Of a stretch of DNA of 64,000 bases, positions 1 to 64,000 are shown in pieces. This DNA comes from Morinoia aosen (lineage: Eukaryota > Arthropoda > Malacostraca > Amphipoda > Talitridae), in NCBI GenBank assembly GCA_030386875.1, contig CM059563.1, forward strand, positions 52,145,602 to 52,209,601. Reading direction: 5' to 3'. Every line of letters begins with the position of its first letter. The first letter of the stretch is position 1. A program made the translations under genes and the position numbers. The notes below the pieces were generated by a model. The model was not told the origin of the DNA. It did not search any database and saw only the letters and a list, made by a program, of their open reading frames with translations.

Positions 1-853
1 ATAAAATACATAAGACAATTATTGAAGAATTTTAGTCTAGAGCCAAGTCAACTTACTGGATTATGAACTGGAGCAGACATTTTGTGTCAGGTGCAGCAAA
101 CTTGAACACAGGTGGCAACAATTTCTAAAGCAGAATTAGTTATATAAAAAATAAACCTGAAAAATATACTTCTCTTAACAGAGTTTTTATCACTTTTCAA
201 TAACTTTCTTTTTAACAAAAACAGAAAAAAGTCAATAAAAAATTAATATTTGGTAATATTAGTTTCAAATCAGTGTATATGAAGTTGAAATATAATATAA
301 TTATTGAAAATGATATCAGATAAATCATAAATAATTACATTAATTTTTCCTTTTCAGTGGACACCCTCACAATATTCACTGAGATTGCTTAGTTAGATAC
401 TAGAAGCCCAGCAGGTGTTGAAACTGCACCAGAGGATTTTTAAACCATTATACAAACATGAATACTTATCAGTTCAAAATATGTCCATTCTAAAAACTGA
501 AAGGGAGATTCTGGAAACTAGAATTTCTTTGTATTTTATACAGAAGTTAGTTTTCTTGAAAAATATGCAACCACTAATTTAATAAATTATCAGCTATCTT
601 CAATAATACTTGCAAAAGAAAGGAAAACTAAACTCAAATACAACTACAACTATATATTTGAAATATGACCTCTGTAATTTTGTACAATGATTACCATCTA
701 CCATTTTGTTTCTAGATAAATTGCTCGTCCTCCACATATGGAGTCATAACTGATAATGTTGAAAATTGAAACAATACAATGCATATCTAAAGAAAATTTC
801 CCAGAATTTCTCTTGAGTAAACCAGGTTTTCTTCAGCACAACAAAAGAAAATA
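1..853. other. AT-rich stretch, nothing recognised
   Basis: No coding frame above about 110 codons, and none with a plausible composition. No repeat shared with the rest of the window was seen. Confidence 0.7.
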
Positions 854-1374
854 GGATCAACATTGAATTTAGTGCATCAATGATTTTCAAGTTTTTATTG
901 GTATATTTAGGTAATTGGAGACGTTTTACACAAATGATATTGTGCTCGCAATTCTTAGTTCTTAAGATATAGCATAAACAACGTTCAGGTAAGAATAGCA
1001 CTAACGAAAGTTTTGATATGGCTCTTCCGGCAGAGAGTGGATGCAAAACGCGCAAAGTTTTTTGGCAAAAAAACATCAGTCTCAGTATGGTTAAGTTGAG
1101 TCAAGGTATTTTGGGTTTACTTAGGTTAGTTTATTTGACTAAACTAACTTTACCTAACCTAACCTATTATCATGTCAATACTGTATTTCAGCTTATTTAT
1201 ACATTTGTTTGTTCAATTTTATATACGACGTTCCTATAACTTCAGAGTTAAATATCTCAAAAAGCATTTGCGAGCAAAATGTCATTCATGAAAACCTCTT
1301 TAAAATGTCTCAAATGAAATAACTATGGAAACAAAATTTTCAAAATCATTGATGTGCTAAATTCAATATTGACC
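854..1374. mobile_element. Foldback element (GGT...ACC family), copy 1
   Basis: The left end GGATCAACATTGAATTTAGT and the right end (ACTAAATTCAATATTGACC-like) form inverted arms of over 130 bp. Shared arm motifs are GAGACGTTTTACA, a GTGCTCGCA stretch and a TTCAACTTT-like stretch. No transposase is present. Flanking 8-mers AGAAAATA and AGAACTAA are only a weak match. Confidence 0.7.
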
Positions 1375-1590
1375 AGAACTAATTGCTGAAACTTCTATAG
1401 CTACAAATTGAAATGATTTATGATTTGAAGTCAAAAATTACTTTGCTATAACATAACATGGCAAATACATAAATGTACAGTTAGGATGTACATTTAGAAT
1501 ATCACAAGACCTGATAAAATCATTGCCAATACATTGCCAATTATCCAAAGAGGGTGTAATTTAAAGATTGATAAAAATACGACAAAATTT

Positions 1591-2116
1591 GGTCAATATT
1601 GAATTTGATGCTGTCAATAACTTTTATAATTTCATTAAAAAATTTTGGTCATTGGAGACATTTTATATAAATGACACTGTGCTCGCAAATGCTTAGTTTT
1701 AGAGATATTCAATTTTGAAGTCAAAGGAACATCGTGTATCAAATTGAACAAACAAACGCGTAAATAAGCTGAAATATATTGAAATAACGATAGCTGAGGT
1801 TAGAATACATAAAGTTAGATTATTTAAAGAACCTAACCTAAGTACACTTAAAATAACTCAACTCAGCCATACCAACACCAATGGTTATTTCCGCCAAAGT
1901 GACGGCGCATGTTCTGTATCCGCCGTACACCGGAAGAGCTATATCGAAACTGCCATTAATGCTATATTCACCTAAACGTTATTTATGGTACATCTCAAAA
2001 ACAGAGCATTTGCAAGATAACCTCATTCATGTAAAACGTCTTCAAATCTACCATATTACCTATATGTGGCAACAACTTTATTGAAATCCTTGACAGCATT
2101 AAATTCAATATTGACC
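1591..2116. mobile_element. Foldback element (GGT...ACC family), copy 2, with 8-bp target duplication
   Basis: Begins GGTCAATATTGAATTTGATG and ends ATTAAATTCAATATTGACC. It is flanked on both sides by CAAAATTT, a perfect 8-bp direct repeat. The interior is strongly related to copy 1 in inverted order (for example CCGGAAGAGCTATATCGAAA against the reverse complement near 1018). Arms are about 200 bp or more. It is a non-autonomous MITE. Confidence 0.82.
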
Positions 2117-2189
2117 CAAAATTTACTTAGAACATCAAGTAAAACTCTAATTCTTAACCTTTTCATTAAAAAATAATGAAAGAAAAGTT

Positions 2190-2932
2190 GGTCAATATGT
2201 ATTTTAGGTTATCCATGTAAATTCAAAATTCCGTTATAAAGGATCACAAAAAGAACACATTTAAAAAAGTTTTACATGAATGACTTTCTGCTTGGTGATG
2301 CGTTACTTTAGAGTTATTCAACTTTGAAGTTATAGAAGCGTTGCTCATGCAATGGCTTTCGCGTGCCAATGGAGAGGGTGTTCCAAGAACGATGCGAGCG
2401 TGCCAAGTAGGGGAAAAGTTATTTTTTTTCGCAATATATGGCGTAAATTTATTATTTGACGACCCCGCAGAGCCTGAGCCTACTTCTAGGAGGTTTTAGT
2501 TAGAAACACAATAAAGGTTGTAATCCAAAAATATTGGCAAGACTGGATTACTGAAGCCTTTGTTTACATCAGTAATCCAGTCTAGCTAATATTTATGGGT
2601 TATAACCTTTATTGTGTTTTTAACTAAAACATTCTAGAAGTGGGCTCAGGCTCCGCAGGGTCAGCAAATAATAAATTACGCCATATATTGCAAAAACAAT
2701 AACTTTTTCCTGCTCCCGCATTGTTGGAAGCCATTGCGCGCAAAACCCATCCTTTGTGCATGAAACCCATTCCATTAACGCCGCTCCTATAACTTCAAAG
2801 TTGAATAACTCAAAAATAATGAATCAGCAAGCAGAATGTCATTCCTGTAAAACGTTTTTAATTGGGCTCCTTTTGTGATTCTTTTGAACGGCATTTTCAA
2901 TTTCTGTGGATGACCTAAAATATGTATTGACC
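2190..2932. mobile_element. Foldback element (GGT...ACC family), copy 3, long hairpin
   Basis: Starts GGTCAATATGTATTTTAGGT and ends with its near reverse complement. The arms are over 300 bp and meet in a short loop near 2555-2570 (AAGCCTTTGTTTACA region). Inner arms such as AGTAATCCAGTCT pair almost perfectly. The flanking 8-mers GAAAAGTT and AAAAAATT match in six of eight positions. Confidence 0.82.
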
Positions 2933-4952
2933 AAAAAATTAAATGGAGCTTGAGTAATTGTTCTCTACACATTTTCAACTTATTAAACATGAATGGGAGT
3001 TGTGTTTTGTTAGCGCTAACCCATAAGGTCTTCCCATTCATGGTGATGCAAAGACCATGCACAGTCTTCTAATACTCCCAAAACTTCCATAAGATGATGT
3101 TTAGTACAAGCAAACAGGACCATTCACAATCTATACCAGCAGTCATAATTTAGTCTGTAGCTATTGAGATACTAAAGAGGCATCGATTCTAATCTAATGT
3201 TATACTTCTTCATTTGAATTAAAACCCTCGTCATTTCATTAAAAAATTATGTAACAAACTAAGGACATGTTGACTTGTCTTGTGCGGAGGAAGTGGCTGC
3301 ACTCAATAAAGCGGTCAGGGCAAACCAGCTATGGCTGTCGGGTCTAACTGTAGAAGATGATTGTGCTGGGCTGCTACTGATCCAGGCAGTTCCGGTGTGG
3401 CCCGTGCTGCCTCTCTTGCCTCCTAGTGACTAAGGCTGATTCGATGTGGCCTGCTGTTGGCTACCTTCCCATAGGCAGGAGAAGCCTGGTATATGTATGT
3501 ATGCATGATGTACGTATGCTTCTGCTATCAAAATACTAAGATGATATAATACATGCAATAATTTTATAGAATATCCATTGTTGAATAACACATTTACTAA
3601 AATTTGAATACAAAATGTCAGAAGCCTATCAATTCAACTTCAAAACAGATTTATTCTGTTCATCAAATGGCAAATGGTTCTTGAAAAATTATTCTGTAAA
3701 AAAATTACAAGAATGAATAAAATAAGGTGAAGGTCTTATTTTAAATGAAAAGCAGAATAAATGCAATAAAAGTCTAGAAGAACAAGGAAATAGGACTGCC
3801 AGGATCGACACCTAGAACACTTATACATCAACAGAAGATCTATGAAACTTAAACCTTTCTCAGAGAAAATCCTACCATTCAGGCTACCAAGCAATGCAAT
3901 TTCGTTTAAATGTGTAGAGAGCAAAGTGAATGAGATAATAAACTCGGTAAAATAAAGTTATGCAAACAACGAACTAATGACATGAAAATATAACTTCTTT
4001 TTACATAGAGTTGAACCCATTGGCAATTATACTAAAAGAGATAAAATAAAATTTCTTATAACTTTAATTTAAAGCCCACTAAAAACATATGAGGCAATAC
4101 AAAAATTTCATAGATAAATCTCACAAACGAAATAGAAAATATTCACGATGTTCCACACGTCCACCCCACGTAACAGGAAACTCGGAAGTGACTCTGATTT
4201 TGTATTGCCGTGACGCACGGTGCCGTGACGCAACTTTTTGGATGACTAGACTAGTATGAGGAAATGTGAGAAATGAGATATTTGGTAATGGCAAACTTGA
4301 TAAGTTATTTAAATATTTTGAATTTCAGTAATGTATAATTAGATAGAGTTTTTCATCAATACTTTATAACGATTTCGTTCCTATTTATTCTGAAAATCTA
4401 TACGAACTCAACTTATCTGACTCCAATTAGCTGGATCAACATAAAACCTATTGCAAAATTTTATGTAACATAGTTTCTGTGACAACATAGAAGTCAGCAT
4501 AATAACATGTACATATGTGTACTTACTTAAGAACGGATTTTATGATCCACAAGTGGGACAAAATATCTATTTTTTCGACAATAAGTTGTTAGATCTTTTT
4601 CCATACAAATTGCTTCATTTTGTTTTATTCCTCGCCAACTTTTAGAAGCTAACGAAAGGAAAGAAACGATGACGCGAGTGATACATTTCCGTTCTGGGGA
4701 ACAACAGAACGTAGAAACGGTGTGGATGATAAGGCACCACTGTATACAGAGGTATGCATCCCATTCACATAAATTGCAGGATAAAAGTTCAACCAAACAT
4801 AGTAAAGCTAGTAGCATATTTAAAAAACAGTGTAATTAAGACAAGTTGTGCAAATTATCACGGAAAAATAAGTCACAGCTTTTTGTAGTGATCCCTGTTT
4901 TGAAAATCATTTTGTTGATGAGTTCCTTTAACTTATGAGTGCTAGCACCTAA
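2933..4952. other. Non-coding stretch with a possible LINE 3' tail
   Basis: A GC-richer island at about 3280-3490 (GTGCGGAGGAAGTGG..., GGCAGGAGAAGCCTGG) ends in TATGTATGTATGCATG, which looks like the 3' end of a retroposon. The rest is AT-rich with no gene. Confidence 0.5.
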
Positions 4953-5278
4953 AGGCCAAAATACACGCACGCTTTTTTCACCGTCACCGATCATCATGAG
5001 CGGCATTAAGCCCCGCCCACCAGTAAGCAGTGAGCGTGAACGGTCACTGCCGAGCTTATACACGCGCGCTCTTCACCGTCACCGTTCATTGTAATTGACG
5101 CTGATGAAGGAAAATATCTAACTTGCTTGATATGCCGGTGACGGTCATAAGGATCGGTGCCGCTCACGAAATTAGGGTCATTTTGGCTTGCAGTGGGTGG
5201 GGCTTAGCTGCATTGGGTGGGGCTAAGCGACTCTCATAAGGATCGGTGACGGTGATGAGCGTTCGTGTATTCGGGCCT
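4953..5278. mobile_element. TIR element A of an abutting trio
   Basis: Ends AGGCCAAAATACACGCACGC and, reversed, AGGCCCGAATACACGAACGC, each followed by a CACCGTCACCGATC stretch repeated inside. Flanked by TAA on both sides. It is non-autonomous, with no transposase frame. Confidence 0.8.
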
Positions 5279-5281
5279 TAA

Positions 5282-5806
5282 AGGCCTGTTGACACGGTCA
5301 GTGGGCGAGAGCTTCACCACGAGCTAAGTAAAGTACTTGGTGGAGTCAGTGTGTCCACACGGACCATGGCAGAGGTGCAGCACTGCTCCAAGTAGAATCC
5401 TCAGTCTGCTCCTAGCAGCGGTAGAGAGAATGTATGAAGATGGCTCTGCGATAGGCAATGGCGCTTTCAATCTCTATCAGTTGTCGCGGCTATAAAGAAG
5501 AAACAAAAACGAATGAGGAAAATGTAGGCGAAGCGTTGGCTTATAGAAGTCATTTTTTGGCAGCTAAACGCCACTGTTCCAAGAGAACGTGTAGGCAGGG
5601 AGCAGAGACGACACACCCTACACGTTCAGCACCTAAAATCGCACTGGCAAAGTGGCAAGCATTGGCTAGCTCGAGCCTCGATGAAGACCAAACCCAGACA
5701 CACTGTTGTCTACTGCTCCATTCAGTCTGAAACGAGAGAAAATGGGCGTGGTTTAAGCCTCTCTTTTCTGGTGAAGCGCTTGCCCACTGCACGTGTCAAC
5801 AGGCCT
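5282..5806. mobile_element. TIR element B of an abutting trio
   Basis: Ends AGGCCTGTTGACACGGTCAG and, reversed, AGGCCTGTTGACACGTGCAG, both running into GTGGGC...GCTTCACC (inverted repeat about 38 bp). It is separated from elements A and C by a single TAA on each side. A GC-richer interior gives open frames on both strands with no recognisable product. Confidence 0.82.
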
Positions 5807-5809
5807 TAA

Positions 5810-6177
5810 AGGGCCGTTTACACTAGGGGACGTTTCAGCCGTGTGGCGCGACACGTGTATACGAGGCTCACCACTGAGTCTCATATTTGTGTGTGTTTAT
5901 ACGAAGTTTCCTATTCGCTATGATCGAATTCGTAATGCGCGACTTTCAAGAGCCTCGTAACTACCGTAGCGAAAGGGAACTTCGTATAACACACACAAAT
6001 ATGAGCCTCAGTGGTGAGCCTCTGGAATTTCGGACACAAACACACAAATATGAACCTCTGTGGTGAGCCTCGTCTACACGAGTCGCGCCTCAAGGTTGAA
6101 ATGTCCCCTAGTGTAAACACCCCTTTACAGACGTGTTGCGCCTCACGGCCGAAATGTCCCCTAGTGTAAACGGCCCT
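5810..6177. mobile_element. TIR element C of an abutting trio
   Basis: Ends AGGGCCGTTTACACTAGGGG on both sides in inverted order, with inner arms (CACACAAATATGAGCCTC, GAGGCTCACCACTGAG) also inverted. The right end is tandemly doubled: AAATGTCCCCTAGTGTAAAC occurs at about 6100 and again at about 6152. Left flank TAA, right flank TTA. Confidence 0.82.
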
Positions 6178-6705
6178 TTACGCTCGTGAGTATGCCATAA
6201 CAACATTGTTTTTGTTAGTTAACTTTTCGTACTGTTCTAGCCATATGCTGCAAATGTTATGGTTACCATTGTACAACAATCATCATGTCTTTAACTCCGG
6301 TGAACTCTTTTGTGCCAGCCTTATCAGTATAGGTAGTAAATATGATGAATATGTTTTGCGATAAAACATTTTATTCCATTCGAGCTTATTATTTTGGCAT
6401 ACTAGTCGATACGTATGAATGAAGATTTACCTCTTGTGTCGACCTCATAGTCTTAGACGTAAAATAATTTGAATCTACCCATTTTGCTTTAAACATCAAA
6501 ACTTCATATCACTAGTTCCTATGTTCGTATGCTCATATTTCAATGCAAGTGCGCACTGATGAGAGGGTTTTCAACATTGCGTCACTAGGGCTACGTTTTC
6601 TAAGTTACTTGTATATATGCGCATTGTCAAAATTCTGACGCATAAGAGGGGAAAGCATTTTTCGTGTTTTTCTCGCAATCATTTTTGTTTAAGCTCGCAT
6701 ATCTC

Positions 6706-6990
6706 GTCGTAGCCGTGTGGTTAAATAACCCGCCCTTCCATGAAGGTTTCGAGGGTTCGTATCCCGGCGCAGTGTGGTGACTTTCTCCGATGGGTATAGG
6801 GAAAAAACACAAAGCACAATACCCCACTCTACCCAGGTGTCTGAAATGAGTACCGGTTTTGTCCGGGGAAAACTGTCATGGCGTCCTGGCGTTGGTTATA
6901 AGGCATTTGAGAAAACAATGTACAAAGTGATATGTATCAGGCTTGATTGGAAATAAAGCATCCTTAGATGCCGATGTTTGTTTCAGACAT
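6706..6990 (+). mobile_element. tRNA-derived SINE, copy 1
   Basis: Shows an A-box-like TAGCCGTGTGG and a B-box GGGTTCGTATCC. The body is shared with the copies at 19.7 and 40.8 kb (GCACAATACCCCACTC, TACCCAGGTGTCTGAAATG, ATATGTATCAGGCTTGA), ending GGAAATAAAGCATCC. It is not a tRNA gene: the part after the B box does not close an acceptor stem. Confidence 0.85.
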
Positions 6991-9349
6991 GTGACACGGG
7001 TATTACAATACCCACTTGTTAGTAAAAACTAGGGATTAATGTTAAGATATTTTAAAAATCAATGTTTTAAATATTTCATACATAAACTTTATTGGAAATA
7101 AACTGTTTTCCCTTCCTTTTTGCGCGACTCGCTCTAGCTTGTTACAGCGCAGCCGCTATGTTATTGATTTTTTATTAGTTCTTCATCTATTTGTGTGGCT
7201 AGTGTTATTTGACCTGCTATGTTATCGAATACGGGTCAATTATTATACTACAACATTTTGTAAGCTCAGTCGTTGAAGCATATTTCAGATTTCATATTTC
7301 AATATTACTAAAAAGAAGTTGTTTTTATCTTTAATTTGCCTCATTTCCGAGCTCATTTTTTAGCATGGATGTCCTACACGAATAAATTGTATCGAGGTAT
7401 AATTATGAAAAGTACAGTCAGTCCTACTGGAAAGAAGAAAACTGACCCGTAATCAAGCACGATCTCACATCCAATACCATGTTCGAGGCCGTTTTCAAAC
7501 CACTGCCAATGAAATAGTAAACCATGAAAAATCATTCATTAGAATTACTCACAATTTCACGCACGCAATTAGAGTCCAGTGGTATTCATTGCGCGGCTTT
7601 CGAGAAATATATAAATAAGTAAATTAACATTTAATTTATATAATGTACGCTAAATTACAGTAGCTGCAGCTCTCTCAGTCAACGCATTTAACCGAAGGGG
7701 CTCGTGTACAAAACGGAAAATTAAAGCAAATTAGAGCGCCTTAACACGATGCACATTTGCTATGAAGATGTCGCAGAGGCAAAGCAGCAAACACTTTTTC
7801 TGTTTTATTGTTATCTACCCATAACATCTGAGTCGCAAAATATAACCTTTGATGCTAATTAAAGCGAGATGGAAAAGTTTTGGTTTGAAACTTGAGCGCG
7901 GTAATGCGAACAGTTTACCGTCGGCTGATTTAAAGCTAATGTCGACAAACATGTGGGAAGTATGTAAAGTAAAACTTTAAAAACAACGCAATGCCAATTG
8001 ATGAACTCGAAATTTATTTATTTAAGGATTCGACAGTATATACACGTCTGTATACACCATATGTCATATGTATCAATCACTATAACCAACGTGTCGTTGA
8101 AAGTTTTTCAGTTGTGAAAGATGACTTAAAAGTGTTATACATTCCTTTATTGCTTAATATTAAAATCTTCGCTTGATCGATCGAGATCCACTGTGAAGTA
8201 CAGACCAGACAGCAGCACACCTACCTATCTCCTGAGGCTGAGCTGTGAAACAGTTCACGTGGCGGACAAAGCACTGAATAGAAACACCGAGCTGCGACAC
8301 TCCTTGCTTAAAAGTATAAAATAAGTAGGTCTGGGACGCATTTAGTTCTTTATTGCTCGTAAAATTTTCTCCAAGGTAGAGGTTGAGACGTCGAGCTATG
8401 AATCTCCTTTACCATACAGAGTGTTTTATTTGTGTGTGTATTTTTCTACATAATTTTCTCTGCTTGTATTTGTAAAGTATTTCGTAAATACGTTTACAGA
8501 TTTACTGATTATGTAATGTACAGTTGAGTAATTATTCGATATTCACATTAACGGCGTTGTTCGCAGGTCTTTCGCTATAGTACGCTACAAGATTCGAAGG
8601 TGCGCATTTCTTCAAGTTTAATGAAGCAAGAATATGTCTAAAAAAGGATACAATATGCCTTAAAGGCTCGTAACAAACTAATCTCAAGCACACGATGTAG
8701 AGGTTTACTCGCTTTCATAGATTACATGTACTCAAGTTCCATTTCACATCATTATGGTGTTTTCAGAACCCTCCGTATTTTAGCTTCACTTCAAAAATAC
8801 ATGAAATATAATTCTTTCGAGCTCATGCCCGAGCTAATAACAGCCGAGTATGGCACGGAATGAAATTCAGTCAAGTAGGTACGGTGGACGTCAGTTTTCA
8901 ATAAAATGAATTTTGCTAAACAGTTCTTAACACTAAGGAAAGAAGGCACGGAAATGCATGCGAAATAAGATTTAACACACAATTTTTTTGTAGGAATATT
9001 CATCCACCATATGCGTGTTAGTTACAAAATGAGATACAAGAATAAACTTGATATTTAGCAGTCAAGAACACAAGCATGGCGAGCCTTATAAGCCACTAAG
9101 CGTCTATGGCGACCTTTTATATAGGAGATGGAGAAATTTTGAAGTTACATGAATGATAGCTTAGAATACTCACGTATCTATCTTAGAGTTGGTTCAGCAT
9201 GTAAGATAAAATAGATAAAATACATGAAATAGATAAAATAGATAAAAATACAGTTTGACATTTGGGGCAACATTTTTCATCGGATGTCTTTTGTATGTAG
9301 GCACATCTGTATATGCGAGTAATCGTACATGCGCACCGACATGTGCGCC
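6991..9349. other. Non-coding stretch
   Basis: Apart from the repeat at 7018-7125, I see no gene, RNA or repeat here. Confidence 0.65.
7018..7125 (+). repeat. Dispersed repeat ending in an AATAAACTG tail, copy 1
   Basis: Shares TTAATGTTAAGATATTTTAA AAATCAATG and TTTATTGGAAATAAACTGTT with 39998-40105. Probably the 3' end of a retroposon; family not recognised. Confidence 0.6.
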
Positions 9350-9403
9350 TACATATATATATGTAAATATATATATATATATATGCACATATGAGCATTT
9401 ATG

Positions 9404-9489
<86 letters not shown>

Positions 9490-9500
9490 ATATATAATGT
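9350..9500. repeat. TA microsatellite with a short CA run
   Basis: A long alternating TA tract with ACACACAC and a few interruptions. Frames such as YIYIYIY across it are artefacts. Confidence 0.98.
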
Positions 9501-9858
9501 ATAATCATATAATCATATAATCATGTTGGTTGCTTTGATAAGAATTTCATCCTGCACGCTATTCGTGGTAAGGAATGTAATTCTCATACCCTATTTTGTT
9601 TGGTTTTTAATTGGCTTCTCCTTCCCTTCAATCTTTGTTTATCATACGGTTGACTATATATTTGATACACTAGACTCAAGCCTTCATTTGAGTACTGAAG
9701 AGATTTGACCATCGCAAATATTCTTTAGAATACAATTTTAGAATTTAGCATCAGCAGTAAAAGCTGGTTTTAAAATTAGCTTATGAGTATTATAGGACTG
9801 TAAGCTGGTATCTATTCCTTGGAAAGTAGTCATGGGAGTTAGTCACAGCTTTAACTTA

Positions 9859-10765
9859 CTATTGAAATTTAGAGTTTGCGTTGGTTATGAGTACTTCGCA
9901 AGTGAAACTTTCACGAAAAAGTCGGAAGTTGTTGTCGAGGTTCAAAATTTTTCGGTTCCTAAACATATCGTTGGTGTAGTGGGCGTTGTATTTTACTCTA
10001 GATGAGGCTCTAGTAACTTCTTCCAAAGGGGATTCTGTGTCAGTTTTATTTTTGTCTGTACCATGCCAGACATCAATGCCCAGTTGGATTAATGGATGAA
10101 TCAATGCATTGTATAGGATATTTTATGCGTTCTTTAGTAGGATATACCTGATTTTGAGTGAAATTCCAGTGAAGCTAGTTTTGTGTGTATGTAATTAAAA
10201 TGTTTTGTTAAAGTTAAATTTACTTCTTGTATCATGTCCCAAAATGTGAACGCATCAGCTCTTGAATATTTTCGTCACTAATCATAATGCTAGGGAGTAG
10301 TGTTTTTCCTCATAAGAGGAAAGTATTTATTTAATCTAGTTGACATTTATGCAGATTCTCAGTACTTCGATTCAGCGGGAAACTCTTTTTTCAATCTCGG
10401 TTCATTTGAATGGAGGTGCCTTCTTTGTTTCCAAAGTATGTAATCGTGGATAATGACCAGTCCGCCGCAAAGTATATAAAGTTGAAGAATGATGCTGAAT
10501 TTTCAAAATCACTTATAAAAAATGAGGAAAAGATGGGGCCCAAGAACTAATCCTTGAGGGACGTATGTGAGTTGTGATTAACAGCTCTCAATTTGCACTG
10601 ACAATACTTTCCTGTTGTTTTCGGCTTGCGGGTTGGATTTGAACAGTTTAAACCTTTTGGGCCACAGGAGCGTAGTTCAGACAACATTATGTCATGATCT
10701 ACGCAATTAGATATTGTTTTGAAGTCGAGGAAAATTCAAAGTGCCAGGTTTCCAGCATTAAATTT
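9859..10765 (-). pseudogene. Decayed LINE reverse-transcriptase fragment
   Basis: On the minus strand, scattered blocks of a non-LTR reverse transcriptase follow one another in the right order. FLDFKTISNCVDHDIMLSEL (about 10735-10675) is like FLD.SKAFD.V.HDILL. VPQGLVLGP (about 10562-10535) is the finger/palm PQG.VLGP motif. FAADW (about 10475) stands where FADD is expected. Last comes a C-terminal part (9859-10104) starting MIHPLIQLGIDVWHG, with HYTNDMFRNRKILNL, as in CR1/L2/jockey-like elements. The frame is interrupted between these blocks and the usual YADD-type Asp pair is damaged, so it is a dead 5'-truncated copy. The upstream endonuclease part is not visible. Confidence 0.75.
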
Positions 10766-12302
10766 GAATAGGAAAAATACAGGCGATTTAGAATGGCTAA
10801 CGTTGTTTATTTAGCCAACGAAAACCGAATTACTCGTCAGATTGTAAACCGATCTAAGTTAAGCTCGATGTATGAGTACACATTGCCGTGCACTACTTTT
10901 GAAAAACTCTGTAAACGATGGCCAACGTAGCGATTGGTATATTGTTGGTTTATAAATACTTAAAAATTAATGGATAAAATTGGTACTTTGGAATTTTTCG
11001 GCCTGAAACCCGAAGAAAATATGTCAAGAGGTTTATCACTGGAGACGTATTATACTTGTTTTCCGGGGAGCGACGGTATTCTTGTGTGAAGTGCGAAGTT
11101 GTAAACCCACTTACATTCCTTCTAGTTGACTACCTGTGCCTTCAAACCTGACTGGGTTGGCAGATGTTCAGTATTTTTTATGGCTTGATTGTTGCTAAAG
11201 ATAAAACAAATTAATACATTTTAGCGTATAGAAAGGCAAATTTGGCAACCCTGATGGTGACAACGTTAGATCGGCAGTTGCTGTCTACCGTGATTACTGT
11301 CTACCGAGAGGGAGAAACCAAAGGCAGTTACATACATAGTGTGGGAGGACGCTCACGGTGCTAGTACTTCCAGCTTTGCAGGCGATGCGACATTAGAAGA
11401 GCGTCTCTTCCATTCAGCAGTACGTAGTGGAATCTCAAGTTTAATCATTTAGTTCAAAATCAGAAAAAGGCAAAGGTTTTGGGAGGCTGCAGCTTCGTAT
11501 CAGTAGCTGTGAAGTGTGTGTCCTGTGCAACAAACTGCGGTTACGCGACTGCATAATTGTGAATGATGCTTGTAATGCATAAAAAACGCGCAACCATTAT
11601 GTTCTTCTCATAAATTTATTATAGCTGTAATAATCCATTCATGAATGAGGCTTTACAGCAGTTTTCGTAGCCAAATCTGAATGTATCAAACGATTTCTGA
11701 AAATGCAAGGTTGGCGAAGCTTACAAAATAATTTAAAAGGAAAAATTATAGATTATTCCATCAAGAAGTTAAGTGAAGTCATAAAGTTACCAATGTACAT
11801 TTTCAGAACTTTAAACATGTAATTTGAACAGGTGATAAATATACATATATTCAGATCGAATATCACGCACATAATACGGAACTGCTGCATCCAGTCTTAA
11901 AATTTCACCATCGATAAACACAAAGAAGCTGTTCGCAAATGCCTAGTGAGAAATTTCACTACCACATTGAATTACAATTTTCACTTACACGTCGAAGGAA
12001 TTACAATAAGAATTCTACTTTCATTCTCTTCTATGGTTGAAGAAATGTTTTTTTAACTTCAATTTATTTCATGATTGGAATAATAACGAAACTATGAATT
12101 AAAGTATCCATCTGTAGTAACATTATAAACAATCCCAAAACACTATCTTAATATTTTTAACATCTGAATCCATCAGTTCATCAGAGCCATATATCATCAT
12201 TTTCACCTTATTTTTTACCTTACTAGTTCGTAAATTTCTTTACTTGCTCTATACATCTTCTAATGTACTCTTATATTCTAAACTTCACTTCGTGGAAGTA
12301 CA
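10766..12302. other. Non-coding stretch
   Basis: The left part may still belong to the decayed LINE. No further motif can be read, and no open frame of note is present. Confidence 0.6.
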
Positions 12303-12690
12303 GAGTGATCCAAAAGTCATTTTACCTTTTGAACATTTATTGCGTAAAAACTTTAAGAAATACAATGTTATAGTTTGAATAGAATACTAATTCTCAATTA
12401 ACATTAATTTCATTCGAACGTCTCCCGTTTTTCTCCGGGCATAAACGAATGCTTTATTGTATATTTTGTTTGTATCAGAATTCCAAAGTATTTGGAGAAA
12501 TTTTACGAATTTCTGTGATTGTTATCTGTTTTTAGCTCCTGGAGAGTGTTTGAAATACATACACAGACTTAATACTTTAAATATTCTAAAAGAAAAAATG
12601 AGGAGGAATTAAATCCGGGGATCAAGCTAGGTGGTCAAGGAATATCACTTTCATCAGCAGCCTAATTGATCCTGTACGTCTGAACTTTGC
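12303..12690 (-). pseudogene. Tc1/IS630-type transposon fragment
   Basis: A likely terminal repeat is GAGTGATCCAAAAGTCATTT at 12303. On the minus strand the end of a transposase can be followed in broken frames: IFLDHLA*SPDL near 12655-12620 (compare WPARSPDLTPLDFFLWG), an ELK..ITITEIRKISPNTLE stretch, and a C-terminal EKRETFE like the usual GGHFE. It is heavily decayed, and assignment to a named family is not possible by eye. Confidence 0.5.
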
Positions 12691-15600
12691 TACCAAAGCA
12701 ACTAAGAATACAAGGTTTCAATGGACTCTTATTAAATCTTCTCATAACACTCCTTCGTAGTTTATCTAAAGATCCACTCTTCTGAATAAAATTCCACAAT
12801 AGCATCTCTTTTTCCCACTTTATATATACGAGTATTGCCATTAATATGAGTTTTAAATGTATGGTATTGTTGAATCCGTAAGTCTTATTATAGCCACTCT
12901 GTACCATAATTAAAAGACTTCCAACATTTCTTATTCATGTGCAGTTAAGTAGAACTTCGTCCCCTTTTAAAGTTTTCTCATAATAAATATTTGAAATGGT
13001 AAGGTAATTTCTATACAATCCTGTTTAATAGAAACGTTTCATGTCTCTTCAATTTTGTGATGTAGAGCACCAGTATCAACTCAATGGTAGTAATTGTATA
13101 AATTATACCATAATGTGGGTCCACCAACAATTTGTGACCATGACAACAAACGAAAGAGAAAACAAGCCAGGCTCGCTTCTTCCTCAATTAGGATGGCTAC
13201 CCTAATCTAGGGTAACCAGACTTCCCCTAGGGCAGAATTGTTTCAAACGAGATTGCATGCAGTCAGCTTTGGGAAATCGAGGGTTTTCGAATAGCGTTCA
13301 TTATTACCGGGGCCTCTTATATCTAGGGAGCACTATACAATCAATTACAATTTAGTAGATACTTTCTTGTGCGGGTGAATTCTGTATTTTCCAGGCATCA
13401 GAAGTTTACGAAAAAATAGGAATGGTGGTACCCTCAGTTTTATCAGATATCTTCGGGTTTTGCTAAGGTTCAACTACCGTATGCAATTTTTGCCTAAAGA
13501 AGTGGTAGAAACACAAACCTTGCTTGTTCTCACTGTTTCTGCGTCTAACGCAGAATTTATTTTTGAAGAACCGTCGCTGTCACGACTTGGCTTATCATCA
13601 ATTACTAAATCAAATACTAACTGCATTCTGTCTGAAAGGATCAGTCGTTCATCAGTTCGGTCGCAATTCCTTCTTTTCACTAGAAAATGTCCACATTTGC
13701 CCTTCAAATATTCATGTATGTGTAGAAAAGCCCACGGTGCCTAAAGCCCTTACCGCTGGTCCGTCTCCGGAAAATAGTTACAATTTTTGCGCTGAATATT
13801 TCAGTTAAAGTATAATCATGGGAGACTCAGCTTCATACCTGCTACGTTGTGAGGTTTCTGTATCCACGGTTCAGAGGATAAATTTTTATATTGTTCACTG
13901 TGCGTACATGTTATAATTGAAAGAAAATCTCACATGGAATGTTGGAAGAAAAATCAATTCCTAGTCCCCTCTGTACTCCTATTTAGCACAATTGCGTAAT
14001 TGAATTTAAAACAAATAGATATCTTTCAAAGCGAAAGGCAAATTATATTAAAATGTTCTTTACTGTGCGTACTGACAATTGCGTGGCTCAATTATAGAAG
14101 TTACAACAAATTTTTTAACAGTATATTGGTGAAAATTTGTACTTTCATTTTCAGTGTTTCTGAAGCCAAACTTAAATACACAGATCATGCTCGCAACTTT
14201 AGTAGCTCGGAATACAATTTAGCTTCTTCAAATGGTCTTATTTTACATTCTAAAATAATGCGCGATATATGTCTACGATTTTTAAAGGAATGCTGACGTT
14301 CAAATGTTAGGCATCTAGTTACCCGAGAATTTGTCGAGTGCAGCAGTCGTTGCGACAGCTGAGAAAGAGAAAATCATCAACCATCACACCAAGCACAGAT
14401 GCTTAGTAAAAAATGATGTACGTTCCAAAATGTTTTAAACAGCAAACGAAGGCAACAAAGCAGATCTGTAGGTATTATTTCGGTTTAGAAACTCATAACA
14501 GTTCTGTTTGAATGGCCTCCATTGAGGTAAAAAGCTACCTGTTGCTGAGTTAATATAATTTTTAGGGCTATCAGAATACGAAATCATATCGCAAAATTGA
14601 CATGGTGTCTTTCATTTGAATTTTCATTGATAATTTTTTGATATTTTGAAAACTCGTACATCATCTCACTTTTGTTCACTCAACATATTTTGTAGTTTCC
14701 TGATCGATTGCGCTCAGTTTATTGTTCACACATCCAAACAATAATAAAATACGCGTCTGCCCGTCAGTCGAACCGGCCGTCGCAGCTTGAAAATCCAATA
14801 TATTTGGTCCATGGCACAAATGTGCTCACGATTCTACTTTTTATGTGCTCTCACCATAAATAAGAGCTTGAAAGAACTTGTATTCGAGCTAGAAAAATTC
14901 GCTGAAATCAAAGAGCCGTTAGAAAGCTATCTTATACCAACGCCGACAACTGCATTGATCTCATACGAATTGCGCCGAGCTTTAATGAATGAAATGTTGT
15001 TTAATTACCATATCACTTCTCTTCATGAAGTTTTTGATGCCTTAATGTAAGCAAGCAGAAAAAATTTGAAGTTGCCTATTCCACTCCTCAGCGTCTGCAT
15101 CTAGGGTGCACCCGGGGACGTGATCTGATATCCGTTTCCTTTGCTCTTTTAAAAACAGTGAATGATTCACGGGAGTTATAGAACACTACCCTATCGAACG
15201 CCGTCGTTTCAAACGGCCCGTGTGCACTAGATAGTGGATTTTTTCTTCTCTAATAGCGGGATGCACTTACTTTGAAACATCAGATTAGGTCCGCTGCTAT
15301 GCAGCTTAATTACTTAGAGCAAAAAAGGCAGCAAAAATTCATTGTTGCAAAGATTCAACTGGTACCATAGTGTGTTTCCTAATTTATTAATTTGCTCAGG
15401 ATGCTTTCGTTAATTTTACAGTACAACAAAAATTCACGTGCTCGCATCAGAATGACTAGCTACAAATATGGAGATTTAACTTTTGTTATTTTGTAGCCAT
15501 CAATTCAAATAATTTAAAATGAATTTTTAAGTTTCTTCCTTAGTGTATACGATCCGTCAAAAGTGACGGGATTCGATATTTTACTTAAACAAATCTTCCA

Positions 15601-16489
15601 GATGTGGATGACAAACAAATATATCCATCTTAATACTACCTGCGATTAAAATATTTTTGCACTTGATGAAACTCGTATCACAGATACGGCCATTAAACAT
15701 CCTTTTAATTAAAGCATGGAAGAGAGACGGACCACAAACCAAGTCGGACCAACCAATTTAATGTGTTTAATGAGATTCTCATTCTAATAATATCAAAGAA
15801 AGTACGGACAAGAAAACTATACGAAATAATTTATGGTACTTGTGGGTTATCAGTCACTATACTTGTTTAGGGAAAAAAGTGTTTTTTTTGGAGAAAAAGT
15901 GTAAAATTTATTTTTTTTATGAATTTTGAATTTATGTTCTGGACAGTATGAATGGATTTTTCATATGAGAAGGGATCCTTGTTGATTTATATTTATTTCT
16001 AATGTAATGAATCTCTGGGACCTTCCTCTTCAGTTCTTGGAAGGTCCCAAAGATTCATTTTGGCCCGAAACAAAACAAAAATTAAAAACAATAAAAATTA
16101 ATGATAACGTGTGGACACGACCTGTCAAAAAAATGACAAAATTAGATATCGGACTGACTGAGCTTTAACATGGCTTTCCCATGATTTCCCATGCTAGTCT
16201 ATGGCTCTCCTATCCTTCCCTAAGTCTCAACCGCTGATATACTATACAACCTAACCTACCAATACGCGTGATATTCATCCCAACTCGGAATCTGCTGGTT
16301 TGATGAAGCTTGTATCACTGATACGCTCATCACACACTTTCGGCTGGTGGGTGTGACACACAGACGGACGGACGGACGCGGCACTTATTATTATAGTGAT
16401 AGTGATTTCACTAAGCTAGTCTAACTCAACCTAACCTTAACATCAAAAGGAAACCAATTCAAAAGGAAACCAAAACATAGGTACCGTAC
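12691..16489. other. Non-coding stretch with short unassigned frames
   Basis: Frames of 77-98 codons at 13460-13808, 14000-14296 and 14787-15050 show no motif I recognise. Those near 13.5 kb overlap on both strands, so none is called a gene. Confidence 0.6.
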
Positions 16490-16750
16490 TTACGAGGCCT
16501 GTCTAAAAAGTATCCGACCTTTGACCAGAAAAATATTTCGAATACCTGACGGAGTTGGGACACTAATCCCCTTCAAAGTAGGCCCTTTGTGCTTGCAGAC
16601 ACTCAGCCCACCGATCCTTCCGCTGCTGAAACACCCCTGGCAGCCTTCTTTTGGAATGGTGTTCAGCTCGGTCGTGGCGTTCCGCATTATCTCTTCTCTA
16701 CTCTCAAAACGGGATCCTTTCAGTGGCGTTTTCAATTTTGTTCACCTCAC
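16490..16750 (-). pseudogene. mariner transposase C-terminal fragment with its terminal repeat
   Basis: The terminal repeat TACGAGGCCTGTCTAAAAAG begins at 16491. Minus-strand translation gives LKGSRFESREEIMRNATTEL followed by NTIPKE, then in another frame CFQQRKDRWAECLQAQRAYFEGD. This corresponds to the mariner end LKG.RFES.E.I...A..EL..IPK..F..CF..W..RW..C....G.YFEGD. A frameshift separates the two parts, and everything upstream (DDD catalytic core) is missing. Plain DNA transposon relic. Confidence 0.85.
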
Positions 16751-17715
16751 GTGGATAATACTTTCCTGCCCTATCGAGACCAAATTCATGCTGAGTTATT
16801 TAGGGCTATTTGAATTAACACATCGTGGCATAAAATTTACAATGGAAATTGGGCGAGATCGCAAAAAATTGTTTTAAGATTAAATAATCCTCGACAAATT
16901 TGAGTGCTCAGTTCATAGGCGAGAAGTTATTCCCTTTTTGTCTACGGTCTTTCACGAGAAATAATTTCATAACATTTATAGCCCAGCCGCATAAAGTTTT
17001 GTTTACGGTTTATTTTTGCATATCGACTGCAGTTTTTCTTTTAATTTTTCTGACTCAAAAATACGTTCATTTTTCGATAAATTTCATGGCAAATTTATTA
17101 GCCAGCAACGCTGATGCTGTTAAGTATACATTTCCGCACTTTGATGCAAAGTGTGAAGTTTGCGGAAAGAATTGGTCATTGTTGTTTCACAATACGCTAT
17201 TGATATGAATGTAGGGATTTTTCTTTCGAGAAATATAAGTGTTGGTTCGTCGTACAATTATGAGTATGAACTTGCGTTCAGAGAGCAACCTGCTGTTGTT
17301 TATTATTTTGGTTGCACACGAAGAGCATCGGATGGATTTCTCGCACTATCCGCACTTCATCTTGTACGAATTCTGGCTGGCATTTTCGTACAGATCCAAT
17401 TGTAACCAAACCCCATTTTTGGTGTCCGTGACCATTCCGAACAATATAATCGTTCAGCTTCAATTATTGTGTTTTCAATTTTTAACAAAAGAATAATTTT
17501 CCACAAATATGCGAATACTGGATCCCTTCAACATTTTGATGAAAGATAAGTCGGTTCTGAACAACAGTCTCAGTTCGTACACCATAGTAACAGTGAAATA
17601 GGTAACCGCATTTAGTATCATGTTTTCTTTTTAAAATTATTAATACGGCATTAATTAGCTTTTACTTTGAAATTTGTTTCACAGCACAGTCACTGACGAT
17701 GGCGATCGACCGATT
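16751..17715. other. Non-coding stretch
   Basis: Several overlapping frames of 60-100 codons on both strands (16900-17496), with no recognisable motif. Part may be decayed transposon interior next to the mariner end. Confidence 0.55.
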
Positions 17716-18414
17716 GATATGATATCGGATGTTATGCTCCGTATATGATAAACGTTCATTATATATTGATATGATATCGGATGTTATGCTCCGTATATGA
17801 TAAACGTTCATTATATATTGATATGATATCGGATGTTATGCTCCGTATATGATAAACGTTCATTATAATATCGGATGTTATGCTCCGTATTTGATAAACG
17901 TTCATTATATCGGATGTTATGCTCCGTATATGATAAACGTTCATTATATCGGATGTTATGCTCCGTATATGATAAACGTTCATTATATCGGATGTTATGC
18001 TCCGTATATGATAAACGTTCATTATATCGGATGTTATGCTCCGTATATGATAAACGTTCATTATATCGGATGTTATGCTCCGTATATGATAAACGTTCAT
18101 TATATCGGATGTTATGCTCCGTATATGGTAAACGTTCATTATATCGGATGTTATGCTCCGTATATGGTAAACGTTCATTATATCGGATGTTATGCTCCGT
18201 ATATGATAAACGTTCATTATATCGGATGTTATGCTCCGTATATGGTAAACGTTCATTATATCGGATGTTATGCTCCGTATATGATAAACGTTCATTATAT
18301 CGGATGTTATGCTCCGTATATGATAAACGTTCATTATATCGGATGTTATGCTCCGTATATGATAAACGTTCATTATATCGGATGTTATGCTCCGTATATG
18401 ATAAACGTTCATTA
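17716..18414 (+). repeat. 39-bp minisatellite with a 52-bp variant at its left end
   Basis: The first units have period 52 (an extra TATATTGATATGA). From about 17868 the unit is 39 bp (TATCGGATGTTATGCTCCGT ATATGATAAACGTTCATTA), roughly 14 copies with only ATGATAAA/ATGGTAAA changes. Being a multiple of three, it leaves frames open on both strands (for example MNVYHIRSITSDI reverse). These are not genes. Confidence 0.96.
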
Positions 18415-18713
18415 TAATTTAACTTGCTGCTTTTGTAACCGCTTCTCTATCCTGAAGATCTTCACAATAATACAGAATGAATAGTAATTATCCTCACTAT
18501 GTTCAGTGCCGAGTGTAATGGGATTTTTATTAATTTTTTCTATGAATTTCTAAAAACACTAAATGCCTGTGAAACAGATGACTCCGTATATCGAAAACGT
18601 TTAAAACAAGCGATAGAAATAGCAAGGGAAACACTTTTATGAACATTAAAATCTTATTTCCAAATTTTTAGCAATCCTCCATAACAAAATGACACCAGAG
18701 CTACACTGTAAGG

Positions 18714-19145
18714 CAATGGTTCTCAATCAGAGGTAAATTTACCCCTGGTAGAGCTGAATTTCAGCCTTAAGTATTCAATGCATAAAGCAGGGGGTTCAAT
18801 GATGAAGGATAGGTGGAGAATTGCTGCTGTAGGGTAAATAATTTTGGCGCGTAGGGTAAAGTATTTAGTGCTCGTGGGGGCCCATAGCTGGCGACGGACG
18901 ACGGTATTGGCAACCCGGCCCGTCCCGTCCGTTCCGTCAGTGTGGTGTAAGGTGTAAGGGTGAGAGGGTGCGCAACCTTAAAATGCGGAAAACATGTGCA
19001 GCATCTTCGTTGGTTTCTGCAGCGGTGTTGAAAAGTAGTACCTTCTACGTTACGCAGCGAGATGTGATATTCAATGCTTGTGGTAAACTTTGGAGATAGC
19101 CTATTCTTCCATATGGTTGTATGCAGTTCCGTTTGTCTTAACAAC
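18714..19145 (-). pseudogene. hAT-type transposon right-end fragment
   Basis: The end CAATGGTTCTCAATCAGAGG with TAAATTTACCCCTGG resembles hAT termini of the CAGTGGTTCTCAA type. The minus strand holds KNRLSPKFTTSIEYHISL, which looks like the final K.RNRL......L..ALS segment of hAT transposases. No dimerisation core or catalytic residues remain. Family call is tentative. Confidence 0.45.
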
Positions 19146-19734
19146 GGTAGAAAAACATATTTCTAACAGGCCCGCTTGAACTGCATCCAGTTCTACCGAG
19201 TTTCAGCTGCTCAGACATTGAAGTTCCGCTCCGGTGTAACAGGAAACAGGAAAAATACGCTATCACGAGAACACAGCTAGGAGGCTCAAATTCTTTAAAA
19301 AAAATTTTGAGGGCTTCTATGACGAGTCTAACTGCACATAAATCAGCTCTATAAATATCAATGTTCCTTCCAAACTGTTCGTCACCGTGAAGAAATTATG
19401 AGAATTTGCATGTCGATTATTTGTTTCTATTGGATAATTAATCTAAAATGTTTATGCGTCATTTGAGTGTGGAGATTCGAAGTCCAATTGCCGGGGTTGT
19501 TGCATTTGTTAGCTCGCTAAGAAAGATTCAAAGGTTCACACTCGTAATTCATACGGCCAACCGTAATTTTTTTATTGTTTTTATTTCATCGTAGAGTTAG
19601 TCCTTGACTTATACGACAAAACTAGGCTATAGGTCTAGACATGGATGTGACCGTCCATTGAATATCCAAACTTATTCGGAAACCATCTGTGGTGAGATAT
19701 AATAACTGTACATGATAGGTGTGATTACTACCTT

Positions 19735-19985
19735 GTATGTTGGAGACGGGGGTTCGTATCCCGGCGCTGGCGCGGCGATTTTCCCCGTTGGGTATAAGGG
19801 AAAGCTCAAGCACAATACCCCACTCAACCCAGGTGTCGGAAATGGGTACCGGCTCTACGGGGGAACCGTCATGATGTCCTATATATAGTGTTAGTTATAA
19901 GTCATTTGAAAAGCCAGTGTTCAAGATCATATGTATCAGGCTTGATTGGAAATAAAGCATCCCAAAGATGCCGATGTTTCTTGTT
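19735..19985 (+). mobile_element. tRNA-derived SINE, copy 2 (5' part lost or diverged)
   Basis: Starts near the B-box GGGTTCGTATCCCGGCG, with no convincing A box. It carries the same body and the same GGAAATAAAGCATCC end as the other two copies. Confidence 0.82.
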
Positions 19986-20149
19986 TTGTTTTACTATGTT
20001 GCACGTATTGGTGCAAGTACTGTACATGTAAATATTATGAAAAGGTGGTTCCTAGTGCTCTGATTTTCAAAGTAAAACCATTGCGCAGGAACACCAGGTC
20101 AACTTCGATTAGACCGGCCTGACCTGATCATTACATTGACTAGCCGGCA

Positions 20150-20330
20150 CCCTTTGATGGATACAATTATTGTACCTATGGGAATTAGCACTCATAGGGG
20201 GAATATGTGAGATCCTCAGATGAGAGCCAGTAGGCCTTCTTTTTGTTGAAATAATTTTTTTTTGTTAAGGAAGGACATCTCTGTTAAGGACATCTTTTTT
20301 CGGTTCACTGCTGTTCCGTTTCTCACCACC

Positions 20331-20390
<60 letters not shown>

Positions 20391-20575
20391 TACTACTACT
20401 TCAACTTTTTTCTTTCTTCACGAACTTCTTTCTCAACTTCTGTTTCTGTACACCTTGTGCATTGATTTCGCGTTCCCTCAATTCTATAATAAATGGTGCC
20501 TACCTATTTTCTCTGTTTGGAATATCTTTGTTGTGGTTAGGGAAGCTTTAACAAACATCTAATCCATCAGACCAG
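20150..20575 (+). repeat. Dispersed ~370-bp repeat, copy 1
   Basis: Consensus of the family: a 5' end with GATACAActaTTGTATC (7-bp perfect hairpin) and TATGGGAATTAGCGCTCCCA; a middle with CGGTTCACTGCTGTCCTGTT TTTCAGCACC; and a 3' end with CCATACTAAATGGTGCC, TTGTGGTTAGGGAGGC and AACTAACATCTAATCTAATC. It has no A/B box and no coding frame. This copy has lost part of the hairpin and contains a TA microsatellite. Confidence 0.85.
20332..20400. repeat. TA microsatellite followed by a short CTA run, inside a dispersed-repeat copy
   Basis: The tract sits exactly where other copies of the dispersed repeat read CACCTACTACTTTC, so it seems to have grown from that CTACTAC stretch after insertion. Confidence 0.95.
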
Positions 20576-20850
20576 TCGGTAATCGCAAGGAAATGAACTC
20601 TTCACTGTGTCAGTCAGTAGCTCAGTGCGCCCGCTATATTTCACCTTCATGCTTGAGATCTGCCTGGTGAAAATAAATTTGTGCGACTGAACGAGCTTTC
20701 ATTACATCAACGTCTTGTTACCTTAGAGTCGACTTCAGTTATCCTATAAGGGCGACTTCTTGAAAGCGTTTTTCTCGGATGCATGTGGTTGAGCTTTATT
20801 TTTACAGTCGTGTTGGTATCGTTATTTTTTGGTTCATTACTTGTATTTAT

Positions 20851-21528
20851 GGTCAATGTGAAGTTTCATGCAATCACGGAAATTGATAATGATATTCCAA
20901 ACAATCACTAAAGGAACCCATTTAAGAACGTTTTTCATGGACGACATTTTGCTCGCTGATGCGTTATTTTCGAATTATTGAACTTTGAAGTTGGCCGTCG
21001 CGCGCCCAAGGAAGCGAGCGTAATTTAATTAAAAACGGAAGCTAACCCCCTATTACAAACGTAAAGAGGTTGGGTCGTGAGGGGTAGCCACAGTTCTTTT
21101 AGTGAAAAGTATAAATAAAGCTTCTAAACCACCCATTAGGGTGACGACCGCAATCTTGTTTACATCGGGTCTAACATGGCGAACACCACCATGGGCGCCG
21201 CCATTTTGGACCCGATGTCAACAAGATTGCGGTCGTCACCCTAATGGGTGGGTTAGAAGCTTTATTTATAATTTTCACTAGAAGAACTGTGCCTCCCCCT
21301 CACGACCCAACCTCTTTACGTTTGTAATATCTTCCGTTATTAATTAAATTACGTTTCACGCGCTCGCTTCCTTTGGCGCCAAGGCCAACTTCAAAGTTCA
21401 ATTATTCGAAAATAACGCATCAGCGAGCAGAATGTCATTCATGTAAAACGTTCTGAAATGTGTTCCTTTAATGATTCCTGGGATCGGCATTATTATTTTC
21501 CGTGATTGCATGAAACTTCATATTGACC
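20851..21528. mobile_element. Foldback element (GGT...ACC family), copy 4, with 8-bp target duplication
   Basis: Begins GGTCAATGTGAAGTTTCATG and ends CATGAAACTTCATATTGACC, flanked by the perfect direct repeat GTATTTAT. The arms (about 300 bp) include the sub-terminal motif CATTCTGCTCGCTGATGCG shared with copies 1-3. The central loop (about 21170-21205) contains ATGGCG...CGCCAT. The interior near the loop is unrelated to copy 3, so the family keeps its ends and changes its middle. Confidence 0.88.
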
Positions 21529-21711
21529 GTATTTATATGCATTATCGAACTTAGATTAACCCAACTAAGCGAATGTGTTTTTTATGTTTTTATCTTAATC
21601 GTTTACTTCGACCCTTGATATGGGTCTTGCTCAAGTGTACATATCAACTAAGGATCTTAATGCCAAGACGTTTTAAAAACCAACCTTGTACAATTTCATG
21701 TATCAAATTTA

Positions 21712-22008
21712 TGGGCCCGAGCTGAGCGTTAGGTAGGCCTTCTTTTTGTTGAAATAAAATGTCTTTTGTTATGTTGAGGACCACCTTTTTTCGGTTCACT
21801 ACTGTCCTGTTTTTCAGCACCTCTGACTTTCTTCTTCAACTTTTATCTTATTTCATGAACTTGTTTCTCATCTTACTGTTTCTATGCCATTTCAGCATAG
21901 ATTCCTCATTTTCTTATCTCCATACTAAATGGTGCCTTTCTCCTTCCTCTCTTCGATACGCTCTATTTTTGTAGCGGTTAGGCAGGCTTAAACTAACTTA
22001 TAATCATA
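21712..22008 (+). repeat. Dispersed ~370-bp repeat, copy 2 (5' truncated)
   Basis: Begins at GGGCCCGAGCTGAGCGTTAG. The tail TAATCATATAATCATG replaces the usual TAATCTAATC. Confidence 0.85.
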
Positions 22009-22427
22009 TAATCATGTATCAACTTTATTGGAAATAATTTTCTTCATGTGTCGCATGTGCAAAATTTGTTTTTCAAGTGATTAAGAAGTGGTCCAATAGC
22101 GCCACTAGAAACGAAGCTCGTGTCACGAGTGAAGGAGCGAAGTGAGCTAGTGTGCCGGAGTGTAGAAAAAGGAGGAAATTCGATGGGACAACGAGGAGAT
22201 GTGCTTCACGTGTGCTGCCAGAAATGCGATTGGGTTGCAATGTCTTCAAGTTTTGCACACTTCTTGAGTTGAGTTTCGAATGATTGAACTTAGATCGAAT
22301 TTAATTATAAATTCTGAGTATATATTTGTCTAAATTACATGTAGAAGTGAAATTTTCTGGAATCATTGTCGGCGAGGTGTAAACGTATTACTTCCTCAAA
22401 AAACGCATTGTATTTTTTACGATTACT

Positions 22428-22976
22428 GGTAAATCTGAAGGATATGTCAGTTATCGATTTTCGACTTTTTGGTGCCTGAACCTAATTAATTGAATCAAAA
22501 TAAACAAGTTCTCTTCTATGCACTTTCCGTCTCAAATGAGTATTTTACGATTTATAGCGGTAAGTTTAGTTTCGTCATTGAAGACGAATGCGGTCGAATA
22601 AACAGCTACTCGTCGATTTTCGAATTTTTGTTGCTTGAATCATAGTAATAACATCGAAATAAACAACTTTTCTTCCATACACTTTTTGCTTCAAATGAGT
22701 ATTTAACGAGGTACAGCGGTAGGTTTTGTTTCGTCTTTGATGATGATCGCGCTGGAAGCGAGTGCGCATTGCAGCGTTGCTGTCCGACGTGCTCCTTGAA
22801 TTACTCGCCGCTTCAAACACTGGAGTTGCGGTAAGTCATTTACCGCTATAACTAATAACATTACTCATTTGAGACGGAAAGTGCATAGAAGAAAACTTGG
22901 TTATTTTGATCTAATTAACTATGCTTAGGCATCGAAATTTACAAAATCGATAACTGACATATCCTTCAGATTTACC
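22428..22976. mobile_element. Foldback element with GGTAAATC termini and 8-bp target duplication
   Basis: Begins GGTAAATCTGAAGGATATGT and ends with its exact reverse complement, flanked by the perfect direct repeat CGATTACT. The left arm is partly duplicated inside (about 22600-22740 repeats about 22460-22575). It ends in GGT...ACC and has an 8-bp duplication like the GGTCAATA family, suggesting the same transposase superfamily. No transposase is present. Confidence 0.87.
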
Positions 22977-23334
22977 CGATTACTATATAAAGTGTCGTCT
23001 GTTCATAATTAATCTACTTAATTAATAAATTGCTTATTGATCACTTGATGAACTGCTAATTGCGTATTGAACACTGAGTGGTTCAGATAGAAATATTGTC
23101 AAGTATCTGCTACATATATTGGGGTTCACTATTACTTTTTAACTTATTTACTACAGCCGTTTCCAGGGCTGGAGCATTGGATGATCTGAACCGATTGGTG
23201 TCTGCCAATGTTTCCAATGGTACTGGTAGCTGAGGACAAACTGGATTTAAATTTTCTGCTTATACTACGTTTTGGAAAAGCATTTTCCGTTTTTGAGTTT
23301 ACAGTATTTATACGCACTCCGTTAGGTATAGGTA

Positions 23335-23930
23335 TCTCCCCTATACTAACAAGGGACTAGCGCCCCCTGGGAGATACTGTTAGGCTACCTTTCCGTTAGA
23401 TAGTTAGATAGTCCTTCGGGACTTCTATCTTCTGTTCCACTTTGCTTCTTCCAGTTTACATACGTTCTTTGTACGCTCTTCTTAGTCTTTTTTGCCTCTT
23501 CTTTCTTAACTTACTGTGTCTATTTGCAGGATATTCTGTGTAGTAATACACCTTGTGAATAGGTCCCTCAGAGGGATACAACTATTGGATCTGTGGGAAT
23601 TAGCACTGCCAGGGGGAAAATGTGAGAGCCCGAGCTGAGAGTTAGGTGGGCCTTTTTTTTGTTGAAATAAAATGTTTGTGCTATGTTAAGGACCATCTTT
23701 TTCTCGGTTCACTGATGTCCTGTTTTTCAGCACCAACTACTTTTTTCTTCGACTTCGATCTTGTTTCTTAATCTTCTTTCTCAATTTACTGTTTCTGTAC
23801 CCTTTCTGCATAGATTCCGCGTTCCCTTAACTCCATACTAAATGGTGCTTTTCTCTTTCCTCTCTTTAAATCGCTGTTGTGGCGGATAGAGAGGCTTAAA
23901 CTAACTAATACTCTAATCTAATCCTTGTGA
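23335..23930 (+). repeat. Dispersed ~370-bp repeat, an old diverged copy followed by a good copy (3)
   Basis: 23335-23600 is a distant relative (CTTCTTTCTTAACTTACTGT, CACCTTGTGAATAG). From 23568 a near-consensus copy runs to CTAATCTAATCC. A further 3' half follows at 23930-24010. Confidence 0.8.
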
Positions 23931-24010
23931 ACGGGTTCCCCATTTTCTAAAGTCGATACTAAATGGTCCCCTTATATTTCCTTTCTTGAAATCGCTTTTG
24001 TTGTGATTTC

Positions 24011-25199
24011 TTAGATCTGTGCTATCTTATATAATTATAGTTAAGGTGTTAAGCTGGTACTAAATAGTTCAGGGATCAATCATGCCATTAGCGAGAGATA
24101 GAAAAAAGGTGTGTTGAGTGTGAAGATACAGCGGGATGAATTGCGTTCTTAACGAATCAAGTTCTTTTCACATTCAGGAGTATTTTACTGTCATCCTTCA
24201 TTTTTTTGGTATTGGGTTGTGGGTTTTGCGAGTTGATGATTGAGTCTCAATTTCTTTCTTTATTAGTTTACAATTCTGCGGATGTTTATATAGCGCAAAT
24301 TCTGCTGTCGTGAATAGTATTTGTGTATAAATAAGTGAAGGCTTATTTAACTGTTGCCATCAGTTTTGAAACGTTTAATGTCTTCCACGCCTGTGTGTCG
24401 CGTTGTGTGTCCTCGGCAAAATCTTTCGTACAGACGAACAGAAATGTTTTGCTCCAAAGGCAGGAATTCATGCAATATTGCAATGATGGCAAGTTTTCGT
24501 TGAGCAAAAAGCGAAGAACAATTTGAGGAAAGTGACCCTGACCCTGTGGTTGAAATCCCTGGCACTCAGCAGCGTCTATTTAAACAATTTATTTACCACA
24601 AACGATACAGCAGTAGATTGTTTAGGTCTAGTGCAATTGATACGTTTGAGTTAAGCTACTTATGAGTCCGACTAAGTTCAGTGACTTCTAGGGCAACCTA
24701 TCTTCAACGCTATTCTAAGGTGTACACTTATGTTTAACTTAATTGTGCACTTCAGAGAATTGTATTGCTACTCGAGTGGTTGTTCTTTAAGTTCGCCGGA
24801 GTTTTTGGCTGGACATGGCCCTCACTCTCGAATATTTAGCAGTTGATCGAGGTAATGAAGCCGGGCGTCAATTTATCACATAATTTTTAAAGGCTATTCG
24901 TACGTTATTTCCACCTGTTATCCTTTTACGCGAAAAAGCTCACAGGATTACTCCAAAGGTTCAAAATATCAGTTCCCAAGCTCTTGTATGTAGTTGGATA
25001 AATTCGCTATGTGCCAATCCGTGAAGCGCTCGCTAAATGGACCCCACAATGCGGGTGAGCGCTCACATGATGAGCGGGACATGACGCACGCCTGCCCGCC
25101 TCGCGGCCTTGCCGGTTGTTTTCTTCAAGGTCACCAATTCAGCTGCTGTGCTGTGTTGAGGCGGTGGGGTGGCCTCCTTCTGTCTTCTACCACCGCCGT
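24011..25199. other. Non-coding stretch between dispersed repeats
   Basis: A GC-rich patch at 25020-25110 is the only compositional feature. No gene is supported. Confidence 0.6.
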
Positions 25200-25590
25200 A
25201 GCAGTGCCAGATTTGCGGTTTGACTCTTCATTCTTGTGAGATTCGACCGAATTCTATTTCCTCCTCCTTTCTTGTACCATCACCATAGCATTGCCAGATT
25301 TGCGGTTTTACTCTTCATCCTTGTGAGATTCGACCGAATTCGATTCCATTCTCCTGTCTTCTATCATAGCACTGCCAGATTTGCGGTTTTACTACTTGTG
25401 AGATTCGACCGAATTCTATTAGGCGCGGAACACTTCTTGTTGCTGAGCTTTGGTATACAATTTCGAATGAACAAATAAGAATATTTCTTACGAGATTCAG
25501 CAAGATTCGACTGAACTTGATTAGGTGCGGAACGCATCGTTACTGAGCATTGGTATACAATTTCGAATGAATGTATAAGAATCTTTTTAT
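25200..25590 (+). repeat. Imperfect direct repeats of about 75-85 bp
   Basis: Three copies of GCCAGATTTGCGGTTTxAC...TTGTGAGATTCGACCGAATT lie at about 25208, 25292 and 25372. A second repeated block (TTAGGxGCGGAAC...GGTATACAATTTCGAATGAA) is found at 25418 and 25522. This looks like local tandem duplication without a coding frame common to the copies. Confidence 0.85.
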
Positions 25591-26157
25591 TTTAATTTTA
25601 AAAGAGAACATGATTCGCGTTGGGTTTTCAATCAAGCTACCAACATATTGAGAGGACTTTTTCATTCGAGTTTCTTTAACGCTCTCGCACATGCAGTTAC
25701 GTAATGAATTATTTTCATGCGATCAATGCTCGATTTTGTACTGAAATGCATTTTTAATTATGAACTAAGATTCATGCTATGAGGAATTAAAACTCCCAAA
25801 AAAAAATTAGAAGAGCTGGTGCTCCTGTGATTAGTAAATGATAAAAAACAGTGGCGGACGCTATCCTTATGCTACGTTAGATCCACAGCATGAATTTCAT
25901 TTGTGGCTTCTTTGCTGCAGTCGAATAATACAGAGCTTTATTTTTCTTTCGTCTGAGACTGACCATCTTATTTCACCCTGGATAAATGCTCAAAATATTT
26001 TGATCTGCGCTGAGCTCAGTATGGCATGATGACGGAAAACTTCAGAAGACAGGTCTGACCTTCTGCTTGTTTACTCAACTCACTTTTGACGTATGGCGGC
26101 ACCTCAGTGTCATGCAGGGACCCTTGTTTCATGTAGAAACTTCCCAATATTATATTC

Positions 26158-26465
26158 TTGCCCCCCCAGGGGGCATAGAACAGGCGGCCATGGCTATAAT
26201 TTGGGTTTGTATATCCTACGCTACTTCAGTCTTCCGTGCCTACTTTGCTTCTTTCAGTTTTCGCACCTTCGATATTGCTTCTTCGTATTTTCTTCCTTTT
26301 TTTCTTAACTTGCTGTTGATATACGTAGGGCAGCGTGTGTGGGAATAATATACGTATCTTGTGCATAGATTTCCCTATTTTTTTAAGTTCGATACTATAT
26401 GGCCTGCTCTCTTGAGATCACAAATTTTTTTTGCTAGCGAGTCTTAAACTATTAGAACATTTTCT
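26158..26465 (+). repeat. Dispersed ~370-bp repeat, diverged copy 4
   Basis: Recognisable mainly by CTTAACTTGCTGTTGATATA, CTTGTGCATAGATTTCCC and GATACTATATGG. Confidence 0.6.
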
Positions 26466-27176
26466 GGTGTTGGTGTGAACCGAAATAAACAAACCATCGG
26501 TGGTGAACGAGGCTATCATTGGAATGTTTGATAAAATTGTTGGGCTTCATTAGCCATTCATCATACCGATGGCGCTTGTCATCATCAGTGTACCTTGAGA
26601 AATAACGCTACTCGGTGGCACACTGGCAACAGCAGCTGCACGGTTTACAGAACCGTACATATACCGGATACACTTTGCTTAGCTACCACTGCTAGCTCAG
26701 CAACACTTGTTGCGAGAGGTGGTTTTGGGTACAGTTGTGTAGTATGGGTGGCCTGACCATCTCTTCCTCTGTTTTTATCACTCGACCAGAAGGTCGGTCT
26801 TCTTCGGGCCGACCTCCTTCACGAATTTCTTCGGTACCCCTTTCTGGTCGAACCAAGCTTCAAATTTTCCCTTCGTTTTGACATTTCTTTCTTGTAATTT
26901 GCTTCGTGAAAGATGGTTCAATTTTGCATAACACGTTGCTTGCGATACGACCGATCGATGGGTCGTTCTTAATGAGTATTTTGAAAATTTATTACAATAT
27001 TTTAAAATTGATGGTATTTTATGAATCCAGTTAATGTTTGGTATTTCTAAAATGGCTTACAACTTTTAACTTTCCATTTGAGTTGAATTTCAGTTTAACT
27101 CGTCACAGTCAACGTGTTAACATTGATGCCATTTTCCGAGGACGGTTTTTCACACACTCTTTTAATAAATTTTAAC

Positions 27177-27535
27177 TCCTCAGGGGGATACAACTATTGT
27201 ATCTATGGAAAGTAGCGCTCCCAGGGGGACAATGTGAGGGCACGAGCTCAAAGTTAGTTAGGCTTTCTTTTTGTTGAAGTAAAATTCTTTTGTTATGTTA
27301 AGAACAATATTTTTTTCGGTTCACTGTTGTCCTGTTTTTACAGCACCTACTACTTTCTTCTTCAACTTTGATCTTGTTTCATGAACTTCTTTCTTATCTT
27401 ACTGTTTCTATGCCCTTTCTGTAAAGATTCCGCGTTCCCTTAACTCCATACTAAATGGAGCCTCCTTCCTTCCTCTCTTTGGATCGCCTTTATTGCGGAT
27501 AGAAAGGGTTGAACAAACTAATAATCAAATTTAAT
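27177..27535 (+). repeat. Dispersed ~370-bp repeat, copy 5
   Basis: Full-length, with a clear 5' hairpin and the acceptor-like CTGTTTTTACAGCACC. Confidence 0.9.
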
Positions 27536-27884
27536 CTTAATGACTTTTGATAAGTTTTTAATGCACTTCGTGCATTTGCACCAAAACTCAGTATGACAAA
27601 TTTATTTTCATTACCAGTATTTGAATTGCCCTTGAAATAATTTCTAGCAAGCGCTATGTTAGTCTACTGATCTCATCGTGATGGCACAAGTGTCCATATC
27701 CTTTAAGCTAAAATTAGCAGCTCTGAGACGAGTATGGCGCTACAAGTGTGTACGCGTACTTATTCAAGGCCTTCCTAACGAGTTGTACGTAATGCATGGG
27801 ACGCTTCACGTCGTTTTACTCTTCATTGAAGACCGCAGATTTTAGGTGTAATATATTAATTCTTCGTGCATTCTGTCTCCCTTC

Positions 27885-28325
27885 AAGGGGATACAGCTAA
27901 TATATCTACGAGAATTTGCGCTCCCAGGGGAAATATGAGAGGTCCCGAGCTGAAGGTTGGGGAGGATTTTCTTTTGTTCCTCCTCAGGGGGATACAACTA
28001 TTGTATCTATGGGAATTGGCGCTCCCAAGGGGACTATGTGAGGGCCTGAGCTAAAGGTTAGGTAGGCTTGCTTTTTGTTGTAATAAAATAGGTTTTTGTT
28101 TTGTTACGAACCATCTTTTTTCGGTTCACTGCTGTCCTGTTTTTCAGCACCTACTACTTCTTCAACTTTTTTCTTGTTTCATGAACTTCTTTCCTAGCCT
28201 ACTGTTTCTGTGCTCCTTGTGCATAGATTCCGCGTTCCCTCAACTCCATACTAAATGGTGCCTTCCTCTTTCCTCTCTTGGAACATCTTTGTCGTGGTTA
28301 AGGGAGGCTAAAACTTTCTTATATA
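27885..28325 (+). repeat. Dispersed ~370-bp repeat, 5' fragment plus full copy 6
   Basis: A 75-bp 5' end (27885-27960) lies directly in front of a full copy starting at CTCAGGGGGATACAACTATT. This head-to-tail pair suggests tandem duplication. Confidence 0.9.
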
Positions 28326-28344
28326 GTAATAATAATAATTTTAT

Positions 28345-28595
28345 TTTATTAAAATAGAATAATTTTTTGTTACGGACCATCTTTTTCGGTTCACTTCTGT
28401 CCTATTTTTCAGCACCTATAACTTTCATCTTCAACTTTTACCTTGTTTCCTAAACTTCTTTCTCAACTTTTTGTTTCTATGCACCTTGTGCTTAGGTTCC
28501 GCGTGCCTTCAAGTCCATACTAAATGGTGCCATCCTCTCTTTGGAATGCCTATGTTGTGGTTTAGGAGACTTGAACTAACATCTGATCTAATCTG
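28345..28595 (+). repeat. Dispersed ~370-bp repeat, copy 7 (5' part missing)
   Basis: Starts at AAAATAGAATAATTTTTTGT, right behind copy 6, and runs to ACTAACATCTGATCTAATC. Confidence 0.88.
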
Positions 28596-28736
28596 TATTC
28601 TGTGTACTGAGGCGCACTCGATAAGGTAACGGAGTTTAGACTCATTGTTTGTGGTTCAGTTTGTGTTTCTTTCTGATTCCTAGCCTAATTTTCGTACTAC
28701 TTATGACGCTGTTATTAATATTTTACATAGAAATAC

Positions 28737-29130
28737 CCCACAGGGGGATAAAACTATTGCATTTATGGTAATTAATACTCCCATGGGGTATATGTGAGAT
28801 CTCGAGGTGAGAGTTAGCTAGACATTCTTTTTGTTGAAATGATTTTTTTTTGTCTTGCCAAGGACCATCTTTTTCGCTTCGCTGCTGTTTTGTTCTTCAG
28901 CACCTCTAACTTTCTTCTTTGTTTTATCTTATTTTGTAGCTTTCCTTTATACAGTAAATTGCTGTTTATATGAGCAGGGGATCTTGTGCGGGATCCCACC
29001 TTGTGCATACGAGTAGATTTCACGTTCCCTTTACGCCATCCTAAATAGGACCTTCATTCTTCCTCCCTTGGAAAAGCCTCTGTCCTGGTTAGAAAGCGTT
29101 GAACAAACATTTAGTTTAACCTAATCATGA
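28737..29130 (+). repeat. Dispersed ~370-bp repeat, copy 8
   Basis: Has the longer interior variant with GAGCAGGGGATCTTGTGCGG before CACCTTGTGCAT. The same variant occurs in copies at 35.3, 45.0, 53.8 and 57.6 kb, so at least two subfamilies exist. Confidence 0.88.
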
Positions 29131-29737
29131 TCAGAAATATACCATTGTGAGATTGTGCGGAAAGTGAGGCGGTCAGAATTTTTCCGAATGAAGTGGCTGC
29201 AAAAAATCAGCCACGGTTGTCCAAATATGGGAGAAAAATCAATAAGGTTCGCTTACAATTACGGCGTTTCTTGCATATTTTATGTTTAACTCATGAAAGA
29301 GTTTTCGAGAAGAATCCAGAGGACCTCAATAACTTGAATGCTGGTGGCGAAAAACAATTGCTACTCATCTCCGTTGTAGTAGAAATGAAAATAATGGTGC
29401 GAGTTTTTGCTGGCGTGATTATCTTACTTTACATGACAGTAGTCCACAGAAATTTGCACGTTGTCTTTGATTCTTCTAGGAACGTTATTTGTGTGTCAAG
29501 TCTAGTCACTTTCACTGTCGATCGTATGTCTGCGTACTCGAAGTGGTTGTGTATGGAGTGCCTTGCGTCCGCAAGAATGTCGCAGCTGTGATGGTACGTG
29601 TTGCGGGGTGGTATAATTCTTGTTGAAATTGTGGTGGTTATCTTCGAACTTTTCTGGTGGAATGAAAATGCGTTTCTCTGGCAAAGATGTCACTTTGTTC
29701 TCACCTGGGTGTGAAAGTTGTGGAATTTGATACTTTA
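29131..29737. other. Stretch with one 132-codon frame, not called a gene
   Basis: The plus-strand frame 29193-29591 is the longest non-repetitive one outside the transporter, but it lies between two dispersed repeats. Its composition is unremarkable, with one hydrophobic run (VRVFAGVIILLYMTVV), and it has no family resemblance that I can see. Confidence 0.5.
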
Positions 29738-30160
29738 AATTCCCAGGGGAAAAATGTGTGACGGCCCGAGCTGAGAGTTAGGTAGACCTTCTTTTTTTTT
29801 AAATAGAATAGGTTTTATGTTTTATTACGGACCATCTTTTTCCGGTTCACTGCTGTCCTGTTTTTCAGCGCCTATTACTCTCTTCTTCAACTTTTATCTT
29901 GTTTTATGAACTTCTTCCTCATGTTTTTATACACCTTGTGCTTAAATTCCGCGTTCACTTTTAACTCCGTACTAAATGGTGCCTTCATCCTTCTCTCTTT
30001 GAACATCTTTGTTGTGGTAAAGGGAGGCTCAAACTTTCTTATAATCAATCAATCATTTGATTCTTTAATATAATGGTAAATGGTACCTTCATCCTCTTCT
30101 CTTTGGAACAACACCTTTGTTGCGGTTAGGGAGGCTAAAATTAACTTATAGTCTGATGAT
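29738..30160 (+). repeat. Dispersed ~370-bp repeat, copy 9 plus a 3' fragment
   Basis: The copy lacks the 5' hairpin. A second 3' end (AATGGTACCTTCATCC... to TTAGGGAGGC) follows at 30070-30160. Confidence 0.87.
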
Positions 30161-30404
30161 TTCTGAATTTGCAGATTTTAACGCACAACTGCTTAACTGC
30201 TCTCGGAGTGATCATTGATAAATGCACGAGGTTTGCTGGTACTCAACGTATGTTGTGCTCATGTCAGCACCCCCTCCTTTGTGGTGGAGTAATATCACGT
30301 AACTTCGTTTAGTATTTAATATAAATAGAGGTAGGAGCAAACATTTGTTACCATCAGCCATTCTCTGGCAGATGTGGAAGCGCTTGTATTCGCGAATTTT
30401 TTTG

Positions 30405-30985
30405 GGTATTGATAGGGACTGCCACTTGAGAGTTGATGAAGCGATTTTTCTAAAATTTACCCAGTATGTGTAACTTTGAAAAAGAAACACATTTTGCTCA
30501 TGTTACATTTTCTATTTTCGCGTTAGTTTTTGAGAAAATGGGAAATTTCAAAACAATAGAAGTCAATGAGTTGTCATGCTAGAACAAAAACCTAAGACAG
30601 TTTTGAAATCCTTGTAACATTTCTGACAAAACAATTACTCCGAATTTTCCATTTTCTTTTTTGCTTTCTTTTGGTGTGCGATTTGCGATCACAAACTGTG
30701 ATAAAAATAATTAAAACTAAAAATTGGAAAATCTGGAGTCGCTACTTAGTAAGTAATGTCACAAGGATTCTAAAACTGTCTTTGGTTTTGTTCTAGCATG
30801 AAAACTCATTGACTTCTATTCTTTTGAAATGTCCGAAAAAATACTATAAAAAATTTCCCATTTTCTCAAAAACTAAGGTCTAAATCGGAAAAGTCACAGG
30901 GGCTAAATGTGTCTTTTTGAAAATTACATTTATTGGGCGAATTACAGAGCAAATGGTTCTCAAATAAAAAATCACTGAGATGACC
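30405..30985. mobile_element. Diverged foldback element, GGT...ACC ends
   Basis: Inner arms pair well (CAATAGAAGTCAATGAGTT near 30557 with its complement near 30805; TTTTTGAGAAAATGGGAAA near 30526 with its complement near 30857). Outer arms are looser: left GGTATTGATAGGGACT..., right ...AGTCACTGAGATGACC-like. No target duplication is recognisable. Confidence 0.65.
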
Positions 30986-31131
30986 CCCTTAATAGTGTAC
31001 TGCAAGGGGCATTCTGCTGCACCAATACAAAGGTTTTTAGATCAGCGTTAATTTTATCTTACTATGTGCGCTCGGATGTTAACTTCTGTGAGCTTTCGAA
31101 GTAGTTTTTGCGCTTTACTTTTGTTCTTGAA

Positions 31132-31415
31132 GAACCCCTCAAGGGGATACAACTATTTACTTTTGTATCTAGCGGTGGAATTCGTACACCCAGGTTGAAA
31201 ATTTTTCGTTTCACTGTTGTCCTGCTTTTCAGCACATTACTTTATTCAACTTCTATCTTGTTTCATAAACTTCTTTCTCCACTTACTGTTTCTATGCCCT
31301 TTCTGCATAGATTCCGCGTTCCCTTTAACTCCATCATAAATGGTGCCTTCCTTCTTCCTCTCTTAGGATCGCATTTGCTGCGAATAGGGAGGCTTAAACT
31401 TATTAATCTAATGGA
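31132..31415 (+). repeat. Dispersed ~370-bp repeat, copy 10 (internal deletion)
   Basis: The 5' block CCCTCAAGGGGATACAAC is followed early by TTTCGTTTCACTGTTGTCCT. The usual GAGCTGAGAGTTAGG block is missing. Confidence 0.85.
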
Positions 31416-32771
31416 AGTGAAGTTGATTTCTTCATTTATTATACTGCAATTTAATATTGTTTTGCCAGTCAAGGCCATGGTTAAAGGTCGATGCCAGGAT
31501 GACACTAATTGCTGTGATGGTTAAAAATATACGAGACGTCCATTTTTATTTGGTACATTTTTCCTTTCAATTATTGAGTGTATGAGTGTATTTGAGTCGT
31601 ATGAGTATATTTGAAATAAGTTAAAAGTTTTTCAACAATATGTTTTCGTGCTGGTTTCTGCAGCTGCACTGTTTTCATTACATCGATTCACCCACCCGAA
31701 AAGTTACTCTCCAAATTCTAGTTCATATGTGACCTTCGTAGCTGAGGTTACAGGTGTCAGTGGATGCTATCATTAGGGGTCCGCTCGTGATTTTCACTCC
31801 GGTGAGTATCAACAACCAATATGCGAGTGCGATGTATTTGTATTTGGGTTCGCTGAGTACGTTACTGATGCCGTGTTAAAAATCTCCAAACAAGTATTTC
31901 ATTAATTTTTTATTTGAAGTACGTGTAGAATTTCTTGCGTTATTCTTAATTTTTAGCCGATTTTTTCCCTGTTATATAGTGTCAAGTGTGCCGGTTATAG
32001 TGTCATGATTAGCAGCACTTGAACACGGATATTTCAGCCAGGGAACATCTGCTGTAGAGCATGGACCGGCCTTGAGCTCGGTGATGCCAGTGGTGTCGTT
32101 GAGATCATATTATAAACGGGGCAATTGCCTGCTATGATTGATCTGAAGTACTAATCTTTCATCGAGGATCTCCATATACCGAAAAATGATTTCGATACTC
32201 GATACCTGCGAGGTTGAGTTGAGTTAGTTTTGGGGGCTTTAGCTCGTGTTGTTGCTGTCAAGAGTTGTACTCTACGACCGCTCTTTTAAGAGTTGAATCA
32301 GGGCTTAATTTTTAGGAATTGGAATGGGGGCGGGACTTCAGTGGCGTACCGACCTATTGTTCAAATCAATGTTTGAGATTTGAGTGCTCAGAGATTTTCA
32401 AGGTTAGCGTCATTTTTTTAAGGGGGGAGGGGGAGGAATAATGGATTAGAAGTAACTAAGGAACTCATCCATACATGATCTACCGACAAAATTTAGATTA
32501 CCCTAGTGTTTAGCCATCTCTTGTGTGAACCAACATCATAGTTCAGATTGCGTGTGACGGAGTTTGAAGGAGTGATGGAACATGCGGTCTCGTGATCGGC
32601 AAAATTACATTGCCACCAAACCGCGCATTAGCGCCCGTATCCTCCCGCACTCCAGTCACTCGCCAGCTGCTGAAGGTCGGCTGGAGGACGCCCATATCAA
32701 GTGCGCTCATTTTTCTTACCTTAGAGTATTCGACTACCATTATTTTCGTCCCTTCTGGCGACTGCGGCATC
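31416..32771. other. Non-coding stretch
   Basis: A GC-richer part at 32540-32770 is open on both strands; neither product is recognisable. Confidence 0.6.
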
Positions 32772-33080
32772 TTTTGGAATTCGCGCTCCCAAGGAAAAGA
32801 TGTGAGGTTCCAAGCTGAAGGTTAGGTAGGCTTTCTTTTTGTTGAAATAGATCAAGATTTTGCTATGTTATGGAGGATCTTTTTATCGGTTCTCTTTTAT
32901 AATTTGTCAGGACCGATTATTTGCGTTTAATTTCACAAACTTCTTTTTAACTCGCTGGTTCTATGTGCAGGGTGTGGGGACACACCTTGTGCATAGATTC
33001 TCCTTTCTCTTATTCTGTTTTAAATGATGCTTTCATCCTTCCTCCCTTGGGAGAACATCTTTGTTGGGGTTAGTGAGACA
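32772..33080 (+). repeat. Dispersed ~370-bp repeat, copy 11 (5' truncated)
   Basis: Starts at TTTTGGAATTCGCGCTCCCA. The acceptor-like motif is degraded here (TTTATAATTTGTCAGGACC). Confidence 0.82.
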
Positions 33081-35327
33081 CTTGCCAGATTATATTTTAC
33101 TCGGGTCTCATTCATTTGGCGCTTAATCAATACGGTTAATTTGGTTTGAAAGTATGAGCTATTGTTATCGTTTTAAATTGAAATAATCAAAGAATGGGAT
33201 TGTGGCGTCCCCGTGCATTTTCTGTTTTTGTTCCTTGTAACTGTGAACGTGTTCGCTTATATTAATGTTTCTATCTCAGACGCACCATCTGGGGTATTTC
33301 GGTGCGGAGAATTGTTTGAAGTGCCTAATCGAGTACACTGAATAAATTATGCGTAGCTTAGGGAGTGGGTTTGGGGGCTTAGCACTTCTCGGCTAGTGAA
33401 TAATTTTGGACTACACTTAAAGATATGACGGTCGAACGTACAGCGTTCTCGTCTTCGCAAGTTGAATTTGCGTCTTACGTTTGTGAGCATAAGTTTTTTA
33501 CGCTTTATGAATTTGAGGCGAGGATTCTGCAATGTGTTCCGTTAACATTCTGAATTTTGCGTTGGTTTATGAAAGTGCAGTAAGTGACAGTATATTTTGA
33601 TAGTCTATCCTATAGTGGTAGTTGTCGCAAGTTGTTATACAGCCTGTAAAACACATACGTGGAAGTGTGATGTGTACTGGTCATTATTTGAAGTTCTTGT
33701 GTATGCAAGAGAAGCCCGATGCAGCGTTCAGATTGTGGGTGTATGACAACAGCAAAATTATTCGACATTCATCTAAATTGAGGCTTCAGAGCATACAAGA
33801 CTATTTTCTAATGGATCCGATGCGATTTATTTGTAACTGACTTTAAAACTAGATGAGTCAGTTAAAAACTGACTTGAGTTGACTTGGTTGACTTAGTTAA
33901 TACTGACTTCAGTTGACCTTTAATTAATGTAAGTTTCCGATTTACTACACGTGATGTTGGTTTATTACTGGCTTTGTGAATAGGGGTGTGGAATTCGTTA
34001 TCAGGACCTGCCCTGCCTGTCAACGTGGAAGAAAATTTTCCTTCATGTTAGTGCACACAGGAAGGCGTTTTAAGCTTGCATCGATGGATCCCATTTTATA
34101 ATGAGCTGACGAATTACGGTGATTCTAAGAGCAACTTCTGTATTTGGCATTTTAATTTTCCCCTCGTAAAATGTGTTGGTGCGACTGCACTGTAATGAGA
34201 GTACATCTAAAGCTCATCTTATTATGATAAATTACTGTTCTGTAAAGGCAGATGTTATGTTATGCGTGGCAAACTCCCGTACATCACGAGCAGCAACTCA
34301 GAACTCAATATTACGTTTATTTACACCTCGAATCAGAGAAAAATACTTGTAACTGCCCTACTGCATGTGTGTAGTTTTGAACGCGTTTATCTCAGATAGA
34401 TAAGCCAGTATGGTAAACGATTGTTGAAGTTTAGTATATTTTCAGATAGAATACTATCGAGCATGGGCATGTTGTTGAAAAAATATAAAACGATGTAAGG
34501 GTACATGAACTTGAAACAATTTATAGGTACACGAATATTCAAAAAGTTCAACATATCAATTCTCAGTTGTATAGGGCATGCAGTGAGAGTAATTCCTATC
34601 TAAACGATGCATTATTTATTCACTGGTGGAATTATGCATTCTAACAATACGATAGTTAAAATATCCTAATCATAGTTTGTGATCGCAATTCGTTTGTTTA
34701 ATCTGCGCATCAGCAGCGTCTACATAACAGGAACATCCACGTATCCGCTGAGGTTAATTTTCATCAATTATAACAAGTGTTCAACTCACGCCAGTCCAAC
34801 TGTAGACGGCATTCCATTTTCCCGCCGAAAACGCAAACGGTAGACCGGTCATGTATTGTTGGTAAACACTGCATTCTTTGATTGGTTAACCTTGCTTTCA
34901 GTACCAAACTTGGAAGTCTTTCCATGGAGGAACCACAGTACTTTTTACAGTAAATAACAAAGCTGCACATCATACACATACACATTACAAATAATGTGTA
35001 TGGAGGTATGCCAATCCCTCTATTCCGAGAACCTGATTTTCTTACTAATGTAAATTAGTAAGGAGGCGGGATCTTTTCTCGGGACAGGAGATCCGATATA
35101 AAAATGATAATTTTTATGAATTTTTAGGGCAAACGTCTCGGAATATTATCATTCCATCTTCAGTGCTGAAACACAAAAAAGGGTCAAACTAAGAAAATAC
35201 GGAAAAAGTCAATAAAATAAACTACATACATGTCTGTTTACTCTTCATTAAGGCGAGGTAATGGCACATATCTTTTATTTTAGTCCATTTTAAAGTTGAA
35301 TCTTGAAATTGGATTTAAATGGAGTTG
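33081..35327. other. Non-coding stretch upstream of the transporter
   Basis: A run of degenerate ACTGACTT/GTTGACTT motifs lies at 33855-33920. No gene, and no convincing core promoter in front of exon 1. Confidence 0.55.
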
Positions 35328-35675
35328 AGTTCCTCCGGGAGATATAACTATCGTATCTATGGTGACTCCCGGGGAAAAATGTGAGGTCCCGATTTGAAGG
35401 TTGAAATCGAATAGATTTGAAGATTTGTTACAAACCATTTTTTTTCGGTTCACTGCTGTCCTGTTTTTTGGAGCCCATCACTATCTTCCTAATTTTTTAT
35501 TTTTTTTCTATAAACTTTCCTACTTGCTGTTTATATGCGCAGAAGATCTTGTATTGGAACATACCTTGTGTATTCATTTCAAGTTCTCTCAACTCTATAC
35601 TAAATGGGGCATTCATCTTTCCTCTTTAGAACACATTTGTTGTGTTTTGGGAGTCTTGAACTAGCGTGTAATCTG
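35328..35675 (+). repeat. Dispersed ~370-bp repeat, copy 12
   Basis: Long-interior variant, ending about 210 bases before the transporter start codon. Confidence 0.87.
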
Positions 35676-35886
35676 TCAATTTGAGTTCTTATATCCTCTC
35701 TATAGTGTTAAGTGCATTTCATGGAGTCACTAATCTTTTTTTCTTTACGTTACAGACCTTTATTAAAATTACATTAACTTCATTTGAGTAGTTAGTGCGT
35801 TCCAGGAATTTTACGGATAATCAAGTGCTCTCTTTTTCAAAAGTGCAAAGTGTTCCGAGTTTCAGTGACACAAGTTCCATCTCACG

Positions 35887-36230
35887 ATGCATAAATGGCT
35901 GTCATCGGGCAGCCTTCGTATCGAGCAGGAGCCGCACAGCGTCGACCAGGAACCGCTCAGCCCCGGTGCTGCTGACGTTGTCCAAGTCATTCCCCGCCGC
36001 AGCTCGCACGACGCGTCTCAGCAGGAAGCGCCCCAGCACCACACCGCCCACTTGCCCGCCAGGGAGCTTGGTAATCGCGTCCACCCTGCAGGGGAGCCAG
36101 ACACGGGGGCACCTCTCTTGGGTGACGCTGCCTCCAGCCCCGCCAGTACCCCCGCTAAAGGGGCACTTCCGAGCAACAAAGTGCTCGCTGAGAAGTACAG
36201 GGCTGACAGGGACATCAGCGATATTGAAAT
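35887..36230 (+). CDS. ABCC5: ABCC5-like exon 1: start codon and cytosolic N-terminal region
   Basis: The exon encodes about 114 residues starting MHKWLSSGS, rich in Ser, Pro, Ala, Gly and charged residues, with no membrane segment. This fits the poorly conserved cytosolic N-terminus of short-type ABCC proteins. The ATG is chosen because an in-frame TGA lies 21 bases upstream (35866-35868) and no other in-frame ATG intervenes. The exon ends ...DISDIE plus two bases before a strong donor, gtgagt, at 36231. Base composition is markedly GC-richer than the flanks. A non-coding 5' exon further upstream is possible and cannot be excluded. No convincing promoter was seen. Two other frames are also open here, but only this one continues in phase into exon 2. 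Confidence 0.75.
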
Positions 36231-39200
36231 GTGAGTTGGGCTCAGTAGAATTTATGTTGTTTTGTTGCTGTGTTCTGATTTGATTGCATTCTTGTTGCTG
36301 TGTATGATTCCCTCAGGGGGGGTACATTTATTGTCTATAGAATTGGCGCTGTCTGGAGGAAGGTGTGAGGTCTCGAGCTGAATGTTAGATAGGCTTCCCT
36401 TTTGCTGAAATCGAACATTTTTTTATAGACTTTTTTTGGTTGACTTCTGTTTTTTTTCCATCGTCTTTTATTTCTTATTCAACCTCTATCTTGTTTCGTA
36501 TTCTTCTTTCAATATTGCTGTTGCTATGCGCATGGTGTGGGGGACACACGGTGTGAATAGATTTCTTGTTTCTTCAATTCCAGGCTATAATAATAGGTAG
36601 TTTCTTCTTTCTCCTTTGGGAACACTTTGCTGTGATAAAGAGAAACCTCAACTACGTATAATCACTGTACGTATACCACTATACTGCGTTCACTAGTGCA
36701 ATATTCTTGCACAGAATTACGTTGCGGTATGTTACCGTACGAGAACTGAGGCGAATGTATTTCTTTCTGCGGCTTGCTCACACTCGCTTGGGAAGTTCAT
36801 TAAGTATATGCTGTATTTCAAGTATTTTAAAAATAAAGTGGTAACTGGATGAGAACGAGACAAAGGCAGACTTAGTGTGGGTGTAGTTGTGTTAGTTAGA
36901 TATAATTACCTTAGCCGTGCATATCGGAATGAGTTGACCGAAGTAGTAGATTTAAAGGAAAGTTACCTATGTTGAATAAACTTCAAAGAATTTAGCAAGA
37001 ACTATTCCTTCTTATAGATATTAACGCGTCCCTTGGTTACGTAAAAAGCTGGTGTGCTTATATTGTGTTATTTTGGCTTTTGTATTCTGCTTTCCAATCG
37101 ATTCACGAAAGTACCTTTAGGTTTTTTTGACGCAATACATTATTGCGAGCAATCATAAATAAATTCAATTATCGAGTCCGAAAAATTGTTAGGATACGGG
37201 CAACAAAAAAAATTTACATAACCTCTGAGGGATGACGAATCCAAGTCTTGTGTTCTCTTCCAAGAACTCCCCTGTGGTAGGGAGCAGTGCTTCTTTGTTG
37301 GCATGTATATCCTTATTTGGCGGATATGTACAGCTGAGCAGGGCATACACCAGAGCCCAATTCCTAGAAATTGAAAATGGCGAATAATTTTTTTTTGATA
37401 GGCTCAGAATGATAGCAACAATAGATCTGACGTCGTAGTGTCGTTTTAGACTGGCTAGTTCATTCTCCCGACGTGAATATTATCAAGCCGACGATATTGG
37501 CAGAATTTATAAAGCGCCTGGCCAGTAGATTGGTGCTAGATCCGAACAAAAAGTACTCACAAGTTGGCGAGTTTAGCAGTCTAAACCAATATCGCAAAAC
37601 CAATTTCTTTGTGTATTTTTATGTACTTCGTCAACTAAACATTGAACTTTAGTCGGGTTGAACATGTGCATAATCTGAAACACTCGAGACGAGTCAAGTT
37701 AAAAAAAAAACTGCTGGCAATGACTGGAGATCCCCATAACGCTGTCCAGCAAAGCCACCGTGACTCGTCACTTTGAACAAACAAGGCGACGGTGTGAGGT
37801 GGCGTGGAGCAGCTCCTTCTGTGACCGAGAGCTCGCCGGTGTCAACTAAGGGTGTCAGATTGGCCTTCTCTGGCCAATATCCCAAAGTTCGGGATTTTAA
37901 AATAATAGTTTATAGCAATAAAAACAATCCTCTGTTACAATCCCCTCTTGGGCTACACATTTTAGGATTTGAAAAAGCTACACATTTTAGGATTTGAAAA
38001 AGCTACACATTTTAGGATTTTGGCCATAAAAATACCAATGCGGAGCCAATTTTGGTTGTCGCTCCCAAAGCTGTTCCAAAATTTAGTTGTATTTTCCTAC
38101 TACGGTGGCGCGTGCTTGCCATCATGCATGTGTACTTGGTCTTCCTTGCACGAATGGTTCTCTTCTGCACTTCCGGGCATAAATTTAACTTACAAAACCT
38201 ATCATAACGGAGTAAGGCGGGATGAGTTCATCTGAGCATAAGCTTGCTTCCGAACTTGCTGTTTCTATGCGTAAAGGATCTTGTGTGGAATACTTTTTGC
38301 AATAATCTATCGTTCCTTCAACTCCATATTGATTGGTGCCTTCCTCATTTCTCCATGTGGAACACCTTTGTTGTGGTCAGGAAGGCCAAAACAGACTCAT
38401 CTTGTCTGGTGCAAATTACATTCGAGTACCAATCACTCAAATCGCTTGGTTAACCAATCACTTAAAATTCAACAACTATTCTTAATTTTCTTAATTTCAA
38501 TTCCTCTTGATGGGGAAAATGAGCGTGAATTGTGACGCGTTGTGCTGGTGCAACGCTACGCACGTAGCGCTGAGCAACTGGTCTCAAATGCAAACAAAAT
38601 ATCGAGATCACTTGGCGACATAACAGCGACGTCTGCTGTTTATGCGACACTGCTCCCTTGTGTACGTGACGATGCTTCTGTGTAGTTTTGGACTCGGATG
38701 AGGTGCTTCACTCCTACACCTTTTGCGCAATGACTCGTACATGTACGAGGTTTGTCTTGTGTCAAAATCACCGCGAGCACAAGGATCACGAATGTAGCGG
38801 TTATTTCTGCCGTAAATACTGTGCTCAAGAAAAAGTTATCTCATGGGTTTTCAGAGGCTTGGTGCTTCTGGAGCTCGGAAAGTGGGATTCTTAGTGGCTG
38901 TGGAAGGTATTTTTTGTGTCCACATCAACGTATTCTGTAAAGCAACAAGCTCTCGAAGTGTAATAATGACTGGCTTGCTTACGGCAGTTCCGTAGAAACA
39001 ACATTTTAGGTATAAAAAGACGCGTGTTAACAAAGCCATCTCTGTTCAAGTTACTCTCAGTCATGGCTGCGCGCTGTTCAGCATGGCTCACACGGAGTTA
39101 GTCATGCTACAGTCTTGTGGCAAACCAAGATGAGCTGTTTTACTCGACTCCCTGTACCCATGTGCCTCGGAGCACATGTGTGTCCTGACTCCTGCTCTCG

Positions 39201-42200
39201 TGTAACCTCCTGGCACCAGCTTGGCACTAGCCTTTTTACGTTGCGTGCATTGTTACGTTCTCTGCTGGTGTGGTGTCTGGCTCTAACGGTAGCACTCTCA
39301 CTTGACTAGTCGCTCGATGCAAGTCGCTCATGTGCTGGAGGAAGAACGTTATCGTCGCTGTGAGCTAGGAACAATTGCGTCGAGGGATGAACTTTTGTGT
39401 GCAGTCGTACGTTGTCTTTTTAAGTGGGAAAAATAGTGGTAATGTAAACGCTTGAATGAGGGCATGAAATACCTACATTTCAATTTGTCACATGCATGGT
39501 ATAACCTTGTCATTGCTCGCTCCTTACAAGCCACCAACGCGTGCGAAATTTACGCTTTGAGCCCGTTCCATGGCATGCTAACACACGGACACAAGTTCTA
39601 CGTCGTGGCTGCATTGCGCTGAACACGTCGCTATAGAGCGCCAGAGTGTCGTTACAGACCTCACCCTCCCATGCACCCCCGTACTCTGGATACCAATAGC
39701 CTGCCCCACCACCGAGCTCAGGTGTGACTATGCGATGCAGTGACCACGCGTTGAGTTGCTGTGTATGGCATCTTCAGAGTGACTTGCTATGTATGGTACA
39801 TCTGTTGTGCGAAGCCAGTCGTTTGTTGCTTTATTATTGCAGTGTCGTTTGTTGCTTTATTATTACTGAACACGCAACACTTGAGCGGAGAGAGGTTCTG
39901 TCAAAATCAGATTGCGTACCGAAGGGAACTCATTTTTGTTGTGCTTTTCTGTCAATCATTTTTTGTTCCAACATTTTGCTAGGATATTACGATTCCAATG
40001 TGTTATCATCAGTTAAGGATATCAATGTTAAGGTATTTTAAAAATCAATGCATCAACATTTATGTTTTTACTTTATTGGAAATAAACTGTTTTTCTTTTT
40101 TTCTTTCTTTTCCTGAACTAAGTAGAAGGGTTTCAAGAACCAGCTATTACCGATCCTGTGGCACTGGATTTTGGCTTCTGTCGTCGAGGATAATTTACCA
40201 CTGTGGATACAGTTTTCGATTCATAGTGTTCGGTTCTCGCGAGAGTGATAGTGTAGGGCAGTACTATGGTGTTCTTGCGAAACCGATAGCGTATTTGCTT
40301 TCTGCTTTCACTTTTCTCGTTTGTGAATTTTACTCTTAGGCTTTCTTGAAATTTTCTTCGTTTGCTTCAACCAAGGATCATTTTGTTTCAAAATATGCTT
40401 CGAATTAGTTTCGGGAACGGATTACGTGAATGTCTTATGAAATGATCAGACATTAATGTTGCATGTCATCCGTAACATGTACCGTATAAAACGGAGAATT
40501 ATCTGAAAGGTAGAGCTACCGAGCGTATTTAGAAAGACCTGATCTTAGGTAGCAGGGTCAACCATCGCATTCAATATAGGAGGGAAAGTTTCTGTTAGGT
40601 CTCGTCAAGACTGCCCTGCTTATCTTCTGGATCTATATTATGTTAAGTCTAGAAAAACACGCGTACCCCACTCGTGCTTATATCAGACAAAATTTTCACA
40701 TTACGGATTCTCTAGCTTTCGGCAATGATCGCGCTGCCCTGACGATCTGTTGCACCAGTTAGCCTTTTCGTCGTGTCGTGAGACTAGCGAACTTGCCTCC
40801 GTCCAGGCAGACCCTGGTTCGAGTCCCGGCGCTGGTGGCGATTTTCTCTGTTGGGTATAGGGGAAAAATTCCAAGCACAATACCCCACTCTACCCAGGTG
40901 TCTGAAATGGGTACCGGTCTTGACCGTGGGAAAGTGTAATGGAGTCCTGGCGTTAGTTATAAGGCATTTGAAAATCCAATGTATAAGGTGATATGTATCA
41001 GGCTTGAAATTGGAAATAAAGCATCCGTAGATGCCTTCATTATTATTCTGTTGTGGCTTGTGTCTGACATGAACTGCCCAATGTTGACCCGAACGTGCGC
41101 GTAGGTGTGTTGAACGTGCCTGGGTGACGTGTTCATGAAGGTATGTACAGCTCAGGTGTCATATGTATATGTACTGGCCTCCTACCAATATCATTAAATA
41201 AGCTTGTCACGAAGCCAGTTTAACTAGTTTCTTGCGGTTTCTTCAACTTCAGTTCAATTAGCGCTCTCTGTAGGAATGTGTGAAGTTCTGAGCTAAAGGT
41301 TGGAGAGGCATTTATTTTGTTGAGATAGAATAGATTTTTTGCTTTATTACGGACCATTTTTTTCAGTTCACCGCTGTTCAGTTTTTCAGCACCTACTACT
41401 TTTTTCCTCTAATTTCATCCTTTTTCATAAACTTCTTTTTCAAGCTACAGTTTTGATGCGCCTTTTACATAGATTCCGCGTTTCCTTCACTCCATACTAA
41501 ATGGTGCTTTTCTCATTCTTCTCTCTGGAACATTTTTGTTGCTGTTTAGAAAGCTTATACTAACATCTAATCTAAACTCAAGTTCATTGTTCAATTCAAC
41601 TTAGTTCATTTTAGCTTTCAGCTCTTGGAAATAATTCAGGATGGGCCAGTAATGACAGCTCACGAGAACAGAGTTTATCAAAGTAAGTTAATCTTGGCTG
41701 GTTCCCGGGCCATCACCCCAGCCGGTCGGAGGGTTCCGCTCTCAATAGGTAGAGAACGGAGGGCGACCCCTTTCCCAGCACCCCGAAGTTTCCCAAGAAA
41801 CGGCAACCTGTTAGAGAGAGTCACGCATTATAGCCCGAGACTAGCGGAGCATGACCTAAAGCAATAGAGAGATGTGCAGTAAGTTATATGTAAGAGAAAG
41901 GCTGATACTCCCAAAAATACTTTAGGTATACGCACTTTACGCATTTCACGATAATCACGTTATACTGAAGAGATCTCATCTAAAATAAATAGTCAAATTT
42001 GACAGGAAAACGTAACGAGATCACTTCGATGAAATACAAGTTGCCGTATGAATTTTTTATGGGTTCTCCCCTAATTTGTAGGACAATTACAATTGCTCGT
42101 AAGGCCTCCCAACGAATGGTCAAAGCTAGTAGCGCCCACTACCTCTCCAACCAACCTCCGTCGAGAGTCGTCCCACGAGGAGTCCAGAAGTGGTTCCCGC

Positions 42201-45200
42201 GTGCCGAGAAAACCCTCTCCCAGCGCAGACCAAATGGATTTAGCTCATCGCCCTGGCTGACTGGCTCCACGAAGATCTACGTTTGGTAAACGTATAGCGT
42301 AGGAGCGGCAGGTGTAACAGTTCCACCACAGCAGCAGCAGATGTAGCCGTGACCTCAACAGTAGCCGTAGCAGAAGATGTAGCCGTGACCTCAACAGTAG
42401 CCGTAGCAGAAGATGTAGCCGTGACCTCAACAGTGGCCGCAGCAGAAGATGTAGCCGTGACCCCAACAATGGCCGCAGCAGAAGATGTAGCCGTGACCTC
42501 AACAATGGCCGCAGCAGAAGATGTAGCCGTGACCTCAACAATGGCCGCAGCAGAAGATGTAGCCGTGACCTCAACAATGGCCGCAGCAGAAAATGTAGCC
42601 GTGACCTCGACAATGGCCGCAGCAGAAGATGTAGCCGTGATCTCAACAATGGCCGCAGCAGAAGATGTAGCCGTGATCTCAACAATGGCCGCAGCAGAAG
42701 ATGTAGCCGTGATCTCAACAATGGCCGCAGCGGAAGATGTAGCCGTGATCTCAACAATGGCCGCAGCAGAAGATGTAGCCGTGATCTCAACAATGGCCGC
42801 AGCAGAAGATGTAGCCGTGATCTCAACAATGGCCGCAGCGGAAGATGTAGCCGTGATCTCAACAATGGCCGCAGCGGAAGATGTAGCCGTGATCTCAACA
42901 ATGGCCGCAGCGGAAGATGTAGCCGTGATCTCAACAATGGCCGCAGCAGAAGATGTAGCCGTGATCTCAACAATGGCCGCAGCAGAAGATGTAGCCGTGA
43001 TCTCAACAATGGCCGCAGCGGAAGATGTAGCCGTGATCTTAACAATGGCCGCAGCGGAAGATGTAGCCGTGCCTTCATCAGTAGCCGTAGAGACACCACC
43101 AACACTGTACCTTATCGCAGTACACAACACGACACATACTTGTAACCGCTGCCACACGGTAAATTGGACAGCCAGAGACACGGCCCTCCACTGTCCTCGC
43201 TGCCTCTTTTACAGCACTGTCCTGAACTGCTGCGCAGTCGTACGCGCAGAAGGAGTTCTGCTGCGCTGTAAACATAGAAGGTTCAACGCAGACGAACATA
43301 TCATGAGCCCATTGAAAACCAAGTTAATGCGGCATTGAGTCTACTGCAATGCCAACGTCTGGAATGAATGCGAGCAATTGTAATTTGTACGAGGGGAAAA
43401 TTCCCCGTTTTCTACATCAGCACTGAAAATGACATACATTGAATGGAGCGTCCATCATTTGGGTCTAGTCAAACATTCATGAGAATTAAGGTCCTGACCC
43501 ATGGTGGATAACAACGCAAGCTGGGAAAGAAACAAGTTAATCAAATTATGGCTTGTTTTATTCAGAAGCTAAGAGCATTATAAACTCGTATGTTTGAACT
43601 TAATGTCGTGTGACGTTGTAATGGAATAGCTATTGTCATAAACGGACGACGTCGTGTGGTCGTCTGGTTTCTCTGAGTTTATCTTTCACTTTACTCTCGA
43701 AGAGAATTTATTTGTTTATCATATGTTAAAACTAACCAGCATTTACTATACATAGTGTTCGAAAGCAAATACCACAAACTTTAACAGCATAATTAAAACC
43801 CCAAAAGAACAACTTTCTAGGAGTGAGCAAAAATCCAAAACATTCATAATGCTCGTGATATCAAATCGCTAAGTTGTAGGGTCTATAGGCAGATTTCTTG
43901 TTCTACTTTATCTTAAACCAGCAAATTGTGACATTAATTTTAGTGGTCGTTTGCTATAAACCGACATTGTGTAATATCTTCGCGTGTATGAATTGCTCGA
44001 TAAAAACTGAAAAGATAAACATGGATCTTGTTGGAAGGGAAGTTATCGCTGCACCACTCACTGTGGATGATCCACGAATGTTTTATCGTGTCCGGAAGTC
44101 GCTTCTGTGTTGGTACCAGACCTGCATTGACGTTGCGGGCGGACATTTCGAACACTTTGTAATATTACAATTCCATAACGAACTGTTCGTAATCAGTTAA
44201 GTTTCCGTCACCTACTACATTAAGGACTGCCCCTATCATTGGTAAATGGACCATTCACAACTTAGAAGTTCAAAATCGTAAAAACGAATATTTGATTTCC
44301 CTCTTGTTCAAGAAAAGTTATTCTTTTAGATTATCACATCTACTGTAAGAGATTGTACCACCAATTTTGAGCATCCTTTACATACAGCTCCTGCGGGGAT
44401 TTTTCTTCCTTAATTACCGCTTCTCGACTGTTCACTGCACACATGTTAAAGTCTCACGCATGTGCCAGCGCGCACGATAACATTTCAAGTCTTCATTGTG
44501 AACGCAGGATGAAATTTCGCACCTACGGACAATTTTTACTGTGTGACTGATAAGAAAGGGCTGATGAACTTGTATTGAACTTCGTGTCTGCTCAAGGACT
44601 GTCTGGACCGCGTAATTGTGAGGTAGTGGAGCGAAGGATTTTTTGGCGTAGACTGAACGAGCGATCGTTCAAAAAATTCTAGTGGGAAGTTTTTTCATTA
44701 CGTTCTCCGACAGAACAGCTCATTTCACTGCCAATGTTATTTTACGTGACGTTTGCGCGAAGAACTAGCCCTGTAAGATGAGGTATGCGGTTGTAATTGA
44801 TTCTTAGGTAGCTTCGCTGCTAGATAATTGCATAATATAACATGCTTTCATATGCTATGAAATGCAATGCTATTTTTATGTATATATTTGTGGATTTGAC
44901 TTTTTTCTGTAAATATTTTTTTGAAACGTTCACTCTTCTATAAAACACATGAAATAATTGAAATGCTGTTCATTCACACCTATTTGTAAATGAGCAATTC
45001 ACTTAGTGGTACTCTTACGCCCCATTGCAAAAGGCAGTCAACTTTAAAGGGGTTATCTACGGGAATTAGCGCTCCCAAGGCGGAAATGAGAGGACCCGAG
45101 TTGAGTCGAGCAAGCCTTCCTTTTGCTGAAATAGATAGGTGTTTTGTTTTCTTACAGGCTATTTTTTCGACTCACTGCTGTCCTGTTCTGCAGCGCCTAC

Positions 45201-48200
45201 TACTTTCTTTGTTGAACTTTCATTTTATTTCGTGGACTTCTTCCCTAATTTAATGTTTCTATGCGCTGGGGAACTGGTGTGGAGACACACCTTGTGCGTA
45301 GATTGTAGTTCCCTTTAATAGATTGTAGTTCCACTCTAAATAAGGATTCTCTTCTCCTTCGTTTCTTTGAACACCTTTATTGTGGTTAAAGAGGCCTAAA
45401 TATACATCTAATCTTTGTTTCTTTTTCTCTTCTCAGGGGGGACAACTATCGTATCTATGAGAAGTAACGTTCCTAGGAGAAAATGTGTGGTCCCGAGCTA
45501 ATGGCTAAGTAGGCCTTTTTTGATGAAATAAAATAGTTTTTGTTATGTTAAGGTCCATCTTTTTTCGGTTCACTGCTGTCCTGTTTTTCAGCCCCTATCG
45601 CTATATTTTTCAACTTTCATCATGTTTCGTGAAGCTTATCAACTTTTTGTTTCTATACCGCATGTGCATAGATTTCGCGTTCCCTTAACTACATACTTAA
45701 TAGTGCCTTCCTCTTTCCTCTCTTTGGATCGCTTTTGTGGCGGATAGGGAGGTTTAAACTAACTAATAATCTAATCTAATCCTTCTATTCTTCGATACGC
45801 CTTCTAATCCTTCTATTCTTCGATGCGGTTAGGGAGGCTTAAACTAACATGCAATGAAATTCGTTCAATCTCATTTCTTGTCTCTGTCTCTTTCATCTTA
45901 TCTGTTTCTTTAGTCCTCCCTTTTCTGTTTTCTTTCGCCTCTGATGCTCTAATACTCCCATACATTGGAAAAAATTCGGGTTTCTATTTATTATAACTTT
46001 CCAAGATGCTTATCCTAGGACCTTCGCAGGCTGGCGCGGGCTGTGCCTCACCTGACACCTAAATTTGTCCCGCGTAGCGTGTTGACCCAGCAATGTAGTA
46101 GGAACTGCTAATGAAACATCAGTACTGTAAATAAAATAACAAGGATAGTTACTTTCAAAATTGGCATTAATTCTTTGAGAGTTTAATATGTCAGACACTA
46201 AAAATATACAGTAAAATTGAACGTTACGACTACAAGGGCCATCTTCAGCATCTGAGGAAACGCAAAAAAATAGTTTTTTCGTACAGTTAAAAAAAAATAT
46301 ATGTATACATACTTAACATATGTGGTTATTAACAGGAAATTTGAAAGGATAAGAAAGATTGGACATCATTTAAAACCGGTTTATCTTTCATGATAAAAAA
46401 AGACTCTAAAATTCGAAGATCGGTTTGATTAGAAGTATAAAATTCTCAGTACAAGCGATTTTTTTGCCTATCCGTTTAGTTTTAATAATTGTTTGGGATT
46501 ACTGTTTGAGTTGTGGATACTTATTTCTATAATTTTGTTGTGCTGGATTTAGATATTCCAGTTATTTTCTGTTCCAGGTTTGGATTTTCACCTTACGGTG
46601 TGCATCGGCATTGCCTTATTGTTTCGCTGACCACAATAGCAGCACGTCACCGCAGCTCACAACACTGCTTGACTCCAAGCCCAGGGACACGAATGTTAAA
46701 AAATTGTAACATTGTATCAACAACTCGCTCCCAAATGCGATACATTAGTACAATTATTACTGAACACTATCGCAATGGACGGGTTGAGATGTATATAAAT
46801 AAGTATAAGTAACATGTAAGGTATTATTCTTGAATAATTAACGCTAAACGTACATTACACCGATCGAATAATTGTTTAGCGTGAGAAAGTGAAAAATTCG
46901 ATCTATATGACTAACTGCGCAGGTTAATGATGCAAGCCATAACCGTACAATCAGAAATTGATTTAATACCATTTCCATTAGTAACCCGTGTGTTGTTGCA
47001 GCGACCACCGCGAGGCGCGATGCTGCAACGCCAAGTACGGGCCCGCCCTCAAGAACCTGCTGCCATGGCGGCCTGCTCCCAAGTGGGTTGTGTGGTGCTG
47101 TGTTGTGTGTGTGTGTGCCTCTTGTGTTTGGGGGCTGTGTTGTAGACATATCGTCACATAGCAGAACAAGGTACAGCAAGTTTGAGCCGTTGAAGCCTCT
47201 TCACCCTATTCATTACTCAGTTAAGGGTTTAGTTGCTCTTCTAGAGAGGCTACTAATTTCCAAGTTTGTATTTTTTCCGCCTCATGAGTAGTTGATATTT
47301 TGATCACTTTCATTCCTTTCTTATTTGACAAATTTTGTCAACCTTTCCCTGGCATCGAAATAGAGCCAGTGCCTTTTTATGTGCATTGTAGCCGGCTCAC
47401 TGCCCCGTGGCATTCGGTTGAACATTTTTCATGCTCGTGCCATACAACAGTCTGTGTTACAGTACGCTACTAAACTACGAACGAGTATTTTGTCACCTTT
47501 TTTTGTGGTAGCATGACTTTATCTTCAAGTATATCGCCTTAATCGTTAAAAGTTCACTCCCAGTTGGCGATCTGTTACTATAAGATTTTACTATATAACA
47601 GCTCTCCTGGTGCCTCCCGCATCCAGTTGACAACAGAGTTGGGGGAGGCTTGACCAAGTGGAAACGTGTGATATTTGGCGTTAACTGCTGTTTTACTCTT
47701 TACTACTATAAGCAAAATTGCTTCGTCGTTTTCTTTTGTTCGTTTGTCTGGCTCGAATATTTTTTGGTCTCTTCAACTGCTTCGACATCATACTCGATTT
47801 CCGCTGCATTTTCCCATTTCTAACGTAAAATTTTGAGTGATCGAGCGAATATTTTATCCTCAATTAATTTAAAAACTGATTCTTTTATTTTAAATAGTGA
47901 AATTATTCTCCCATTTTATTCTGTTTGAAAGTTCGTTGGAATGAACTGAGTAAATATTGTGAGCGTATGAAATTCTCGCCACAAAGCTTAATTAGCTTTG
48001 TGACCTCATGAGGTAGAATCCCATTTTTGATGTGAACTCTGAAGTATCACAAACGTAACGCATGGATAGGAAGACGTTTTATTCCAATTTAGTTAATGTT
48101 AAATGCATGACGCAAATCCCCTTGTTCATTATCTTGTGAATGACGTGTTTGAGAAACTAGGCACACTTCCCAGCATGATGCCATGACAGGCAGTTGTGTA

Positions 48201-51200
48201 TGATGGGCATAAAGTGAAAAAGAAATGATATAACGTGGAGTATGATCGCCTATTGTATTGCATCATCGTAGAAGGAAAATTTGCAAAGAAAACAGCGTGG
48301 TAAGACCAGATAAAAGCTTATCTTAAAAATATCCCGTTGACAGTGCTCTTCCTCTTTGATTGCTGCGCGGTGGGGCGTGTGTGGCGAGCTATAGTATAGC
48401 GAGATAACGCTGTTGTCGCGCTTCTTTTACTCTCTTGAGGACTCTCGCTTCATTGATCCAGGTCTCTGATAGTGGGGTAGGTCAACAGAGAACTGACCTT
48501 TAGCGAGTGACAAAAATTGACTTCTTTTCAGGATGAGATTTTTAAAGCTATGTTTTGAAACACTAGAGTAACTGCTTCTATCCAAACGCTGTGTGGTTTT
48601 GAAGTCCTCTCATTCGATAAGTCGAGTTCTTCGCTTCTCATCGATTCAAATAAGTAAAATTGGTTTTAAATCGTGCCTCAAATTTTTACATCTCATCGCC
48701 TTCACCATTCCACCACCATTTGCCGTGATCCTCACTGTGCTGTGTCTGCGACTATTTCCTCCAGTCCCCGGCAATTTCCCGTGGCCGCCACCAAATCCCC
48801 CTAGGGCTTCACAGAGTTGTAACTAAGCAGGTTGGAGTCCGCTAGAACTAAGAGTCCATGTACCGTTTGCTAATGCTGTGCCGTGGTCCACAGAGACCCT
48901 AGCTACCTCCCTGGCCACGACGTGGGCCTCTTCAGCTGCATGAGCCTCTCCTGGATGTCCTCCCTCATGTACAAGACCAGAAAGGGCCTCCACAAGGACG
49001 ACATGTGGAAAATTGAGGTAGGCGTGCACTTCAGTGTGGAATACATCGCACGTTTTCTCATTATTATTGCTCTTAGATCGGTCATTTATAGCCTCGAGAA
49101 CCTGTCTTAATGATGCATCAGCGGCGCTGTATATTTGAACGAAAAAAGTTGCTGTGCGCGTCGGTGCTGGTTTTTAGATTTGCGTTTTTGTTCGTGGGTT
49201 GAATTTTTATACAGGCAGTAGTGACGTGAGTTGCTTGGACTCAGTTTTCTCTTCACTATGTGTGTGTTGAAGCATTTCTATGGACATGGTTCTTGTTTTT
49301 TTGGGTAAATGTTTTACTTTTCCGGTATCTTATTATGCAATCGATCTCTTGAGCATTGCAGTGTAGCTTACTTTTTGCATCGGGATATTATTGCGAGAGC
49401 AAATCTCTTCAATGGTCAGCTTTAATCTTTGACTTTATATTAAAGACTCGCTCCTTTAGTTTATAGTATTTGAGAGCGCGTTTTCACGTGCTTATTGTAG
49501 TCAGGTATAAATAGATCTTACCAACATACACATATATTACCTACTTAACTGGCTCTCTGTATGTCGCTTTGTAAGCGAAAATGTAGCTAACTAATATGCT
49601 GAATGTCACTCCTTCACGAATATTTATTTCTTGAGTGCTTCTTCTCTAATCTATACCAGAGCTCTATCCAAGACTCTGAATTTCAATTCCCATGTTCTAC
49701 GTCCCTTAATGTGACCAATGACTCCAGTTCACATCACGTATGAGCTTACGCAAAAAATACCCGCGCTGCTATGCCCTGAGATCAGTGCTACTCCGAGTCG
49801 CTGGACTTCCCCAACTCACGGAAGCCTGGAGCCTTTGCTTCGGTTGTGTTGTGCTGAGCTTCTGTGCGTCCGGGCCATCAGATTCGCTGTTTTTCTGGTC
49901 GTTGAGCCCGGACTACCATGACTAATCTCTCTGGGAAACATGCGGTATTAAGTGTGAAAGGCAGCGAGATAAGAAAGAAAGTCTATTTCCAATAAAGATG
50001 ATACAAAAATCATCCTTTGGTTTTTAGAGCATCTCTGACAACGACAGCTCACCGGTATCAGAATGTCGGATTGGCATTTCTGCTGGTCAATATTCCATTT
50101 TTGTTTTCAGATGAAATTAAAGCGACCAAAATATTCAGTATCTGAAGTCCCTTAGTGTTGTCAGATGTGAAGTATTTTTACCTTAAAATTTCGCGAGGAA
50201 GAAATCCGAGCTTCAGGATGTTGGCCGTAAAGAAGGCCAAAGCCTGGACAGCGATGTGCTTTGTGTGTAGCTTTGTGCGGGTGTCGAGGTGTGATTTTTT
50301 TGTAACCAGATAGTTATGCGTATCGGTGGTGCAATGGTGCTACCCAGCGGTTGTGCAGTGTTGCTGCCCAGCGGTGGTGCAGTGTTGCTGCCCAGCGGTG
50401 GTGCAGTGTTGCTGCCCAGCGGTGGTGCAGTGTTGCCGCCCAGCTGTGGTGCAGTGTTGCTGCCCAGCGGTGGTGCAGTGTTGCTGCCCAGCGGTGGTGC
50501 AATTTTGCTGCCCAGCGGTGGTGCGATGTTGCTGCCCAGCGGTGGTGCAATGTTGCTGCCCAGCGGTGGTGCGATGTTGCTGCCCAGCGGTGGTGCGATG
50601 TTGCTGCCCAGCGGTGGTGCGATGTTGCTGCCCAGCGGTGGTGCAATGTTGCTGCCCAGCGGTGGTGCAGTGTTGCTGCCCAGCGGTGGTGCAGTGTTGC
50701 TGCCCAGCGGTGGTGCAGTGTTGCTGCCCAGCGGTGGTGCAGTGTTGCTGCCCAGCGGTGGTGCAGTGTTGCTGCCCAGCGGTGGTGCAGTGTTGCTGCC
50801 CAGCGGTGGTGCAGTGTTGCTGCCCAGCGGTGGTGCAGTGTTGCTGCCCAGCGGTGGTGCAATGTTGCTGCCCAGCGTTGGTGCAATGTTGCTGCCCAGC
50901 GTGTGTGCAATGTTGCTGCCCAGCGGTGGTGCAATGTTGCTACCCAGAGGTGGTGCAATGTTGCTGCCCATCGGTGGTGTAATGTTGCTGCCCAGCGGTG
51001 GTGCAATGTTGCTGCCCAGCGGTGGTGCAATGTTGCTGCCCAGCGGTGGTGCAGTGTTGCTGCCCAGCGGTGGTGCAGTGTTGTTGCCCAGCGATGGTGC
51101 AATGTTGCTGCCCAGCGGTGGTGCAATGTTGCTGCCCAGCGGTGGTGCAATGTTGCTGCCCAGCGGTGGTGCAGTGTTGCTGCCCAGCGGTGGTGCAATG

Positions 51201-54200
51201 TTGCTGCCCAGCGGTGGTGCAGTGTTGCTGCCCAGCAGTGGCGCAGTACTGTACCCTCTGAAAAGGGTAAAATTACACGTGCACCACACACCAACATCAC
51301 ACACGCCCTGGAGCCCGGATGCAGGGCCGGGTATGGACGCAGATCATGCGTGCTCTAGCTATAGCTCACACCCTCCTCCCCCTATCTCTCCTGGTTCCGC
51401 TCACTTTTACTTCTGTAAATTTCCTTAGTAAATGTTCCACACATGTTCGTTCCGGTTTATAGAGCAAGTTACTTTGGTAATAATTAGTACGTACAATTAC
51501 TTAGTACCAATTAAGACTGGGTGCTTTCTATTACGTCACCAGAGGGCGTTGTGTTGCTCTCCTCACGATATCTGTGTTACGGTGTTGGGTCTGTGAGGTG
51601 TCAAGTCGATGCTTTGTTTGTACATGTTAATGCTCGTGTTGTGGCTCTCTGCGGTTCTTTATTTGCTGTGCTTGTTTCCTGGGTACTCGTATTGTAAATA
51701 CTGTTGTACTCGGATGTTATTAAAGCAGTTGTTTTCCCGCGTTTGTTGCGCAGTTGTTTTCCGCATTTGTTCAGTAGTTGTTTTCCCTCATTTGTTCAGT
51801 AGTTGTTTTCCCTCATTTGTTCAGTAGTTGTTTTCCCGCATTAGTTCAGTATTTGTTTTCCCGCATTAGTTCAGTAGTTGTTTTCCCACATTAGCTCAGT
51901 AGTTGTTTTCCCGCATTAGTTCAGCTGTTGTTTTCCCGCATTAGTTCAGCTGTTGTTTTCCCGCATTAGTTAAGTAGTTTTTTCCCGCATTAGTTCAGCT
52001 GTTGTTTTCCCGCATTAGTTCAGTAGTTGTTTTCCCGCATTAGTTCAGTAGTTGTTTTCCCACATTAGTTCAGTAGTTGTTTTCCCGCATTAAATCAGCT
52101 GTTGTTTTCCCGCATTAGTTAAGTAGTTTTTTCCCGCATTAGTTAAGCTGTTGTTTTCCCGCATTAGTTCAGCTGTTGTTTTCCCGCATTAGTTCAGTAG
52201 TTGTTTTCCCACATTAGTTCAGTAGTTGTTTTCCCGCATTAGTTCAGTAGTTGTTTTCCCACAATAGTTCAGTAGTTGTTTTCCCGCATTAAATCAGCTG
52301 TTGTTTTCCCACATTAGTTAAGTAGTTTTTCCCGCATTAGTTCAGCTGTTGTTCTCCCGCATTAGTTCAGCTGTTGTTTTCCCGCATTAGTTCAGCTGTT
52401 GTTTTCCCGCATTAGTTCAGCTGTTGTTTTCCCGCATTTGTTCCGCAATTGTTTTCCCGCATTTGTTCCGCAGTTGTTTTCCCGCATTTGTTCAGCAGTT
52501 GTTTTCCCGCATTTGTTCAGCAGTTGTTTTCCCGCATTTGTTCAGCAGTTGTTTTCCCACATTTGTTCAGCAGTTGTTTTCCCGCATTTGTTCAGCAGTT
52601 GTTTTCCCGCATTTGTTCAGCAGTTGTTTTCCCGCATTTGTTCAGCAGTTGTTTTCTCGCATTTGTTCAGCAGTTGTTTTCCCGCATTTGTTCAGCAGTT
52701 GTTTTCCCGCATTTGTTCAGCAGTTGTTTTCCCGCATTTGTTCAGCATTTGTTTTCCCGCATTAGTTCAGCTATTGTTTTCCCGCATTAGTTCAGCTCTT
52801 GTTTTCCCGCATTAGTTCAGCTGTTGTTTTCCCGCATTAGTTAAGTAGTTTTTTTCCCGCATTTAAGTAGTTGTTTTCCCGCATTAGTTCAGCTGTTGTT
52901 TTCCCGCATTAGTTCAGCTGTTGTTTTCCCGCATTAGTTCAGCTGTTGTTTTCCCGCATTAGTTCAGCTGTTGTTTTCCCGCATTAGTTCAGCAGTTGTT
53001 TTCCCGCATTAGTTCAGCAGTTGTTTTCCCGCATTTGTTCAGCAGTTGTTTTCCCGCATTTGTTCAGCAGTTGTTTTCCCGCATTTGTTCAGCAGTTGTT
53101 TTCTCGCATTTGTTCAGCAGTTGTTTTCCCGCATTTGTTCAGCAGTTGTTTTCCCGCATTTGTTCAGCAGTTGTTTTCCCGCATTTGTTCAGCAGTTGTT
53201 TTCCCGCATTTGTTCAGCATTTGTTTTCCCGCATTAGTTCAGCTATTGTTTTCCCGCATTAGTTCAGCTCTTGTTTTCCCGCATTAGTTCAGCTGTTGTT
53301 TTCCCGCATTAGTTAAGTAGTTTTTTTCCCGCATTTAAGTAGTTGTTTTCCCGCATTAGTTCAGCTGTTGTTTTCCCGCATTAGTTCAGCTGTTGTTTTC
53401 CCGCATTAGTTCAGCTGTTGTTTTCCCGCATTAGTTCAGCTGTTGTTTTCCCGCATTAGTTCAGCAGTTGTTTTCCCGCATTAGTTCAGCAGTTGTTTTC
53501 CCGCATTTGTTCAGCAGTTGTTTTCCCGCATTTGTTCAGCAGTTGTTTTCCCGCATTTGTTCAGCAGTTGTTTTCCCGCATTTGTTCAGCAGTTGTTTTC
53601 CCGCATTTGTTCAGCAGTTGTTTTCCCGCATTAGTTCAGTAGTTCTCCCGCATTGGTTGAGCAATAGTAATCCGATATTATTCAAGCAGACGTTCTTCTT
53701 TATCATACAACCAGTTGCATTATCGTATTGTACAGTATATGCAGTTGGACTCGCCTATAAGAGAAGATGTGAGGTCCGCAGCCGAAGGTTAGGTAGGCCT
53801 TTTTTGGTTATGTTGATTTTGTTACGGACAATGGGTTTCCAATTCACTGCTGTCTTTTTTTAGCCCCTTATACTGACTTTAACTTTTATCTTGTTTCATA
53901 AACTTCTTTTCTAACTTACTGTTTCGCCTCAGGGGATACAACTATTTTATCTATTGGGAATGCCTTGATCACGGTTAGGGAGGCGCAAACTAACATCCAA
54001 TTTCTCAATGTACTGTTTCCGCGCGGAGAGGATATTGTGTAGGAACATACCTTGTGCATAGGTTCCGCATTCCCTTAACTCCATACTAAATGGTGCCTTC
54101 ATCCTTCTTTTCTTTAGTATACTTTTGTTGCTGTTAGGGAGAATTTAACCTGACTGATAACTTAATCTATTCTGCCCTGGGGTATTTCTCATGCAGTGTC

Positions 54201-57200
54201 AACATTTTAACTCGTTAATTTATCGTATTTACACTTTATTGCCCAACAGGATCCTACATTTTTCAAAATAAAACTGGAGTGCTTTATATTTCTTGTTGAA
54301 GTTGTGCCCTCATGTATTATTTGAAGATCACTGCTCAGTAGCAGGTGTTTTTGATTCTGATGTCGGCAACATTCTGATGAAGGTGGTTGTCATGACAACA
54401 AACGCAACGGTAATATGCCATGAAGACGGTTGTGATGACAACAATAGCAATGGTAACATGTGTCGTGATGACGGTTGTCATAAAAAATGCAATAGCAATA
54501 ACCTAAGCAATAACTGAAGACTACGAAGTCCCACACAATAGCTGTAATAACAGTACCCTGACCAACACCTGGGGAGTGTGACAGCGTAGCTGCAACAACA
54601 GTAACCTGAACAGTACCCTGACCATCACCTGGGGAGTGTGACAGAGTAGCTGCAACAACAGTAACCTGAACAGTACCCTGACCATCACCTGGGGAGTGTG
54701 ACAGAGTTGCTGCAACAACAGTAACCTGAACAGTACCCTGACCATCACCTGGGGGGTGTGACAGAGTAGCTGCAACAACAGTAACCTGAACAGTACCCTG
54801 ACCATCACCTAGGGAGTGTGACAGAGTAGCTGCAACAACAGTAACCTAAACGGTACCCTGACCATCACCTGGGGAGTGTGACAGAGTAGCTGCAACAACA
54901 GTAACCTGAACAGTACCCCAACAAACCACCGCGTAGCGTGACCGAGTAGCGCGGCTGTGCAGGAGTCGGACAGCGCGGAGCTGAACACGGCGCGGCTGAC
55001 GCGGCTGTGGCGGGAGGAACAGGAGCGGGCGCAGCAGGAGGCCAGGCCGCCGCTCCTCAAGACTGCCGCAATTCGCTTCGTCCGCACCCGCACCCTCGTG
55101 TCCGGCCTCGTGTCCATGTTCAACACCGCCGTCATGTTCTTCCTCACGGTACTGGCTGGGGGAGGGCTGGAGGGGAGTTGGGGTGGGGTTGGACTAGGGT
55201 TAGGATTGGGGCTTGTGCTTGCTTTGGGAGTTGGAGGAAGGGTTAGGATATAATTGTGGGTGAGGCTTGGGAGAATTGAGGCTAGAAGGGAGTTAAGAAA
55301 AGTGCAGAAAAGAAAAAAAATAAACTGTAGGTAGCCAAAACGTTGACGAAGAATGTTAACTTATTGAGACTTTACACTGAGTTTTCGAATGTCTGTGAAT
55401 GGTTGAATCAAATAGGAGCTAAACAGTAAAAATTTTCTATTACTTTACTTTAAGTTACAGAAAACTTCATCCCTTACTTCGTCTACCGGTAATGTTTAAG
55501 AAAAGCCTTAAACATTACCGGTAGACTAAGAGGTGAACACAGTTGATGTTGACACAGATACGCTTTGAGGGACATAGCCTTCCCATTTACACTTGATCCG
55601 GACGGTTGCTAATCATGACCAATGTTTTGAGTGTGATGTGTGAGAAAAATTATTGTTCCTCGAAAGCAAAAAGTTTATTGTTCGGTAATTTGATTTAGGG
55701 GATATGCACGCACTAGTCAAAATGAATGTTTATCGCATTTTATCGTGCGCTAAATGAAGTCGCTAGTTGAAAATATCATGTGAAACTAATACCGTTTCAA
55801 GTTATTTTCAGTTATTGGAAAAAAGTTGCTCTACATGTTGTACAACAAGCATTCTACAATATTTATAACCTAACAAATAGACAAACATTAACAGTGAAAA
55901 AAATGAATGTGTAAGAGCACACAACGTACATTTATATTTTTCATTTTGGGAGACAGTAACTGACACATGACCCGCTCAGTGATAGGACTAAATATATTGT
56001 GGTAGATTCATGTTTCATTTACAGTTGAAGTTGAGATTGGCATTAGTTATGTAATTAGGATTGAGAAAAGGTACACGATTCGAGGAAACTTCTAAATTCC
56101 ATTTAAAGCTTGGCCCACCATGATCTTTAACTATCTTTCATATCTGGACGTAATATCCTTCGCTACTCGAAAGCCCTGTGTTCTTATAAGAATTTAAAGT
56201 ATCAAGTACAATTTTGTCAGTATGGAGTACTCTGTATGCTGTAGATAGTTATAACAGCGCTAAACTGTTCTTTCACTTCCCAGAATATTATTTTTTACTC
56301 GTAGTCAACGCGCTAGTTACTGCATTATTTTCAGTTCTCGTATTCTTGAACGTTCTTCTTACTGTTCCTGCCATTTCCCGTACTCGATCTCTCGTCAATT
56401 ATTTTCTGGCTGCCAGGACATCGAGCTCCGTACGTTCGGTTGGTCGAGGAATACCGTGAATGTAACTCGATCGTTGAACGGTGCCTTCTTCTCTTTACTG
56501 CAGGACTCGTACTGATGTTGCGCTCCTATTGTGCGCCTGTCCATTGACTCTTTTTTACACTTCCTTCCCATCTCTTGAGAATGTATTCCTTGTGTGTAAC
56601 GGGATTCTGTACTCTTAGTTTTCCCCCGGGTTTGGGAGCATATCTTTTTAAGATAAATTTTAAAATATTGTTAAGTGTTAATAATTTCTTGTGGAAGATT
56701 TACGGTTCATCTTGGGTCCGTTGGATCCGTTGTAGAAGACAAGCTGTGTTGTGTTCATGAGCGTGCCGCAGAGACGAAGTTTCGCCTCATTTGTGCCCCT
56801 AGCTCTCCATGGAAGAATTTGCAATACTCCTGCCTGGACTTTTTATCTGAACATTATTGAATGAGTAGCGTATACTTTTGTTCCGCTCAACTGTTCTCTT
56901 TCCCTTCCTGTACTCGTATCCATGACTACCTACCCGAGCGTTTTAGAGTAGTTTTCTTGATTTTTGATGCACTTCGACATCTACGCTGCGACTTGCTATA
57001 CGGTTTTCTTAACTTTGTGTTACAAAAATCTTCAGTGAAATCGTGGGTGACCGGGGATACGTAAAATTTGCCATCAGGACTGCGTATAACCAGTAATGAA
57101 CTTTGTCCCACGTGCCGCAGAGTCACGTGATGCGCATGACGCTGGACTACGTGAACAGCTCTACGCGCGAACCCAGAGAGGCTTGGCTCATCTTGGGGCT

Positions 57201-60200
57201 GGTGGTGCTGCTGAACTTGTTGCGTGCGGTCTCCTTCAACGCCATGTTCGTGATCTCATCTCACTGTGGTCAGTCTTTATGTTGATTGGCACCACGTTTT
57301 TACTGTGCTCTCTGTTAGTCTTACGGTGCACTGCATATTGTATTTTCTCACGGATAAGACGCTTCGGAAACACTTCTAATTTAGTGGTTAATTCAATGGT
57401 AAATGTTGAGCAGCGATGCGACTGACAGGGGCGCTGCAGGGGATGGTGTTCCAGAAGGTGCTGCGCCTGCAGACGGGCGGGGAGGAGTTGTCTGCTCAGG
57501 TCTCCAACATCATCAACAACGACATGGAACGCGTCATGGAGGCCGTCATATCCGTTGTGTTCCTTCCGGGTAAGCTGCACCATCTCGCCGGCGGGTAACT
57601 CGACGGAATTGAATTTAACGCAGTTTTTTGTGCTCTCCTCTCAAGAGAATACAGGTATTGTATCTATGGGAATTAGCTCTCCGAGGGAAAAATGCAAGAT
57701 CTCCTACTGGAAAATAGTTAAACTTGCGTAATTTTGAAATAAAATGTGTTTTTGTTTTTTACGGACGATTTTTTTTTGGTTCACTGCAGTCCTGTTTTTT
57801 AGCACCTACTATTTTTTCTCAAATTTTAAACTGGTCTCATGACCTTACTGAATAACTTGCTGTTTCTATGCGCGGGGGATCTTGTGTGGGACAACACCTG
57901 GTGCATAGATTCCGCAGTCGCTAAATTCCGTACTAAATGGTGCAGGCTCCTGTCCTGTCTATGGAGAACCTCTGTCGGGATGAGGGAGACTTAAACTAGC
58001 TTGTTTAATTTTTCTATGTATCAAAGTTGGAGCTTCTGTATCCTGTCAGAACCGTTGCCTCCGTCCCGTAAAGGAGTTCTGAGTCATCGCTAGAACTCAT
58101 GGCTGAGATAGCAGCCCCAGACGTGCAAACCCGAACTTGTACCTGATTTTTTCGAACAAAATGTTATCGTCAAACTGGTGGTAACGTGGACGTTCTGTGC
58201 GAACGTTTTTGAAATCTGGTGTTATTTTTTCAAACGTTTTTCTGGTGTTATTTTCATTGCGTAATGGGTTGAGCATCACATTTTTGACCCGGAGAATGTT
58301 TCGTTCCCAGTCTGGTCCATGCTTAGAGTTATGCAGCTTTTGTATAGAGTGGTGCAGCTTCTCCTGTGGTTATAGAAAACGGAGAAGAAAATCATGATAG
58401 GATAAAGGAGGGCTCGGCTATTCACAAACTTTGCGCTCAATACACCCACTCCCTCTCATTGCGTTGATAAACGGAAATAGCATATCTACGACACAATTTC
58501 AGTGTGGGGCGATAAATAAACATGTTCATCGATATAGGTACGTGCACATCACACGTATTTAACACGTTCGCTGCCGCATCACGCACATGTGTTCAAGAAG
58601 TACCGGGAGCAGAACTGGATATTTACCGAAAGCTTAGTTGCTTATCGACCACTATAGCGTACCGCTCTTGAATTTACAAAAACTACCGATATCATTGGCA
58701 CTCTAGCCCTTCAGTAAAATAAGAAAAAGCCCACTAGCCTTTCAATAAAATCCATAGATAAATAAATTAATTCCTCCCTTCCTTCTTAAATATCAAAGTT
58801 CCTTTAGCATATTCATCTCTGACGGGTGTGAGGATGTCAATTGGCGGTGACGGTAGTGAACGTGTTAAGTGTACTCTGGTCTCACTGTTGACCTGCATCT
58901 CTCTCTCTCCTCCAGGCCTTCCCTTGACGACGATAGCTGCGCTGCTGTACAGCTGGTACATCGTTGGGGTTTGGTGCCTGTTGGGGTACCTCGCCATCTT
59001 CCTCTTCGTGCCCATTGTGGTGAGTGCGTGGTGCGGCACTGCGCCGGTTACGTCTGGTGTGGCGCCTTTTCACTGTCGCTATTCGTTATGGCAGCTTTAC
59101 CTTTTGGAGGCATTTCAACAGGCATGAATCCAGACAGGAATGGTTAATATAAGAGAATATTACTGCTCAGGCGAGGTGCCTCTTCAATATATAACTGCGG
59201 TATCCAAGGGCTATTTTAGGATCAGAATTGTAGTATTTTTTAATCTCGTAATTCAGATCGTCAAGTGAGGGCTCTCAAAAACCCGTAGCATGTATGTCAA
59301 TCGTCATTATTACTCGTGCTCATCCAGACACATATTCCTATGTATCAAGAGACTCATTGTGAAGTGCGGTGGCAACTCAGGCTTACGTTACATAAAGAGC
59401 TTGGTATGCTGCAGTGAAACAATCATGTCCAGTGATCGTGTCTGTGGCTCGGTCTTGTTTTTTTTTTATCACCGGAAAGAAACAGTAGATTTTAAGTTAG
59501 AATTATCTTGAACACGACATTGTTAGGCTCGTGCCTTGTGGCTTAGTTATACTGACTGCTTGTTGAAAATGCGTCAGAGAAAAAGTCATGAGCTTTCGTT
59601 GAAACATTTAATGCTTCATTCGAATGCCAATTTCGAGGATGAGTTTCAGACGTTTATAATGTGCCTTTCACGCGTTTCGAGGGGCTAACTCGCTTTCTAC
59701 ATTAATTTTGGCGTCTACAGAAACATAACTTTGAATTGCTTTTGCATTCGCAGACACCCGTGACTCTAAATAGTATTTGTTTTCCCAGATCCACGTGAAT
59801 GAATAGTATTTGTATTCACAGATACACATGATTCTAAATAGTATTTGTTTTATTAGGTACACATGACTGAATAGTATTTGTGTTCTCAGAAAACGTGAAT
59901 GTGAATGACTTGCTTCCTCAGAAACACGTGAATGCGAATGACTTTTGCTTCCTCAGAAACACGTAAATGTGGATGATTTTTGCTTCCTCAGAAACACGTG
60001 AATGCGAATGACTTTTGCATCCTCAGAAACACGAAAATGGGGATGACTTTTGCTTCCTCAGAAACACGTGAATGTGAATGACTTTTGCTTCCTCAGAAAC
60101 ACGAAAATGGGGATGACTTATGCTTCCTCAGAAACACGTGAATGCGAATGACTTTTGCATCCTCAGAAACACGAAAATGGGGATGACTTTTGCTTCCTCA

Positions 60201-63200
60201 GAAACACGTGAATGTGAATGACTTTTGCTTCCTCAGAAACACGTGAATGTGAATGACTTTTGCTTCCTCAGAAACACGAAAATGTGGATGACTTTTGCTT
60301 CCTCAGAAACACGTGAATGTGAATGACTTTTGCTTCCTCAGAAACACGAAAATGTGGATGACTTTTGCTTCCTCAGAAACACGTAAATGGGGATGACTTT
60401 TGCATCCTCAGAAACACGAAAATGGGGATGACTTTTGCTTCCTCAGAAACACGAAAATGTGGATGACTTTTGCATCCTCAGAAACACGAAAATGGGGATG
60501 ACTTTTGCTTCCTCAGAAACACGTGAATGTGAATGTCATTTGCTTCCTCAGAAACACGTGAATGTGAATGTCATTTGCTTCCTCAGAAACACGTGAATGT
60601 GAATGACTTTTGCTTCCTCAGAAACACGTAAATGTGAATGACTTGCTTCCTCAGAAACACGTGAATGTGAATGACTTTTGCTTCCTCAGAAACACGTGAA
60701 TGTGAATGACTTTTGCTTCCTCAGAAACACGTGAATGTGAATGTCATTTGCTTCCTCAGAAACACGTGAATGTGAATGTCATTTGCTTCCTCAGAAACAC
60801 GTGAATGTGAATGTCATTTGCTCCCTCAGAAACACGTAAATGTGGATGACTTTTGCTTCCTCAGAAACACGTGAATGTGAATGTCATTTGCTTCCTCAGA
60901 AACACGTGAATGTGAATGTCATTTGCTCCCTCAGAAACACGTAAATGTGAATGTCATTTGCTTCCTCAGAAACACGTAAATGTGGATGACTTTTGCTTCC
61001 TCAGAAACACGTGAATGTGGATGTCATTTGCTTCCTCAGAAACACGTAAATGTGAATGTCATTTGCTTCCTCAGAAACACGTGAATGTGAATGTCATTTG
61101 CTTCCTCAGAAACACGTGAATGTGGATGTCATTTGCTTCCTCAGAAACACGTGAATGTGAATGTCATTTGCTCCCTCAGAAACACGTAAATGTGGATGAC
61201 TTTTGCTTCCTCAGAAACACGTGAATGTGAATGTCATTTGCTTCCTCAGAAACACGTGAATGTGAATGTCATTTGCTTCCTCAGAAACACGTGAATGTGA
61301 ATGTCATTTGCTTCCTCAGAAACACGTGAATGTGAATGTCATTTGCTCCCTCAGAAACACGTAAATGTGAATGTCATTTGCTTCCTCAGAAACACGTAAA
61401 TGTGGATGACTTTTGCTTCCTCAGAAACACGTGAATGTGGATGTCATTTGCTTCCTCAGAAACACGTAAATGTGAATGTCATTTGCTTCCTCAGAAACAC
61501 GTGAATGTGAATGTCATTTGCTTCCTCAGAAACACGTGAATGTGGATGTCATTTGCTTCCTCAGAAACACGTGAATGTGAATGTCATTTGCTTCCTCAGA
61601 AACACGTGAATGTGAATGTCATTTGCTTCCTCAGAAACACGTGAATGTGAATGTCATTTGCTTCCTCAGAAACACGTGAATGTGAATGTCATTTGCTTCC
61701 TCAGAAACACGTGAATGTGAATGTCATTTGCTTCCTCAGAAACACGTGAATGTGGATGTCATTTGCTTCCTCAGAAACACGTGAATGTGAATGTCATTTG
61801 CTCCCTCAGAAACACGTAAATGTGAATGTCATTTGCTTCCTCAGAAACACGTGAATGTGAATGTCATTTGCTTCCTCAGAAACACGTGAATGTGAATGTC
61901 ATTTGCTTCCTCAGAAACACGTGAATGTGAATGTCATTTGCTTCCTCAGAAACACGTGAATGTGAATGACTTGCTTCCTCAGAAACACGTGAATGTGAAT
62001 GTCATTTGCTTCCTCAGAAACACGTGAATGTGAATGTCATTTGCTTCCTCAGAAACACGTGAATGTGAATGTCATTTGCTTCCTCAGAAACACGTAAATG
62101 TGAATGACTTGCTTCCTCAGAAACACGTGAATGTGAATGTCATTTGCTTCCTCAGAAACACGTGAATGTGAATGTCATTTGCTTCCTCAGAAACACGTGA
62201 ATGTGGATGTCATTTGCTTCCTCAGAAACACGTGAATGTGAATGTCATTTGCTTCCTCAGAAACACGTGAATGTGAATGTCATTTGCTTCCTCAGAAACA
62301 CGTGAATGTGAATGTCATTTGCTTCCTCAGAAACACGTGAATGTGGATGACTTTTGCTTCCTCAGAAACACGTGAATGTGGATGTCATTTGCTTCCTCAG
62401 AAACACGTGAATGTGAATGTCATTTGCTCCCTCAGAAACACGTAAATGTGAATGTCATTTGCTTCCTCAGAAACACGTGAATGTGAATGTCATTTGCTTC
62501 CTCAGAAACACGTGAATGTGAATGTCATTTGCTTCCTCAGAAACACGTGAATGTGAATGTCATTTGCTTCCTCAGAAACACGTGAATGTGAATGTCATTT
62601 GCTTCCTCAGAAACACGTGAATGTGAATGTCATTTGCTTCCTCAGAAACACGTGAATGTGAATGTCATTTGCTTCCTCAGAAACACGTGAATGTGAATGT
62701 CATTTGCTTCCTCAGAAACACGTGAATGTGGATGTCATTTGCTTCCTCAGAAACACGTGAATGTGAATGTCATTTGCTCCCTCAGAAACACGTAAATGTG
62801 AATGTCATTTGCTTCCTCAGAAACACGTGAATGTGAATGTCATTTGCTTCCTCAGAAACACGTGAATGTGAATGTCATTTGCTTCCTCAGAAACACGTGA
62901 ATGTGAATGTCATTTGCTTCCTCAGAAACACGTGAATGTGGATGACTTTTGCTTCCTCAGAAACACGGGAATGTGAATGACTTCAGAAACGCTTCTTCAG
63001 AAACGCGTGAGTGTGAATGTCATTTGCTCCCTCAGAAACACGTGAATGTGAATGTCATTTGCTTCCTCAGAAACACGTGAATGTGGATGACTTTTGCTTC
63101 CTCAGAAACACGGGAATGTGAATGACTTCAGAAACGCTTCTTCAGAAACGCGTGAGTGTGAATGTTATTTGCTTCCTCAGAAACACGTAACAGTGAAGAT

Positions 63201-63328
63201 CGGTCAGCTGCGTAGCCAGGTCTCCAAAGTAGGCGACAGCCGCGTCAGCCTCATGAGCGAAGTGCTCAACAACATCAGGCTCATCAAGATGTACTCTTGG
63301 GAAGACTCCTTCGCCGCTGGCATCGAAA
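35887..63328 (+). CDS. ABCC5: ABCC5/MRP5-like ABC transporter, 5' part, eight exons
   Basis: This is the overview entry for the one host gene I can support. Eight exons join to 1,291 coding bases (430 codons plus one base) with no stop and with phase 2, 2, 0, 0, 1, 1 and 0 at the seven junctions. The product reads as the N-terminus and half of transmembrane domain 1 of a full ABC subfamily C exporter. From memory of human ABCC5 the match is collinear: KY...GLFSC...SW.SSL, W..(18 residues)..LW.EE, RTR followed by 29 residues to the EY/DY pair, then EVL..I..IKMY.W. Several of these spacings are identical to human. Family knowledge: such proteins are membrane exporters of organic anions and nucleotides. 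The nucleotide-binding domains lie beyond the right edge, so activity cannot be judged. A closely related ABCC member (ABCC4, 11 or 12) is the main alternative. Confidence 0.9.
36310..36665 (+). repeat. Dispersed ~370-bp repeat, copy 13, just inside intron 1
   Basis: Begins about 80 bases after the exon 1 donor. It is diverged in the middle (GTTGACTTCTGTTTTTTTTC) and long-interior in type (GCGCATGGTGTGGGGGACAC). Confidence 0.82.
37948..38022 (+). repeat. Short tandem repeat, about 26-bp unit, three copies
   Basis: GCTACACATTTTAGGATTTG AAAAA is repeated almost perfectly three times inside intron 1 of the transporter. Confidence 0.9.
38240..38395 (+). repeat. Dispersed ~370-bp repeat, 3' half (copy 14)
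   Basis: From CTTCCGAACTTGCTGTTTCT to CTTTGTTGTGGTCAGGAAGGC. Confidence 0.8.
38396..40756. other. Intron 1, middle part
   Basis: Short frames of 60-70 codons on both strands at 38.5-39.5 kb show no conserved motif. The phase between exons 1 and 2 does not require an exon here. Confidence 0.6.
39998..40110 (+). repeat. Dispersed repeat ending in an AATAAACTG tail, copy 2
   Basis: The partner of the 7.0-kb copy, here in intron 1 and followed by a T/C-rich run. Confidence 0.6.
40757..41045 (+). mobile_element. tRNA-derived SINE, copy 3, in intron 1
   Basis: B-box GGTTCGAGTCCCGGCG with a tRNA-like leader, the same body, and the end GGAAATAAAGCATCC. It lies in the sense orientation within the first intron of the transporter. 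Confidence 0.85.
41262..41575 (+). repeat. Dispersed ~370-bp repeat, copy 15, intron 1
   Basis: Starts at GCGCTCTCTGTAGGAATGTG and ends ACTAACATCTAATCTAAAC. Confidence 0.85.
42333..43085 (+). repeat. 36-bp minisatellite in intron 1, about 21 units
   Basis: Unit GTAGCCGTGATCTCAACAAT GGCCGCAGCAGAAGAT. The left units read GTGACCTCAACAGTAGCCGT; the middle and right units are homogenised to ATCTCAACAATGGCC. The unit is a multiple of three, so frames on both strands stay open: VAVISTMAAAED forward, ATSSAAAIVEIT reverse. The forward frame continues past the array (see the entry at 43076). Confidence 0.95.
43076..43338 (+). other. Open tail after the 36-bp array with a CxxC...CxxC pattern (unrecognised)
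   Basis: The forward frame of the array runs on without a stop for about 87 codons to a TGA at 43336. It holds HTCNRC, then about 16 residues later HCPRC, then further cysteines (NCC, LRC), a zinc-ribbon-like layout. Third positions are GC-richer than the neighbourhood. There is no ATG of good context before the array and no clear splice partner, and it lies inside intron 1 of the transporter in the same orientation. I do not recognise a family. It may be a remnant of an older gene or element, or chance. The reverse strand is also open in part, which weakens the coding case. Confidence 0.3.
43339..45044. other. Intron 1, right-central part
   Basis: AT-rich; nothing recognised beyond a 100-codon plus frame at 43898-44200 without motifs. 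Confidence 0.6.
45045..45412 (+). repeat. Dispersed ~370-bp repeat, copy 16, intron 1
   Basis: Long-interior variant with a short internal doubling of TAGATTGTAGTTCC. Confidence 0.85.
45434..45860 (+). repeat. Dispersed ~370-bp repeat, copy 17 plus short tail duplications
   Basis: A short-interior copy ending TAATCTAATCTAATCC, after which CTTCTATTCTTCGAT is repeated and GGTTAGGGAGGCTTAAACTA occurs a second time. Confidence 0.87.
47002..47082 (+). CDS. ABCC5: ABCC5-like exon 2: N-terminal linker
   Basis: A small 81-base exon after the acceptor tgttgttgcag. Its first base completes the split codon left by exon 1 (AT+C, Ile). It then reads DHREARCCNAKYGPALKNLL and on to ...RPAP, with two bases (AA) left over before the donor gtgggt at 47083. 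The KY(G/H)...L..L stretch parallels the human ABCC5 segment that starts KYHHGLSALKP, shortly before the GLFSC block. The distance from KY to GLFSC is 32 residues here against 30 in human. Codons end almost only in G or C. The exon is isolated by a 10.8-kb intron upstream. The donor is slightly weak; no better alternative nearby keeps phase. Confidence 0.8.
47083..48893. other. Intron 2 of the transporter
   Basis: 1.8 kb, AT-rich, with no repeat family of this window in it; notably free of minisatellites. Confidence 0.75.
48894..49017 (+). CDS. ABCC5: ABCC5-like exon 3: GLFSC conserved block
   Basis: After the acceptor gtggtccacag the first base completes Lys (AA+A). The exon then reads DPSYLPGHDVGLFSCMSLSW followed by MSSLMYKTRKGL and ...DDMWKIE, and ends in phase 0 at the donor gtaggc. 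The block D.GLFSCM.(F/L)SW(L/M)SSL is the signature of the ABCC5/11/12 group just before transmembrane domain 1. The human ABCC5 form, AGLFSCMTFSWLSSL, is the closest match I can recall. The segment is an amphipathic cytosolic elbow region rather than a membrane span. An antisense frame is open across the same bases but has no homology that I recognise. Confidence 0.92.
49018..50320. other. Intron 3, left part
   Basis: No gene. A 60-70 bp segment at about 50040-50100 (AGCTCACCGGTATCAG..., GGATTGGCATTTCTGCTGG) resembles 37825-37885 and is a minor dispersed repeat. Confidence 0.65.
50321..51256 (+). repeat. 24-bp minisatellite in intron 3, about 39 units
   Basis: Unit GTGCAGTGTTGCTGCCCAGC GGTG with mostly G/A changes in GTGCAGTG/GTGCAATG. 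With a 24-base unit, three forward and two reverse frames stay open for 260-370 codons (for example LLPSGGAV repeated, or HHRWAATL on the reverse strand). Nothing supports translation, and the array is flanked by exons 3 and 4 of the transporter, so it is intronic. Confidence 0.95.
51724..53656 (+). repeat. 25-bp minisatellite in intron 3, about 77 units with a higher-order period
   Basis: Consensus GTTTTCCCGCATTTGTTCAG CAGTT; early units have CATTAG and TCAGTAG or TCAGCTG. A block holding diagnostic variants (CAGCATTTG, CAGCTATTG, CAGCTCTTG, then a shortened unit with TTTTTTTCCC) recurs at 52741 and 53213, a higher-order repeat of 472 bases. Because 25 is not a multiple of three, reading frames rotate; the T-rich unit has no stop in the CATTTG form, giving long spurious frames. 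Confidence 0.95.
53757..54170 (+). repeat. Dispersed ~370-bp repeat, copy 18, intron 3, rearranged
   Basis: Begins right after the 25-bp array. A second 5' block (CAGGGGATACAACTATTTTATC) is inserted inside the copy at about 53930, so two copies are interleaved. Confidence 0.8.
54538..54962 (+). repeat. 60-bp tandem array abutting exon 4
   Basis: About six near-identical 60-bp units (CTGACCATCACCTGGGGAGT ... GCAACAACAGTAACC). A final decayed unit (about 54916-54962) aligns with them: GTGTGACAGAGTAGC in the array corresponds to GCGTGACCGAGTAGC, and CAACAACAG corresponds to the exon 4 acceptor GGCTGTGCAG. The unit length is a multiple of three, so a spurious reverse-strand frame (HTPQVMVRVLFRLLLLQ) stays open. 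Confidence 0.93.
54963..55148 (+). CDS. ABCC5: ABCC5-like exon 4: entry into transmembrane domain 1
   Basis: The exon has 62 codons in phase 0 on both sides and starts right after ggctgtgcag. It reads ESDSAELNTARLTRLWREEQ and then a charged linker. The segment from RTRTLVSGLV to FFLT forms the first membrane helix. From the Trp at the end of exon 3 to the Trp of LWREE is exactly 20 residues, as in human ABCC5 (ESSD...RLERLWQEE). Nearly every codon ends in G or C. The acceptor lies in the degenerate last unit of a 60-bp tandem array. The usual Gly-Pro found late in this helix in relatives is replaced by FFLT/SH across the exon junction. The donor is gtactg, a mediocre match to consensus. Confidence 0.92.
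55149..57120. other. Intron 4 of the transporter
   Basis: Contains the hairpin at 55481. Otherwise AT-rich, with no array and no recognised element. Confidence 0.7.
55481..55526. other. Perfect 20-bp hairpin in intron 4
   Basis: GTCTACCGGTAATGTTTAAG is followed by a 6-base loop (AAAAGC) and its exact complement. Short flanks (CTTA...TAAG) extend the pairing imperfectly. Too short for a typical animal pre-miRNA and without the T-run of an intrinsic terminator; more likely a remnant of a small foldback element. Confidence 0.85.
57121..57268 (+). CDS. ABCC5: ABCC5-like exon 5: transmembrane helix 2
   Basis: Follows the acceptor cgtgccgcag in phase 0 and ends one base into a codon before gtcagt. 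It reads SHVMRMTLDYVNSSTREPRE, then a long hydrophobic helix AWLILGLVVLLNLLRAVSF and ...FVISSHC. It parallels human ABCC5 FMVKHLLEYTQ...LLLVLGLLLTEIVRSW...NYRTG. Counting from RTR in exon 4 to the DY pair gives 29 residues in both, so no exon is missing between 4 and 5. The NSS motif after the first helix is a possible N-glycosylation site in the short outer loop. Intron 5, which follows, is only 145 bases. Confidence 0.92.
57414..57569 (+). CDS. ABCC5: ABCC5-like exon 6: intracellular loop 1
   Basis: The acceptor is gttgagcag. The first two bases complete Ala (G+CG). The exon then reads MRLTGALQGMVFQKVLRLQT, GGEELSAQVSN, IINNDMERVMEAV and ISVVFLP, ending one base into a Gly codon at gtaagc. 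It aligns without gaps to human VRLRGAILTMAFKKILKL...ELINICSNDGQRMFEAA. In the family this loop carries the coupling helix that touches a nucleotide-binding domain; the usual SNDGQR is SNIINNDMER here. Junction phases on both sides agree with exons 5 and 7. Confidence 0.93.
57632..58005 (+). repeat. Dispersed ~370-bp repeat, copy 19, intron 6
   Basis: Nearly full length, with 5' hairpin (ATACAGGTATTGTATC), long interior, and the tail ACTAGCTTGTTTAATTT diverged. Confidence 0.87.
58006..58915. other. Intron 6, right part
   Basis: No repeat or gene seen, ending in the strong CTCTCTCT pyrimidine tract of exon 7. Confidence 0.7.
58916..59019 (+). CDS. ABCC5: ABCC5-like exon 7: transmembrane helices 3-4
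   Basis: Follows a strong pyrimidine tract (tctctctctcctccag). The first two bases complete Gly. The exon then reads LPLTTIAALLYSWYIVGVWC and LLGYLAIFLFVPIV, and ends in phase 0 at a consensus gtgagt. It is almost wholly hydrophobic, matching the human ABCC5 GGPVVAILGMIYN...LGSAVFILFYPAM segment, two helices joined by a tight turn. Spacing from the (E/Q)RVMEA/QRMFEA motif of exon 6 to Y-S/Y-N is identical to human. The exon is followed by the 4.2-kb intron that is mostly one 35-bp tandem array. Confidence 0.93.
59882..63180 (+). repeat. 35-bp minisatellite (about 94 units) filling intron 7 and ending at the exon 8 acceptor
   Basis: The unit is AAACACGTGAATGTGAATGT followed by CATTTGCTTCCTCAG. 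Variants (GTAA for GTGA, GGATG for GAATG, GACTTTTGC for GTCATTTGC, TTGCTCCC for TTGCTTCC) are interspersed, and some units are 33 bp. The left third is more variable (GAAAATGGGG types); the middle and right are very uniform, implying recent expansion. Two short, diverged units lie at the right edge (62975-63170). Each unit holds a pyrimidine-rich CAG, and the last one is the exon 8 acceptor. Flank before 59882 already shows looser ancestral copies (about 59745-59880). Confidence 0.97.
63181..63328 (+). CDS. ABCC5: ABCC5-like exon 8: intracellular loop 2 (EVL..IKMY.W)
   Basis: Reads KHVTVKIGQLRSQVSKVGDS, then RVSLMSEVLNN, IRLIKMYSWEDSFAAGIE, ending one base into a codon at gtgagt. The block (N/S)EVL..I(K/R).IKMY(A/S)W is diagnostic of ABCC transporters. 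The distance from F-x-P in exon 7 to the RV before the EVL block is the same as in human ABCC5 only if the exon starts at 63181. That acceptor (ttgcttcctcag) is the last unit of the 35-bp minisatellite, so the first five or six codons are shared with the repeat unit. An upstream unit at 63106 would also keep the frame open. In this frame the array side reads ...LLPQ|KHV. Confidence 0.92.
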
Positions 63329-63462
63329 GTGAGTTCACAGTTCCTTGAAAGTCAGGGCGCTCGTGCTGAAATTAAATTATGCATTTTGCTCAGTGCACAG
63401 TCTGTAGTGCAAATATTTTGTTTTGGTTACATTATAATGAACTTTTATTCAGTTGCAGACAC

Positions 63463-64000
63463 AGCAGAGTTCTTAACAACCGGACTAACATGAATACCGT
63501 ACACCTGACAACCGGACTAACAAGAATACCGCACACCTGACAACAGGACTAACAAGAATACCGTACTACTGACAACCGGACTAACAAGAATACCTTACAC
63601 ATGACAACCGGACTAACAAGAATACCGTACACCTGACAACCGGACTAACAAGAGTACTGTACTCCTGACAACCGGACTAACAAGAATACCTTACACCTAA
63701 CAACCGGACTAACAAGAATACCGTATACCTGACAACCGGACTAACAAGAATACCGTACACCTGACATCCGGACTAACAAGAATACCGTACTCCTGACAAC
63801 CTGACTAACAAGAATACCGTACTCCTGACAACCTGACTAACAAGAATACCGTACTCCTGACGACCTGACTAACAAGAATACCTTACACCTGACAACCGGA
63901 CTAACAAGAATACCTTACACCTGACAACTGGACTAACAAGAATACCATACACCTGACAACCGGACTAACAAGAATACCGTACTCCTGACATCCGGACTAA
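63463..64000 (+). repeat. 32-bp minisatellite in intron 8, truncated by the window edge
   Basis: Unit ACAACCGGACTAACAAGAAT plus ACCGTACACCTG, about 17 copies and continuing past the right edge. Variation is mainly TACACC/TACTCC, CCGTA/CCTTA and ACAACC/ACATCC. It starts about 135 bases after exon 8. Confidence 0.95.

Follow-up and report, generated by a model that had tools for sequence, protein, structure and literature searches.

The intron preceding one exon of an ABCC5-like transporter gene in the amphipod Morinoia aosen is largely filled by a tandem array of about a hundred short units, each of which carries a version of the 3' splice site of that exon. This array is probably a boundary minisatellite of the mirage type, seeded at the intron/exon junction and grown from there into the intron, with the last acceptor normally used. 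The DNA analyzed, here called the window, comprises 64,000 nucleotides of contig CM059563.1 (assembly GCA_030386875.1, positions 52,145,602 to 52,209,601 of the forward strand). The features on which the argument relies are the following.

58916 to 59019, + strand: upstream exon (LPLTTIA...FVPIV), identified by its translation, its donor (GTG/GTGAGT) and its alignment with human ABCC5.
59721 to 59889, + strand: the five oldest, diverged units, of 33-35 bp, delimited by cutting after AG and by alignment to units.
59890 to 62960, + strand: the uniform stretch of the array, made up mainly of 35-bp units of the form AAACACGTGAATGTGAATGTCATTTGCTTCCTCAG, from Tandem Repeats Finder and AG cutting.
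62891 to 63180, + strand: the five terminal segments, duplicated in tandem as 145-bp blocks (143/145 identical), the second of which ends at the real acceptor.
63106 to 63180, + strand: potential in-frame extension of 25 residues from the AG at 63105, predicted from the reading frame.
63146 to 63180, + strand: last unit, in which the real 3' splice site directly follows GTTATTTGCTTCCTCAG, from AG cutting and acceptor scoring.
63181 to 63328, + strand: downstream exon with KHVTVKIGQLRSQVSKVGDSRVSLMSEVLNNIRLIKMYSWEDSFAAGIE, identified by its donor (AAA/GTGAGT), translation, alignment with human ABCC5 and Pfam.
63181 to 63200, + strand: exonic part of the homology (KHVTVK, approximately the first 17-20 nt of the exon), which resembles the unit start.

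The + strand of the window carries part of this ABCC5-like gene, whose exons were called from reading frame and splice signals. When a translation joined from six exons, two of them with uncertain ends, was compared with solved structures, human ABCC5 was the top match (E 7.9e-30), followed by ABCC4 (3.9e-25). The alignment with human ABCC5 is gap-free over query residues 198 to 278, a stretch that spans the junction 59019/63181, and the claim of an earlier note on this DNA that an exon border at 63181 retains the residue spacing of the human protein is thereby upheld. The exon from 63181 also resembles the Pfam family ABC_membrane (E 2.4e-05); for this fragment of 50 residues the 24.6 bits fall below the curated cut-off of 28. 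The intron between the two exons measures 4161 nt, and the array fills 83% of it.

Tandem Repeats Finder placed the array at 59885-63188, with a period of 35, 94.4 copies and 93% matches, in agreement with the approximately 94 copies at 59882-63185 reported in the earlier note. Its 5' start lies about 160 bp earlier, at 59721: cutting after each acceptor-like AG gave 102 cut sites, the final one being the real acceptor at 63180, which does sit in the last unit as had been claimed. These sites delimit 101 segments from 59721 to 63180 (90 of 35 bp, six of 33, one of 32, two of 26, and two of 14). The modern 35-bp units (n = 88, whole array) show a mean identity of 95.6% to the consensus AAACACGTGAATGTGAATGTCATTTGCTTCCTCAG. 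The string TTTGCTTCCTCAG occurs 75 times and is followed by AAACACGTGA in 60 cases; the earlier wording, that nearly every unit holds both, was a little strong. Neither string occurs on the + strand of the window outside the array.

Long, near-identical repeats are hard to assemble, and one lancelet mirage seems, by one report, to have been misassembled in a genome draft (PMC3087553). That misassembly inflated the copy number here, or created the array itself, is nonetheless highly improbable: the segments are of 27 distinct types in a non-trivial order, with an old, diverged edge and longer-range repeats, which simple stutter would not yield. The copy number itself is uncertain. The unit also contains a CACGTG core (E-box), found 67 times in the array (one in each of 67 segments, 59890-63180) and 11 times in the remaining window. 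It is conceivable that this core makes the array an intronic enhancer whose splice-site content is incidental; we regard this as the least credible of all the readings weighed here, since the columns concerned are variable (at position 9, 67 of the 88 modern units have G and 21 have A, and position 8 is altered in 8/88) and the homology at the junction would stay unexplained.

The resemblance between array and gene continues into the exon. When the exon start AAACACGTAACAGTGAAGATCGGT and the unit are aligned in register at the acceptor, they agree at 17 of 24 positions, with no mismatch among the first eight; as had been proposed, the exon start is a diverged version of the unit start. Among 120,858 24-mers outside the array (both strands), none reaches 17 matches in register and one has the 8-nt prefix. 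Twenty exon 24-mers were likewise compared with all array registers: the first matched at 18/24 positions and the nineteen others at 11-13. In positions 1-59000 of the window, the best match to the exon's first 24-mer on either strand was 16. When 60 exon bases were aligned to two units with gaps allowed, the score was 19, which 0/300 shuffles reached, by a small margin (maximum 18).

A 44-base query across the boundary at 63180 scored 67 against a shuffle maximum of 24, and its alignment to the array runs from -24 to +17 of the junction, in keeping with the earlier claim that the repeat unit includes the 3' splice site. Because both the exon start and this boundary query match the array, the repeated unit is one that, judged from the sequence, spans the junction, taking in roughly the last 15 nt of the intron and the first 17-20 nt of the exon. 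Among the six acceptors and four donors surveyed (one donor having been placed one base off, at 57570 for 57569), a clear boundary duplicate was found only at 63180; the other five acceptors and the four donors gave scores of 14-24, within the range of their own shuffles. At acceptor 57120, a 12-base exact match about 360 bp upstream (56762-57122; score 24, 1/200 shuffles) was taken as chance or as a small local duplication, and not as an array.

At the 5' edge of the array, a 68-bp dimer is repeated, at 59754-59821 and at 59822-59889 (55/68 identical). The oldest segment (59700-59753, compared with two units) scored 27, the maximum among 1000 shuffles being 23; in 59640-59719 no array similarity was found, the score there being reached by 560/1000 shuffles. 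By eye, a C at position 11, common with the exon, is present in 3/5 old units vs. 0/88 modern units, and this may hint at the direction of origin. A reading of that direction from the oldest unit was dropped, since its alignment scores are tied at 13 with the exon and 13 with the modern units.

At the other end, the terminal segments 62891-63035 recur as 63036-63180, and the irregular 26- and 14-bp segments are confined to these two 145-bp blocks. This internal duplication suggests past turnover. It ends at 63180, which places the intronic flank of the real acceptor within sequence involved in array duplication; the exonic flank is fixed. The real boundary is an end copy, with an exonic side diverged from the units and a homogenised intronic side.

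The ABCC5-like gene looks rich in minisatellites. An array of 60-bp units (Tandem Repeats Finder, 54549-54918) lies in an upstream intron, before the acceptor at 54962 and the exon at 54963. Significant homology extends as far as 54950 (score 32, 1000-shuffle maximum 26), 12 nt short of the acceptor; the score in the adjoining exon is not significant (reached by 214/1000 shuffles). Because the homology stops short of both acceptor and exon, this array was rejected as a second boundary minisatellite. Two of eight arrays end at most 25 bp from an acceptor, which was matched in 68/20,000 random placements; the figure is only indicative, the test having been devised post hoc with seven of the eight arrays moved, all within 36000-64000. 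In the next intron (63476-64000), a 32-bp array begins 147 nt past the donor, contains the branch-site-like CTAAC 17 times and runs past the window end, and at 50324-53644 two further large arrays (24-bp units in 38 copies and 25-bp units in 77) lie between exons of the same gene. Elsewhere, a 36-bp array at 42331-43071 is open in several frames, one with the 12-residue unit AAAEDVAVISTM, for which a coding role is unsupported. Stretches of about 300-375 bp, for example 21705-22015, 27968-28323, 29740-30065, and 45418-45792, each match 10-13 distant places of the window in self-comparison and are perhaps dispersed copies of a SINE-like repeat. A 32-base piece of the 35-bp unit had no match in one scan of viral contigs, and Rfam (gathering thresholds) and ARAGORN gave no hits over the window.

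Two origins had been offered for the acceptor-bearing array, namely seeding by duplication of the junction and takeover of the acceptor by the array. They are not exclusive, and the pattern favors junction seeding and later turnover that has come to involve the acceptor, because the ABCC5 spacing is kept, divergence is greatest in the units at the 5' extreme of the array and the C at position 11 is common to most of the old units and the exon. Under junction seeding, about 35 bp across the acceptor (the last ~15 nt of intron and the first ~20 nt of exon) would have been duplicated in tandem. Slippage or unequal exchange would then have extended the array into the intron, with the oldest and most diverged units ending up farthest from the exon, at the 5' edge. 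At the 3' end, selection on the coding exon would have halted the array, so that the real junction persisted there as a fixed terminal copy.

The converse history, in which an intronic minisatellite with acceptor-like units grew exonward and, by unequal exchange or conversion, replaced the original acceptor together with the first codons, is unlikely, although several observations are consistent with it. The turnover by duplication extends to the real acceptor; the first residues of the exon, KHVTVKIG, show 0/8 identities to the aligned human ABCC5, and the remaining exon aligns well; and the array at 54549-54950 stops 12 nt before another acceptor, with no significant homology in the exon. 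Given the lack of identity to ABCC5 and the tied scores of the oldest unit, the array may have overwritten the junction long ago. However, such overwriting would have had to preserve, by luck or by selection, a frame and a residue spacing that are exactly kept, and it would have to be old, since the exon copy has diverged from the modern units.

Whatever its origin, the array probably obliges the cell to pick out the final one among roughly a hundred similar splice sites. In rough scoring from approximate textbook base frequencies, used in place of a trained model, the real acceptor at 63180 scored 9.92; 23 of the 101 other sites scored higher, and the array ranged from 0.61 to 11.27. Set against the 3258 AGs outside the array, it ranks in the top 1.4% by the same rough score. 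Of the 102 sites, 96 have a TNAY motif 9-25 nt upstream, but the strict yTnAy branch motif is absent 10-40 nt upstream of 63180. By these crude measures, the last site carries no local distinguishing mark.

With an exon running to 63328, 100 of the 101 upstream AGs lead to a predicted stop, 80 of these after 14 residues. The remaining one, at 63105, would extend the exon in frame by 75 nt, KHGNVNDFRNASSETRECECYLLPQ. The array itself was set aside as coding sequence, since the unit length of 35 is not divisible by three and the frames close quickly. A search for ratchet-type AG/GT sites found two AGGT within 59020-63185, one of them in the array (59855), with a donor half that is weak by eye.

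Most units offer a plausible 3' splice site, yet the transcript would normally take the last, most likely through exon definition with the exon's own 5' splice site, at 63329 (rough score 8.92), and exonic enhancers. Leakage to earlier units would mostly enter early-stop frames and be cleared by nonsense-mediated decay. We infer these two steps, exon definition from this donor and the clearing of mis-spliced messages, as the simplest explanation. Against the reading favored here, no segment exceeds 35 bp, and every upstream AG has therefore been retained, even at the diverged edge, which would be unexpected if upstream AGs were costly decoys under selection.

The same sites could be regarded as regulatory decoys, the array titrating splicing factors or diverting splicing so that its copy number tunes productive splicing, with a minor form from AG 63105 carrying 25 more residues. 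The CCTCAG columns, unvarying in 88/88 modern 35-bp units, are consistent with this, as is the division of the upstream sites into 100 of 101 predicted to be unproductive and one in frame. However, homogenisation can explain such uniformity without selection, and lancelet mirages reportedly leave splicing undisturbed. This reading is improbable, and the array presumably has no regulatory role. A specific form of it, a length-dependent rheostat in which each unit adds an unproductive acceptor, a rare in-frame form gains 25 residues and repeat-length polymorphism sets the transporter dose, is a little less probable again.

The array amounts to a natural tandem-acceptor experiment with about 100 competitors rather than two. 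If the last acceptor is used cleanly, local acceptor sequence counts for little and exon context decides. The array also indicates how a duplicated junction can come to occupy an intron, a point of relevance to boundary-duplication models of intron change. As a large and readily genotyped case, it lends itself to testing intronic repeat length against splicing.

Several natural tandem repeats multiply a real splice site, among them those of human IFI6/6-16, the 31-bp VNTR of CBS and intron 7 of F7. In these, the 5' splice site is repeated, in fewer copies, whereas here the acceptor is. The notothenioid antifreeze glycoprotein gene likewise arose by tandem expansion of a short element, located at a trypsinogen intron/exon junction; its repeats became coding, whereas those described here appear to remain intronic. 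In humans, internal tandem repeats of about 30 bp have been described at exon-intron boundaries in segmental duplications, where they can alter splicing (PMC2812944). They resemble the present array as ~30-bp minisatellites at an exon-intron boundary, but differ from it in averaging about four repeats and in being tied to recent paralogues and novel introns. A nematode minisatellite has been linked with alternative splicing (PMC4039745).

The closest parallels are the mirages, lancelet minisatellites that repeat an intron/exon boundary. In the two sources consulted, they are described in Adh3 and in the globins BflGb6 and BflGb9 (PMC3087553), PGBD5 was later added and troponin C cited (PMC3902484), and the examples under this name are all from lancelet (PMC3087553; PMC3902484). 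In both lancelet and amphipod, the tandem unit spans the boundary and splice signals recur in many units; in BflGb6, as here, the 3' end of the intron and the 5' part of the exon are repeated. The lancelet mirages and the present array belong to one kind of structure, and the remark in the earlier note that such an array is unusual is not supported if it is taken to mean new. The sizes described there are small: BflGb6 has 3-6 units of 150-160 bp and PGBD5 has 2-7 units of 60 bp and 3-6 of 108 bp, against 101 segments here; the Adh3 unit measures 10-72 bp, and the present one mostly 35 bp. Lancelet mirages are reportedly spliced normally, the globins having been examined by RT-PCR (PMC3087553; PMC3902484), whereas the present array is known from sequence. 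A search of the open-access literature found no acceptor-repeating array of comparable size. The array looks like an extreme, unusually large member of the mirage class, a kind of structure that is itself already known.
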